From Sabellastarte sp. h YS-2021 (lineage: Eukaryota > Annelida > Polychaeta > Sabellida > Sabellidae): a DNA stretch of 64,000 bases. How positions within the stretch are numbered: the stretch's first letter is position 1; each line of letters opens with the position of its first letter. Under the pieces are notes generated by a model, which was given only the letters and a program-made list of their open reading frames with translations, was not told the DNA's origin and did not search any database. Location: assembly GCA_964017235.1 (NCBI GenBank), contig OZ024931.1, forward strand, positions 97,606,221-97,670,220, written 5' to 3'. Both the position numbers and the translations under genes were made by a program. Shown piece after piece: positions 1 to 64,000 of this stretch.

Positions 1-640
1 GAGTGATCAATTTTTGAACATCTCTAGCACAAGTGTCCCGATCCTTGGCTCTCACCAGCCAGTCATCCAAATACTGATGAATTCGAACCCCTTGTGAAAG
101 AGCTATGAATTCGACCTCTTTCATCACTCAAGTGAACTCCAATGGAGCAGTCACAATGCCGAAGGGTAGGGCTCTGAACTGATAAGCCTGATCCTGTACA
201 TGAAAGCGCAAATATTTTTGAAACTTTGGGTGTATGGGCACATGAAAATAAGAGTCGGTGAGATCTATGGAAGCCACCCATTCACCTGTCTGAAGAGAAG
301 CCCAAATGACTTCCATGGTTTCCATTTTGAAGGTGGGAACATGCAAATATGTATTTACCACACTGAGATCTATTACTGGACGCCATTTGTTTTCTGGTTT
401 TGGAACCAGAAACAAACGACTGTAGAATCCGAGAGTTCTTGTTTTGAACCGGAACCACTGCCCTTTTTTGAACCATTTGTTGAACCGACTCCAGCAAAGC
501 TTCCTGTTTTACTGGAGATGAATAACTGCTTCTGATTGCTGGAAGCCGGGTCAGTGGTGTTTTTTCTTTGAATGGAAGGCAATAACCCTGTTTCAGGACA
601 AGAACTACTCTTGGATGCACATTTAAATCTTCCCAAACTT
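1..640 (-). pseudogene. DIRS reverse transcriptase, N-terminal part, broken
   Basis: Encodes the fingers/palm of a DIRS reverse transcriptase: motifs FLVPKPENKWRPVIDLS, SIDLTDSYFHVPIH and ALPFG are read from about 415 down to 150, and the YLDDWL catalytic box lies near 68-90. Two breaks are visible. A CT-dinucleotide loss near 430-436, relative to the copy at 58,050, shifts the frame upstream of FYSRLFLVPK. A nonsense codon sits at 128-130, just after the motif LEFT. The 5' part (430-620) is read in a second frame (VLVLKQGYCLPF). The ORF leaves the window at base 1. RT family assignment is secure; activity is excluded by the breaks. Confidence 0.85.
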
Positions 641-689
641 GCTAATAACCTTCTAAATGGGCACCAGGATATTTTGTTTGTGTGCTTAC

Positions 690-2290
690 CTCCATGCAGT
701 CACTTCCTCCTGCCCCTACCCCCATGGGCTGAGCCTCTGTTGGAGTTGTAAGAGCTGGATTGTCTTTTGTTTTGGTCACCCTGTTTTGACTGGGGACGAA
801 AATTCTGGAAAGCCACATTTTGGTACCTGTTTTGCGAGGAATCCTTCTTCGAATCAGAAAAACGGGAACTATAATTGTCAGATCTTTGTTTTTTGTAAAC
901 TGGCTCCTGGTTTATCTGGCTCCACTGAATAAAATTCTGTTCTACCTCAGAGAGCAACTTGGAATTAAATAACTCCTTCTTTGTTAAAGAAGCATTCCTT
1001 AACCTTGCAATAGCTTTGTCAGTTACATCCCTATGACACAACTTGAGGAAGTGATCCCTTCTATTGAGCAAAAGATTGGAGGCCCGGGTCATAGAAGTGT
1101 CCAACACATCATCCAATGCCTTCCCCAGCGAATTCATTGTGGTAGCTTGTAAATGCAGACAATTTTGAATGAACTCCATGCTCTGTTGTATATCCTCCTG
1201 CACAACACAATCTTTCAACTTGTCTACCTCCGAAAACATCTCATTGGTAGCCTTCTCAATAGCTGATTTAAACCAAAAGACATGATTTAAAATCTGTATA
1301 TTTTCTCCAGACACTGTTTCCCAAGCCAAGTACTGTTTCATAGGTGTAGAAACTGAAGTAGGAGCTTGATATGGAGGAGTAGCTATGTTTTTAAACGCAT
1401 CCTGAAGCCTTGGGGCAGTCAAAGAATAAGACTGAGAAGATACCTGATAAAATTTCATCTGAGGCTTAGGAAAATTCAGGAAATGTCCCTTCGACATTGG
1501 AGGGTGATGAGGATCACTGTCATCCACACTGTTACTACCCAAAGCCGAGAATTCCTTGTACTTCCATAAATCTACCAAAGGTTGAGCTGGAGGTAAAGCC
1601 ATATATTGTTGCACAGATTTCTTTACTTGGTCTCTGCCAGAAAACGCTGGTGGAGGAACCATGCACTCTACATCCGACACTTGCAAATCAAGCCATTTTT
1701 AATGGTAGACAAAGTATCAGCATAAGCTGGAGAGTCATCTTCCTTTGATCAGATTTCCCCTTGTTTTAAATCCGGATCCGGATCTTCTGAAGATTGAGAA
1801 AAAGATCTTTTCCTTGACAAATTCAAGTTGGATTCATCAGACACCCGACCTGAACTGGACTGTTGATCAGCTTCTGCTCTGGTGATAGTAGCCGTCCTTC
1901 TCTCCAATCTAGAAGCCGGCGCAGAGGAAGAGGAAGAACAAGCCAGTAGAGATTTATAATACACCATAGGTTGCTTGCAACATGCAAACTATCCCTGTCG
2001 GAGCTAGTACGACTGCTGACAGTTTCAGTATTTTTGTCTTCCAAACTCTTCAATCTGTGAGAAAAATTCTCAAATTCAGTGAAAAATCTGTCCAATTTGT
2101 CCTCTAAAGACTTACTTTTTTGAGGAGAAGATCTTTGAGAGCCATTATGAACGTCTTCATCCAACAAAGAATCATCAATGGAGACCTCCTTAGAAGTTTC
2201 ACCAATATTGGACGAATTCTGATCTTTTTTACTCTTATATCTATTCCTGTTTCTAATTTTCTTCCTCTGTTCCTCAGAAAAAGACAGAGC
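690..2290 (-). pseudogene. DIRS Gag-like protein, broken, zinc-binding N-terminus missing
   Basis: The 328-codon open stretch at 700-1,686 aligns along its length with the Gag of DIRS-3 (58,330-60,073), sharing VKKSVQQ-MALPPAQPLV, YKEFSALGSN and QYLAWETVS. Its C-terminus is rich in Ser, Asn, Arg and Gly and ends GGRGRRK, as expected for nucleic-acid binding. The upstream segment (1,749-2,290) is read in another frame, with FSEEQRKKIRNRNRYKSKK and the acidic DPDPDLKQGEI. A stop codon follows QGEI at about 1,749, and a one-base shift lies near 1,695. The Cys/His cluster that starts Gag in the other copies is absent. Confidence 0.8.
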
Positions 2291-2299
2291 AATCTGTAG

Positions 2300-2974
2300 A
2301 ATTACTGAAAACAGAGTTACATTCTGAAATGACCTGGGTGAAGGCGGCGAAAAATTAAGGGTACAAAAAAAATTAAGGGAGATTTTGCCTAGTATCACGC
2401 TACCTGTAGAAGAACCTTACAGAGGCAGATACAGGATTTTCTGAAAGGGGTGGGGGGGGGCGTGGGTTGTCGTGGGTTGTTGTGGGTATGTGTACTTCAT
2501 ATTCAGACATATTGTAGCGGGACATATCATGCGGCGCAGACAAAATCCTGGAGGACAAAATGCCAGTGAACAAAAGTCAAAAGTGCAAGGGAGGACAAAA
2601 TGTTGGCCATTTTATGCGACAGGGAGGACAACATGCCGATCATATCAAAACACTGAATATATGGTACTGATGGTCAAGTAAACTGAAAAAGCCTCTAGAA
2701 GAAAAAAGCCTCTGTAAAAACCTGTAAAAAAGCCTCTAGCAGAAAAAAGCCTCTGTAAAAATACCTCAGTATAAAATCCCTCTAACTAAATGGTACATAA
2801 CACATTTATACATGCACTGCCAAGTAGTATACACCATGTAACATAGGTTTGGGTATTTTTCCAACACCCCCAGGGGTTTTCTACTAGGAGTATTTGTTGA
2901 TACAATAATTTTCTACCCTGATTTTTTCTGCAGTTTTTTTTTCAACAAGGGTTTTTTCTACATTCTGTAAAAAA
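2300..2974. other. Unassigned spacer with short degenerate repeats
   Basis: No gene seen. It has a G-run followed by GTGGGTTGT repeats (2,446-2,490), several GGAGGACAAAATG-like units (2,548-2,635), and alternating AAAAAGCCTCTAG / AAAAAGCCTCTGTAAA units (2,685-2,770). The GGACAAAA theme recurs at the far right of the window (63,835-63,930), suggesting the same short repeat family. Confidence 0.5.
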
Positions 2975-3411
2975 CAAGCAATCAGTGCCCGTGAACAGGC
3001 TCTGTGTCAGCTGACTGTGTGTTTTCAGTTTCAGAGTAGAAGTGAAAGAAGTTCACAAAGGTTGTGCCCTGCAAATGGTATTCAGAAGTAAAGTACAAAG
3101 TTAGCTGTTAAAGTGTAAAACCAGGTGGGAAACATTTTTCATCAAAATACTGTAAATTTGAAAATTTTAATTACTTAAATGTAGCTTTTATAAGCTACAA
3201 GCTTACCATGTGGGACTCAATGCTGTACTCAGATGGCCACAAGGCATCATGGCCAACGTCTAAGAAAAATAGACATTTATAGTTGGCCGTAGCCTCTCGT
3301 TGTCGTCACGTGATAACTTCTGACCAATCGCCCTACTTTCTCGTTGAAATTTTCTAAAACCTACCCCTCAGCTGTAAACAGCGGGGAGGCAGGGTGGGAC
3401 TCTACTGAGTC

Positions 3412-3505
3412 CCACATGGTAAGCTTGTAGCTTATAAAAGCTACATTTAAGTAATTAAAATTTTCAATTTTATTACGCTACAATAGCTTACTATGAGGGA
3501 CTCAA
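3412..3505 (-). repeat. DIRS-2 internal complementary region (joined-tip sequence)
   Basis: On the minus strand this reads the right tip of DIRS-2 (GTAAGCTATTGTAGC.TAATAAAA) followed directly by its left tip (TTGAAAATTTTAATTACTT), so it is complementary to the two element ends placed head to tail. DIRS elements are known to carry such a region and to use it to make circular DNA. One base differs from the actual right tip (GTAGCG against GTAGCA). Confidence 0.8.
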
Positions 3506-3895
3506 TGCTGAATCCAACCGCCCGGTGGCGGGATTACAGCTGAGACTGGAAGGAATGTCAATTTTTCTTAGATTTGAAGTAATAATTATATTAGAATAGT
3601 GTTAGAAATACCAGTCTGAGTCCCGTTTACAGTGCCCCAATCCCGCAGACTGGGCTTGTAAGGAGCCAAAAACCTATATAGAATAGAAGACAGTGCTAAA
3701 ACTGTCAAGATGTTTTGATTGTAGGACGGAAGTGCAGCAGTGCTCACTTAGAGGTCTAAGGGTCCCTAGGGGCCCGTCACGAGTGACATACCAGCCCAAA
3801 TGGTTGGAATTCTAATAAAATTTTTGCCACCTGAATATGAGATTAATGACAACTTAATAAGTGCTTAATACAAATTACTTTGATAAACTAAAAAC

Positions 3896-6851
3896 AACAA
3901 GAGGAGAGTGCCCGTGAACGGGCACTGTGTCAGCTGACTGAGTGTTTTTGATTTGTGAAGGTGATTAGAGGACAGAATAATTATCAGGAAAAGGGCTGTA
4001 CAGAAATACAGTAAATGGTAACTGAACAGCAAGTTCGAAAAAAATTCCGAAGCTGACAGAAGAAAAGGATAAAAAAGTTGTGCCCTGTAAATGGTATTAT
4101 GAAGGAAAATAACAAGGTAATTGTTTAAGTGTAAAAAATAGGTTAAAACATATTTAAAGAAATACTACAAATGCAATATCCTCGTTCGACCTTGAAGAAG
4201 GGGTCCAAGGTCAAATCTAACCACACAAATACATTCCCAGCCCATGATTTCCTATGGTTTACCATTCCAAACCTCTAGGACCAATTATAAATGAGTTATA
4301 AGCAATTTTAAGCTTGGCTGTCCTCATTTGACCTTGAAGAAGGGGTCCAAAGGTCAAATCTGACCATACCAAAAGATTCCGAGCCAATGATTTCCTATGG
4401 GATGGTTTACCATCCCAAATCTCTGTCACCAATAATAAGCGAGTTGTAGGCACTTTCAATTTTCGCTATGCTCATTTGACCTTGAAGGAGGGTTCCAAGG
4501 TCAAATCGGACCATATCAACAGATTCACAGCCCATGATTTCCTGTCTGTTTACCATCCCAAACCTCTGGGACCAATAATAAGCGAGTTATAAGCACTTTT
4601 AAGTTTGGCTATCCTTGTTTGACCTTGAAGGAGGGGTCATTGAAGGTCAAATCTGACCACACCAAAAGATTCCCACCCCATGATTTCCTACAGGTTGGTT
4701 TATCATCCCAAACCTCTAGGATCAATAATAAGGAAGATATAAGCACTTTTCATGACTGACAAAAAACACCTGTGGCGGCCATCTTGTTTCTCAAAATGAG
4801 GCCAAAAATATTCCCAGACAACATTTTATGGTTATTAATATATACTGCAAACTTAAGAAAGCTAGCTATAATATTTTTTTTCATCAGAGCAGTAATGGTG
4901 AAATCTCTCTCTACACACTGCGGCTATCCGGTGGATACAATGATTTACTCAACAGTGAGAACCTGAAAGTAGCTATTGCTCAGTTATGCCATGACATAGA
5001 GGGCTGCAATTTCACTATGTTATAGCTGACCAAAAATTCTGTGAATAACATATTTAACAAATTACTCTAAATGTAATAGTTTTCAAGTTACAACTGATTT
5101 ACTCAACAGTGAGAACCTCAAAGGAACTATTACTCAGCTATGCAATGAGCTACATGTCTGAAATTTTACTATGTTATAGCTAACCCAAAAGTAGGTGAAC
5201 AACATATTTAAGCAAACTACTGTAAATGCAATAGTTTTCAAGCTACAACTGATTTACTCAATAGTGAGAACCTGAAAATAGCTATTGCTCCGCTATGCCA
5301 TGAGCTATAGGTCTGTAATTTCACTATGTTATAGCTGACCCAAAAGTAGGTGAACAATATATTTTAACAAAATACTCCAAATGCAATATTTTTCAAGTTA
5401 TAGCTGATTTACTCAACAGTCAGTACCTGAGAATAGCTATTGCTCAGTTGTGCCATGAGCTATAGGTCTATAATTTCACTATGTTATAGCTGACCCAAAA
5501 GTAGCTGAATAACATATTTGCACAAATTTCTGTAAATGCAATAGTTTTCCAATTATAACTGATTTACTCAACAGTGAGAACTTCAAAGTAGCTATTACTC
5601 AGCTATGAAATGAGCCACAGGTCTGAAACTTCACTATGTTATAGCTGACCCCAAAATAGGTGAATAAGATATTGAAACAAAATACTCTAAATGCAATAGT
5701 TTTCAAGTTATAAGTGATTTACTCAACAGTGATAACCTAAAAGTAGCTATTACTCAGCTATGCCATGAGCTACAGGTCTGAAATTTTACTATGTTATAGC
5801 TGGCCCAAAAGTAGCTGAATAACATATTTATACGAAATTCTCTAAATGCAATAGTTTTTAAGTTACAAGTGATTTTACTCATGATGGAAGTTACTGAAAA
5901 GCCCAAAAGTAGCTATTACTCACTTAGCTATTGAGACAGACACCCAACTTACTCACCATATTGTAGCTATGAAAAAAGTAGCTGAATAACATATTTTAAC
6001 AAAATGCTCTAAATGCAACACTTTTCAAGTTATAAGCGATTTACTCAACAGTGATAACCTAAAAGTAGCTATTACTCAGCTATGCCATGAGCTACAGGTC
6101 TGAAATTTGACTATGTTATAGCTGACCCAAAAGTAGCTGAATAACATATTTATACGAAATTCTCTAAATGCAATAGTTTTCAAGTTATAAGTGATTTACT
6201 CAACAGTCATAACCTAAAAGTAGCTATTACTCAGCTATGCCATGAGCTACAGGTCTGAAATTTTACTATGTTATAGCTGGCCCAAAAGTAGCTGAATAAC
6301 ATATTTATATGAAATTCTCTAAATGCAATAGTTTTTTAAGTTACAAGTGATTTTACTCATAATGGAAGTTACTGAAAAGCCCAAAAGTAGCTATTACTCA
6401 CTTAGCTATTGAGACAGACACCCAACTTACTCACCATATTGTAGCTATGAAAAAAGTAGCTGAACAACATATTTTCACAAAATGCTGTAAATGCAACACT
6501 TTTGAAGTTATAAGTGATTTAGTGCATGATTTCATGAATTTTAATGCATTAAAAATTATTAAAAAAATTTATTAAAAAAAAAGTAAGACAGATCCAGGTC
6601 TCATACTCACACAAGAGAATCTACCTCTAGCCTAGTACATATATGCAAGATATGAGAGAAATCCCTGCAATAGTCACTGAGAAAATTGTGATAAAAAGTT
6701 GAAATTTTCACACTTTTGGTGGGGGTACCCCCCTTGTAATGTCTCTAGCAAACAGACGAACAGACAGATTTGCATGCCTTGAACAATTTTTCATCCTCGA
6801 TAGATAAGGTACGCCCACGCCGCAGAGTGATGACATAATGTCAGCTGACTT
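3896..6851. mobile_element. HINE-like tandem-repeat element copy 2, nested in DIRS-2
   Basis: One end has a perfect 8-bp-stem hairpin GTGCCCGTGAACGGGCAC (3,908-3,925) and the palindrome GTCAGCTGAC (3,929-3,938); the other end has the same palindrome (6,840-6,849). Inside, in order: about four 147-bp satellite-E units (4,190-4,750), a GGCGGCCATCTTG linker, about ten 155-bp satellite-C units (4,985-6,510), and a tail with the palindrome GGGGGTACCCCC near 6,720. A near-identical copy lies at 49,090-52,103. No ORF of substance. Read on the minus strand the hairpin is 3'-terminal, as in Helentron-type elements; that assignment is inference. Confidence 0.7.
4985..6510. repeat. Satellite C array, ~155-bp monomer
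   Basis: About ten tandem units with the theme TTTACTCAACAGTGA, AGCTATTACTCAGCTATG, CACTATGTTATAGCTGACC, AAGTAGCTGAATAACATA and ATGCAATAGTTTTCAAG. It recurs at 11,808-13,273, 25,870-27,450 and 50,130-51,710. It is related in order and sequence to satellites A (133 bp) and D (143 bp). Confidence 0.9.
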
Positions 6852-6895
6852 GTCAAAATGACCTTACCCGTAACATCTTGAAGGTAAAAGAATAC

Positions 6896-8150
6896 CTAGA
6901 TCCTGAGATAGACTCCTGAAGACTTGGTTGTAGCGGATGTGCCCCCCCCCCCCCCCCCTCTTTTTTCTTTCCGAGGATAACTGGTCTGAGGGGAAGGATC
7001 TAGGACTTGTTGTGCCGCCACTACGGGTCCCAGATACATATTGTTGTCGTTGTCTGACCAAGTAAGGTCTTTTAAGTAAAAATTTGCAAATGTGTTGTGA
7101 GCTTTCCAGTGACAGGCTTGCATGATTTGGTCCACCGATACCCCACCGTAAAAGGCCTTAGAGGCCGCGAAGGCCCGGTTGTCATGCGCTTTAACTTGGA
7201 CCAAGTCCAAGGCTTGTTGGTCTGCTTGTTTATAACAAAGTAGGATGGTTTGTTTCAACCATGAAGAGAGAGTAGCGGGTCTGAAGTCTGAGGTATGTCC
7301 TTTCTTAAAGAAGATGAAAAGGAGGGACCGAGACCCTCTCAGGTCTTTGGTTCGATCCAAATAGTACCTCAGGGCCCGCACCGGACACAGGGTCCTGTCT
7401 TCTTTGAATTGTCTATCTATAATGGTAGTCAAAGCAGGAATAGTCACCGGAGACACACTTTGAGAACCTTCTCTTGCTAGTTGGTTTTTGGCTATGAAAT
7501 CAGAAGAAGGGAACAAGGCGACCTTTTCCCATTGGCCTAGATTAGATACTTTGTTTGCGACCCAGGCATGGATTTCGCTGCGGCGTTTGCCGGAGGCCAA
7601 AGCTAGCAAGAAAGCAGTTTTGAGGGTAAGATGTTTGAGGTCTGTGTCTTTCATAGGCTCAAAGGGTGCTTTTGTGAGCTCATTGAGAACAACAGAAAGG
7701 TTCCACTTAGGAAGATTTCTGTAACTTTTTGGACGATCCCTGTGGAAACTGGAGAGTTACCTATGAAGGTCTGCATTGTGTGCAATATGGTGGGCCGTTG
7801 GGCCCAAAGTGTCAACGATTGCAGTCCTGTAACCATCAATGGTCGAAGGGCGCCTGTTTAGGTCTTGGTACAGGTACATGAAAAAATCTGAGATTTGTTT
7901 CACAGATGGAGTGGAGAAAGCCACCGAATTTTCTCTGCACCATTTTTCAAATAGGGCCCACTTTGACTTGTAGATGGTCCTTGTTGATGACCGCTGAGGA
8001 GCAGCAATTCTCTCTGCCACCTCCACAGAGAAGCCTTGTTCTTGGAGTTGTCCGCTCCTAGACACCAGGCGTGGAGGTTGAGCTGTTGTGGGTTGTTGTG
8101 GAACACATACTTGTGGGACTGTTTGAGTAGGGTCGTTGACACTGGAAGTT
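6896..8150 (-). pseudogene. DIRS-2 tyrosine recombinase, one in-frame stop
   Basis: Encodes the integrase-like recombinase that would insert a DIRS circle. The N-terminal SAM-like part reads FSVEVAERIAAPQ and STIDGYRTAIVDT. The catalytic half has the Arg box SGKRRSEIHAW, the HxxR box VKAHDNRAFAAS, and CHW...NFYL with the presumed nucleophilic Tyr. A single TAA codon at 7,757-7,759 splits the frame between DLHR and LSSF, where DIRS-5 has leucine; the two halves are in the same frame. A run of 18 C (about 6,942-6,959) gives a glycine stretch near the C-terminus. It overlaps the upstream polyprotein frame, as is usual in DIRS elements. Confidence 0.88.
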
Positions 8151-9511
8151 GTAGTGGGATCTCTGTTGAGAGCCGCACTAGGTCCCAAATCCAGGGCATC
8201 CCTGGCCAGCCTGGGGCTATTACGATGATCAGGCAATGGCATTGCTTGATCTTTTGGATTACCTTGTGAAGGAGAGCCGTAGGAGGGTAAGCATAGGCAG
8301 TGAGACTCGTCCAGTTTATGTTCAGAGCATCTATGTCCCAAGCCTTTGGGTCTGGGACAGGAGATACGTACAGTGGAAGTTTGTGGTTCAGATGAGTGGC
8401 AAATAAGTCTACATGAGGTGTGAACCACTTTTGGCAGATCTTTTTTCCCGATCTGACCAGAGACCCTTTGTAGAATTTTGATCTAAGTGAGCGCCCCAAC
8501 CTTCGTTTGAGGCGTCGGTAAAGAGTTGAATACTGTGCTCCTTGGGATGAAAGTTTGCACCTTTCATCACGTTTGAGGGATTTTGCCACCAGTCTAGGTG
8601 GGCTGCAATGGCTTCTGTCCAAGGAAGGAGGCTGTCCAGCGACTGAGGATATCTCCAGTGCTCCTTGAGATGAAACTGAAAGGGTCTCATGTGAAGGCGT
8701 CCCTCCGGGACCATTTTCTCCGTTGAGGCAAGCAACCCAATTAGCGACATCAAACATCTTGCAGTCAAAACATGTTTTGACTTGAGTCGTAGGATCAAAT
8801 CCTGAAATTTGAGCCATCTCTCTTGAGTGGGTTTTACAAGGGCTGAATCTAGATGGTATTCGTAGCCCATGAACAAAAACACCTGAGTAGGTTTCAGTTC
8901 TGATTTTTCCTGATTTATTATCCAACCCAAGGACTGAGTTAGGTCTACCACTGCCTGAGTGTTCACTTGGGCTTCCTCCTGAGACTGAGACCTGGGTACT
9001 AGGAACAGGCGACTGTAAAACCCGAGAGATTTTACATTTTCCACCCTTTCGATTGCGTTCTTTGACAGAAGAGATGGGCCTTGTACTCTGACAGGATCAG
9101 AGGAAATCTGACCAAATTTGGCTTTGAAAGGAATGGCAGTACGTAGCCATTGGTGATAATGTTTAACACGTTTGGAGAACATTTGTTTGTTTGCCAGTCT
9201 CTCCTGAAAGAACGGAGGCGACCTCCTACTGGTGGACTGAGTGAGGCTTTGCAGGAGTCATTGGGAAGAGGGGTTTCCACGCCCTCTTCCCCTATTATGG
9301 GGTCAAAAACGACCCCTGGAGCCTCTGAAGTTCGGTTTCCCCCTTCCTGAGGAAAACGATTGGTTACTGCTTTGTGAGGAGTTGCCCCCATAGGGCCGTT
9401 TCCTGTAGGAGACTCTTCTTTTGTTGTGGGGACCACGAAAGGGCTTATTCTGATAGGGTGCGAAACCCTGAGAGTCTTTAGAGGTGCCTTTTTTGAGGAG
9501 GAAGTCTTCAC
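7900..9511 (-). pseudogene. DIRS-2 RT/RNase H/methylase-like polyprotein with internal deletions
   Basis: N-terminal RT-ORF sequence (PVGGRLRSFRRDWQ, NGYVLPF) lies at 9,130-9,300 and SRLFLVP at about 9,000. The palm is missing: FLVP passes within a few residues to LGWIINQEKSELKPTQ, so the motif A and YxDD boxes are gone. RNase H keeps FTDASNEGWGAHL but loses its central and C-terminal Asp/Glu boxes before the frame resumes at VDLFATHLNHKLPLYVS. The tail (AYPPTALL, IVIAPGWPGMPW) resembles a degenerate Dam-type N6-adenine methylase (NPPY-like box), a domain known in DIRS elements. It cannot reverse transcribe. Confidence 0.82.
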
Positions 9512-11417
9512 CTTCCTTCACAAGTTGAGACTCGAACAAGGAAGGGTCCCAAAAGGACGAGTTCCTGAGTTCTTGGCGTCTCGTTTCCCCCAATTGAGGT
9601 TGTAAGAGAGTCATTTTGGCTTCGCGCCTAAGCAAGCCGGTATTAGCCATAGAATATAATTCCCTCTGGAGAATATGGGCTAGGATTTGCTGAGGCATGT
9701 AAGGGCCCTGTGTTGAATAAGAACTGTCTTATTCCAAAAATCCATGTACTCACAGACTTCCTCATATCCGCGCTTTGCTGCTTTTTCAGGATTGGCACCT
9801 TTTTGGATCTGTGACTTAATCTTCTTGACAGTTGACTTAATGCTATGTTGACACTTCTCAAGGGAAGCATTGCAAGAAGAAGAAGTTTTAGCAAAGGCAG
9901 CGGTGAAATTGAGGGTTGAGATATTTTGCCTAGCCTGATGCTCCAACTCTGAGAATTGGTAGGGGGACCTTGCCCATAGGGGTTTAGGAGTAATACAGAT
10001 TTTGGCGAAATCTGTATTCAACTCCTGATATCTGTCCTGATAACAGGGCTGTCCCACCCTGTACCAATTAGAAGTGGCTGGAGGAGGCTTGACGTATTTA
10101 CCCTCGGGTAAATTAGCAGCCTTAAAGTCATGTTGAAATTTATCAAAGGCGTCCTTGATAACTGAGCCAAGTGGAAGAATAGAGGAAGGACCTGTAGGTC
10201 TGAGCTCTTGACGGCCTTTCTCATCATCCAGACCCATGACTGAAGTTGAGGACCTAGGCATAGACTCCCTGGGGTCAGGGAGTGAAAGAATGCGCCTAAA
10301 AGTGTCGACCTCTTCAGCGTACTGTGAGGGAATGTCAGACAGAGCTAATTCCCTATAATAAGGGGGGTCTGGATCATGTGGAGGGAGGTCTTGATAAGAA
10401 ACAGCCCCTGAGGGCTAAGCCCCAGAGGGCTTAGAAGACCTGTGTCTGGCTACAGGGGACTGATCCTCCCCTGGGGAAGATGACACATATCTGGACCTTG
10501 TTTTGTGTTTACTCTTATCAGAGTGCTTTTTAGGTTTGGTAGAAGGGATCCAAGGTTCATCGGATTCCTCATTAGATTGATCCGAGGCAGACCTGGATTA
10601 AATTTCATGCCTACTGCGAGAGTGGCTATGCTTTTTGGGTTTGTCCGAGACCTTTTTCGGAGGTAGTTCAGATGAAGCAACGTACTGATCCGAGGTATCA
10701 TGCTGGTTAAGTACGAGACGAGGAGGGAGTGCTGGACCGTAGTCCACATCCATATCCTCGGTTTGGATGTTAGTTCTAGGTCTCGGAGGGGGTAGGTCCA
10801 GATTAACAGCAGTACTGGATGTACCAGGTTTGGAAGCAGGAAACGAGGTCTGATCCACCTCTGTTTGCTTTTTAGCAGTTAACTCCTCTCGGAGCAACTG
10901 AAAAGCTTCCAACATGGATGCCTGGAAGGAACCCATTTGTTGCTGTAAATGAATATTTAAAGAATTGCCCAGGGTTTTTCAAGATTTGTTTCAATTATTT
11001 GTTGCAAGGCAGTACCTGGGGTGGGTGGGACAGATTTGGCTGGTGTTTTAAGTGATAAAGAACTGAAAGGAAGGGGCTGAGGACGGGGGGGTGAGGTAAA
11101 AAGATTGTCAGCAGCAATCTCGAGGTCTGCATTTGAGCCAGTGAAGGAATCCCCGTCGCCTTCGCCCAAGAGATCAAGTTCATCATCTTTTGTACTAGTT
11201 TCCGCCTTTTATTTTTTAAGATAGCGTGAATTTTCTTCATCTGGTCATCTGTGAAAGATGCACAGATATCACAGGGTGTTTCAAAGGTGACACAGGGGTC
11301 ATCACCCTTGCCAGCCTCCCTACAGGTAGGGCAATAGTTGTGTAAATCAAAACTAAAACAAAAATGGCGGCATTTCTGAGCTCTCAGTTTGTCTTTATTC
11401 GTTTGGTGGATGGACAT
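9303..11417 (-). pseudogene. DIRS-2 Gag-like protein, frameshifted
   Basis: The first 140 codons (10,995-11,417) begin MSIHQTNKDK and hold a Cys/His cluster: C16, H18, C29, C32, C42, C49 and C52, with GDDPC between pairs. It is the same arrangement as DIRS-3 Gag, so probably a zinc-binding module. Downstream segments are read in different frames (10,957-11,169; 10,598-10,936; 9,680-10,261; 9,303-9,698), with shifts near 11,190, 10,945 and 10,600. The C-terminus is Arg/Gly-rich (SGRGKPNFRGSRGRF). Too divergent from DIRS-3 in the middle for residue-level alignment by eye, so it is a separate DIRS subfamily. Confidence 0.75.
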
Positions 11418-11807
11418 TTTAAACGCAATAAAAGACGTACAATATAAAGGGCCTGAACCGAGGAAAACTCAAAACACGCGAAAACAAGAAATATACTTAT
11501 CCTGTCAAAATAAAAATTTTACAGAATGAACTATATTATATAATAAAAGAAATATCCAAAAAAGAACCTCCAACAATAAGTAAAAGCTGAGAAATAAATG
11601 AAAATGTCTGTATATTTACAAACTGCTACCAGTTCAACGTGGCCATGGAGAAAGTAGGGCGATTGGCCAGAAGTTATCACGTGACGACAACGAGAGGCTA
11701 CAGCCAACTATAAATGTCTATTTTTCTTAGACGTTGGCCATGATGCCTTGTGGCCATCCGAGTACAGCATTGAGTCCCACATGGTAAGCTATTGTAGCAT
11801 AATAAAA

Positions 11808-13273
11808 GCAATAGTTTTCAGGTTACAAGTGATCAAATCAACAGTGATAATCTCCAATTAGCTTTTACTCAGCTTTATACTGAGGTACAGGTCTGCAATT
11901 ATACTCTGTTATAGCTGAGCGAAAAGTAGGCGAATAACATATTTAAACCAAATACTGTAAATGAAATAGTTCTCAAGATACAACTGATTTACTCAACAGT
12001 GAGAACCTCAAAGTAGCTATTGCTCATCAATGCAATGAGCTACAGGTTTGAAACTTTACTATGTTATAGCTGTTCAAAAAGTAGCTGAATAATATATTTA
12101 AAGGAAATTCTCTAAGTGCAATAGTTTTTCAAGTTACAATTGATTTACTCAACACTAAAAACATGAAAGTAGCTACTGTTCATGTATGGAATGAGCTGCA
12201 GGTCTGCAACTTTACTATGTTATAGCTGGCCCAAAAATAGGTGAACAACACATTTAACCAAATACTGAAAATGTAATAGTTTCAAGTTATAACTCATTTA
12301 CTCAAAATGTGATAACCTGAAAGTAGCTATTGCTCAGCTATTCTATGAGCTATAGGTATAAAATTGCACTATATTATAACTGACTGAAAAGTAGATGCAT
12401 AATACATTTAAACAAAATACTGTAGATGTAATAGTTTTCACGTTACAACTGATTTACTCAACAGTGAGAACCTGGAAGTAGCTATTGTTAAGCTTTGCAA
12501 TTAGCTACATGTCTACAATCTTACTATGTTATACCTGACCCCAAAGTAGATTAATAACATATTTAAAGAAAATTCTCTAACTGCAATAGTTTTCAAGTTA
12601 CAAGCGATTCACACAACAGTTATAACCGGAAAATAGCTATTGCTCAGCTATGCAATGAACTACTGGTCTGCAATTCCACTATGTTATAGCTGACTGAAAA
12701 GTACATGAATAACATATTTAAACAAAATACTCTAAATGCAATAGTTTTCAAGTTACAACTCATTCACTCAACAGTGTGAACCTCAAAGCAGCTATTTCTC
12801 AGCTATGCTACGAGCTACAGGTCTGCAACTTTACCATGTTATACTTGACCCAAAAAGTACATGAACAACACATTTCAAGGAAATACTCTAAATGCAATAG
12901 TTTTCCAGTTAAAACTGATTTAAAACTGATTCTCAACACTGAGAACATGAAAGTAGCTATTGCTCAGCTATGTTATGAGCTACAGGTCTGCAATTGCAGT
13001 GTGTTATAGATGACTGAAAAGTAGTTGAATAACATATTTAAACAAAATACTGTAAAAACAATAGTTTTCAAGTTACAACTGATTTACTTAACAGTGACAA
13101 CCTCAAAGTAGTCATTACTCAGCTATGCAACAAGCTACATGTCTGAAATTTTACTATATTATAGCTGACCCAAAGTAGCTGAATAACATATTTATACAAA
13201 ATTCTCTAAATGCAATAGTTTTCAAGTTATAAGTGATTTTACTTAATATGGAAGGTACCGAAAAGTCAGAAAG
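11808..13273. repeat. Satellite C array (continuation of HINE-like copy 1)
   Basis: About nine more-diverged 155-bp units, directly continuing the monomer interrupted at 3,157. Ends mid-unit at 13,273 (..GAAAAGTCAGAAAG), where DIRS-4 begins. Short open frames here are satellite artefacts. Confidence 0.9.
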
Positions 13274-13979
13274 TTGCAAATTTAATAAGTAAATTAAATT
13301 TTTATAAGTTAATACCCTATCCAATGGACAATATGCTAAACCGGTCGGCGCAGACCGGCCCGCCAAACGCCAGAAAAAGACGTCCTGTGTTTCCACTGGC
13401 TGGCCGGTCCATAGTACTGTGCACTCCCCAGATGGCGCCTCATACTTCCTTCCTGTCTAGAAACCTGACGTCATAGCATCTTTTTCGTTGTCTAAACCTC
13501 TTTAGACCCCTAGTAAGCTGATAGCGGGGTCGGTTTATTGCGTTAATACATCCTATCCAATGGACAATATGCTGAATACCTACCGCTTGGTCGGCGGGTA
13601 AGTTACTAGGGACTTATGTGAACTCACAAGTAATAGCAAATTTTGTCAGGAGACCTATAGGCCCAGGCCTGGGTTGACTTTAAGGTCAGGAAACCCTGTA
13701 AGGCCATGGTCGGTTGCCAGCAGCCGGTTACCCGGGGCTATGCCGCCGTCGCCCCCCCCCCCTTTTGCAGACCTGCTCTGAGGTAGGGGAAGAGTTCAGT
13801 CCCAGAACGCAAATAAACCTCCCGAAGGAAGCACGCCACACTTAATTCTTATGTACATGAAGAACTGTTATACATATATACAAATCTCCTCAATCTAAGG
13901 GCCACTTGTGGATCTGCTGAGCAGCCACTACCAAGCCCAATTGGTAAAGCTCTGAATCAGCCCAAGCCACGCCCTTCAT

Positions 13980-14900
13980 ATAGAACTGTGTGAAGGTATT
14001 GTGACTTCAGTGGCAGGCTGACAAGATTGGATCTAAGGAGACTCCCGACTGGAAGACCTTAGAAGCAGCAAAGGCCCTGACATCATGGGCTTTAACCTGA
14101 TGTCAAGTGTGGGCCTCCTGGTCAGAGCTCATAACATAGGATCACAGTCTGCTTGATCCAAGAGGAGATAGTGGCAGGTGAGATGTCTTTTTGAAACCTT
14201 TCTTAAAGGAGACAAAACCCACCTCCTTATTCTGCCTGAGGTCCTGTCCAAATAGTAGCGCAACGCTATGACCGGACAGAGGGACCTGTCAGACTTGAGG
14301 GACCTATCCAGAGTTGGGGCCAGGGCTGTTATAACCCCTGGGGACACACTATCTGGACCCTTTTTGGCCAGCTGATTCTTGGAGAGAAAGCTGGGTGATG
14401 GGTACAGGGACACCTTTGACCAGTCGGATTGGTGTCTAATATTTCTGTTTTGCCAAGCATGTATCTCACTTCTACGCTTGCCCGACCCCAGGGTCAAGAG
14501 GAAAACTGTCTTGAAGGTCAAATGCTTCAAGGAGGCCTTTAATTGGTTCAAAATGAACCTTGTCAGCTGGTGCAAAAACCAGGAAGAGGTTCCAGGAGGG
14601 GATTCCCCTCCGGCCTTTGGGTTTGTCTCAGTGGAAACTATCCAGGAGACGAGTGAGATTTTCATCCTTAATGACATTGATGGGCAAATTTCCCAGACTA
14701 TCAGCAATGGCTGACCTGTAACCATCAATGGTGCTGGGCTGCAACTTCCTGTCCTGAAACAGGTACATAAGGAAGTCAGCAACTGACTTAACAGGGGGTG
14801 TCCGAAGTCCACTTGATGAATGATACATTACTTTGTAAAAATGGCCCACTTGCCTCATAGACTGATCTGATTGATCCCCTTTGAGGAGCCTCAATTCTTG
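13980..14900 (-). pseudogene. DIRS-4 tyrosine recombinase, degraded
   Basis: Open pieces at 14,628-14,894 (VADFLMYLFQDRKLQPSTID) and 14,129-14,812 (SGKRRSEIHAW, YYLDRT) match the recombinases of DIRS-2, -3 and -5. The frame changes near 14,520-14,640, where the linker between the N-terminal and catalytic domains is read in another frame, and stops follow after RYYLDRT. The HxxR region is near 14,090-14,100 (GGGCTTTAACCTGATG on plus, the VKAH box in reverse). Several breaks; no activity expected. Confidence 0.75.
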
Positions 14901-14949
14901 CTGCCACTGCCTCAGACAAGTCCTGCGCCTCGATTGCTGAGGCTCTAGG

Positions 14950-16201
14950 AGCCCTGCATGGAGATTAGGATTTGTCAGATTTCTGTGAGGGATCTGATCA
15001 AATGGCTGTGAACAGGTTGGGCAGATTGGGCAGGCTCAGTGGGATTTGGCTGGACATGGCCACTAGATCCTAAAACCAAGGCATGTTGGGCCACCCCGGA
15101 GCAATCAGAATGATTCTCTTACATGGGGAGTCTTGCAACTTCTCCACCACTTTGCCCAATATGGCTGATGGTGGGAAGGTGTATGCTTTCAGATCCTACC
15201 ATGGCCAACTGAGCGCATCCACTGCTGTGGCCAGGGGATCCGGTACCGGTGACACAAAACAGAGGCAACTTGTTGTTGAACCTCGTGGCAAATAAGTCTA
15301 TTTTGGGCCGGTGCCACCTGCTGCATGGAGTAGAAGACCTCTGGAAGGAGAAACTACTGTTTGGATGGTCTGGCCTAGCCTGGATAGCTTGTCTGCTACC
15401 ACATTCGGCCGGCCTGGAATGTGTCGTGCTTTAGAGTCACTTGTTTCCTGGTACACCAGGTCAAGATTCTCCATAGTAAGGCACAAAGTGGGCCCGACCT
15501 CATGCCTCCTTCCTTTATGTATGACACTGCTGTGGTGTTGTCGGTTGCTACAAGTACTATCTTGTTTGAGTAAAGGTCTTGGAACTCTTTAAAGCCAGAA
15601 AGACTGCTTTAAGTTCTAGATAGTTTATATGCAGCTTGCTTCCCGGAGGGGACCAGGTTGCTCTTGCAAAGTGCTCGTCTAAGTGAGCGCCCCACCCTTC
15701 TATTGATACGTCTGTAAATATTTGCAGAGCATGTTTTATTGGGTGTAATGGTTGGACTGTAAGGACATTGTCTTCCTTCAGCCATCATTGTAAATGGGGG
15801 TGCAAGGACCTGGGGATTGGGATCACCTTTTCAAGTGATTCTGGGACCCTCCAGTTGTGTTTGTGATGACACTGAATGGGTCTCATATGAAGTTGGCCTA
15901 GATGAACTTGCTTTTCTGTAGCTGTTAGTAAACCTATCAAGGACATGAATTCCTGGACCGGGCAAGCCGGTAGGGATAGCAGTTTCAGCATTTTATCTTG
16001 AAGGTTCTGCCACCGATCTGGAGTCAGCCGGACCCGATCAGATCTGAGGTCGAACTGGTAGCCTATAAAATTGAAGTCTTGTTTGGGACATTTGGTATTC
16101 TGACAAACATTTTCTGTCCCTCCGGACACTGGTCCGGTCTGGTGACAATGATCCAGGTTAACAGTCTCTCTGTTCTTATTGTGGTCCGGTGGGGCTGACA
16201 T
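14950..16201 (-). pseudogene. DIRS-4 RT connection/RNase H/methylase-like region, degraded
   Basis: The RT connection segment at 15,785-16,201 has FNFIGYQFDLRSDRV, MSLIGLLTATEKQVH and QLHMRPIQ. RNase H follows: WGAHL near 15,690, LELKAVFLA near 15,610, TDN..AVSYI near 15,540, and ARHIPGRPNVVADKLSR at 15,390-15,450, so all four acidic boxes can still be traced. A methylase-like tail (LFATRFNNKLPL) near 15,290 runs into frame breaks. The RT palm itself is missing, replaced near 16,200. Confidence 0.75.
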
Positions 16202-16609
16202 AACTTTTCACATTAATAGACTCTTTGCCCCGGGCCAGCAGCCTGCAAGGTGCAGCATTTACAGAGCAATTGTCATTTGTGAGATGTCTGACCCCTGGCC
16301 GGACATGATGACAAATTTTATTATCTCTCCAGTCAAGTCCAGCACCGATAACAGGTTGTTGAGAGGTGTGATAAGGGAAGGTTGCCTGGCAGTAGCTTGG
16401 GACACTGTCATATCACTGTCATATCACCAAGATCACTGACTGGTCTAAGAATTCTCTGTGACCAAATTTACCTTAGGCAACTCTGTCCGGTATCGGGACT
16501 CCATACCCGGTACTTTACTGTAACCAGTAATTCTCTGTAACCGACAAAAAACTGGCAGGCTGGGGTCACCAATGAATTTTGACAGCTACCGGCTTTTTTT
16601 TTTTTTATA

Positions 16610-16800
16610 TGTAACCAGTTGGGGTGAAGCACTGTACAGTAAGGACTGTGTAGCCAGCACCCTGTTAGTAGACTTTGTAACTGGTAGGTTGAAGTAAGTG
16701 TACAAGGCTGTGTAGCCAGTACCAGTCGGTACACTCTGTAACCAGTTGTTGAAGCAAGTGTACAAGGCTGTGTAGCCACTTGCTAAAGCAATTTTACAAC
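16610..16800. repeat. ~60-bp degenerate tandem repeat inside DIRS-4
   Basis: Three units share GTGTACAAGGCTGTGTAGCCAG and TGTAACCAGT/TGGTTGAAG. They lie in the gene-free half of DIRS-4. No coding meaning seen. Confidence 0.6.
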
Positions 16801-16934
16801 TATCTTGTGTGTTGAATTCAGCTTGCTGTAGGTTTCCTCCATTAATTAAAGTATTTATTTAATCGCACGTCTTATTTGTAGATTTGACAGTTGCTGGGAA
16901 AGCCCTTGTGAACTATTTTTAGAAACACTTGGTG

Positions 16935-17700
16935 TTCGGTGTGTCACCTGACCAGCCTGCTGGTCGGAAAGACGCGCGATTGGCTGATTGGAGCTCGTCA
17001 GTTATCGCGTTCTTTTGCGATAGTTAAACATGCAAATGCGCAGTATTCTGCTCATCCACAAACCCCACTACCGACAACGAAGGCCGGACCATGAGAGAGG
17101 GATTGGTATCACAGCAGATTGAAGTTGTGAAGAACGCAGTTCCGACCTTCCTGGTCGATAAAAGACACGTGACCAGCTTCGTGATTTGGTCGGAAGGACA
17201 CGCGATTGGCTAACTGGAGATGACGTCAGTATTCGCGTTCTTTGTGTGATGCTTTACCGGCAACTTTACAGTCCACAAAACCCCACTACCGACAACAAGG
17301 CCGGGTCTGCAAGGCAGGGACTGGAATCACAGTAGACGTGAGTTCTGAAAGAACGCACTTCCGACCTTCCTGGTCGGTGAAAACACGTGACCTGCTTCGT
17401 GATTGGTCGGAAGGACACGCGATTGGCTGGCTGGATATGACGTCAGAGGTCGCGTTTTTTTGAGCTGGCCGGTCGGCTGATGCTTAAAAGCAGAGAAGCC
17501 TGGACCAGTGCGCTCTGAAGATGAAAGTCCTGGTCGATGCCGGTCTGAAGTCAGTTGCTCAGCTGGCTGTGCACTCAAACCAGTGTCCTGGCCATCCACT
17601 GCCCTTATTACCGACACAAGTGCCGGATCCACAAGGGTGGGACTGAGAGTGATTAAAGATGAAGTTCCTTCTATGTAAATACTAGGTGAGGTCGGCTGAA
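16935..17700. promoter_or_regulatory. ~225-bp promoter-like tandem units in DIRS-4
   Basis: Three units, the last partial, each contain GGTCGGAA, ACGCGATTGGCT (an inverted CCAAT box) and CCCACTACCGACAAC. Two of them carry a perfect CRE (TGACGTCA near 17,222 and 17,438) and a CACGTGAC E-box (near 17,166 and 17,394). CRE copies also sit in both terminal repeats (about 13,470 and 18,370). The motifs are seen directly; promoter function for the minus-strand DIRS genes is inferred from their density and position upstream of the RT region. Confidence 0.45.
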
Positions 17701-18549
17701 TATGAGCTTGCCGGTCGACTAATGCTTTACAGCCAAGATGTCTGGACCAGTGAGCTCTGAAGAAATCTGAAGAATTCATCTTGCTTCTGATGAAAAAACA
17801 CTAAATACTCGAGCTAGGCTGGTGTGACTGATGCTATACAGCAGAGAAGTCCGTACCAGTGCGCTCTGAAGATGAAGAATGCATCTCTTGCTTGGGGAAT
17901 TCCTTCTTTACAGTGTTCAAAACTATGTAGACTGAAGTTTCCCGTGATTTCTATTTGTAGTACTAGAAAAGACGTTTCTATGGTGATTGTAGCTGGAAGG
18001 TTACAGCAGGTACATTCAAACAAAAAACACGGATAAAAATACCTTGTAAGTAGTATATCCATTATATTTCTTAATATTGTCGATCTGCCCCTAACAACAC
18101 AATTGTTGAATGGGAGGAAACTAGACAATGGCTGCCTTCATATTTCTCGTATATTACTGCCCTATCATCAACACTAACTTGAGTGAACTAGGGAGCGTTT
18201 CCAGCAGATTTCTTAACATATATCCGTGCTTGATATGTAGATTACCCTTCTACTCTAACATATTTGCAAATAAGGTTGAAAATCCGACATAATGCACACT
18301 TTTCCTTCAAACTCTGGAGATGTTGAAAAAACACGTCCGCACAGTACACGCGCCAAACGAAAAAGATGCTATGACGTCAGGTTGTCTACACAGGAAGGAA
18401 GTACGAGGCGCCATCTGGGGAGTGCACAGTACTATGGACCGGCCAGCCAGTGGAAACACAGGACGTCTTTTTCTGGCGTTTGGCGGGCCGGTCTGCGCCG
18501 ACCGGTTTAGCATATTGTCCATTGGATAGAATGTATTAACGCAATAAAA

Positions 18550-18665
18550 TAGCTATTACTCACTTAGCTATTAGGATAGACACCCAAGTTACTCACCATG
18601 TTGTAGCTATGGAAAAAGTAGCTGAATAACATATTTTAACAAAATGCTCTAAATATGAAAATTTT
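18550..18665. repeat. Satellite C remainder after DIRS-4
   Basis: Resumes the satellite-C variant unit (TAGCTATTACTCACTTAGC, CACCCAAGTTACTCACCAT) at the base where it broke at 13,273 and ends where an ACTAGAGG element begins. Confidence 0.85.
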
Positions 18666-19169
18666 AACTAGAGGATCGCTCGCAAAAGAAAGATAATGTT
18701 TTTGCATAGCAAAAACAAAGCGTCCCGAAAAGGATATAAAGGTGAGTGCTAAAGTATTAAGAAAATGCTTCGTTTCTAGCCTTATACTGTTGTGGCAACC
18801 AAAGTCAGCGCAGTCTGCTCTATCTAGCATGGTTTTCAAGATATAAGCATTTTTGTGTTTTGCAAAAAATAAAAAAATTAAAAATGTCCGCTATATTTGG
18901 CGAGACAAAAATATTTTGAAAATTGGCATGGCTACTCTGCAGAGATACCCAGCAGGTCAAAAATTTTGTTGAGTTCGCTCCATATAGCACGGTTTTCGAG
19001 ATATAAGCATTTTTGTGTTTTGCAAAAACTTTGAAAATTCAAAATGGCCACCATTTTTGGGGAGACAAAAATTTTTGTCAAGACCACTACCGCGGTGTGT
19101 ATCTCCCGCCGAGCATTAAAGCAGAAGAAATAGCTTTTCCGAGATATTCACAATTTTTCATTTTCGTGT

Positions 19170-22100
19170 GTGAAAGCTCTTCCAAAAGTAGGTGAATGAG
19201 TTATTTGAGAAAAATTGGCTATCTACAATACTATTAAGAGATAATTCACATTTACTCATTTTGAGTAGGTGAATAATTATCTATGGGTCTGAAACTTCAC
19301 CAAGTGAAAGCTCTCCCAAAAGTAGGTGAATGAGTTATTTGAGAAAAATTGGCTATCTGCAATACTTATAGAGATAATTCGCATTTACTCATTTTGAGTA
19401 GGTGAGTAATTAGCTATGGGTCTGAAACTTCACCATGTGAAAGCTCTCCCACAAGTAGATGAATGAGTATTTGATAAAAATTGGGTATCCGCAATACTTT
19501 TACAGATAATTACCATTTACTCATTTTGAGTAGGTGAATAAATAGCTATGGGTCTGAAACTTCACAGAGTGAAAGCTCTCCCAAAAGTAGGTGAATGATT
19601 AATTTGAGAAAAATTGGCTATCTGCAATACTTTTAGAGATAATTCGCATTTACTCATTTTGAGTAGGTGAGTAATTAGCTATGGGTCTGAAACTTCACCA
19701 AGTGAAAGCTCTCCCCAAAGTAGCTGAATGAGTTATTTGAGAAAAATTGGCTATCTGCAATACTTTTAGAGATAATTCGCATTTACTCATTTTGAGTAGG
19801 TGAGTAATTAGCTATGGGTCTGAAACTTCACCGAGTGAAAGCTCTCCCAAAAGTAGATGAATGAGTTATTTGAGAAAAATTGGCTATCTGCAATACTTTT
19901 AGAGATAATTCACATTTACTCATTTTGAGTAGGTGAGTAATTAGCTATGGGTCTGAAACTTCACCGAGTGAAAGCTCTGCCAAAAGTAGGTGAATGAGTT
20001 ATTGAGAAAAATTGGCTATCTGCAATACTTTTAGAGATAATTCGCATTTACTCATTTTGAGTAGGTGAGTAATTAACTATGGGTCTGAAACTTCACAGAG
20101 AAAGCTCTCCCAAAAGTAGGTGAATGAGTTATTTGAGAAAAATTGGCTATCTGCAATACTTTTAGAGATAATTCGCATTTACTCATTTTGAGTAGGCGAG
20201 TAATTAGCTATGGGTCTGAAACTTCACCAAGTGAAAGCCCTCCCAAAAGTAGGTGAATGAGTTATTTGAGAAAAATTGGCTATCTGCAATACTTTTAGAG
20301 ATAATTCGCATTTACTCATTTTGAGTAGGTGAGTAATTAGCTATGGGTCTGAAACTTCACCAAGTGAAAGCTCTCCCAAAAGTAGCTGAATGAGTTATTT
20401 GAGAAAAATTGGCTATCTGCAATACTTTTAGAGATAATTCGCATTTACTCATTTTGAGTAGGTGAGTAATTAGCTATGGGTCTGAAACTTCACCAAGTGA
20501 AAGCTCTCCCAAAAGTAGGTGAATGATTTATTTGAGAAAAATTGGCTATCTGCAATACTTTTAGAGATAATTCGCATTTACTCATTTTGAGTAGGTGAGT
20601 AATTAGCTATGGGTCTGAAACTTCACAGAGTGAAAGCTCTCCCAAAAGTAGGTGAATGAGTTATTTGAGAAAAATTGGCTATCTGCAATACTTTTAGAGA
20701 TAATTCGCATTTACTCATTTTGAGTAGTTGAGTAATTAGCTATGGGTCTGAAACTTCACAGAGTGAAAGCTCTCCCAAAAGTAGGTGAATGAGTTATTTG
20801 AGAAAAATTGGCTATCTGCAATACTTTTAGAGATAATTCGCATTTACTCATTTTGAGTAGGTGAGTAATTAGCTATGGGTCTGAAACTTCACCAAGTGAA
20901 AGCTCTCCCAAAAGTAGGTGAATGATTAATTTGAGAAAAATTGGCTATCTGCAATACTTTTAGAGATAATTCGCATTTACTCATTTTGAGTGGGTGAGTA
21001 ATTAGCTATGGGTCTGAAACTTCACCAAGTGAAAGCTCTGCCAAAAGTAGGTGAATGAGTTATTTGAGAAAAATTGGCTATCTGCAATACTTTTAGAGAT
21101 AATTCGCATTTACTCATTTTGAGTAGGTGAGTAATTAGCTATGGGTCTGAAACTTCACAGAGTGAAAGCTCTCCCAAAAGTAGCTGAATGAGTTATTTGA
21201 GAAAAATTGGCTATCTGCAATACTTTTAGAGATAATTCGCATTTACTCATTTTGAGTAGGTGAGTAATTAGCTATGGGTCTGAAACTTCACCAAGTGAAA
21301 GCTCTCCCAAAAGTAGGTGAATGATTAATTTGAGAAAAATTGGCTATCTGCAATACTTTTAGAGATAATTCGCATTTACTCATTTTGAGTAGGTGAGTAA
21401 TTAGCTATGGGTCTGAAACTTCATCGAGTGAAAGCTCTCCCAAAAGTAGGTGAATGAGTTATTTGAGAAAAATTGGCTATCTGCAATACTTTTAGAGATA
21501 ATTCGTATTTACTCATTTTGAGTAGGTGAGTAATTAGCTATGTGTCTGAAACTTCACCAAGTGAAAGCTCTCCCAAAAGTAGGTGAATGATTTATTTCAG
21601 AAAAATTGGCTATCTGCAATACTTTTAGAGATAATTCGCATTTACTCATTTTGAGTAGGTGAGTAATTAGCTATGGGTCTGAAACTTCACCAAGTGAAAG
21701 CTCTCCCCAAAGTAGCTGAATGAGTTATTTGAGAAAAATTGGCTATCTGCAATACTTTTAGAGATAATTCGCATTTACTCATTTTGAGTAGGTGAGTAAT
21801 TAGCTATGGGTCTGAAACTTCACCGAGTGAAAGCTCTCCCAAAAGTAGATGAATGAGTTATTTGAGAAAAATTGGCTATCTGCAATACTTTTAGAGATAA
21901 TTCACATTTACTCATTTTGAGTAGGTGAGTAATTAGCTATGGGTCTGAAACTTCACCAAGTGAAAGCTCTGCCAAAAGTAGGTGAATGAGTTATTGAGAA
22001 AAATTGGCTATCTGCAATACTTTTAGAGATAATTCGCATTTACTCATTTTGAGTAGGTGAGTAATTAACTATGGGTCTGAAACTTCACAGAGAAAGCTCT

Positions 22101-24235
22101 CCCAAAAGTAGGTGAATGAGTTATTTGAGAAAAATTGGCTATCTGCAATACTTTTAGAGATAATTCGCATTTACTCATTTTGAGTAGGCGAGTAATTAGC
22201 TATGGGTCTGAAACTTCACCAAGTGAAAGCCCTCCCAAAAGTAGGTGAATGAGTTATTTGAGAAAAATTGGCTATCTGCAATACTTTTAGAGATAATTCG
22301 CATTTACTCATTTTGAGTAGGTGAGTAATTAGCTATGGGTCTGAAACTTCACCAAGTGAAAGCTCTCCCAAAAGTAGGTGAATGAGTTATTTGAGAAAAA
22401 TTGGCTATCTGCAATACTTTTAGAGATAATTCGCATTTACTCATTTTGAGTAGGTGAGTAATTAGCTATGGGTCTGAAACTTCACCAAGTGAAAGCTCTC
22501 CCAAAAGTAGGTGAATGATTTATTTGAGAAAAATTGGCTATCTGCAATACTTTTAGAGATAATTCGCATTTACTCATTTTGAGTAGGTGAGTAATTAGCT
22601 ATGGGTCTGAAACTTCACAGAGTGAAAGCTCTCCCAAAAGTAGGTGAATGAGTTATTTGAGAAAAATTGGCTATCTGCAATACTTTTAGAGATAATTCGC
22701 ATTTACTCATTTTGAGTAGTTGAGTAATTAGCTATGGGTCTGAAACTTCACAGAGTGAAAGCTCTCCCAAAAGTAGGTGAATGAGTTATTTGAGAAAAAT
22801 TGGCTATCTGCAATACTTTTAGAGATAATTCGCATTTACTCATTTTGAGTAGGTGAGTAATTAGCTATGGGTCTGAAACTTCACCAAGTGAAAGCTCTCC
22901 CAAAAGTAGGTGAATGATTAATTTGAGAAAAATTGGCTATCTGCAATACTTTTAGAGATAATTCGCATTTACTCATTTTGAGTGGGTGAGTAATTAGCTA
23001 TGGGTCTGAAACTTCACCAAGTGAAAGCTCTGCCAAAAGTAGGTGAATGAGTTATTTGAGAAAAATTGGCTATCTGCAATACTTTTAGAGATAATTCGCA
23101 TTTACTCATTTTGAGTAGGTGAGTAATTAGCTATGGGTCTGAAACTTCACAGAGTGAAAGCTCTCCCAAAAGTAGCTGAATGAGTTATTTGAGAAAAATT
23201 GGCTATCTGCAATACTTTTAGAGATAATTCGCATTTACTCATTTTGAGTAGGTGAGTAATTAGCTATGGGTCTGAAACTTCACCAAGTGAAAGCTCTCCC
23301 AAAAGTAGGTGAATGATTAATTTGAGAAAAATTGGCTATCTGCAATACTTTTAGAGATAATTCGCATTTACTCATTTTGAGTAGGTGAGTAATTAGCTAT
23401 GGGTCTGAAACTTCATCGAGTGAAAGCTCTCCCAAAAGTAGGTGAATGAGTTATTTGAGAAAAAATGGCTATCTGCAATACTTTTAGAGATAATTCGTAT
23501 TTACTCATTTTGAGTAGGTGAGTAATTAGCTATGTGTCTGAAACTTCACCAAGTGAAAGCTCTCCCAAAAGTAGGTGAATGATTTATTTCAGAAAAATTG
23601 GCTATCTGCAATAATTTTAGAGATAATTCGCATTTACTCATTTTGAGTAGGTGAGTAATTAGCTATGGGTCTGAAACTTCACCATGTGAAAGCTCTCCCA
23701 AAAGTAGATGAATGAGTTATTTGATAAAAATTGGGTATCTGCAATACTTTTACAGATAATTAGCATTTACTCATTTTGAGTAGGTAAATAATTAGCTATG
23801 GGTCTGAAACTTCACCATGTGAAAGCTCTTCCAAAAGTAGACAAAGGAGTTATTTGAGAAAAATTGGCTATCTGCAATACTTTTAAGAGATAATTCGCAT
23901 TTACTCATTTTGAGTAGGTGAGTAATCATCTACGGGTCTGAAACTTCCCCATGTGAAAGCTCTCCCAAAAGTACATGAATGAGTTATTTGATAAAAATTG
24001 GGTATCCGCAATAGTTTTTGAGATAATTAGCATTTACTCATTTTGAGTAGGTGAGTAATTAGCTACGGGTCTGAAACTTCACCAAGTGAAAGCTCTTCCA
24101 AAAGTAGGTGAATGAGTTATTTGAGAAAAATTGGCCATCTGCAATACTTTTAGAGGTAATTCGCATTTACTCTTTTTGAGTAGGTGAGCAATTAGCTATG
24201 GGTCTGAAACTTCACCAAGTGAAAGCTCTTTGGGA
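19170..24235. repeat. Satellite A array, 133-bp monomer, ~38 copies, with higher-order repeat
   Basis: Monomer theme: AGTAGGTGAATGAGTTATTT, GGCTATCTGCAATACTTTTA, ATTCGCATTTACTCATTTTG, AGCTATGGGTCTGAAACTTC and GTGAAAGCTCTCCC. A 15-monomer block (about 19,700-21,690) is repeated almost base for base at +1,992 (21,692-23,680). Shared private variants occur at 19,711/21,703 (CTCCCCAAAG), 20,991/22,983 (TGGGTGAG) and 21,501/23,493 (ATTCGTAT). Flanking monomers at both array edges are more diverged, as expected for unequal exchange in the centre. Confidence 0.95.
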
Positions 24236-24835
24236 TAGCTGCTCTGCAGAGATACCCTGAAGATAAAAAATTTCGTCGAAATCGCTCTATGTAGCACGGT
24301 TTTCGAAATATTAGCATTTTCATGTTTTGCAATTTTTGCGCAAAAATTCGAAAATTCAAAATGGCCGCCATTTTTGGCAAGATAAAATTTTTTTGAAAAT
24401 TGGCATGGCTACTCTGCAGAGATACCCTTTGGGTGAAAAATTTCGTCGAAATCACTCTATCTAGCACGGTTTTCGAGATATAAGCATTTTTGTGTTTTGC
24501 AATTTTGCGAAAAATTCAAAATGGCCGCCATTTTTTGCGAGAAATTTTTTGTTTGAAAATTGGCATGGCTACTCTGGAAAGATACCCTGTGGTTCAAAAA
24601 TTTCGTCAAAATCGCTCTATCTAGCAGGGTTTTCGAGATATAAGCATTTTTATGTTTTGCAATTTTTGCGAAAAATTCGAAAATTCAAAATGGCCGCCAT
24701 TTTGGGCGAGATAAAAATTTTTTGAAAATTGGGAAAACTACTCTGCAGAGATACCCTGCGGGTCAAAAATTTTGTCGAAATCGCTCTATCTAGCACGGTT
24801 TTTTGAGATATAAGCATTTTTGTGTTTTCCTTATT
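24236..24835. repeat. Satellite B-like units, ~150-170 bp
   Basis: About four units with TACTCTGCAGAGATACCCTG, ATTTCGTCGAAATCGCTCTA, GCACGGTTTTCGAGATATAA and TTCAAAATGGCCGCCATTTT. The same units occur at 18,840-19,060, 29,200-30,760, 33,305-34,130, 48,580-48,810 and 53,220-53,435. Confidence 0.9.
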
Positions 24836-25227
24836 TGGAAAATTCGTAATGATTAATTAATCATTAATTACTCGGCCATTTCTTGACCAATCAATGCCAA
24901 AATCTAATGATTTCCAGATTTTAATAGAATGAATGTATTTGCCAAGTTTCAGGTGAATTGATAAAATTCCTTTCAAGTTATCATCCGGACAAGCTTCCCC
25001 ATCGAAAAAAGACATTTTTAGTCATGTGACCTCTCTGATTGGTTGAAATGTCACAGCAGCATATTCAAAAGAAATTCCCCAAGGCTACTGCCTAAACCTG
25101 CCAAATTTGAAAAGAATCCGCCTAACGGTTACAGAGTTATAAGGAAAACAAAATGCGGAGCCGCCGGAGCCGCCGGAGCCTGAAGGTCTCCCATACACAA
25201 ACAAGCGTCCCTTGCGGGACGCTTAAT

Positions 25228-27836
25228 GAGTTATAAGCACTTTTAAGCTTGGCTGTCCTCATTTGACCTTGAAGGAGGTGTCCAAAGGTCAAATCTGACC
25301 ATACCAAAAGATTCCGAGCCAATGATTTCCTATGGGATGGTTTACCATCCCAAATCTCTGTCACCAATAATATGCGAGTTGTAGGCACTTTCAATTTTCG
25401 CTATCCTCATTTGACCTTGAAGGAGGGTTCCAAGGTCAAATCGGACCATATCAACAGATTCACAGCCCATGATTTCCTGTCTGTTTACCATCCCAAACCT
25501 CTGGGACCAATAATAAGCGAGTTATAAGCACTTTTAAGTTTGGCTATCCTTGTTTGACCTTGAAGGAGGGGTCATTGAAGGTCAAATCTGACCACACCAA
25601 AGATTCCCACCCCATGATTTCCTACAGGTTGGTTTATCATCCCAAACCTCTAGGATCAATAATAAGGGAGATATAAGCACTTTTCATGACTGACAAAAAA
25701 TACCTGTGGCGGCCATCTTGTTTCTCAAAATGAGGCCAAAAATATTCCCAGACAACATTTTATGGTTATTAATATATACTGCAAACTTAAGAAAGCTAGC
25801 TATAATATTTTTTTTCATCAGAGCAGTAATGGTGAAATCTCTCTCTACACACTGCGGCTATCCAGTGGATACAATGATTTACTCAACAGTGAGAACCTGA
25901 AAGTAGCTATTGCTCAGCTATGCCATGACATAGAGGTCCACAATTTCACTATGTTATAGCTGACCAAAAATTCTGTGAATAACATATTTAACAAATTACT
26001 CTAAATGTAATAGTTTTCAAGTTACAACTGATTTACTCAACAGTGAGAACCTCAAAGGAACTATTACTCAGCTATGCAATGAGCTACATGTCTGAAATTT
26101 TACTATGTTATAGCTAACCCAAAAGTAGGTGAACAACATATTTAAGCAAACTACTGTAAATGCAATAGTTTTCAAGCTACAACTGATTTACTCAATAGTG
26201 AGAACCTGAAAATAGCTATTGCTCCGCTATGCCATGAGCTATAGGTCTGTAATTTCACTATGTTACAGCTGACCCAAAAGTAGGTGAACAATATATTTTA
26301 ACAAAATACTCCAAATGCAATATTTTTCAAGTTATAGCTGATTTACTCAACAGTCAGTACCTGAGAATAGCTATTGCTCAGTTGTGCCATGAGCTATAAG
26401 TCTATAATTTCACTATGTTATAGCTGACCCAAAAGTAGGTGAATAACATATTTGCACAAATTTCTGTAAATGCAATAGTTTTCCAATTATAACTGATTTA
26501 CTCAACAGTGAGAACTTCAAAGTAGCTATTACACAGCTATGAAATGAGCCATAGGTCTGAAACTTCACTATGTTATAGCTGATCCCAAAATAGGTGAATA
26601 ACATATTGAAACAAAATACTCTAAATGCAATAGTTTTCAAGTTATAAGTGATTTACTCAACAGTGATAACCTAAAAGTAGCTATTACTCAGCTATGCCAT
26701 GAGCTACAGGTCTGAAATTTTACTATGTTATAGCTGGCCCAAAAGTAGCTGAATAACATATTTATACGAAATTCTCTAAATGCAATAGTTTTTAAGTTAC
26801 AAGTGATTTTACTCATGATGGAAGTTACTGAAAAGCCCAAAAGTAGCTATTACTCACTTAGCTATTGAGACAGACACCCAACTTACTCACCATATTGTAG
26901 CTATGAAAAAAGTAGCTGAATAACATATTTTAACAAAATGCTTTAAATGCAACACTTTTCAAGTTATAAGTGATTTACTCAACAGTGATAACCTAAAAGT
27001 AGCTATTACTCAGCTATGCCATGAGCTACAGGTCTGAAATTTTACTATGTTATAGCTGACCCAAAAGTAGCTGAATAACATATTTATACGAAATTCTCTA
27101 AATGCAATAGTTTTCAAGTTATAAGCGATTTACTCAACAGTGATAACCTAAAAGTAGCTATTACTCAGCTATGCCATGAGCTACAGGTCTGAAATTTCAC
27201 TATGTTATAGCTGGCCCAAAAGTAGCTGAATAACATATTTATACGAAATTCTCTAAATGCAATAGTTTTTAAGTTACAAGTGATTTTACTCATAATGGAA
27301 GTTACTGAAAAGCCCAAAAGTAGCTATTACTCACTTAGCTATTGAGACAGACACCCGACTTACTCACCATATTGTAGCTATGAAAAAAGTAGCTGAACAA
27401 CATATTTTCACAAAATACTGTAAATGCAACACTTTTGAAGTTATAAGTGATTTAGTGCATGATTTCATGAATTTTAATGCATTAAAAATTATTAAAAAAA
27501 TTTATTAAAAAAAAAGTAAGACAGATCCAGGTCTCACACAAGAGAATCTACCTCTGGCCTAGTACATATATGCAAGATATGAGAGAAATCCCTGCAATAG
27601 TCACTCAGAAAATTGTGATAAAAAGTTGAAATTTTCACACTTTTGGTGGGGGTACCCCCCTTGTAATGTCTCTAGCAAACAGACGAACAGACAGATTTGC
27701 ATGCCTTGAACAATTTTTCATCCTCAATAGATAAGGTATCTTTTAAAAAAAACAGCATGTCTCTAGGCCTTGTAGTTTTGGAGAAGAAGTTGTTCACGCG
27801 GACGCGGACGCCCACGACGCAGAGTGATGACATAAA
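25228..27836. mobile_element. HINE-like element, end-truncated copy
   Basis: Begins inside satellite E directly after the hairpin end of ACTAGAGG copy 1. It then follows copy 2 closely: E units to 25,680, the GGCGGCCATCTTG linker, C units 25,870-27,450, and a tail with GGGGGTACCCCC near 27,650. It stops at GCAGAGTGATGACATA, without the closing GTCAGCTGAC. The hairpin end is missing, so it is truncated at both sides. Confidence 0.75.
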
Positions 27837-28452
27837 AATTGTTTTTGGTCATGTGACCTTCGTAAAGGTCAAAGGTCAAATTTAAGCATGCAGAAAAATT
27901 TTCCCACACCTAAGGTATAAAACTGCCAAATATGGTTTGAAACCTTCTAATAATAAGGGAGATATTCAAGGGAGACCATAATGCGGCGGCGGCGGCGGTG
28001 AGGAAACTGAGGTGAAAACAAAGAAGCGCCCTTTCAGGGACGCTTAATTATAGGGCAAAATATGTGAAAAATGTAGGAAAATTCCTAAATGGGGTCTTTA
28101 TGGGTCTCAAACACAGTTTTGTCCTCAACTTAATTAAGTCTTCATTTTTTGCACATGTACTAAGAATTTATTTATCTGTTCTCAGGTAAAATTTTAGCCA
28201 GATGAGCCTCATAGATTGTGACCTAGAGGGCTCTAAGTGGCCAAAAGTCAAATTTCTGACCTTAAGGTGGCCATAAGTTCTTACCTTACAATAGGGATCT
28301 TACTTTGGGCACCCTTAACATGTGTACCAAATTTGAAAAAAAAATACTGATCCGTTTTTGAGTTATTACGTATACAAGGATATTTCTACGGCGGTGGCGG
28401 TGCCACGGACCTGAATCCAATATATCCCCGACTTTTGTCTGGGGATATAATA
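27837..28452. other. Two hairpin-ended tails of diverged repeat elements
   Basis: The first segment ends with a (GGC)n run (27,982-28,000) and an AAGCGCCCTTTCAGGGACGC hairpin (28,024-28,045, one mismatch). The second has a GGCGGTGGCGGTG run (28,390-28,402) and ends TATATCCCC...GGGGATATA (28,421-28,449). Both look like 3' ends of related elements whose bodies are gone. Confidence 0.5.
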
Positions 28453-29046
28453 AGGAATGTCCAATAGGAAAATTATAAATCCAGATTTAAATATAAATTA
28501 TTAAACCACAAGAACAGATTTATAATAATAAGTCAGAATTGAGAATTTTAAATCTGTGATTATCAACTGAAATAAATTCATAACTGTAGGAGCTGTGTCA
28601 AAATTAACTGAGGCAAGTTGAACAATACTCGGCTAGTTAAGGGTTAAAAATCCCCTATTTTTACTACATAAGGCTATAATTTCATTAATTGTGGGACTTA
28701 AAGCTCACCAGAAAATAACAGTGTCCACTTTGCCTACTTTAATATGTATAACCAGTTTCATTTTAAAAAGTTAAAAACTCAGCAAGCAGAGGGATAAAAA
28801 CATAAAAATAAGTTCTTAAAAGCCTAAGATTGCCATCACATCATTAATATTCAAAATTTTAATAGAAAGGCACTTCCTTTGAAAAATTCAAAGATTTCAG
28901 CTCTATGAGTTTAATAGTTACAGGGCTTTAAAGTGGCACAATGTCCATAAATTGGGTCTCTGTGCGCATGTTAGAATTGTTAAAGTGACCTTAGCAATTA
29001 AACTACAGATCTGAAACCTTTTGGGGACATAGATAACAAACAAAAA
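28453..29046. other. AT-rich sequence, nothing recognised
   Basis: Non-repetitive within this window, AT-rich, with no long open frame and no motif I recognise. It may be host intron or intergenic sequence. Confidence 0.4.
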
Positions 29047-30836
29047 CTAGAGGATCGCTTGCAAAAAAAAATAATGTTTTTTGTACAGCAAAAACAAAGC
29101 GTCCCAAAAAGGATATAAAGGTGAGTGCTAAAGTATTAAGAAAATGCTCTGCTTTTAGCCTTATACTGTTGTGATGGCTTGATCCAGATGACTATTTTGC
29201 AGAGATGCCCTATGGGTCAAAAATTTCGTCGAAATCGCTCTATCCAGCACGGTTTTCAAGATATAAGAATTTTTGCAAAAAATTGGAAAATTCAAAATGG
29301 CCGCCATATTTGGCAAGATAAAAACACAGTTTTCGCGATATAAGCATTTGTGTGTTTTGCAATTTTGCGAAAAATTAGAAACTTTAACTTTGGGCCATTT
29401 CTGGCGAGTCAAAATTTTTTTGAAAACTGGAATGGCTACCCTGAAGATATACTCTGTTGGTCAAAAATTTCATCGAAATTGCTCTATCTAGCACGGTTTT
29501 CGAGATATAAGCATTTTTGTCTTTTATAATTTTTGCGAAAAATTCGAAAATTCAAAATGGCCGCCATTTTGGGCGAGATAAAATTTTTTGGAATAATGTG
29601 TTAATTAATCAGCAGAGATACCCTGTGGGTCAAAAATTTCATCGAAATCACTCTATCTAGCACGGTTTTCGAGATATAAGCATTTTTGTGTTTTACAATT
29701 TTTGCAAATTATTTGAAAATTCAAAATGGCCGCCATTTTTGGCTAGACAATTTTTTTTTAAAAATTGGGATGGCTACTGTGCAGATACCCTGTGGGTCAA
29801 AATTTTTCTGAAATAAGTGGGGTTTTTGCGTTTAACACTGAAATTCAAGATGGCCGCCAAGAGTGGCGGGAAAACGAGTTTTGCGAAAAGTTGCCAGTAG
29901 ACTTTGCAGATACCCTGTGGGTCAAAAATTGCATCGAAAATTGCTTCTATCTCGCTCTGTTTCCAAGATAAACAAGTTTTTGCGTTATATGCAGAAATTC
30001 AAGATGGCCGCCAAGAGTGGCGGGAAAACGAGTTTTGCGAAAAGTTGCCAGTAGACTCTGCAGATACCCTATGGGTCAAAAATTGCATCGAAGATTGCTT
30101 CTATCTTGCTCTGTTTCCAAGATAAACAAGTTTTTGCGTTATATGCAGAACTTCAAGATGGCCACCAAAAGTGGCCAGGAAAAAGTTTTTTGGCAAAAGT
30201 CGCGAGTAACCTCGCCACATAACCAGCGGGTCAAAAATTTTATCGAAATCGCTCTATCTCACTCTGTTTCCAAGATAAATAGGTTTTTGCGTGTAACGCA
30301 GAAAATCAAGATGGCCGCCAAAAGTGGTGGGAAAACGATTTTTGCAAAAAGTTGCCAGTAGATTCCGCATATACCCTATGGGTCTAAAATTTCGTCGAAA
30401 TCGTTCTATCTCGCTGCGTTTCTGAGATAAACACGTTTTTGCATTTAACACAGAAATTCAAGATGGCCACCAAAAGTGGCGGGAAGATATTTTTTTTATT
30501 TGAGAAAAGTCGCCAGTAGACTCTGCAGCTACCCTGCTTGTCAAAAATTTCGTCGAAATCGCTCTATCTCGCTCCGTTTCTGAAGTAAGCAGGTTTTTGC
30601 GTTTAACGCCGAAATTCAAGATGGCTACCAAAAGTGGCGGGAAAATGATTTTTGCGAAAAGTTGCCAGTAGACTTTGCAGATACCCTGTGGGTAAAAAAT
30701 TTCGTCGAAATTGCTCTATCTCACTCTGTTTCTGAGATAAAAACGTTTTTGCATTTTCAGCGTTAAGAAAAATTGTGACATTTAGTAAATCGTTAATAAG
30801 TCGGCCATTTTTTATTGGATAACTACCAAAAATTAA
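29047..30836. mobile_element. ACTAGAGG element copy 2, truncated
   Basis: Starts ACTAGAGGATCGCTTGC and the AAAGCGTCCC motif, then about ten B-like units. From 29,830 on, a distinct subtype dominates (AGATGGCCGCCAAGAGTGGC; TTGCCAGTAGACT..GCAGATACCCTG). Satellite A and the hairpin tail are absent. It stops where copy 3 begins at 30,837. Confidence 0.65.
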
Positions 30837-33800
30837 CTAGAGGATCGCTCGCAAAAAAAAAAGATAATGTTTTTGCATAGCAAAAACAAAGCGTCCCGAA
30901 AAGGCTATAAAGGTGAGTGCTAAAGTATTAAGAAAATGCTTCGTTTCTAGCCTTATACTGTTGTGGCAACCAAAGTCAGCGCAGTCTGCTCTATCTAGCA
31001 CGGTTTTCAAGATATAAGCATTTTTGTGTTTTGCAAAAAATAAAAAAATTAAAAATGTCCGCTATATTTGGCGAGACAAAAATATTTTGAAAATTGGCAT
31101 GGCTACTCTACAGAGATACCCAGCAGGTCCAAAATTTTGTTGAGTTTGCTCCATATAGCACAGTTTTCGAGATATAAGCATTTTTGTGTTTTGCAAAAAC
31201 TTTGAAAATTCAAAATGGCCACCATTTTTGGGGAGACAAAAATTTTTGTCAAGAACACTGCCGCGGTGTGTATCTCCCGCCGAGCATTAAAGCAGAAGAA
31301 ATAGCTTTTCCGAGATATTCACAATTTTTCATTTTCGTGTGTGAAAGGTCTTCCAAAAGTAGGTGAATGAGTTATTTGAGAAAAATTGGCTATCTGCAAT
31401 ACTATTAAGAGATAATTCACATTTACTCATTTTGAGTAGGTGAATAATTATCTATGGGTCTGAAACTTCACCAAGTGAAAGCTCTCCCAAAAGTAGGTGA
31501 ATGAGTTATTTGAGAAAAATTGGCTATCTGCAATACTTTTAGAGATAATTCGCATTTACTCATTTTGAGTAGGTGAGTAATTAGCTATGGGTCTGAAACT
31601 TCACCAAGTGAAAGCTCTCCCAAAAGTAGGTGAATGAGTTATTTGAGAAAAATTGGCTATCTGCAATACTTTTAGAGATAATTCGCATTTACTCATTTTG
31701 AGTAGGTGAGTAATTAGCTATGGGTCTGAAACTTCACAGAGTGAAAGCTCTCCCAAAAGTAGGTGAATGAGTTATTTGAGAAAAATTGGCTATCTGCAAT
31801 ACTTTTAGAGATAATTCGCATTTACTCATTTTGAGTACGTGAGTAATTAGCTATGGGTCTGAAACTTCACCAAGTGAAAGCTCTCCCAAAAGTAGGCCAA
31901 TGATTAATTTGACAAAAATTGGCTATCTGCAATACTTTTAGAGATAATTCGCATTTACTCATTTTGAGTAGGTGAGTAATTAGCTATGGGTCTGAAACTT
32001 CACCAAGTGAAAGCTCTCCCAAAAGTAGGTGAATGAGTTATTTGAGAAAAATTGGCTATCTGCAATACTTTTAGAGATAATTCGCATTTACTCATTTTGA
32101 GTAGGTGAGTAATTAGCTATGGGTCTGAAACTTCACCAAGTGAAAGCTCTCCCAAAAGTAGGCCAATGATTAATTTGACAAAAATTGGCTATCTGCAATA
32201 CTTTTAGAGATAATTCGCATTTACTCATTTTGAGTAGGTGAGTAATTAGCTATGGGTCTGAAACTTCACCATGTGAAAGCTCTCCCACAAGTAGATGAAT
32301 GAGTTATTTGATAAAAATTGGGTATCCGCAATACTTTTACAGATAATTCGCATTTACTCATTTTGAGTAGGTAAATAATTAGCTATGGGTCTGGAACTTC
32401 ACAGAGTGAAAGCTCTCTCAAAAGTAGATGAATGAGTTATTTGAGAAAAATTGGGTATCCGCAATACTTTTAGAGATAATTAGCATTTACTCATTTTGAG
32501 TAGGTGAGTAATTAGCTATGGGTCTGGAACTTCACCATGTGAAAGCTCTCCCAAAAGTAGGTGAATGAGTTATTTGAGAAAAATTGGCTATCTGCAATAC
32601 TTTTAGAGATAATTCGCATTTACTCATTTTGAGTAGGTGAGTAATTAGCTATGGGTCTGAAACTTCACCATGTGAAAGCTCTTCCAAAAGTAGGTGAATG
32701 AGTTATTTGAGAAAAATTGGCTAGCTGCAATACTTTTAGAGATAATTCGCATTTACTCATTTTGAGTAGGTGAGTAATTAGCTATGGGTCTGAAACTTCA
32801 CAGAGTGAAAGCTCTCCCAAAAGTAGGTGAATGAGTTATTTGAGAAAAATTGGCTATCTGCAATACTTTTAGAGATAATTCGCATTTACTCATTTTGAGT
32901 AGGTGAGTAATTAGCTATGGGTCTGAAACTTCACCATGTGAAAGCTCTCCCACAAGTAGATGAATGAGTTATTTGATAAAAATTGGGTATCCGCAATACT
33001 TTTACAGATAATTAGCATTTACTCATTTTGAGTAGGTAAATAATTAGCTATAGGTCTGGAACTTCACCATGTGAAAGCTCTCCCAAAAGTAGGTGAATGA
33101 GTTATTTGAGAAAAATTGGCTATCTGCAATACTTTTAGAGATAATTCGCATTTACTCATTTTGAGTAGGTGAGTAATTAGCTATGGGTCTGAAACTTCAC
33201 CATGTGAAAGCTCTTCCAAAAGTAGGTGAATGAGTTATTTGAGAAAAATTGGCTATCTGCAATACTTTTAAGAGATAATTCGCATTTACTCATTTTGAGT
33301 AGGTGAGTAAAATGGCCGCCATTTTTGGCAAGATAAAATATTTTTGAAAATTGGCATGGCTACTCTGCAGAGATACCCTGTGGGTCAAAAATTTCGTCGA
33401 AATCACTCTATCTAGCACGGTTTTCGAGATATAAGCATTTTTGTGTTTTGCAATTTTGCGAAAAATTCGAAAATTCAAAATGGCCGCCATTTTTTGCGAG
33501 AAATTTTTTGTTTGAAAATTGGCATGGCTACTCTGCAGATATACCCTGTGGATCAAAAATTTCGTCGAAATCGCTCTATCTTGCAGGGTTTTCGAGATAT
33601 AAGCATTTTTATGTTTTGCAATTTTTGCGAAAAATTCGAAAATTCAAAATGGCCGCCATTTTTGGCGAGACAAAAATTTTTTCAAAATTGGGATAACTAC
33701 TCTGCAGAGATACCCTGTGGGTCAAAAATTTCGCCGAAATTGCTCTATCTAGCACGGTTTTCGAGATATAAGCATTTTTGTGTTTTGCAATTTTTACGAA

Positions 33801-34558
33801 AATTTCGAAAATTCAAAATGGCCGCCATTTTTGGCGAGACAAAAATTTTTTGAAAATTGGGAAAAGTACTCCACAGAGATACCCTGTGGGTCAAAAATTT
33901 TGTCGAAATTGCTCTATCTAGCACAGTTTTTGAGATATAAGCATTTTTGTGTTTTGCAATTTTTGCGAAAATTTCGAAAATTCAAAATGGCCGCCATTTT
34001 GGACGAGACAAAATTTTTTTTGAAAATTGGGAAAACTACTCCGCAGAGATACCCTGTGGGTCAAAAATTTTGTCGAAATCGCTCTATCTAGTACGGTTTT
34101 CGAGATATAAGCATTTTTGTGTTTTCCTTATTTGGAAAATTCGTAATGATTAATTAATCATTAATTACTCGGCCATTTCTTGACCAATCAATGCCAAAAT
34201 CTAATGATTTCCAGATTTTAATAGAATGAATGTATTTGCCAAGTTTCAGGTGAATTGATAAAATTCCTTTCAAGTTATCATCCGGACAAGCTTCCCCATC
34301 GAAAAAAGACATTTTTGGTCATGTGACCTCTCTGATTGGTTGAAATGTCACTGCAGCATATTCAAAAAAATTCCCCAAGGCTACTGCCTAAACCTGCCAA
34401 ATTTGAAAAGAATCCGCCTAACGGTTACAGAGTTATAAGGAAAACAAAATGCGGAGCCGGCGGAGCCGGCGGAGCCGGCGGAGCCGCCGGAGCCGGCGGA
34501 GCCGGCGGAGCCTGAAGCTCTCCCATACACAAACAAGCGTCCCTTGCGGGACGCTTAA
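30837..34558. mobile_element. ACTAGAGG tandem-repeat element, copy 3, both ends present
   Basis: Same order as copy 1: start motif, B-like units (30,990-31,230), about 15 satellite-A monomers (31,355-33,308), six B-like units (33,309-34,130), unique tail, (GGAGCC/CGGCGGAGC)n at 34,450-34,512, and the terminal hairpin at 34,535-34,556. It is 3.7 kb against 6.6 kb for copy 1; nearly all of the difference is satellite-A copy number. Confidence 0.7.
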
Positions 34559-34866
34559 TGATTTCTAGACATCTATATAACAAACCTACTTGCCAAATTT
34601 TATGTGAATAGGTGAAACGCTTTTTAAGTTATCATGCGGACAAGCACACCCTTTTGAAAAACATGTTTTTGGTCATGTAACTATTCTGATTGGTTGAACT
34701 GTCATGACATCATATTCAGAATTTTTTTCCAGGGCCACTGCATACACCTGCCAAATATGAAGAGAATCTGCCTTATGGCTGCAAAGCTATTGCGAAAAGA
34801 AAATGCGGATCCGGCGGAGTCGCTTCTCCCATATACAAACAAGCGTCCCTCGTGGGACACTTGATA
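34559..34866. other. Diverged duplicate of the ACTAGAGG-element tail
   Basis: Repeats the tail's order (GACATCTATATAACAAACC.., AAGTTATCATGCGGACAAGC, GGTCATGTAACTATTCTGAT, ATGCGGATCCGGCGGAG) with many substitutions. It ends in a decayed hairpin AAGCGTCCCTCGTGGGACAC (34,841-34,862). Confidence 0.6.
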
Positions 34867-36890
34867 AATGAGAGTGCTAAAAATGTCTGGATGTTTTGAT
34901 TGGAGGAGAGAAGTGCAGCCCATGCTCACTTGAAGAGTAAAGCCCCTCATAATTTTTGCCACCCTGAAATGAGATTAATGACAACCTTAAAGTTTATACA
35001 ATATATACTGAAAAAATAAAAAGACCTTACCCAAACATCCTGATGAGGTAAGCTTATACCTAAACCCTGGGAATTAGACTCCTGAAGACTTGGTTGTAGC
35101 AGATGCGCCCCTTTCTTTCCGAGGATAACTGGTCTGAGGGGAAGGGTCTAGGACTTGTTGTGCCACTACTACTGGTCCCAGATACATATTGTTGTCGTTG
35201 TCTGACCAAGTAAGTTCTTTTAGGTAAAAATTTGTAAATGTGTTGAGAGCTTTCCAGTGACAGGCTTGCATGATTTGGTCCACCGATACCCCACCGTAAA
35301 AGGCCTTAGATTCCGCGAAGCCCCTAATGTCATGCGCTTTAACTTGGACCAAGTCCAAGGCTTGATGGTCTGCTTGTTTATAACAAAGTAGGATGGTTTG
35401 TTTTAACCAAGAAGAAAGAGTAGCAGGTCTGATGTCTGAGGTGTGTCCTTTCTTGAAGGAAATGAAAAGTAGGGATCGTGACCCTCTCAGGTTTTTGGGT
35501 CGATCCAAGTAATACCTCAGGGCCCGTACTGGAAACAAGGTCCTGTCTTCTTTGAATTGTCTATCTACAATGGTAGTCAAAGCAGGAATAGTCACCAAAG
35601 ACACACTTTGAGAACCTTCTCTTGCTAGTTGGTGTTTAGCTATGAAATCAGAAGAAGGGAACAAGGCAACCTTTTCCCATTGGCCTAGATTAGATACTTT
35701 GTTTGCAACCCAGGCATGAATTTCGCTGCGGTTCTTACCGGAGGCCACAGCTAGCAAGAAAGCAGTTTTGAGAGTAAGATGTTTGAGGTCTGTGTCTTTC
35801 ATAGGCTCTAAGGGTGATTTAGTGAGCTCATTAAATACAACATAAAGGTTCCATTTTGGAAGATTCCTGGAACTTTTGGGAAGATGCCTGTGAAAACTGG
35901 AGAGTAATCTGTTGAGGTCTGAGCTTTGGGAGATATGGTGCCCAGATGGGCCCCGTGTGTCAACAATAGCAGTGCTATAACCATCAATGGTCGAAGGGCG
36001 CCTGTTTAGGTCTTGGTACAGGTACATGAAAAAGTCTGAGACTTGTTTCACAGAGGGAGTGGAGAAATCCACCGAATTGTCTCTGCACCATTTTTCAAAT
36101 AGGGCCCACTTTGATTTATAGATGGTTCTTGTTGATGACCTCTGAGGGGCAGCAATTCTCTCTGCCACCTCCACAGAGAAGCCTTGTTCTTGGAGCTGTC
36201 CACTCCTAGACACCAGGCGTGGCAGTTGAGATGTTGTGGATTGCTGTGAAACACATAGTTGTAGGACTGTTTGAGAAGAGTTGAACACTGGAAGCTGAAG
36301 TGGGATCTCTGTTGAGAGCTGCACAAGGTCCCAAAACCAGGGCATCCCTGGCCAGCCTGAGGCTATTACAATCAGGCAATTGCATTGTCTGATCTTTTGG
36401 TCCATCCTGTGAAGGAGAGCCGTTGGAGGGTAAGCATAAGCTGTGAGACCCAACCAGTTTATATTTACAGCATCTATGTCCCAAGCATTCTGGTCTGGGA
36501 CTGCAGACACGTACAGTGGCAGTTTGTGTTTCAGACGAGTGGCAAATAGATCTACATGAGGGGTGAACCACTTGTGACAGATCTGTTTGAACACCTGTGG
36601 ATGCAGTGACCATTCTGTTGAGTGTACTTGGTTTGACCTGGACAGGTCGGCCATCACATTCAGACACCCTGGAATGTGTCTGGCTTTTAATGTTATCTGG
36701 TAATGATGGCACCACGTGACCAGAGGAGTGATTATACGAAACATGCAAAATACATAAAATATTTTGCAAAGCTGACAATAAACTAGAAATAGGACGCCCT
36801 GTTGCTTGTAGCTGCGACATATGAATAGAAACAGGATAGCATAGAAGAACACACATTATCATGTGTAATGTCCACCCTATCAACCTTTTG
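34867..36890 (-). mobile_element. DIRS fragment DIRS-5 (RNase H end to recombinase)
   Basis: Same subfamily as DIRS-2. The left end enters inside the DIRS-2-like terminal region (AGTGCTAAAA..ATGTTTTGATTG, compare 3,695-3,720). The right end stops in RNase H, where satellite B begins. Neither element tip is present. It is the best-preserved DIRS-2-type recombinase in the window. Confidence 0.85.
35074..36852 (-). CDS. DIRS methylase-like/tyrosine recombinase fused ORF, 592 codons, unbroken
   Basis: A single open frame. About the first 50 residues are not recognised. The RNase H C-terminal box ARHIPGCLNVMAD-LSR follows (one residue short at MADLSR), then the methylase-like tail VDLFATRLKHKLPLYVSAV with AYPPTALL and SGWPGMPWFW. 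From roughly residue 195 on comes a complete tyrosine recombinase: FSVEVAERIAAPQ, FMYLYQDLNRRPSTIDGY, Arg box GKNRSEIHAW, HxxR box VKAHDIRGFAES, and CHWKALNTFTNFYL with the presumed Tyr nucleophile. In DIRS-2 these two proteins are in different frames; here a 2-bp shortening near 36,275 joins them. Whether the Met at 36,852 is ever used is unknown. The first Arg of KRR is Asn, but the second, likely catalytic, is kept. Confidence 0.8.
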   Translation of the reverse strand: MFFYAILFLFICRSYKQQGVLFLVYCQLCKIFYVFCMFRIITPLVTWCHHYQITLKARHIPGCLNVMADLSRSNQVHSTEWSLHPQVFKQICHKWFTPHVDLFATRLKHKLPLYVSAVPDQNAWDIDAVNINWLGLTAYAYPPTALLHRMDQKIRQCNCLIVIASGWPGMPWFWDLVQLSTEIPLQLPVFNSSQTVLQLCVSQQSTTSQLPRLVSRSGQLQEQGFSVEVAERIAAPQRSSTRTIYKSKWALFEKWCRDNSVDFSTPSVKQVSDFFMYLYQDLNRRPSTIDGYSTAIVDTRGPSGHHISQSSDLNRLLSSFHRHLPKSSRNLPKWNLYVVFNELTKSPLEPMKDTDLKHLTLKTAFLLAVASGKNRSEIHAWVANKVSNLGQWEKVALFPSSDFIAKHQLAREGSQSVSLVTIPALTTIVDRQFKEDRTLFPVRALRYYLDRPKNLRGSRSLLFISFKKGHTSDIRPATLSSWLKQTILLCYKQADHQALDLVQVKAHDIRGFAESKAFYGGVSVDQIMQACHWKALNTFTNFYLKELTWSDNDNNMYLGPVVVAQQVLDPSPQTSYPRKERGASATTKSSGV

Positions 36891-39800
36891 TTAAGAAGAT
36901 AGAAGCAAATTACTGTTTATCTATTTTTGGCAAAAATTCGAAAATTCAAAATGGCCGCCAATTTTGGGAAAAGGAAAATTTTTTGAAAATTGCCAAGAGT
37001 ACATTTCTTAGATAGCCTATGGGTCGAAAATTTCAACGAAATAACTCTATTTTGCACGGTTAAGGCCAGTTTGTGTTTTTCCATTTTTGGCAAAAATTCG
37101 AAAATTCAAAATGGCCGCCATATGTGGGGAGGGGAAAATTTTTGGAAAATTGCAAAGAGTACATTTCTTAGATACCCCTTGGGTCGAAAATTTCGCCGAA
37201 ATCGCTCTATCTCACACGGTTAAGGAGATAGAAGCAAATTTGTGTTTTGCCATTGTTGGTAAAAATTCGAAATTCAAAATGGCCGCCATTTTTGGGGAGG
37301 GGAAAATTTTTTGAAAATTGCAAAGATTACATTCCTTAGATACCCTGTGGATCGAAAATTTTGACGAAATCGCTCTATCTCGCATGGTTAAGGAGATAGA
37401 AGCAAATTTGTGTTTTGCCATTTTTGGCAAAAATTCGAAAATTCAAAATGGCCGCCATTTTTGGGGAGGGGAAAATTTTTTAGAAAATTGTAAAGATTAC
37501 ATTCCTTAAATACCCTGTGGGTCGAAAATTTCGACGGAATCGCTCTATCTCGCACGGTTAAGGAGATAGAAGGAAATTTGTGTTTTGCCATTTTTGGCAA
37601 AAATTCAAAATGGCCGCCATTTTTGGGGAGGGGAAAATTTTTGGAAAATTGCAAAGAGTACACTCCTTCAATACCCTGTGGGTTGAAAATTTTGCCGAAA
37701 TCGCTCTATCTCGCACGGTTAAGGAGATAGAAGCAAATTAGTGTTTTGCCATTTTTGGCAAAAACTCTAAAATTCAAAATGGCCGCCATTTTTGGGGAGG
37801 GGCAAATTTTTTAAAAATTACCAAGAGTACAATGCTCAGATACCCTGTGGGTCGAAATTTTTGACTAAATCGCTCTATCTCACACAGTTAAGGAGATAGA
37901 AGCAAATTTGTGTTTTGTCATTTTTGGCAAAAATTCGAAAATTCAAAATGGCAGCCATTTTTGGGGAGGGGAAATTTTTTTTGAAAATTGTAAAGATTAC
38001 ATTCCTTAAATACCCTGTGGGTCGAAAATTTCGACGAAATCGCTCTATCTCGCACGGTTAAGGAGATAGAAGGAAATTTGTGTTTTGCCATTTTTGGCAA
38101 AAATTCAAAATGGCCGCCATTTTTGGGGAGGGGAAAATTTTTGGAAAATTGCAAAAGAGTACACTCCTTAGATACCCTGAGGTTGAAAATTTTGCCGAAA
38201 TCGCTCTATCTCGCACGGTTAAGGAGATAGAAGCAAATTAGTGTTTTGCCATTTTTGACAAAAATTCTAAAATTCAAAATGGCCGCCATTTTTGGGGAGG
38301 GGCAAATTTTTTAAAAATTACCAAGAGTACAATGCTCAGATACCCTGTGGGTCAAAATCTTTGACGAAATCGCTCTATCTCACACAGTTAAGGAGATAGA
38401 AGCAAATTTGTGTTTTGCCATTTTTGGCAAAAATTCGAAAATTCAAAATGGCCGCCATTTTTGGGGAGGGGAAATTTTTTTTGAAAATTGTAAAGATTAC
38501 ATTCCTTAAATACCCTGTGGGTCGAAAATTTCGACGAAATCGCTCTATTTCGCACGGTTAAGGAGATAGAAGCAAATTTGTGTTTTGCCATTTTTGGCAA
38601 AAATTCAAAATGGCCGCCATTTTTGGGGAGGGGAAAATTTTTGGAAAATTGCAAAGAGTACACTCCGTAGATACCCTGTGGGTTGAAAATTTCGACGAAA
38701 TCGCTCTATCTCACACAGTTAAGGAGATAGAAGCAAATTTGTGTTTTGCCATTTTTGGCAAAAATTCGAAAATTCAAAATGGCCGCCATTTTTGGGGAGG
38801 GGAAATTTTTTAAAAATTACCAACAGTACAATGCTCAGATACCCTGTGGCTCGAAATTTTTGACGAAATCGCTCTATCTCGCACGGTTAAGGAGATAGAA
38901 GCAAATTTGTGTTTTGCCATTTTTGGCAAAAATTCGAAAATTCAAAATGGCCGCAATTTTTGGGGAGGGGAAAATTTTTGGAAAATTGCAAAGATTACAT
39001 TCCTTAGATACCCTGTGGGTCGAAAATTTCGACGAAATCGCTCTATCTCGCACGGTTAAGGAGATAGAAGCAAATTTGTGTTTTGCCATTTTTGGCAAAA
39101 ATTCGAAAATTCAAAATGGCCGCCATTTTTGGGGAGGGGAAAATTTTTGGAAAATTGCAAAGAGTACACTCCTTAGATACCCTGTCGGTCGAAAATTTCG
39201 ACGAAATCGCTCTATCTCACACAGTTAAGGAGATAGAAGCAAATTTGTGTTTTGCCATTTTTGGCAAAAATTCTAAAATTCAAAATGGCCGCCATTTTTG
39301 GGGAGGGGAAAATTTTTTGAAAATTGTAAAGATTACATTCCTTAAATACCCTGTGGGTCGAAAATTTCGACGAAATCGCTCTATCTCGCACGGTTAAGGA
39401 GATAGAAGCAAATTTGTGTTTTGCCATTTTTGGCAAAAATTCAAAATGGCCGCCATTTTTGGGGAGGGGAAAATTTTTGGAAAATTGCAAAGAGTACACT
39501 CCTTAGATACCCTGAGGTTGAAAATTTTGCCGAAATCGCTCTATCTCGCACGGTTAAGGAGATAGAAGCAAATTAGTGTTTTGCCATTTTTGACAAAAAT
39601 TCTAAAATTCAAAAAAAATTACCAAGAGTACAATGCTCAGATACCCTGTGGGTCGAAATCTTTGACGAAATCGCTCTATCTCACACAGTTAAGGAGATAG
39701 AAGCAAATTTGTGTTTTGCCATTTTTGGCAAAAATTCGAAAATTCAAAATGGCCGCCATTTTTGGGGAGGGGAAATTTTTTTTGAAAATTGTAAAGATTA

Positions 39801-41350
39801 CATTCCTTAAATACCCTGTGGGTCGAAAATTTCGACGAAATCGCTCTATTTCGCACGGTTAAGGAGATAGAAGCAAATTTGTGTTTTGCCATTTTTGGCA
39901 AAAATTCAAAATGGCCGCCATTTTTGGGGAGGGGAAAATTTTTGGAAAATTGCAAAGAGTACACTCCGTAGATACCCTGTGGGTTGAAAATTTCGACGAA
40001 ATCGCTCTATCTCACACAGTTAAGGAGATAGAAGCAAATTTGTGTTTTGCCATTTTTGGCAAAAATTCTAAAATTCAAAATGGCCGCCATCTTTGGGGAG
40101 GGGCAAATTTTTTAAAAATTACCAACAGTACAATGCTCAGATACCCTGTGGCTCGAAATTTTTGACGAAATCGCTCTATCTCGCACGGTTAAGGAGATAG
40201 AAGCAAATTTGTGTTTTGCCATTTTTGGCAAAAATTCGAAAATTCAAAATGGCCGCAATTTTTGGGGAGGGGAAAATTTTTGGAAAATTGCAAAGATTAC
40301 ATTCCTTAGATACCCTGTGGGTCGAAAATTTCGACGAAATCGCTCTATCTCGCACGGTTAAGGAGATAGAAGCAAATTTGTGTTTTGCCATTTTTGGCAA
40401 AAATTCTAAAATTCAAAATGGCCGCCATTTTTGGGGAGGGGAAAATTTTTTGAAAATTGTAAAGATTACATTCCTTAAATACCCTGTGGGTCGAAAATTT
40501 CGACGAAATCGCTCTATCTCGCACGGTTAAGGAGATAGAAGCAAATTTGTGTTTTGCCATTTTTGGCAAAAATTCAAAATGGCCGCCATTTTTGGGGAGG
40601 GGAAAATTTTTTGAAAATTGCAAAGAGTACACTCCTTAGATACCCTGTGGGTTGAAAATTTCGACGAAATCGCTCTATCTCACACGGTTAAGGAGATAGA
40701 AGCAAATTAGTGTTTTGCCATTTTTGGCAAAAATTCTAAAATTCAAAATGGCCGCCATTTTTGGGGAGGGGAAAATTTTTGGAAAATTACCAAGAGTAGA
40801 ATGCTCAGATACCCTGTGGGTCGAAATTTTTGATGAAATCGCTCTATCTCGCACGGTTAAGGAGATAGAAGCAAATTTGTGTTTTGCCATTTTTGGCAAA
40901 AATTCGAAAATTCAAAATGGCCGCCATTTTTGGGGAGGGGAAAATTTTTGGAAAATTACCAAGAGTACAATGCTCAGATACCCTGTGGGTCGAAAATTTT
41001 GCCGAAATCGCTCTATCTCGCACGGTTAAGGAGATAGAAGCAAATTTGTGTTTTGCCATTTTTGGCAAAAATTCGAAAATTCAAAATGGCCGCCATTTTT
41101 GGGGAGGGGAAATTTTTTTGAAAATTGCAAAGATTACATTCCTTAGATACCCTGTGGGTCGAAAATTTCGACGAAATCGCTCTATCTCGCACGGTTAAGG
41201 AGATATTAAGATTTTTTCGTTTTTCGCAAAAATTCAAGATGGCCGCCAAAAGTGGCGAAAATTGAAAATTTTCAATTTTGTACAGAATACTCTTCTACTA
41301 CCCTGTGAGTCAAAAATTCTGTCGAAATCGCTCTATCTCTTACGGTTTCT
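36891..41350. repeat. Satellite B array, ~162-169-bp monomer, ~26 copies
   Basis: Monomer theme: AGATACCCTGTGGGTCG, AATTTCGACGAAATCGCTCT, GCACGGTTAAGGAGATAGAA, GTGTTTTGCCATTTTTGGCA, TTCAAAATGGCCGCCATTTT and GGGGAGGGGAAAA. Some monomers lack the TCGAAAA segment (162 bp). A block of about 0.9 kb (38,150-39,060) recurs at 39,485-40,362, with offsets of 1,335 falling to 1,301 after a 34-bp deletion near 39,610. Many overlapping open frames on both strands arise from the repeat and are not genes. Confidence 0.95.
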
Positions 41351-41800
41351 GAGATATTAGCAAATTACTCAAAAGTAGTACTGAAAATACACAATGAAGT
41401 ACCTAAATGGCTATTACTCATGTACTGACAAAGCTATCAGTCCCAAATGCAATACCAAGCGAGCTATGGACATAACAATCTTGTATTCAAAATTGTAGTA
41501 AAATATCTTTAATTATCTTGGCTTAAATGCACGGAAACCAATGGGTACTGAAAATAGCTGTACTTAAGTATTACTCAGTAAGCAAAAGAGGTACAACAGC
41601 CAAAAGCAATCCCAAGCAAGCTACTGACCCAATAAGCCTGCATACCAAATTTGGTGACAATAGCTCTAATACTTTTCCTTTAAATGAGCGGAAACCATGC
41701 GTGACGCCGGACATCGGACGCCGGACATCGGACGCCGGACATCGGACGGCGAAAAAAGCAAAAATAATATATCCACCCCCCAGGGGGGTGGACATAATTC
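41351..41800. other. Diverged satellite-like sequence ending in ATCGGACGCCGGAC repeats and a hairpin
   Basis: Loose similarity to the satellite-C theme (GGCTATTACTCATG) fades to three GACATCGGACGCCG units (41,706-41,750). A hairpin TCCACCCCCC-A-GGGGGGTGGA follows at 41,772-41,792. This is the same CG-rich-run-then-hairpin layout seen at other element ends in the window. Confidence 0.55.
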
Positions 41801-42783
41801 ACCAGAAATCAAAAGAAATGATAAATAAAATGGAGTTAAAGTGTATCAACAGCTTAAGAGTACTTACACAACACCAAAAACGTGTAAATGCAGGTCTTTT
41901 ATGAGGTAGCAAAAATACCTGTTGATAGTTCAACCGCCACAAAAAGAATGAACTATTTCTGTGTTACTACGCATGGCAGAGTGAATTAGGTCAACAGGGG
42001 TCAAAGGGTAGCAATTACATAGGTTTAAAGAGGGTCTCCTCTCATATTTTAAATTCTATGTGTGGTGTATATGGCGGTCATTGAACACCTAGCCATGGTA
42101 ACGCAAGTTTTTTCATACGGTTGGGTATATTACACTTTTAGGAAAAGTCTTTCTTTCAGTAATATTCAACATGTGATTTCTTTCTATAAGATCATAAGGG
42201 CAGGTAGGTATGTGTGTCAATGATAGAAATTCGTTCAAATCGTACTTTTAACTAACAGAAGAATGACAAAGAAACCGAAAGGTTATTCAGTAAAATTATT
42301 TAAAATGCATCAGAAAATGGCAAGAAATGACCAACCAAAACTACTGCAATTTGCACTGCAAAGGTCCATGAAACAGTAAAATAATTTCTATATTTGGCAC
42401 ATGTACGTACACAACTCAAGAAAAAAATCATTTTTTACATGAGTTTTATTAAGGGAGATATTCAAATTAGAAAATACTGCGGCATAGGTTGTCTGAAAAC
42501 AGGGGGTGAAACCAAGAAGCATTTTTCACAATTTCTATTGCTTTTTATCAGAAGAAAATCCCTTGAGAAATTCTAGAAATGCAGCCACTTTTATAAGATC
42601 CACTGTAAATATTTCACAGCTGTCAGAAATAGAAATTTCTTGGGTTTCTGGGATAAAGTAAGGCATAAAAAATACACCCATGAAGGTTCAGAAAATACTA
42701 GTTGAGATAAACTTACAAAGTTTCTATTTTAAGCAAGTTATTTTGCAAAACTCTTCCAAAAAATATTTCAAAAGTTAACTTAC
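41801..42783. other. Probable host intron, no feature recognised
   Basis: Low-repeat AT-rich sequence immediately 3' of the DNAJC12-type exon on the minus strand, beginning with the donor GTAAGT at 42,778-42,783. No further exon could be recognised in it. Confidence 0.5.
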
Positions 42784-42923
42784 CACCAAAATTGAGTCTC
42801 TTTTCGCACACCATGTTTCATAAGAGACCATTAGTCCACTGGCTTTCCAACTGTCATACCTTTTCCTCCTTTCTGGATTACTTAGTTCTTCTTTAGCTCT
42901 TTGCAACTCAACAAATCGTTGTG
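42784..42923 (-). CDS. DNAJC12: Internal exon of a DNAJC12/JDP-type J-domain protein
   Basis: On the minus strand a pyrimidine-rich acceptor (TTTATTTGTAACAG) precedes 140 bp of open sequence and a consensus donor (GTG|GTAAGT). After two bases completing a codon it encodes 46 residues, including FVELQRAKEELSNPERRKRY and DSWKASGLMVSYETW. This is the last helix of a J domain (K/R-rich, ..RAKEELSNPE..RYD.W) followed by the S-G-x-x-x-S-Y-x-x-W segment that marks the DNAJC12/Drosophila Jdp family rather than other J proteins. DNAJC12 is an Hsp70 co-chaperone linked to aromatic amino acid hydroxylases. The HPD-bearing upstream exon and the downstream exon were not found in the window. Coding density and splice sites argue for a live exon. 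Confidence 0.8.
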
Positions 42924-42984
42924 CTGTTACAAATAAATAAAAATAACATCAGATATGCCCGTACCCAGGCTGGGTATTTATGTC

Positions 42985-43100
42985 CATACAAGATATAGCC
43001 ACTAGGGTGAAGTGGTTGGCAGAATGCCAACCACAGAGTCGAATCTTGGGACAGCAGTGGGTGTTGAAATCTATAAACTTGGTATTATCGCCCGCAACAC
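42985..43100 (+). mobile_element. Candidate tRNA-derived SINE head
   Basis: A-box-like TAGGGTGAAGTGG (43,003-43,015) and B-box-like GAGTCGAATCTTG (43,036-43,048) are spaced as in a tRNA. Between them an exact stem GGTTGGCA-GAA-TGCCAACC (43,014-43,032) sits in the anticodon-arm position. Flanking ends and target duplications were not resolved. It could instead be a chance or decayed tRNA-like sequence. Confidence 0.45.
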
Positions 43101-43109
43101 AGAGTGAGG

Positions 43110-45195
43110 TACAGTGACAGTAAAATATTGCTGGATTATATATTTGTAAAATGTTGTTAGAAATACCATTGTAGCCTCACGTTTTCATCACTCTGTGGGT
43201 GTACAACTACCAGCATTTGATATTTTATTTGTTTTAAATATTGCGAGAATTAAGACACAGTGAGGTGCGGTGACAGTAAAATACAGGGGGGGACAGCGAT
43301 TCGCGGGGGACAGCGATTCGCCAGTTTCTATTGTACCTCATTTAAAACTAATATCTGTGTTGATACTGAAGGAGCCTTATAGCATAGAAAAATGTGCAAC
43401 ATGTCTTGATACTTTTCTAAGATTTTAGAACTGACAGCATGCAGGATTATAAAGATGAATAAAAAAGTTTATATGTCAGTGAAAATATGCCTAAGAAACT
43501 GCATCTGACTGATGCAAAGAGCTGTATGTTCTCTAAACTCTGTCTGGGGTCAATATAAATACTATTTATAACTTCATTAAGTGCTAGAATACAATGAGAA
43601 GAATTGATCTTTAGCTTTAACTAATGTTTGCAAAGTGTTTAACAGTCTTTGTAACTTTTTTGGGAACAGTATAAAATAATTGGCGAAATGCTGTCCACTT
43701 TCCAACAGCTCTAATCTTATTGCCATGGGACAAGTTCTATGGTTGTATTTGTACTTATCACAAACTTTATTTTTGATACTACTATCATTTTACAGTTTGA
43801 GGAACCTCTTTTCATTCTGATAACTTTTATAAAACTACACTGCATATTTGTCCTCAAGAAACTTCATTTTGCTGTTTTTATGGGCGAATCGCTGTCCCCC
43901 CTTGTATATTGCTGGATTATATATTTGTAAAATATTGTTAGAAACACCATTGTAGCCTCACGTTTTCATCACTCTGTGGGTGTACAACTACCAGCATTTG
44001 ATATTTTATTTGTTTTAAATATTGCGAGAAGACAGAGTGAGGTGCGGTGACAGTAAAATATTGCTGGATTATATATATTTGTAAAATGTTGTTAGAAACC
44101 CCATTGTAGCCTCATGTTTTCATCACTCTGTGGGTGTACAACTACCAGCATTTGATATTTTATTTGTTTTAAATATTGCGAGAAGACAGAGCGAGGTGCG
44201 GTGACAGTAAAATATTGCTGGATTATATATATTTGTAAAATATTGTTAGAAACCCCATCGTAGCCTCACGTTTTCATCACTCTGTGGGTGTACAACTACC
44301 AGCATTTGATATTTTATTTGTTTTAAATATTGCGAGAAGACAGAGCGAGGTGCGGTGACAGTAAAATATTGCTGGATTATATATTTGTAAAATGTTGTTA
44401 GAAACACCATTGTAGCCTCACGTTTTCAGCACTCTGTGGGTGTACAACTACCAGCATTTGATATTTTATTTGTTTTAAATATTGCGAGAATTAAGACACA
44501 GTGAGGTGCGGTGACAGTAAAATATTGCTGGATTATATATTTGTAAAATATTGTTAGAAACCCCATTGTAGCCTCACGTTTTCATCACTCTGTGGGTGTA
44601 CAACTACCAGCATTTGATATTTTGTTTTAAATATTGCGAGAAGACAGAGTGAGGTGCGGCGACAGTAAAATATTGCTGGATTATATATTTGTAAAATATT
44701 GTTAGAAACCCCATTGTAGCCTCACGTTTTCATCACTCTGTGGGTGTACAACTACCAGCATTTGATATTTTGTTTTAAATATTGCGAGAAGACAGAGTGA
44801 GGTGCGGTGACAGTAAAATATTGCTGGATTATATATTTGTAAAATATTGTTAGAAACCCCATTGTAGCCTCACGTTTTCATCACTCTGTGGGTGTACAAC
44901 TACCAGCATTTGATATTTTATTTGTTTTAAATATTGCGAGAAGACAGAGTGAGGTGCGGCGACAGTAAAATATTGCTGGATTATATATTTGTAAAATATT
45001 GTTAGAAACCCCATTGTAGCCTCACGTTTTCATCACTCGGTGGGTGTACAACTACCAGCATTTGATATTTTATTTGTTTTAAATATTGCGAGAACATAGA
45101 GTGAGGTGCGGTGACAGTAAAATATTGCTGGATTATATATTTGTAAAATGTTGTTAGAAACCCCATCGTAGCCTCACGTTTAGAAACCCCATCGT
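43110..45195. repeat. Satellite F array, ~152-bp monomer, split by a MITE
   Basis: About ten to eleven units: GGTGCGGTGACAGTAAAATA, TTGCTGGATTATATATTTGT, CATTGTAGCCTCACGTTTTC, CTCTGTGGGTGTACAACTAC and TTTAAATATTGCGAGAA. Units differ by a TTTA loss in ATTTTATTTG and by GACAGAG/TTAAGACACAG variants. The first unit and part of the second lie left of the MITE at 43,282-43,905. The array decays near 45,180-45,200 (TTTAGAAACCCCATCGTG). Confidence 0.93.
43282..43905. mobile_element. MITE with ~22-bp terminal inverted repeats inside satellite F
   Basis: The left end reads ACAGGGGGGGACAGCGATTC; the right end is its complement with one change (GAATCGCTGTCCCCCCTTGT). The left end carries a second direct copy of GGGGGACAGCGATTCGC. 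Removing 624 bp and one AT restores the satellite-F unit GTAAAATATTGCTGG, so the target duplication is 2 bp (AT; ATA is also possible). No transposase. Superfamily not assigned; a 2-bp AT/TA duplication would suit Tc1/mariner-like or related DNA transposons. Confidence 0.75.
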
Positions 45196-45199
45196 GAAA

Positions 45200-46550
45200 A
45201 CTTCTAGGACATACAAAAGCGCCTTCTAGTGGTTGAATGTAGATATACGGAGTTTGAATTTTCATTGTCTCTGCCAGAGGTGTCCTCGATTTTGACTGGC
45301 TGAATGACAAATGTGTAGTACTACCGTGACGTCACTTCATTCATTAATTTCTTTGCAGTTTATTTGTTTGACAAATAATTGAGTACACGTAGATGGGCAG
45401 ACAGCAATTTTACATTAACAGTGACTGCGTGATAAACCCTGCAGACGAATAAATTAATTGGGGTTTAAGGTCTAGAAACCAGCAGACGAAACCGTTAAAA
45501 AAGACTCGTTTGAGTAGACCATTACAATGGCAAACACAATAGTTTCTAGGACATACGGGTCCTTGGAGAAAGCCAGACGAAGTGCCAGACAAGCTTTTTA
45601 CTTTATAAAATATAACTGAATAAAAGCATTAAAAATCTTCAAAATGGCAGAGTGTATAGTATAGACCTTAATGTACCGATATGTGAAGAAATATTATGCA
45701 GAATTTGATATTTAAGGGCTTAAACGGCCATTTGAAAATCGCGGCCGCAACTCAGTACATAACTCGAATCAAAGATTCGACTAACAAGATTTAGTAGTAA
45801 ATCAAAGTCTTAATATCAGATATACAGTTATACAACTGATATCATTATTTTAATAGATTATATCAACCTGATGCTAACATATTTCCAGACTGGCTGTCTC
45901 TTACACCACAGCTCTGAATGAGGTAATTTTCACTAATTTTCACAATTATTATAAAACATTTTACATACTTTTATTTACAAGTAGACCAAGGACACACCTG
46001 TGGCCAGATGCAAAATGTATCCACCAACATAGTTTTTGAGATAAACAACATTTTTCATGATGGTGGTTTTGAGAAGTAGAAATTTAACTGTTAACATGCT
46101 TCCTAAGGAACTACTGAGAACCTGGTTCATAAAAAAGGTAAAGAATTAAAAAAGTAGGTGCATAGTGACTGTCAGACTTTAATGATGATACATGAGTTTT
46201 GTACACTTTGAAGTCAAAAGAAGGGAATTAAAGGACCTGAGTTTTGGGAAGATACATTACTGTCTAGAATCTGTACATGGATGGAGTACTCCCCTCAGGT
46301 ATACCAAGGAGGTGTATTTTCGAACTTGATGAATGTAATATGTATTACAGTATAGTGAAAAACTATGAAAACAAGAACACTGCTGCAGTGTTTATCACCC
46401 ACTGGGTATTGAGCAAAAATGTAGGTAGTGTGACCATGAAACTAGGTTAAAAGTCCAAGAAGCAATAATGAGGGAGATAAAAGACCTTTCACACATGATA
46501 AACTGAACTTTAAAGCAACTTTACTAAGCAGCAGAGGCAAAATTTGCCAA
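45200..46550. other. Low-repeat region, no gene recognised; one perfect CRE palindrome
   Basis: GTGACGTCAC lies at 45,326-45,335. CTAGGACATAC occurs twice (about 45,207 and 45,547). The open frames at 45,002-45,310 and 45,410-45,592 (minus) show no recognisable domain; the first is partly satellite. It could hold host promoter or intron sequence, but nothing decisive is visible. Confidence 0.4.
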
Positions 46551-48405
46551 AATCACTGTATGTTTTTCGGTTCTCAAGATATATGACATTATCCATTTCC
46601 TCCAAAGTAGGTGAAGGACATATTTAGAAGAAATTGTCTATCTGTAACACTTTTAGAGATAAAAGACATTTACTCATTTTAGTACCTGTTACTCAGCTAT
46701 GCAAAGAGCTACAGTTCTGCAACTTCACTATGTGGTAGATCGCCCAAAAGTAGGTGAAGGACTTATTTAGAAAAAATTACCTATCTGCAATACTTTTGGA
46801 GATAAAAGACATTTACTCATTTTAGCAGGTATGTGACTCAGCTATGCAAATAGCTATAGATGTGCAACTTCACTATGTGGTAGATCACCCAAAAGGTGAA
46901 TCAGTTATTCAGAAGAATTTGCCTTTTCATAACACTTTTAGAGATAAAAGACATTTAATCATTTTAGTAGCTGTTACTCAGCTATGTAAAGAGCTACAAT
47001 TCTGCAACTTCACTATGTGGTAGATCACCCAAAGTAGGTGAATGACCTATTTAGAAGAAATTGCGTGTATGCAATACTTTTACAGATAAAAGACATTTAC
47101 TCATTTTAGTAGCTATGACTGAGCTATACGAAGAGCTATAGATCTGAAAGTTCATTATGTGGTACATCAGCCAAAAGTAGGTGAATGACTTATTTAGAAG
47201 AAATTGCCTATATGTAATACTTTTACAGATAAAAGACTTTTGCTCATTTTAGTAGCTATTACTCAGCTATCTAAAGAGCTACAGTTCTGCAACTTCACTA
47301 TGTGATAGATCACCCAAAAGTAGGTGAATGACTTATTTAGAATAAATTGCCTATCTGCAATACTTTTAGAGATAAAAGATATTTACTCATTTTAGTAGCA
47401 ATGACTGAGCTATGCAAAGAGCTAAAGATCTGAAACTTCACTGTGTGGTAGATCAGCCAAAGTAGGTGAATGACTTATTAAGAAGAAATTGCCTATCTGT
47501 AATACTTTTAGAGATAAAAGACATTTGCTCATTTTAGTAGCTATTACTCAGCTATCCAAAGAGCTACAGTTCTGCAACTTTACTATGTGATAGATCACCC
47601 AAAAGTAGGTGAATTACTTATTTAGAAGAAATTGCGTGTATGCAATATTTTTACAGATAAAAGGTATCTACTCATTTTAGTAGCTATGACTGAGCTGTGC
47701 AAAGAGCTATAGATCTGAAACTTCACTATGTGGTAGATCAGCCAAAAGTAGGTGAATGACTTATTTAGAAGAAATTACCTCTCTGTAATACTTTTAGAGA
47801 TAAAAGACTTTTGCTCATTTTAGTAGCTATTACTCAGCTATCCAAACAGCTACAGTTCTGCAACTTCACTATGTGGTAGATCACCCAAAAGTAGGTGAAT
47901 GACTTATTTAAAAGAAATTGCCTATCTGTAATACTTTTAAAGATAAAGGGTATTGACTCATTTTAGTAGCTATTACTCAGTTATGCAAAGAGCTACAGTT
48001 GTGCAACTTCACTATGTGGCAGATCACCCAAAAGTAGGTGAATGACTTATTTAGAAGAAATTGCGTGTATGCAATACTTTTACAGATAAAGGACATTTAC
48101 TCATTTTAGTAGCTGTGACTGAGTTATGCAAAGAGGTATAGATCTGAAACTTCACTGTGTGGTAGATCAGCCAAAAGTAGGTGAATGATTTATTTAGAAG
48201 AAATTGCCTATCTGCTATACTTTTAGAAATAAAAGACATTTACTCATTTTAGTAGCTATGAGTGTGCTATGCAAAAAGCTATAGATCTGCAACTTCACTA
48301 TGTGGTAGATCAGGTAAAAGTAGGTTAATTTCAAAGTAGCTATTACTCAGCTATCCAATGTGCAACAGGTCTGAAACTTTACTATGTGATAGCTTACCAA
48401 AAACT
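46550..48405. repeat. Satellite D array, 143-bp monomer, ~13 copies
   Basis: Theme: CTATCTGCAATACTTTTAGA, GATAAAAGACATTTACTCAT, AGCTATTACTCAGCTATGCA, CAACTTCACTATGTGGTAGA and CACCCAAAAGTAGGTGAATG. Units alternate loosely between TACAGTTCTGCAACTT and TATAGATCTGAAACTT versions, hinting at a two-monomer higher-order pattern. Same building blocks as satellites A and C. Confidence 0.93.
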
Positions 48406-49089
48406 AGATGAACTAGAGGATCGCTCGCAAAAAAAAAAGATAATGTTTTTACATAGCAAAAACAAAGCGTCCTGAAAAGGATATAAAGGTGAGTGCTAAA
48501 GTATTAACAAAATGCTTCGTTTCTAGCCTTATACTGTTGTGGCAACCAAAGTCAGCGCAGTCTGCTGTATCTAGCATGGTTTTCAAGATATAAGCATTTT
48601 TGTGTTTTGCAAAAAATTCGAAAATTCAAAATGTCCACTATATTTGGCGAGACAAAAATATTTTGAAAATTGGCATGGCTACTCTGCAGAGATACCCAGC
48701 AGGTCAAAAATTTTGTTTGAGTTCGCTCCATCTAGCACGATTTTCGAGATATAAGCATTTTTGTGTTTTGCAAAAACTTTGAAAATTCAAAATGGCCACC
48801 ATTTTTGGGGAGACAAAAATTTTTGACAAGACCACTGCCGCAGTGTGTATCTCCCGCCGAGCATTAAAGGAGAAGAAATAGCTTTTCCGAGATATTCACA
48901 ATTTTTCATTTTCGTATGTGAAAGCTCTTCCAAAAGTAGGTGAATGAGTTATTTGAGAAAAATTGGCTATCTGCAATACTATTAAGAGATAATTCACATT
49001 TACTCCTTTTGAGTAGGTGAGTAATTACCTACGGGTCTGGAACTTCAAGTGAAAGTTCTCCCAAAAGTAGATGAATGAGTTATTTGATA

Positions 49090-52000
49090 ACAAGAGAAGA
49101 GTGCCCGTGAACGGGCACTGTGTCAGCTGACTGAGTGTTTTTGATTTGTGAAGGTGATTAGAGGACAGAATAATTATCAGGAAAAGGGCTGTACAGAAAT
49201 ACAGTAAATGGTAACTGAACAGCAAGTTCGAAAGAAATTCCGAAGCTGACAGAAGAAAAGGATAAAAAAGTTGTGCCCTGTAAATGGTATTATGAAGGAA
49301 AATAACAAGGTAATTGTTTAAGTGTACAAAATAGATTAAAACATATTTAAAGAAATACTACAAATGCAATATCCTCGTTCGACCTTGAAGAAGGGGTCCA
49401 AGGTCAAATCTAACCACACAAATACATTCCCAGCCCATGATTTCCTATGGTTTACCATTCCAAACCTCTAGGACCAATTATAAATGAGTTACAAGCACTT
49501 TTAAGCTTGGCTGTCCTCATTTGACCTTGAAGGAGGGGTCCAAAGGTCAAATCTGACCACACCAAAAGATTCCGAGCCAATGATTTCCTATGGGATGGTT
49601 TACCATCCCAAATCTCTGTCACCAATAATAAGCGAGTTGTAGGCACTTTCAATTTTCGCTATCCTCATTTGACCTTGAAGGAGGGTTCCAAGGTCAAATC
49701 GGACCATATCAACAGATTCACAGCCCATGATTTCCTGTCTGTTTACTACCCCAAACCTCTGGGACCAATAATAAGCGAGTTATAAGCACTTTTAAGTTTG
49801 GCTTTCCTTGTTTGACCTTGAAGGAGGGGTCATTGAAGGTCAAATCTGACCACACCAAAAGATTCCCACCCCATGATTTCCTACAGGTTGGTTTATCATC
49901 CCAAACCTCTAGGATCAATAATAAGGGAGATATAAGCACTTTTCATGACTGACAAAAAATACCTGTGGCGGCCATCTTGTTTCTCAAAATGAGGCCAAAA
50001 ATATTCCCAGACAACATTTTATGGTTATTAATATATACTGCAAACTTAAGAAAGCTAGCTATAATATTTTTTTTCATCAGAGCAGTAATGGTGAAATCTC
50101 TCTCTACACACTGCGGCTATCCAGTGGATACAATGATTTACTCAACAGTGAGAACCTGAAAGTAGCTATTGCTCAGCTATGCCATGACATAGAGGTCTGC
50201 AATTTCACTATGTTATAGCTGACCAAAAGTTCTGTGAATAACATATTTAACAAATTACTCTAAATGTAATAGTTTTCAAGTTACAACTGATTTACTCAAT
50301 AGTGAGAACCTCAAAGGAACTATTACTCAGCTATGCAATGAGCTACATGTCTGAAATTTTACTATGTTATAGCTAACCCAAAAGTAGGTGAACAACATAT
50401 TTAAGCAAACTACTGTAAATGCAATAGTTTTCAAGCTACAACTGATTTACTCAATAGTGAGAACCTGAAAATAGCTATTGCTCCGCTATGCCATGAGCTA
50501 TAGGTCTGTAATTTCACTATGTTATAGCTGACCCAAAAGTAGGTGAACAATATATTTTAACAAAATACTCCAAATGCAATATTTTTCAAGTTATAGCTGA
50601 TTTACTCAACAGTCAGTACCTGAGAATAGCTATTGCTCAGTTGTGCCATGAACTATAAGTCTATAATTTCACTATGTTATAGCTGACCCAAAAGTAGCTG
50701 AATAACATATTTGCACAAATTTCTGTAAATGCAATAGTTTTCCAATTATAACTGATTTACTCAACAGTGAGAACTTCAAAGTAGCTATTACTCAGCTATG
50801 AAATGAGCCACAGGTCTGAAACTTCACTATCTTATAGCTGACCCCAAAATAGGTGAATAACATATTGAAACAAAATACTCTAAGTGCAATAGTTTTCAAG
50901 TTATAAGTGATTTACTCAACAGTGATAACCTAAAAGTAGCTATTACTCAGCTATGCCATGAGCTACAGGTCTGAAATTTTACTATGTTATAGCTGGCCCA
51001 AAAGTAGCTGAATAACATATTTATACGAAATTCTCTAAATGCAATAGTTTTTAAGTTACAAGTGATTTTACTCATGATGGAAGTTACTGAAAAGCCCAAA
51101 AGTAGCTATTACTCACTTAGCTATTGAGACAGACACCCAACTTACTCACCATATTGTAGCTATGAAAAAAGTAGCTGAATAACATATTTTAACAAAATGC
51201 TCTAAATGCAACACTTTTCAAGTTATAAGTGATTTACTCAACAGTGATAATCTAAAAGTTGCTATTACTCAGCTATGCCATGAGCTACAGGTCTGAAATT
51301 TTACTATGTTATAGCTGACCCAAAAGTAGCTGAATAACATATTTATACGAAATTCTCTAAATGCAATAGTTTTCAAGTTATAAGCGATTTACTCAACAGT
51401 GATAACCTAAAAGTAGCTATTACTCAGCTATGCCATGAGCTACAGGTCTGAAATTTCACTATGTTATAGCTGGCCCAAAAGTAGCTGAATAACATATTTA
51501 AACGAAATTCTCTAAATGCAATAGTTTTTAAGTTACAAGTGATTTTACTCATAATGGAAGTTACTGAAAAGCCCAAAAGTAGCGATTACTCACTTAGCTA
51601 TTGAGACAGACACCCAACTTACTCACCATATTGTAGCTATGAAAAAAGTAGCTGAACAACATATTTTCACAAAATGCTGTAAATGCAACACTTTTGAAGT
51701 TATAAGTGATTTAGTGCATGATTTCATGAATTTTAATGCATTAAAAATTATTAAAAAAATTTATTAAAAAAAAAGTAAGACAGATCCAGGTCTCATACTC
51801 ACACAAGAGAATCTACCTCTGGCCTAGTACATATATGCAAGATATGAGAGAAATCCCTGCAATAGTCACTGAGAAAATTGTGATAAAAAGTTGAAATTTT
51901 CACACTTTTGGTGGGGGTACCCCCCTTGTAATGTCTCTAGCAAACAGACGAACAGACAGATTTGCATGCCTTGAACAATTTTTCATCCTCGATAGATAAG

Positions 52001-52103
52001 GTATCTTTTAAAAAAACAGCATGTCTCTAGGCCTTGTAGTTTTGGAGAAGAAGTTGTTCACGCGGACGCCCACGCCGCAGTGATGACATAATGTCAGCTG
52101 ACA
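49090..52103. mobile_element. HINE-like tandem-repeat element copy 3, both ends present
   Basis: Hairpin GTGCCCGTGAACGGGCAC at 49,101-49,118; palindrome GTCAGCTGAC at 49,122-49,131 and again at 52,093-52,102. Satellite E units 49,378-49,940, linker, satellite C units 50,130-51,710, tail with GGGGGTACCCCC near 51,912. Closing the element restores the satellite-A unit TTATTTGATAAAAATTGGG to within a 1-3 base ambiguity. Almost identical to copy 2 at 3,896-6,851, so recently active. Confidence 0.75.
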
Positions 52104-52290
52104 TAAAAATTGGGTATCCGCAATACTTTTAGAGATAATTGGCATTTACTCATTTTGAGTAGGTGAATAATTAGCTATGGGTGTGAAACTTCACCAAGTG
52201 AAAGCTGTCCCAAAAGTAGGTGAATGAGTTATTTGAGAAAAATTGCCTATCTGCAATACTTTTAGAGATAATTCGCATTTACTCAGTTTG

Positions 52291-52355
52291 TTTATTTGGG
52301 GTTTAACGTCGCTTTCAACACTGTACAGGTCATATCACGACGGGTAGTTGGAAGG
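52291..52355 (+). mobile_element. 65-bp SINE-like insertion with perfect 14-bp target duplication
   Basis: ATTTACTCAGTTTG occurs at 52,277-52,290 and again at 52,356-52,369, flanking 65 bp that interrupt a satellite-A monomer. The insert begins TTTATTTGGGGTTTAACGTC. I recall this GGTTTAACG type of sequence as a common dispersed repeat in molluscan DNA, but cannot confirm it here. The target duplication points to retroposition by a LINE-type machinery. Confidence 0.7.
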
Positions 52356-53438
52356 ATTTACTCAGTTTGAGTAGGTGAGTAATTAGCTATGGGTCTGAAA
52401 CTTCACCATGTGAAAGCTCTCCCACAAGTAGATGAACGAGTATTTGATAAAAATTGGGTATCCAAAATACTTTTACAGATAATTAGCATTTACTCATTTT
52501 GAGTAGGTGAGTAATTAGCTATGGGTCTGAAACTTCACCAAGTGAAAGCTCTCCCAAAAGTAGGTGAATGATTTATTTGAGAAAAATTGGCTATCTGCAA
52601 TACTTTTAGAGATAATTCGCATTTACTCATTTTGAGTAGGTGAGTAATTAGCTATGGGTCTCAAACTTCACCATGCGAAAGCTCTCCCAAAAGTAGATGA
52701 ATGAGTTATTTGATAAAAATTGGGTATCCACAATACTTTTACAGATAATTAGCATTTACTCATTTTGAGTAGGTGAATAATTAGCTATGGGTCTGAAACT
52801 TCATCGAGTGAAAGCTCTTCCAAAAGTAGGTGAATGAGTTATTTGAGAAAAATTGGCTATCTGCAATACTTTTAGAGATAATTCGCATTTACTCATTTTG
52901 AGTAGGTGAGTAATTAGCTATGGGTCTGAAACTTCACCAAGTGAAAGCTCTCCCAAAAGTAGGTGAATGATTTATTTGAGAAAAATTGGCTATCTGCAAT
53001 ACTTTTAGAGGTAATTCGCATTTACTCATTTTGAGTAGGTGAGTAATTAGCTATGGGTCTGAAACTTCACCATGCGAAAGCTCTCCCACAAGTAGATGAA
53101 TGAGTTATTTGATAAAAATTGGGTATCCGCAATAGTTTTAGAGATAATTAGCATTTACTCATTTTGAGTAGGTGAATAATTAGCTACGGGTCTGAAACTT
53201 CACCGAGTGAAAGCTCTTTGGGATAGCTGCTCTGCAGAGATACCCTGAAGATCAAAAATTTCGTCGAAATCGTTTTATGTAGCACGGTTTTCGAGATATT
53301 AGCATTTTTATGCTTTGCAATTTTTGCGCAAAAATTCGAAAATTCAAAATGACCGCCATTTTTGGCAAGACAAAATTTTTTTGAAAATTGGCATGGCTAC
53401 TCTGCAGAGATACCCTGAAGATCAAAAATTTCGAAGTG

Positions 53439-54629
53439 AAGTACCAATAACAAGCGAGTTATAAGCACTTTTAAGTTTGGCTATCCTCATTTGACCTTGA
53501 AGGGGGGGGCCCAAGGTCAAATCCGACCACACCAGAAGATTCCCAGCCCATGATTTTCTATATGTTGGTTTACCATCCCAAACCTCTAGGACCAATAATA
53601 AGCGAGTTATAAGCACTTTTAAGTTTGACTGTCCTCATTTGACCTTGAAGGAGGGGCCCAAGGTCAAATCCGACCACACAAGAAGATTCCCAGCCCATGA
53701 TTTCCAATGTGTTGGTTTACCATCCCAAACCTCTAGGACCAATAATAAGCGAGTTATAAGCACTTTTACCTTTGGCTATCCTCATTTCACCTTGAAGGAG
53801 GGGCCCAAGGTCAAATCTGACCACACCAGAAGATTCTCAGCCCATGATTTTCTATATGCTGGTTTACCATCCCAAACCTCTAGGACCAATAATAAGCGAG
53901 TTATAAGCACTTTTAAGTTTGGCTGTCCTCATTTGACCTCGAAGAAGGGGCCAAAGGTCAAATCCGACCACACCAGAAGATTCCCAGCCCATGATTTCCT
54001 ATATGTTGGGTTACCATCCCAAATCTCTAGGACCAATAATAAGCAAGTGATAAGCACTTTTAAGTTTGGCTGTCCTCACACTTGACCTTGAAGGAGCTGG
54101 GCCCAAGGTCAAATCTGACCATGGCAAAAGATTCCCCGCCCATGATTTCCTGTATGTTGGTTTACCATCCCAAACCTCTAGGATCGATAATAAGCGAGTT
54201 ATAAGCAATTTTAAGCTTGGCTATCCTCATTTGACCTTGAAGGAGGGGTCCAAGGTCAAATCCGACCACGCCAGAAGATTCCCAGCCCATGATTTCCTGT
54301 AGGTTGGTTTATCATCCCAAACCTCTAGGACCAATAATAAGCGAGTTGTAAGCACTTTTAGGTTTGGCTGTCCTCATTTGACCTTGAAGGAGGGGATTAA
54401 GGTCAAATCCGACCACACCAGAAGATTCCCAGCCCATGATTTTCTATATGCTGGTTTACCATCCCAAACCTCTAGGACTAATAATAAGCGAGTTATAAGC
54501 ACTTTTAAGTTTGGCTGTCCTCGTTTGACCTTGAATGAGAGGCCCAAGGTCAAATCCGACCTAACCAGAAGATTCCCAGCCCATGATTTTCTATATGTTG
54601 GTTTACCATCCCAAACCTCTACGACCAAT
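53439..54629. repeat. Satellite E array, 147-bp monomer (left of DIRS-3)
   Basis: About eight units: GGTTTACCATCCCAAACCTC, GGACCAATAATAAGCGAGTT, AAGCACTTTTAAGTTTGGCT, TTTGACCTTGAAGGAGGGGC, CAAGGTCAAATCCGACCAC and AGATTCCCAGCCCATGATTT. 147 bp is 49 codons, so open frames run on through several units on both strands. Ends at ..ACGACCAAT, where DIRS-3 is inserted. Confidence 0.95.
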
Positions 54630-55170
54630 TTGAAAAATTTTGTTGTAATTTTAATTTTTATTAGATAAATACTTACCATTTCCTGACCATAGCTATTTGT
54701 TGGTGCCATCCAACTCACTGGCCAACGTTGAGAAACATTTTAAGCTACCTTAAGAAGCCAGTGAGTGAGTGTGGACTAGGAAGCCCCCCAATGGTCATGT
54801 GACCACGCCAATAGGCGCCATTCATTGTTTTTGTTGCAAAGCTCACCCCTAGTACCCTAGTACTGAATCCGCGGGGAGTCTGGGGGGGACTATCCTGGTC
54901 AGGAAATGGTAAGTATTTATCTAATAAAAATTAAAATTACAACAAAATTTTTCAATTTTATTGCGAAAAATACACTTACCATTTCCTGACCATAGCTGAA
55001 TACAGCCTTCATCGATGGCGGGCACTACTAGAATATAAAGACCTAGTAACAACCAAATGCATAGTAACAAACACACCACAAGCATACCGGCATTCATACT
55101 CAGACTCACCTCAATCCCGAGGAAGCCGGACTGTTGAGTAATACCATGGAAGCCATACTCCATATGTTGA
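54630..55170. repeat. DIRS-3 left terminal inverted repeat, with internal complementary region
   Basis: Complementary to 60,188-60,707 apart from the outer tip. Contains TGGTCAGGAAATGGTAAGT in both directions, flanking a 200-bp core (ACTCACTGGCTTCTTAAG and its surroundings). The joined-tip sequence (minus-strand CAATAAAATTGAAAAATTTT) lies at about 54,938-54,965. Confidence 0.9.
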
Positions 55171-55376
55171 TACCATTCATACCACCACCACTAAACACAT
55201 CAAACAGCAAAGTAACAGCAAACAAACTGGACTATTTACAGCTGTACAACCATCTCAGAACACATCTGAAAAACAAGAAGCCAAATATAAGAACCAATAC
55301 AAATACAGGCTTCAAAAAAACATATTCCAAATACAATGACATTATAATAATAAAATATTAGTAATGACATTACCTA

Positions 55377-56470
55377 TTAACAATTTACAATATGTTGAGC
55401 CGCAACCATAGGCCCAATCTTCATAACATCCCCATTATGCCAGCACAAATCTTTCAGATAAAAATTTGAGAAGGTTGAATGGCTTCTCCAAAAACAGGAA
55501 GCCAAAATCTCATCTAAAGCAACTCCTCCCTTAAAAGCCAAAGAGGCAGCCAAAGCTCTGACCTCATGTGCCTTGACCTGGGAAACATTCTGAACCTCCT
55601 GATCAGATTTTTGATAAGCCATAATGATAGACTGCTTAATCCAAGAAGATATAGTAGCCTTCGAAATATATTTTGAGTAGCCCTCCTTAATGGCTACAAA
55701 AAGAAGTTTCTTGCCCTTCCTGAGATCTTTTGTCTTGTCAAGATAATATCTCAAGGCCCTGACTGGACAAAGAGATCTATCCTGTACCAAAGATGGATCC
55801 AATGTAGGTTTCAAAGCAGGGATAACTACAGGTTGAATAGCCAAGGGTCCCTCCGAAGCCAACTGATTTTTAGCTATGAAAGCAGTTGAAGGAGAAAAAG
55901 TAACTTCTGACCAATCTCTTTTCCTACTGAAGGAGTCAAAAGTCCAAGCATGGATTTCACTACGCCTCTTACCAGAAGCCAAAGCCAGCAAGAACACTGT
56001 CTTGAAAGTCAAAATTTTGAGATCAGCTTTTGCCAAGGGCTCAAAAGGAGCCCGAGTGAGAGCAAGTAAGACCAAAGACAGGTCCCAATTCGGAATAGAT
56101 CTATTTGCTGAAGGTCTGTCCCTATGAAAACTAGCAATCAAACGATTCAAATCTAAGCTTTGAGAAACCATTTGACCTGTAGAGCCTGGCCCATCTGCTA
56201 CCGAGGTTCTGTAACCCGCAATAGTTCTAGGTTTCAAGTTCTTATCAGTGAAAAGATGATTAAAAAATCAGCTATTTGAGGAATAGTTGGTTTTGTGACA
56301 TCCACCTGATTCTCCTGGGCCCACTTTTGAAATATGGCCCACCTTGAATCATATACTCGCCTTGAGGATTCTCTCTGAGGTGCCTTAATTCTATCTGCCA
56401 CCTCAACAGAGAATCCTCCCTGACCTTCTTGAATGAGTCCAGATACCACGCATGGAGATTCAGATACTCC
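55377..56470 (-). pseudogene. DIRS-3 tyrosine recombinase, one frameshift
   Basis: The catalytic part is an open 286-codon stretch (55,377-56,237): Arg box at R91/R92 (SGKRRSEIHAW), H224-x-x-R227 (VKAHEVRALAAS), W250/H253 and Y260 (CFWRSHSTFSNFYL), the R-H-R-Y set of tyrosine recombinases. The N-terminal part (FSVEVADRIKAPQ, IPQIADFLI) is read in the neighbouring frame up to about 56,240. A one-base loss in the T-rich run near 56,255 separates the two. The N-terminus overlaps the end of the RT polyprotein in a different frame, a normal DIRS arrangement. The protein would join the element's circle to target DNA. Confidence 0.9.
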
Positions 56471-58330
56471 AGATTCTTGTGGAATCTGAGACTGAAAGGT
56501 TGCTTCAGTAGATTGTGCACTTGAGGAAGCCTCAGTGGAATCTTGGCTGACAATTCCACCAGATCCCAAAACCAAGGCATCCCCGGCCACCCTGGTGCTA
56601 TCACAATGACCCTGCACCTGTAGGTGATCATTTTCTGAACTAACTGGGGAAGGATGGCCACTGGACAAAAAGCATAGGTGTCCAGAGCCTCCCAAGAGAT
56701 GTTCAATGCATCTATCTGCCAGGCCTTGTCGTCTGGGACAGCAGATACGTAGGTTGGAAGTTTGGCATTCAAGCTGGTGGCAAACAGATCCACCATTGGC
56801 TTGTGCCAAACTTGGCAAATTTCTTGAAAGACCTGAGGATGAAGAGACCACTCTGTCTGGATGGCCTTGTCCCTCCTGGACAGGGAATCTGCTATTACAT
56901 TGAGATTCCCTGGAATATGTCTGGCTCTTATATGGATCTCCCTGGCATTGGACCATGCCAGAATTCTCCACATCAAAGCACACATTTCGAAGGAGTGAGT
57001 GCCTCCTTCCTTGTTGATATATGAGACCACAGTTGAGTTGTCTGAAGAAACCAACACTATTTTTTGCCTTAATTGTCCTTGAAAATGTTTCAGGGCTAGA
57101 AAAACAGCTTTCAGTTCCAAAATATTGATATGCAAGTCTTTTTCTGATAGCTGGCAGACCCCACTTACAGTACAATTGTTCAAGTGAGCCCCCCAACCCT
57201 TCTCTGATGCATCTGCGAAGATCAGAATATTGTGTTCTTTCTGATGCAGATTCGAACCCTTGAGTAAGTTCTGAGGAACCATCCACCAAGCCAGATGGTC
57301 CTTTATCAACTGAGAAATTGGGACCACCTTGTCCAACGACTGGGGAAAGTGCCAGTTGGTCTTCAGAAACCACTGAAACGGTCTCATATGGATCCGACCC
57401 AAAGGAACCGTTTTCTCCATGGAAGCCATGACCCCAATTAGTGACATGAGCTTCCTTGGGGTAGTAGAGAGACCTTGGATAATGGAAACTGCCAGAATTC
57501 TGAGCTTGTCTAACTTCTTTTGATTGGGGTACACTAAACCTTCTCGAAGGTTGAACCGATAACCCAGAAACTCGAGATCCTGAGTTGGTTTGAGTTCTGA
57601 TTTCTTCAAATTGACAATCCAACCCAACTTTTCGATTAGATTTAACAATTTTTGAACGTCCCGAGCACACGACTCTGGATCCTTGGATCTCACCAGCCAA
57701 TCGTCCAAATACTGATGGATTCGAACCCCCTGTGAAAGAGCTATGAATTTGACCTCTTTCACCACTCGAGTGAACTCCAAAGGAGCAGTCGCTATCCCGA
57801 AGGGCAGGGCTCTGAATTGATAAGCCTGACCCTAGTAGATATTTTTGAAATTTCTGGTGAATGGGAACATGAAAATAAGCGTCGGTAAGGTCTATTGAAG
57901 CCACCCATTCGCCTGCTTGAAGAGAAGCCCGAATGACTTCTGCAGTTTCCATCTTGAAGGTAGGAACATGCAAAAAGGTATTTACCACACTGAGATCTAT
58001 TACTGGTCGCCATTTGTTTTCTGGTTTTGGAACCAGAAACAAACGACTGTAGAATCCGAGAGAGTTCTTGTTTTGAACCGGAACCACTGCCCTCTTTTGA
58101 ACCATTTGTTGAACTGACTCCAGCAAAGCTTTTTGTTTTACTGGATCCGAAAACTGCTTTTTATTGTCGGATACCGGGCCAGAGGTGGTTTCTGTTTGAA
58201 TGGAAGACAATAACCTTGTTTCAAAACAAGAACTACCCTCGGATATACCTTGAAGTTTTCCCACACTTTCCAATAATTTCCTAAACGGGCACCAGGATAT
58301 TGTGTTTGTGTGCTTACCTCCATGTAGTCA
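56272..58330 (-). pseudogene. DIRS-3 RT/RNase H/methylase-like polyprotein, two frameshifts
   Basis: The downstream 502 codons (56,272-57,780) are open: YLDD at residues 24-27, connection with HMRPFQW, RNase H acidic residues D190 (FADAS), E222 (LELKAV), D247 (SSDNS) and D298 (ADSLSR), then the Dam-methylase-like tail from about residue 330 (VDLFATSLNAKLPTYVSAV, IVIAPGWPGMPWFWDL). In the tail the NPPY-like box is weak (YAFCPV). The upstream RT fingers (FLVPKPENKWRPVIDLS, SIDLTDAYFHVPIH) lie in another frame. An 11-bp deletion near 57,832, relative to the copy at 190-220, removes part of the strand before ALPFG and shifts the frame. A one-T loss near 58,149 shifts the N-terminus. Confidence 0.9.
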
Positions 58331-60073
58331 CTTCCTCCTGCCCCTACCCCCTCGGGCAGAGCCTCTATTGTTGTTGAAAGCACCAGATTGTCTTTTGTTT
58401 TGCTCCCCTTGTTTGCTTTGCGAACGAAAATTCTGGAAAGCAGCATTCTGGTACCTGTTTTGTGTCAATTCCTTCTTAGAATCAGTAAAAGAACGGGAAC
58501 CATAGGAATCTCCTCTGTGTTTCTTGAAAGCCGGTTCCCGGTTAATCTGGCTCCATTGAATGAAGTTCTACTCCACTTCTGCCAGAACCTTGGAATTAAA
58601 CAATTCCTTTTTTGTGAGAGATGAATTTCTGAGTCTAGCAATATCTTTATCTGTCACATCCCTATGACAAAGTTTGAGAAAATCATCCCTTCTGTTCAAT
58701 AGCAAATTTGAAGCAAGGGTCATGGAGGTATCCAACACATCATCTAAAGTTTTGCCTAGACATCCCATGGTGGTAGATTGGAGATGCAAACAATTCTGCA
58801 TAAAATTCATGCTCTGTTGTATGTCCTCCTGATCCACAGACTCCTTCATTTTATCTAACTCTGCAAACATTTCATTTGTAGCCTTCTCCATTGTTGATTT
58901 GAACCAGAACACATGATTTAAAATCTGTATATTTTCCCTAGAAACTGTCTCCCAAGCCAAATATTGTTTTAAAGGTGTAGAAACCGAGGAAGGAGCTTGA
59001 AAGGGAGAAGCTGCAATGTTCTTAAATGCATCCTGAATCCTAGGAGCAGTCAAAGAGAAAGATTGTGGAGAGACTTGATAGAACTTCATCTGTGGCTTTG
59101 GGAAAGGAAGGAAATGACCCTTGGACAAAGATGGATGGTGAGGGTCATTGTCGTCTACATCATTGCTTCCCAAAGCAGAAAACTCCTTATACTTCCATAA
59201 CTCCACTAATGGTTGAGCAGGAGGCAAAGCCATAGATTGTTGCACAGATTTTTTAACTTGATCTCTGCTTGAAAAAACAGAAGGAGGAACAAAACATTCA
59301 ACATTCTTCACCTCCAAATCTAGCCATTTTTTGATAGTCTCCAAAGTGTCAGTGTAACCAGGTGAATCTTCCTCTTTAGGATGAATCTCACCCTGTTCCA
59401 AATCCGGATCCGGCTCATCTGAAGACTCTGAATGAGATCTTTTCCTAGCCACACCGGATTCATCAGAAGCAAGACCGGATACAGACTGTCGGTCGAATTC
59501 AGCCCTTGTGATTGTAGATGACCTTCTGTCCAGCCGGCCCGGGGCGGTAGAAGTCGCAGAAGAAGATGAAGGTTTAGAACTCGCCAGTGGTTGCTTGGCA
59601 ACCTGACAACTGTCCCTGCCGGAGCTAGTACGACTGCCGACAGTTTCAGAGTCCTTGTGTTCCAAATTCTGAATTCTTTGAGATAAAGTTGCAAACTCAG
59701 AGAAAAACCTGTCCAATTTGTCTTCTAGAGACCTACTTTTATTAGAAGTAGTAACAGAAGAAACTGAAACTTCATCCTCATCTAACAAAGAGTCATCAAT
59801 ACCACCTTCTTTACCGCCATTGTCCACCAAAGCAGAAGAATTCTGAGTTTTCTTGCTTTTATATCTATTCCTATTAAGCAATTTCCTCTTTTGATCTTCA
59901 GAAAATGCAGAACAAATAGCACACTCTGAAGATTTAACACAGGGATCGTCACCCTTCATATCATCCCTACACTTAGGGCAGTAGTGATGATCATCCCATT
60001 CTGCCATAAAATGGCCACAGAAAACACTTTTCCTCTGTCCTTTTTTAACCTTGTCCTGAGAAGACATTGTCAC
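58330..60073 (-). pseudogene. DIRS-3 Gag-like protein, one nonsense codon
   Basis: 501 codons open from Met at 60,073 to a TAG at 58,568-58,570, where copy DIRS-1 has Gln; the frame continues beyond it to an Arg/Gly-rich end near 58,330. The N-terminus has a Cys/His cluster: C19, H21, H29/H30, C32, C35, C45, C51 and C54, with GDDPC, shared with DIRS-2 Gag and likely zinc-binding. A basic stretch (RNRYKSKK), an acidic linker (EPDPDLEQGEI) and a helical core (VKKSVQQSMALPPAQPLVE, NEMFAELDKMKE) follow. It would package element RNA. The start is chosen because the Cys/His cluster follows directly and the DIRS-2 start is equivalent. Confidence 0.85.
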
Positions 60074-60187
60074 TACATATGCCTCACTACAGAACTAAAA
60101 TTCCACAGTAAATCCACGAAATAACTCCAGAAAAAACGAAAATTTCCAAAACACATCCACACTCAATGATGGCCAACAAAAACAATG

Positions 60188-60707
60188 AATCAACATATGG
60201 AGTATGGCTTCCATGGTATTACTCAACAGTCCGGCTTCCTCGGGATTGAGGTGAGTCTGAGTATGAATGCCGGTATGCTTGTGGTGTGTTTGTTACTATG
60301 CATTTGGTTGTTACTAGGTCTTTATATTCTAGTAGTGCCCGCCATCGATGAAGGCTGTATTCAGCTATGGTCAGGAAATGGTAAGTGTATTTTTCGCAAT
60401 AAAATTGAAAAATTTTGTTGTAATTTTAATTTTTATTAGATAAATACTTACCATTTCCTGACCAGGATAGTCCCCCCCAGACTCCCCGCGGATTCAGTAC
60501 TAGGGTACTAGGGGTGAGCTTTGCAACAAAAACAATGAATGGCGCCTATTGGCGTGGTCACATGACCATTGGGGGGCTTCCTAGTCCACACTCACTCACT
60601 GGCTTCTTAAGGTAGCTTAAAACGTTTCTCAACGTTGGCCAGTGAGTTGGATGGCAGCAACAAATAGCTATGGTCAGGAAATGGTAAGTGTATTTTTCGC
60701 AATAAAA
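60188..60707. repeat. DIRS-3 right terminal inverted repeat, with internal complementary region
   Basis: The joined-tip sequence is at about 60,371-60,463: the right tip GTAAGTGTATTTTTCGCAAT.AAA followed by the left tip TTGAAAAATTTTGTTGTAAT. The outer end stops at CGCAATAAAA (60,698-60,707), directly against satellite E. Confidence 0.9.
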
Positions 60708-61610
60708 AATAAGCGAGTTATAGGCACTTTTACCTTTGGCTATCCTTGTTTGACCTTGAAGGAGGGCCCCAAGGTCAAATCCGACCACACCAGAAGATTC
60801 CCAGCCCATGATTTTCTATATGCTGGTTTACCATCCCAAACCTCTAGGACCAATAATAAGCGAGTTACAAGCACTTTTAAGTTTGGCTGTCCTCGTCTGA
60901 CCTTGAAGGAGGGGCCCAAAGTCAAATCCGACCACGCCAGAAGATTCCCAGCCCATGATTTTGTATATGTTGGTTTACTGTCCCAAACCTCTAGGACCAA
61001 TAATAAGCGAGTTATAGGCACTTTTACCTTTGGCTGTCCTCGTTTGACCTTGAATGAGGGGCCCAAGGTCAAATCCGACCTCACCAAAAGATTCCCAGCC
61101 CATGATTTTCTATTTGTTGGTTTACCGTCCCAAACCTCTCGGACCAATAATAAGCGAGTTATAGGCACTTTTACCTTTGGCTATCATCGTTTGACCTTGA
61201 AGGAGGGGCCCAAGGTCAAATCCGACTTCACCACAAGATTCCCAGCCCATGATTTTCTATATGTTGGTTTACTGTCCCAAACCTCTAGGACCAATAATAA
61301 GCGAGTTATAAGCACTTTTAAGTTTGGCTGTCCTCGTTTGACCTTGAAGGAGGGGCCCAAGTTCAAATCCGACCACGCCAAAAGATTCCCAGCCCATGAT
61401 TTCCTATATGTTGGTTTACCATCCCAAACCTCTAGGATCGATAATAAGCGAGTTATAAGCACTTATAAGTTTGGCTATCCTCGTTTGACCTTGAAGGAGG
61501 GGTCCAAGGTCAAATGTGACCACATCAGAAAATTCGCAGCACATGATTTCCTATAGGTTGGCTTCACATTGCAAACCTCTAGGACCAATATTAAGGGAGA
61601 TATAGGCACT
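60708..61610. repeat. Satellite E array (right of DIRS-3)
   Basis: Six 147-bp units continuing the monomer broken at 54,629, then a decayed unit. A 304-codon plus-strand frame crosses all units only because 147 is a multiple of three; the minus strand is similarly open. Confidence 0.95.
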
Positions 61611-62049
61611 TTTAAAGTCTGCTATGTGGGTTACTTCGGCACTCCGTGGATGACCTTGAATTAGGAGCTTCAAGGTCAAATGTGTGCAAGGTTATAGAGG
61701 ACATGTATATGTGTCATACATATCACCTATGAAGAGATTCAACCTTCTACCTATGAGGAACAGCCAGTAGAAAAATGTAGATTATTTTCAAAGAAATGCC
61801 CGTGGCGGCCATCTTGTTTTTCAGAATGAGGCTATTTTCCTTCCCAGAGAAGCTTACCCCCCAATGAAGATATCCTGCAAATTTGGTGAACCTAGCTGCT
61901 GTTGTTTTCCTCTTAGAGCGTTAACGCCGAAAATCTCTCTACACGCGGCGGCGGCGGCGTAGCGGACGCTAAACCAAAGTATCCACCGGATGCTTCCGGT
62001 GGATACAATTATCAGGGAAAGTGCTGCACAGAAGTACAGTAAATGGTAA
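61611..62049. other. Element tail with GGC run and a perfect 12-bp-stem hairpin
   Basis: Carries the GTGGCGGCCATCTTG linker also seen in HINE-like elements, a (GGC)n run at 61,945-61,960, and a hairpin GTATCCACCGGA-TGCT-TCCGGTGGATAC at 61,979-62,006. The following CTGCACAGAAGTACAGTAAA matches HINE-like sequence at about 4,000, so one HINE-type element continues on both sides of the CR1 insert. Confidence 0.6.
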
Positions 62050-63662
62050 TTCTAATCTAATCTAATCTATTGCTTTGCAAGCGCAATATCTTCCCCACAA
62101 TGAGGAACTCAGTGTGCTAATTAAACAAAATCATTATCATATGGAAGTCGAGGGGCGTTCAAGGTCAGTAATCCAGGATTGTGGGTGTGACCGGGAGGGA
62201 AGGAGGACTAAGTTGGGAAGCTAGAGCTGAAGAGGTGAGTTTTCAGGTGCTTCCTAAAAGATGCAACAGAGGGACTATTTCTTACATGGAGAGGGAAAGA
62301 GTTCCAAAGGGCAGGGGCGTAGTGACTGAAGAATTAGAAAAGTGTTTAATTGATTTGTGAACTCTACGATCAAAAGTGGGGGTTTGAAGGAACTTGAGTT
62401 TGGAGGTACTTCGCCTTGTGTTTCATAAAGAGGTGTAGGGGTGGATTAATCCTCTTAGGTAAACTGGCTGACCCTGGGTGAGAATTTTGTATGTTTTTGT
62501 AAGTCCAATTTTAAATTGTACCCTATATCTAACTGGTACCCAGTGGAGTTTTTTCAGTTGAGGGATAATGTGAGAGAATTTAGAGGAACGGGTGACAACC
62601 CTGCAGTGAGTTTTGGAATAGCTGCAATCTCCTTAACTCAAAATCAGTGAGCGATAAGAAGAGTGAATTGCAGAATTCCAGCCTGCTGCTCACCAAAGCA
62701 TTTGCTAACAGCACTGATGTATTCAGGTCTAGAAGGGAACGAATTCTGTAGAGGTCTCTCGCTTGTACTCTAGTGGACTTAATGACCTGTGACACGTGGT
62801 TTGAGAAAGTGAAATTAGAGTCGAACACCACTCTGAGGTTCCTGACACTTTGTGCTGGCAAGACCTGATTTCCCAGAATATTGATAGGGAAGTGAGGGAG
62901 GAATTGGTTATGATTTTTTGGGAGCCTATGAGAATGAACTCGGTTTTGTCTGGGTTAAGTTTTAATTTATTTGCGAACATGAAATTTTGAATGTCATTTA
63001 GGCAGTTCTTTAGTTTTTGGATAGAGTGAGAGAAATTTTCTGGTGAAAGTGTTTTGTATAACTGGGTATCATCGGCGTAAAAGTGGTAGTTGATGCTGCT
63101 GTGGGAATGAATGATTGAGCCAATTGGGTTAGTGTAGAGAGAGAACAGGAATGGTCCAAGGACAGAGCCCTGGGGTACTCCGTAGTGGAGCGCAGCAGGA
63201 TGCGAGAGAGTACTACCTACCTTGACCGAGTGTGTCCTTCCCGACAGGTATGATTTAAACCAGCCCAGTGCTAGGAAAGTAGGCCAAGGGTCTAGGGAAC
63301 ATGATTTACCAGGAGAATTGGTAATAACTTTAGTAACTTGATCCTCTGTTACAGTCGAAAAAGTGGAGAACATAGAGGGAGGAGAGTCAGGGGTGATGTG
63401 TTGTAAATTGGCAGAAGCAGAGAATGTTGAGCATATTTTTTCTGTTTTTTCTGTGAAAACTCCACAAACCTGTCGGCCAAAAGCTGAGGGGGCTTTATCG
63501 ATGGGAGGATCTTGGCTGGAAGTCTGTGCAACACATCCCCCAGGACACGCCATAATTTTTGTGGATTGTTGTGATTGTCCTGAATTTTCGCTTTAAGGAA
63601 CTGAGATTTGGCTTGCATGCAGATTCTATTATATTGATGGACTTTCTGCATGTACCTACTGA
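62050..63662 (-). mobile_element. CR1/L2-like non-LTR retrotransposon, 5'-truncated
   Basis: Minus-strand RT fragment. The 3' end (62,050-62,078) is a short (ATTAG)n-type repeat, typical of CR1/L2 tails. It interrupts a HINE-like sequence: TACAGTAAATGGTAATT on the left and CAATTGAACAGCACGTTCGA on the right correspond to the continuous TACAGTAAATGGTAACTGAA at about 4,010-4,028. At most AATT is duplicated. The endonuclease domain is absent because of 5' truncation. Confidence 0.82.
62100..63650 (-). pseudogene. CR1/L2-like reverse transcriptase, deleted and frameshifted
   Basis: Reads GKSCSLDPWPT, then WFKSYLSGRTHSVKVGS, GVPQGSVLGPFLFSLYTNPI, the catalytic HFYADDTQLY (about 63,055-63,085) and FMFANKLKLNPDKTEFILIG. 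The thumb follows in another frame (62,580-62,861: FTFSNHVSQVIKSTRVQARD). The C-terminal HW.PV-type segment decays below 62,560. Between DPWPT and WFKSYLSG the family normally has some 60-70 residues with further RT motifs; they are missing here near 63,270. The N-terminal part (63,349-63,650) is again frame-shifted. Inactive. Confidence 0.82.
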
Positions 63663-63830
63663 CAATTGAACAGCACGTTCGAAAGAAATTCTGAAGCTGC
63701 AAGAACTTTAAAGATACGAGCCACCCACTCATTAAGTAAGTGCTGAAAAGCTGAAAATAGTTATCACTGACTTACCTATAGAGATACACCTCCAAGTTAT
63801 TGACCATGTTGTGGCTATGAAAAAAGTGAT
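63663..63830. other. HINE-like/satellite C remnant
   Basis: CAGCACGTTCGAAAGAAATT continues the element split by the CR1 insert. ATAGTTATCACTGACTTACC and CCATGTTGTGGCTATG are decayed satellite-C pieces. Confidence 0.5.
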
Positions 63831-64000
63831 TGTAGGACAAAAAGTATCTGGAGAAAAAGTATTGACCTTAAAATGAGTAGGACAAAAAGTATCTGGACAA
63901 AAAGTATTGCATATCCGGACAAAAAGTATTAATTTTTATTTATTTTACATTTATTGTTGTATAAAACATATGTAAGTCACTGCACATTTACAGCACAAAG
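63831..64000. repeat. Short GGACAAAAAGTATCTG minisatellite, then AT-rich sequence
   Basis: Five units of (G)GACAAAAAGTAT(T/CTG) with variable spacers between 63,835 and 63,930. Related to the GGACAAAATG units at 2,548-2,635. The last 70 bases show nothing recognisable. Confidence 0.6.

Follow-up and report, generated by a model that had tools for sequence, protein, structure and literature searches.

According to the published model of DIRS1 integration, the triplet at the junction of a circle recombines with an identical triplet of the target, without duplication; NTT is found at both ends in 23 of 28 elements and is complementary to the 3-bp circular junction in almost all of them (PMC3266345). 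The mollusc elements LgDIRS1-3 and AcaDIRS1-2 carry inverted terminal repeats (ITRs), an internal complementary region (ICR) matching both tips and a 3-bp circular junction (Table 3 of PMC3266345), together with NTT ends, an extension on the 3′ side and no target duplication (PMC3266345). Dictyostelium DIRS-1 has ITRs and an ICR on which a circle is proposed to be templated, and it inserts into repeat-rich DNA (PMC5633606, PMC4482531). The same features are found, with half of an ICR in one case, in three complete insertions within the stretch of DNA that we analyzed (64,000 nt, hereafter the window).

DIRS-2 (3158..11807), DIRS-4 (13274..18549) and a third element that was named D1 and used for comparison (54630..60707) were each complete as judged from tips, inverted repeats and an empty site, and the minus strand was the coding strand in all three; the coding frames of DIRS-4 were broken. 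On the plus strand, the start TTG and the end AATAAAA were read in DIRS-2 (TTGAAAATTTT at 3158 and CATAATAAAA ending at 11807) and in DIRS-4 (TTGCAAATTTAAT at 13274 and CGCAATAAAA ending at 18549), as the initial annotation had it, and also in D1 (TTGAAAAATTTT at 54630 and CGCAATAAAA ending at 60707). We consider it very probable that these are DIRS1-like tyrosine-recombinase retrotransposons, which use an ICR-templated circle and exchange its junction with the target without duplication. The shared tips, the ITRs, the ICRs (full in two elements, half in the third), the ungapped empty sites and the end triplets identical to those of the target are seen directly. The circle, the templating by the ICR and the action of the recombinase would follow the published model. 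RNA would be copied to cDNA, and the ICR would be the template restoring and joining both tips. The resulting circle would read CAA|TTTTATT on the coding strand, i.e., AATAAAA|TTG on the plus strand, and the recombinase would exchange its junction with genomic DNA in which TT follows the break at a distance of one base, without duplication or loss of bases. Most of this interpretation is known biology, that of an ordinary DIRS. Against it count the lack of whole-triplet identity in the targets (0/3), the lack of a recombinase profile match, a methyltransferase match that stays below its cut-off, the absence of one half of the DIRS-4 ICR and the small sample of three insertions.

The empty sites were studied by joining the flanks of each insertion (40+40 bases) and comparing them with the window, the junction being spanned when at least 10 bases matched on each side. 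The joined flanks of DIRS-2 gave 38 matches, 24 of them spanning the junction and all of these ungapped (24/24); those of DIRS-4 gave 19, of which 6 spanned it (6/6 ungapped), and those of D1 gave 27, of which 24 did so (24/24 ungapped). This bears out the seamless closure onto repeat monomers that had been described for DIRS-2 and DIRS-4. The breakpoint of D1 fits at shift 0 only, while that of DIRS-4 fits at shift 0 or +1, an ambiguity of 1 nt, so that the start is TTG or TG. For DIRS-2 it lies at shift 0; shift −4 also passed a loose 3-nt script test and was rejected when checked by hand, as a substitution is required there. The insertion points of the initial annotation stand, but the left flank of DIRS-4 reads AGAAAG, the annotated AAAAG being the reading of other monomers. 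Direct repeats of 2 to 11 nt between the flanks were found neither for DIRS-2 nor for DIRS-4. The flanks of D1 show a 3-nt direct repeat (AAT), and the resulting AAT|AAT was rejected as a target duplication because unoccupied monomers already read CCAATAATAAG, both copies thus being native to the empty site. None of the three insertions has a target duplication.

The anatomy of the elements is given here in coding sense. The 3′ terminus of DIRS-2, with the TTG tip (3158..3219, plus strand), is complementary to 3406-3467 at 62/62 positions and begins with a 42-nt extension (3158-3199), the ITR following from 3200. The ICR (3406..3510, minus strand) matches the 3′ tip at 62/62 and the 5′ tip at 40/43 positions, and it contains the joined tip AATAAAA|TTG at 3465-3474 on the minus strand. 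Its halves of 43 and 62 nt are close to the 39-46 and 67-88 nt of the mollusc elements (PMC3266345). The 5′ ITR (11648..11807, plus strand) includes the AATAAAA end and is complementary to 3200-3342 over 143 nt with 3 mismatches. In DIRS-4, the 3′ ITR (13317..13489, plus strand) pairs with 18356-18529 over 174 columns with 2 mismatches and 1 gap. Its half ICR (13534..13573, minus strand) complements the 5′ tip only (39/40); the half complementing the 3′ tip was looked for and not found, 13490-13533 holding unrelated sequence. Since this ICR has only half of the junction, we infer the joined tip of DIRS-4. The ICR of D1 (54896..54997, minus strand) lies near the 3′ end, as in DIRS-2, and is complementary to both tips (60/60 to the 3′ tip and 42/42 to the 5′ tip), with the joined tip AATAAAA|TTG at 54953-54962 on the minus strand. 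The inverted repeat of D1 is 501 nt long and includes the ICR.

Profile matches to reverse transcriptase and RNase H were obtained for D1 (RVT_1, 1.8e-12; RVT_3, 2.1e-06). The profile scan of the DIRS-2 and DIRS-4 pieces gave 0 families, and their relation to D1 comes from translated comparison on the coding strand, in which the segments in common with DIRS-4, among them the RT, have identities of 39-66% for D1 and 40-69% for DIRS-2. A tyrosine-recombinase-like region of DIRS-2 (7046..7885, minus strand) holds a stop and is 54% identical to D1 over 280 aa by translated comparison. In the recombinase alignment, D1 is 56% identical to DIRS-2 and 50% identical to a DIRS-2 relative at 35 kb. These figures bear out the quite different proteins of the initial annotation. 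In an alignment of three recombinase rows (D1, DIRS-2 and the 35-kb relative, with DIRS-4 left out), R74, K105, H206xxR209, W232 and Y242 are invariant and in the same order; these R, K, HxxR, W and Y would be the catalytic residues of a putative tyrosine recombinase. Searches for a tyrosine-recombinase match in Pfam, NCBIfam and the PDB sequences gave none or chance matches only, the three PDB sequence matches being lipases with E values of 1.3-1.4, which were dismissed as chance. In both DIRS-2 and DIRS-4, stops or frame changes interrupt the recombinase frame, and D1, inspected by eye, changes frame as well. The 35-kb relative is truncated (34900-36750; 88% identical over 35018-36588) and holds an uninterrupted recombinase piece of 370 aa (35092-36201, minus strand). 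Its 36.2-36.8 kb part has a weak match to PCIF1_WW (methyltransferase) of 16.9 bits, below the cut-off of 31.1. Among viral contigs, a degenerate joined-tip pattern gave 0 matches, the RT piece of D1 no stretch, the D1 recombinase 4 pattern stretches and the recombinase alignment (A1) 48, none of them confirmed; the same alignment gave 82 stretches in genome contigs, again none confirmed. An Rfam search at the gathering cut-off gave 0 matches.

On the coding strand, the start triplet is TTT in 3/3 elements, the end triplets are ATT, CTT and ATT, and the circular junction is AAA in both full ICRs. The end triplets are thus NTT, but their first base is not complementary to AAA. This differs from the mollusc elements in a comparison limited to tip triplets as given in Table 3 of PMC3266345, where LgDIRS1, LgDIRS3, AcaDIRS1 and AcaDIRS2 are listed as ATT/ATT/AAT and LgDIRS2 as AAT/AAT/ATT, and from DIRS1-2, listed in the same table as TTA/TTA/TAA. 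The start TTT is shared with the DIRS-like elements of Xenopus, for which it is called a general terminal pattern, although those carry TTT at both ends (PMC9210276). The targets share with the junction only AA (plus strand, positions −3 and −2), which is TT on the coding strand, and none is identical to the whole junction triplet. As AA makes up 8-14% of the dinucleotides in the target arrays, finding it in 3/3 targets has a probability of about 0.002 by simple product. The initial annotation had proposed AATAAAA|TTG as the probable recombination core of this lineage. The joined tip itself holds, being present in the ICRs of DIRS-2 and D1 and at 60398-60407. A core of all 10 bases is not supported by these data, since the targets share only AA, the published core is a triplet and AATAAA could be kept for another reason. 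The joined-tip reading is not new either, because duplication-free recombination of joined tips is the published DIRS1 model (PMC3266345).

In 3/3 insertions, the start triplet is that of the circle and the end triplet is that of the target. Of the 28 element rows in PMC3266345, 18 have equal ends and are uninformative on polarity. In the other 10, the start is complementary to the junction in 7 and the end in 1 (AcasDIRS1, one of two elements with a left extension only), while 2 are unresolvable, so that the start triplet is the circle's in 7/8 informative published elements. A one-sided sign test gave 0.035 for the published rows and 0.006 with our three insertions added, on small samples in which the published mismatches may be mutations; these fall mostly on the second base in PMC3266345 and on the first base in our insertions. 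No published polarity rule was found among the literature matches listed, in a search without the main reviews. We infer that the 5′ edge of the triplet is where the exchange is resolved, and the start would therefore keep the triplet of the circle and the end that of the target. Defined almost to the base and with empty sites that can be read, these three DIRS insertions conform to the published triplet model, yet they did not require a match of the whole triplet in the target; they also show which end inherits which triplet, and they open to testing the position at which a recombinase that has been little studied carries out the exchange.

The 5′ leader of D1 (60189..60689, plus strand) is an inverse copy of 54671-55171, 501 nt at 100% identity with the ICR included, for which no description was found for the mollusc elements in PMC3266345. 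The leader therefore has an ICR of its own as well as tips joined head to tail at 60398-60407, and the end of D1 at 60405-60707 is a 303-bp TTG...AATAAAA unit. This architecture, known from a single copy, could stem from fold-back copying on the ICR, from the insertion of a short derivative at the tip, or be a family trait. In the first case, the minus-strand cDNA, ending CGCAATAAAA, would fold back onto its own ICR, and copying would continue beyond the joined tip and across the 3′ region, so that the opposite end of the integrated element gains AATAAAA|TTG and an additional ICR. The 303-bp unit might instead be a short DIRS derivative in its own right that landed at the right tip of D1, which we regard as somewhat unlikely: it has both tips and adjoins AATAAAA, an AAA target is available at the right junction AATAAAA|AATAAGC, and self-targeting is reported for DIRS-1 (PMC5633606), but the complementarity extends through the unit and on into the leader without a break (501 nt, 100%), and one fold-back copy of the 3′ region is the simpler explanation. 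That the 5′ end of D1 is a fossil of the ICR step and that, jointly, the exchange takes place at the 5′ boundary of the NTT triplet is a proposal that we make tentatively and with considerable doubt. If true, the fossil would provide evidence, at the level of sequence, for a step of replication so far resting on the model.

The tips are far more conserved than what lies beside them. Among DIRS-2, DIRS-4 and D1, the outermost 10 nt show 26/30 pairwise matches at each end and the next 10 nt 9/30, left and right alike; four blocks deeper in show 7-14/30 (left) and 8-17/30 (right), with a composition-based expectation of about 8.5/30 for such blocks. None of 20,000 random interior triples reached 24/30, and chance or plain drift was rejected on these counts. 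By eye, the joined tip around AAA forms a small inverted repeat, CAAT-AAA-ATTG in D1, GCAAT-AAA-ATTGC from the tips of DIRS-4 and only AAT-AAA-ATT in DIRS-2. The conserved TTGMAAA and CGYAATAA outside the triplet are most simply explained as a putative recombinase binding sequence, and AATAAA may be kept also as an RNA 3′-end signal. A special single-strand fold at the tip was considered too and rejected, two folded 126-nt stretches having z-scores of −0.44 and −0.55.

A stronger role of that signal is conceivable, in which the AATAAA of the tip would be conserved because its copy in the ICR serves the RNA of the element as polyadenylation signal, only the triplet and TTG being recombinase sequence. 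As each cycle copies the tip from the ICR and the ICR from the tip, a signal needed in the ICR would appear at the tip too. A sense-strand AATAAA is indeed present in the ICR of 3/3 elements, including the half ICR of DIRS-4, and a transcript end near the ICR would lead to the loss of most of the right repeat, which the transcript of Dictyostelium DIRS-1 is reported to lack (PMC5633606). However, so A-rich a hexamer is expected occasionally by chance, and a scan that left out the element inserted in DIRS-2 found other hexamers closer to the 3′ tip (AATAAA at 54662; ATTAAA at 54655, 13286 and 3171). Furthermore, CGY before AATAAA and TTG after it are likewise conserved, and most junction triplets listed in PMC3266345 are not AAA. 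No occurrence of AATAAA was found in DIRS-titled papers among the matches listed. We consider this explanation unlikely. Common ancestry alone, with the ends of recent and unconstrained relatives not yet diverged, is highly improbable: the three do share ancestry (D1 and DIRS-2 recombinases 56% identical), but unconstrained tips should drift like the neighboring blocks, whereas matches fall from 26/30 in the outer 10 nt to 9/30, near the composition level, just inside.

All three insertions hit tandem arrays made up of other repeats, whereas Dictyostelium DIRS-1 prefers its own copies (PMC5633606). We make no claim of a preference for tandem arrays, which received 3/3 insertions yet fill much of the window. 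D1 lies in a 147-bp array. DIRS-2 and DIRS-4 lie in an older, diverged copy of an array-bearing mobile element of ~2.9 kb, and what had been called satellite C is the 155-bp core array of this element, other copies of which are present in the window. The array of 155-bp monomers between DIRS-2 and DIRS-4 (11808..13273, plus strand) is part of the older copy, as are 2984-3157 and 18550-18654. The mobile element has internal arrays of 143 bp and 155 bp, and its copies are 98.5-98.8% alike: one lies within DIRS-2 (about 3896-6850), another at 49089-52010 (98.8% over 2,916 columns), and 25225-27738 holds an incomplete copy (98.5% over 2,522 columns). Its ends carry GTGCCCGTGAACGGGCAC and GTCAGCTGAC motifs that, by eye, resemble those of Helentron-type non-autonomous elements. 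The copy at 3896 is absent from the 35-kb relative of DIRS-2 (35018-36588, 88% identical over 1,595 columns; flank 34830-35020 compared by eye) and was therefore taken as a later insertion. Two further features were seen in the window. Positions 1-2292 hold a fragment of a D1-like DIRS, 78% identical to 57646-59915, in which no tip was seen, and 62000-63700 on the minus strand resembles, by eye, part of a LINE-type reverse transcriptase.
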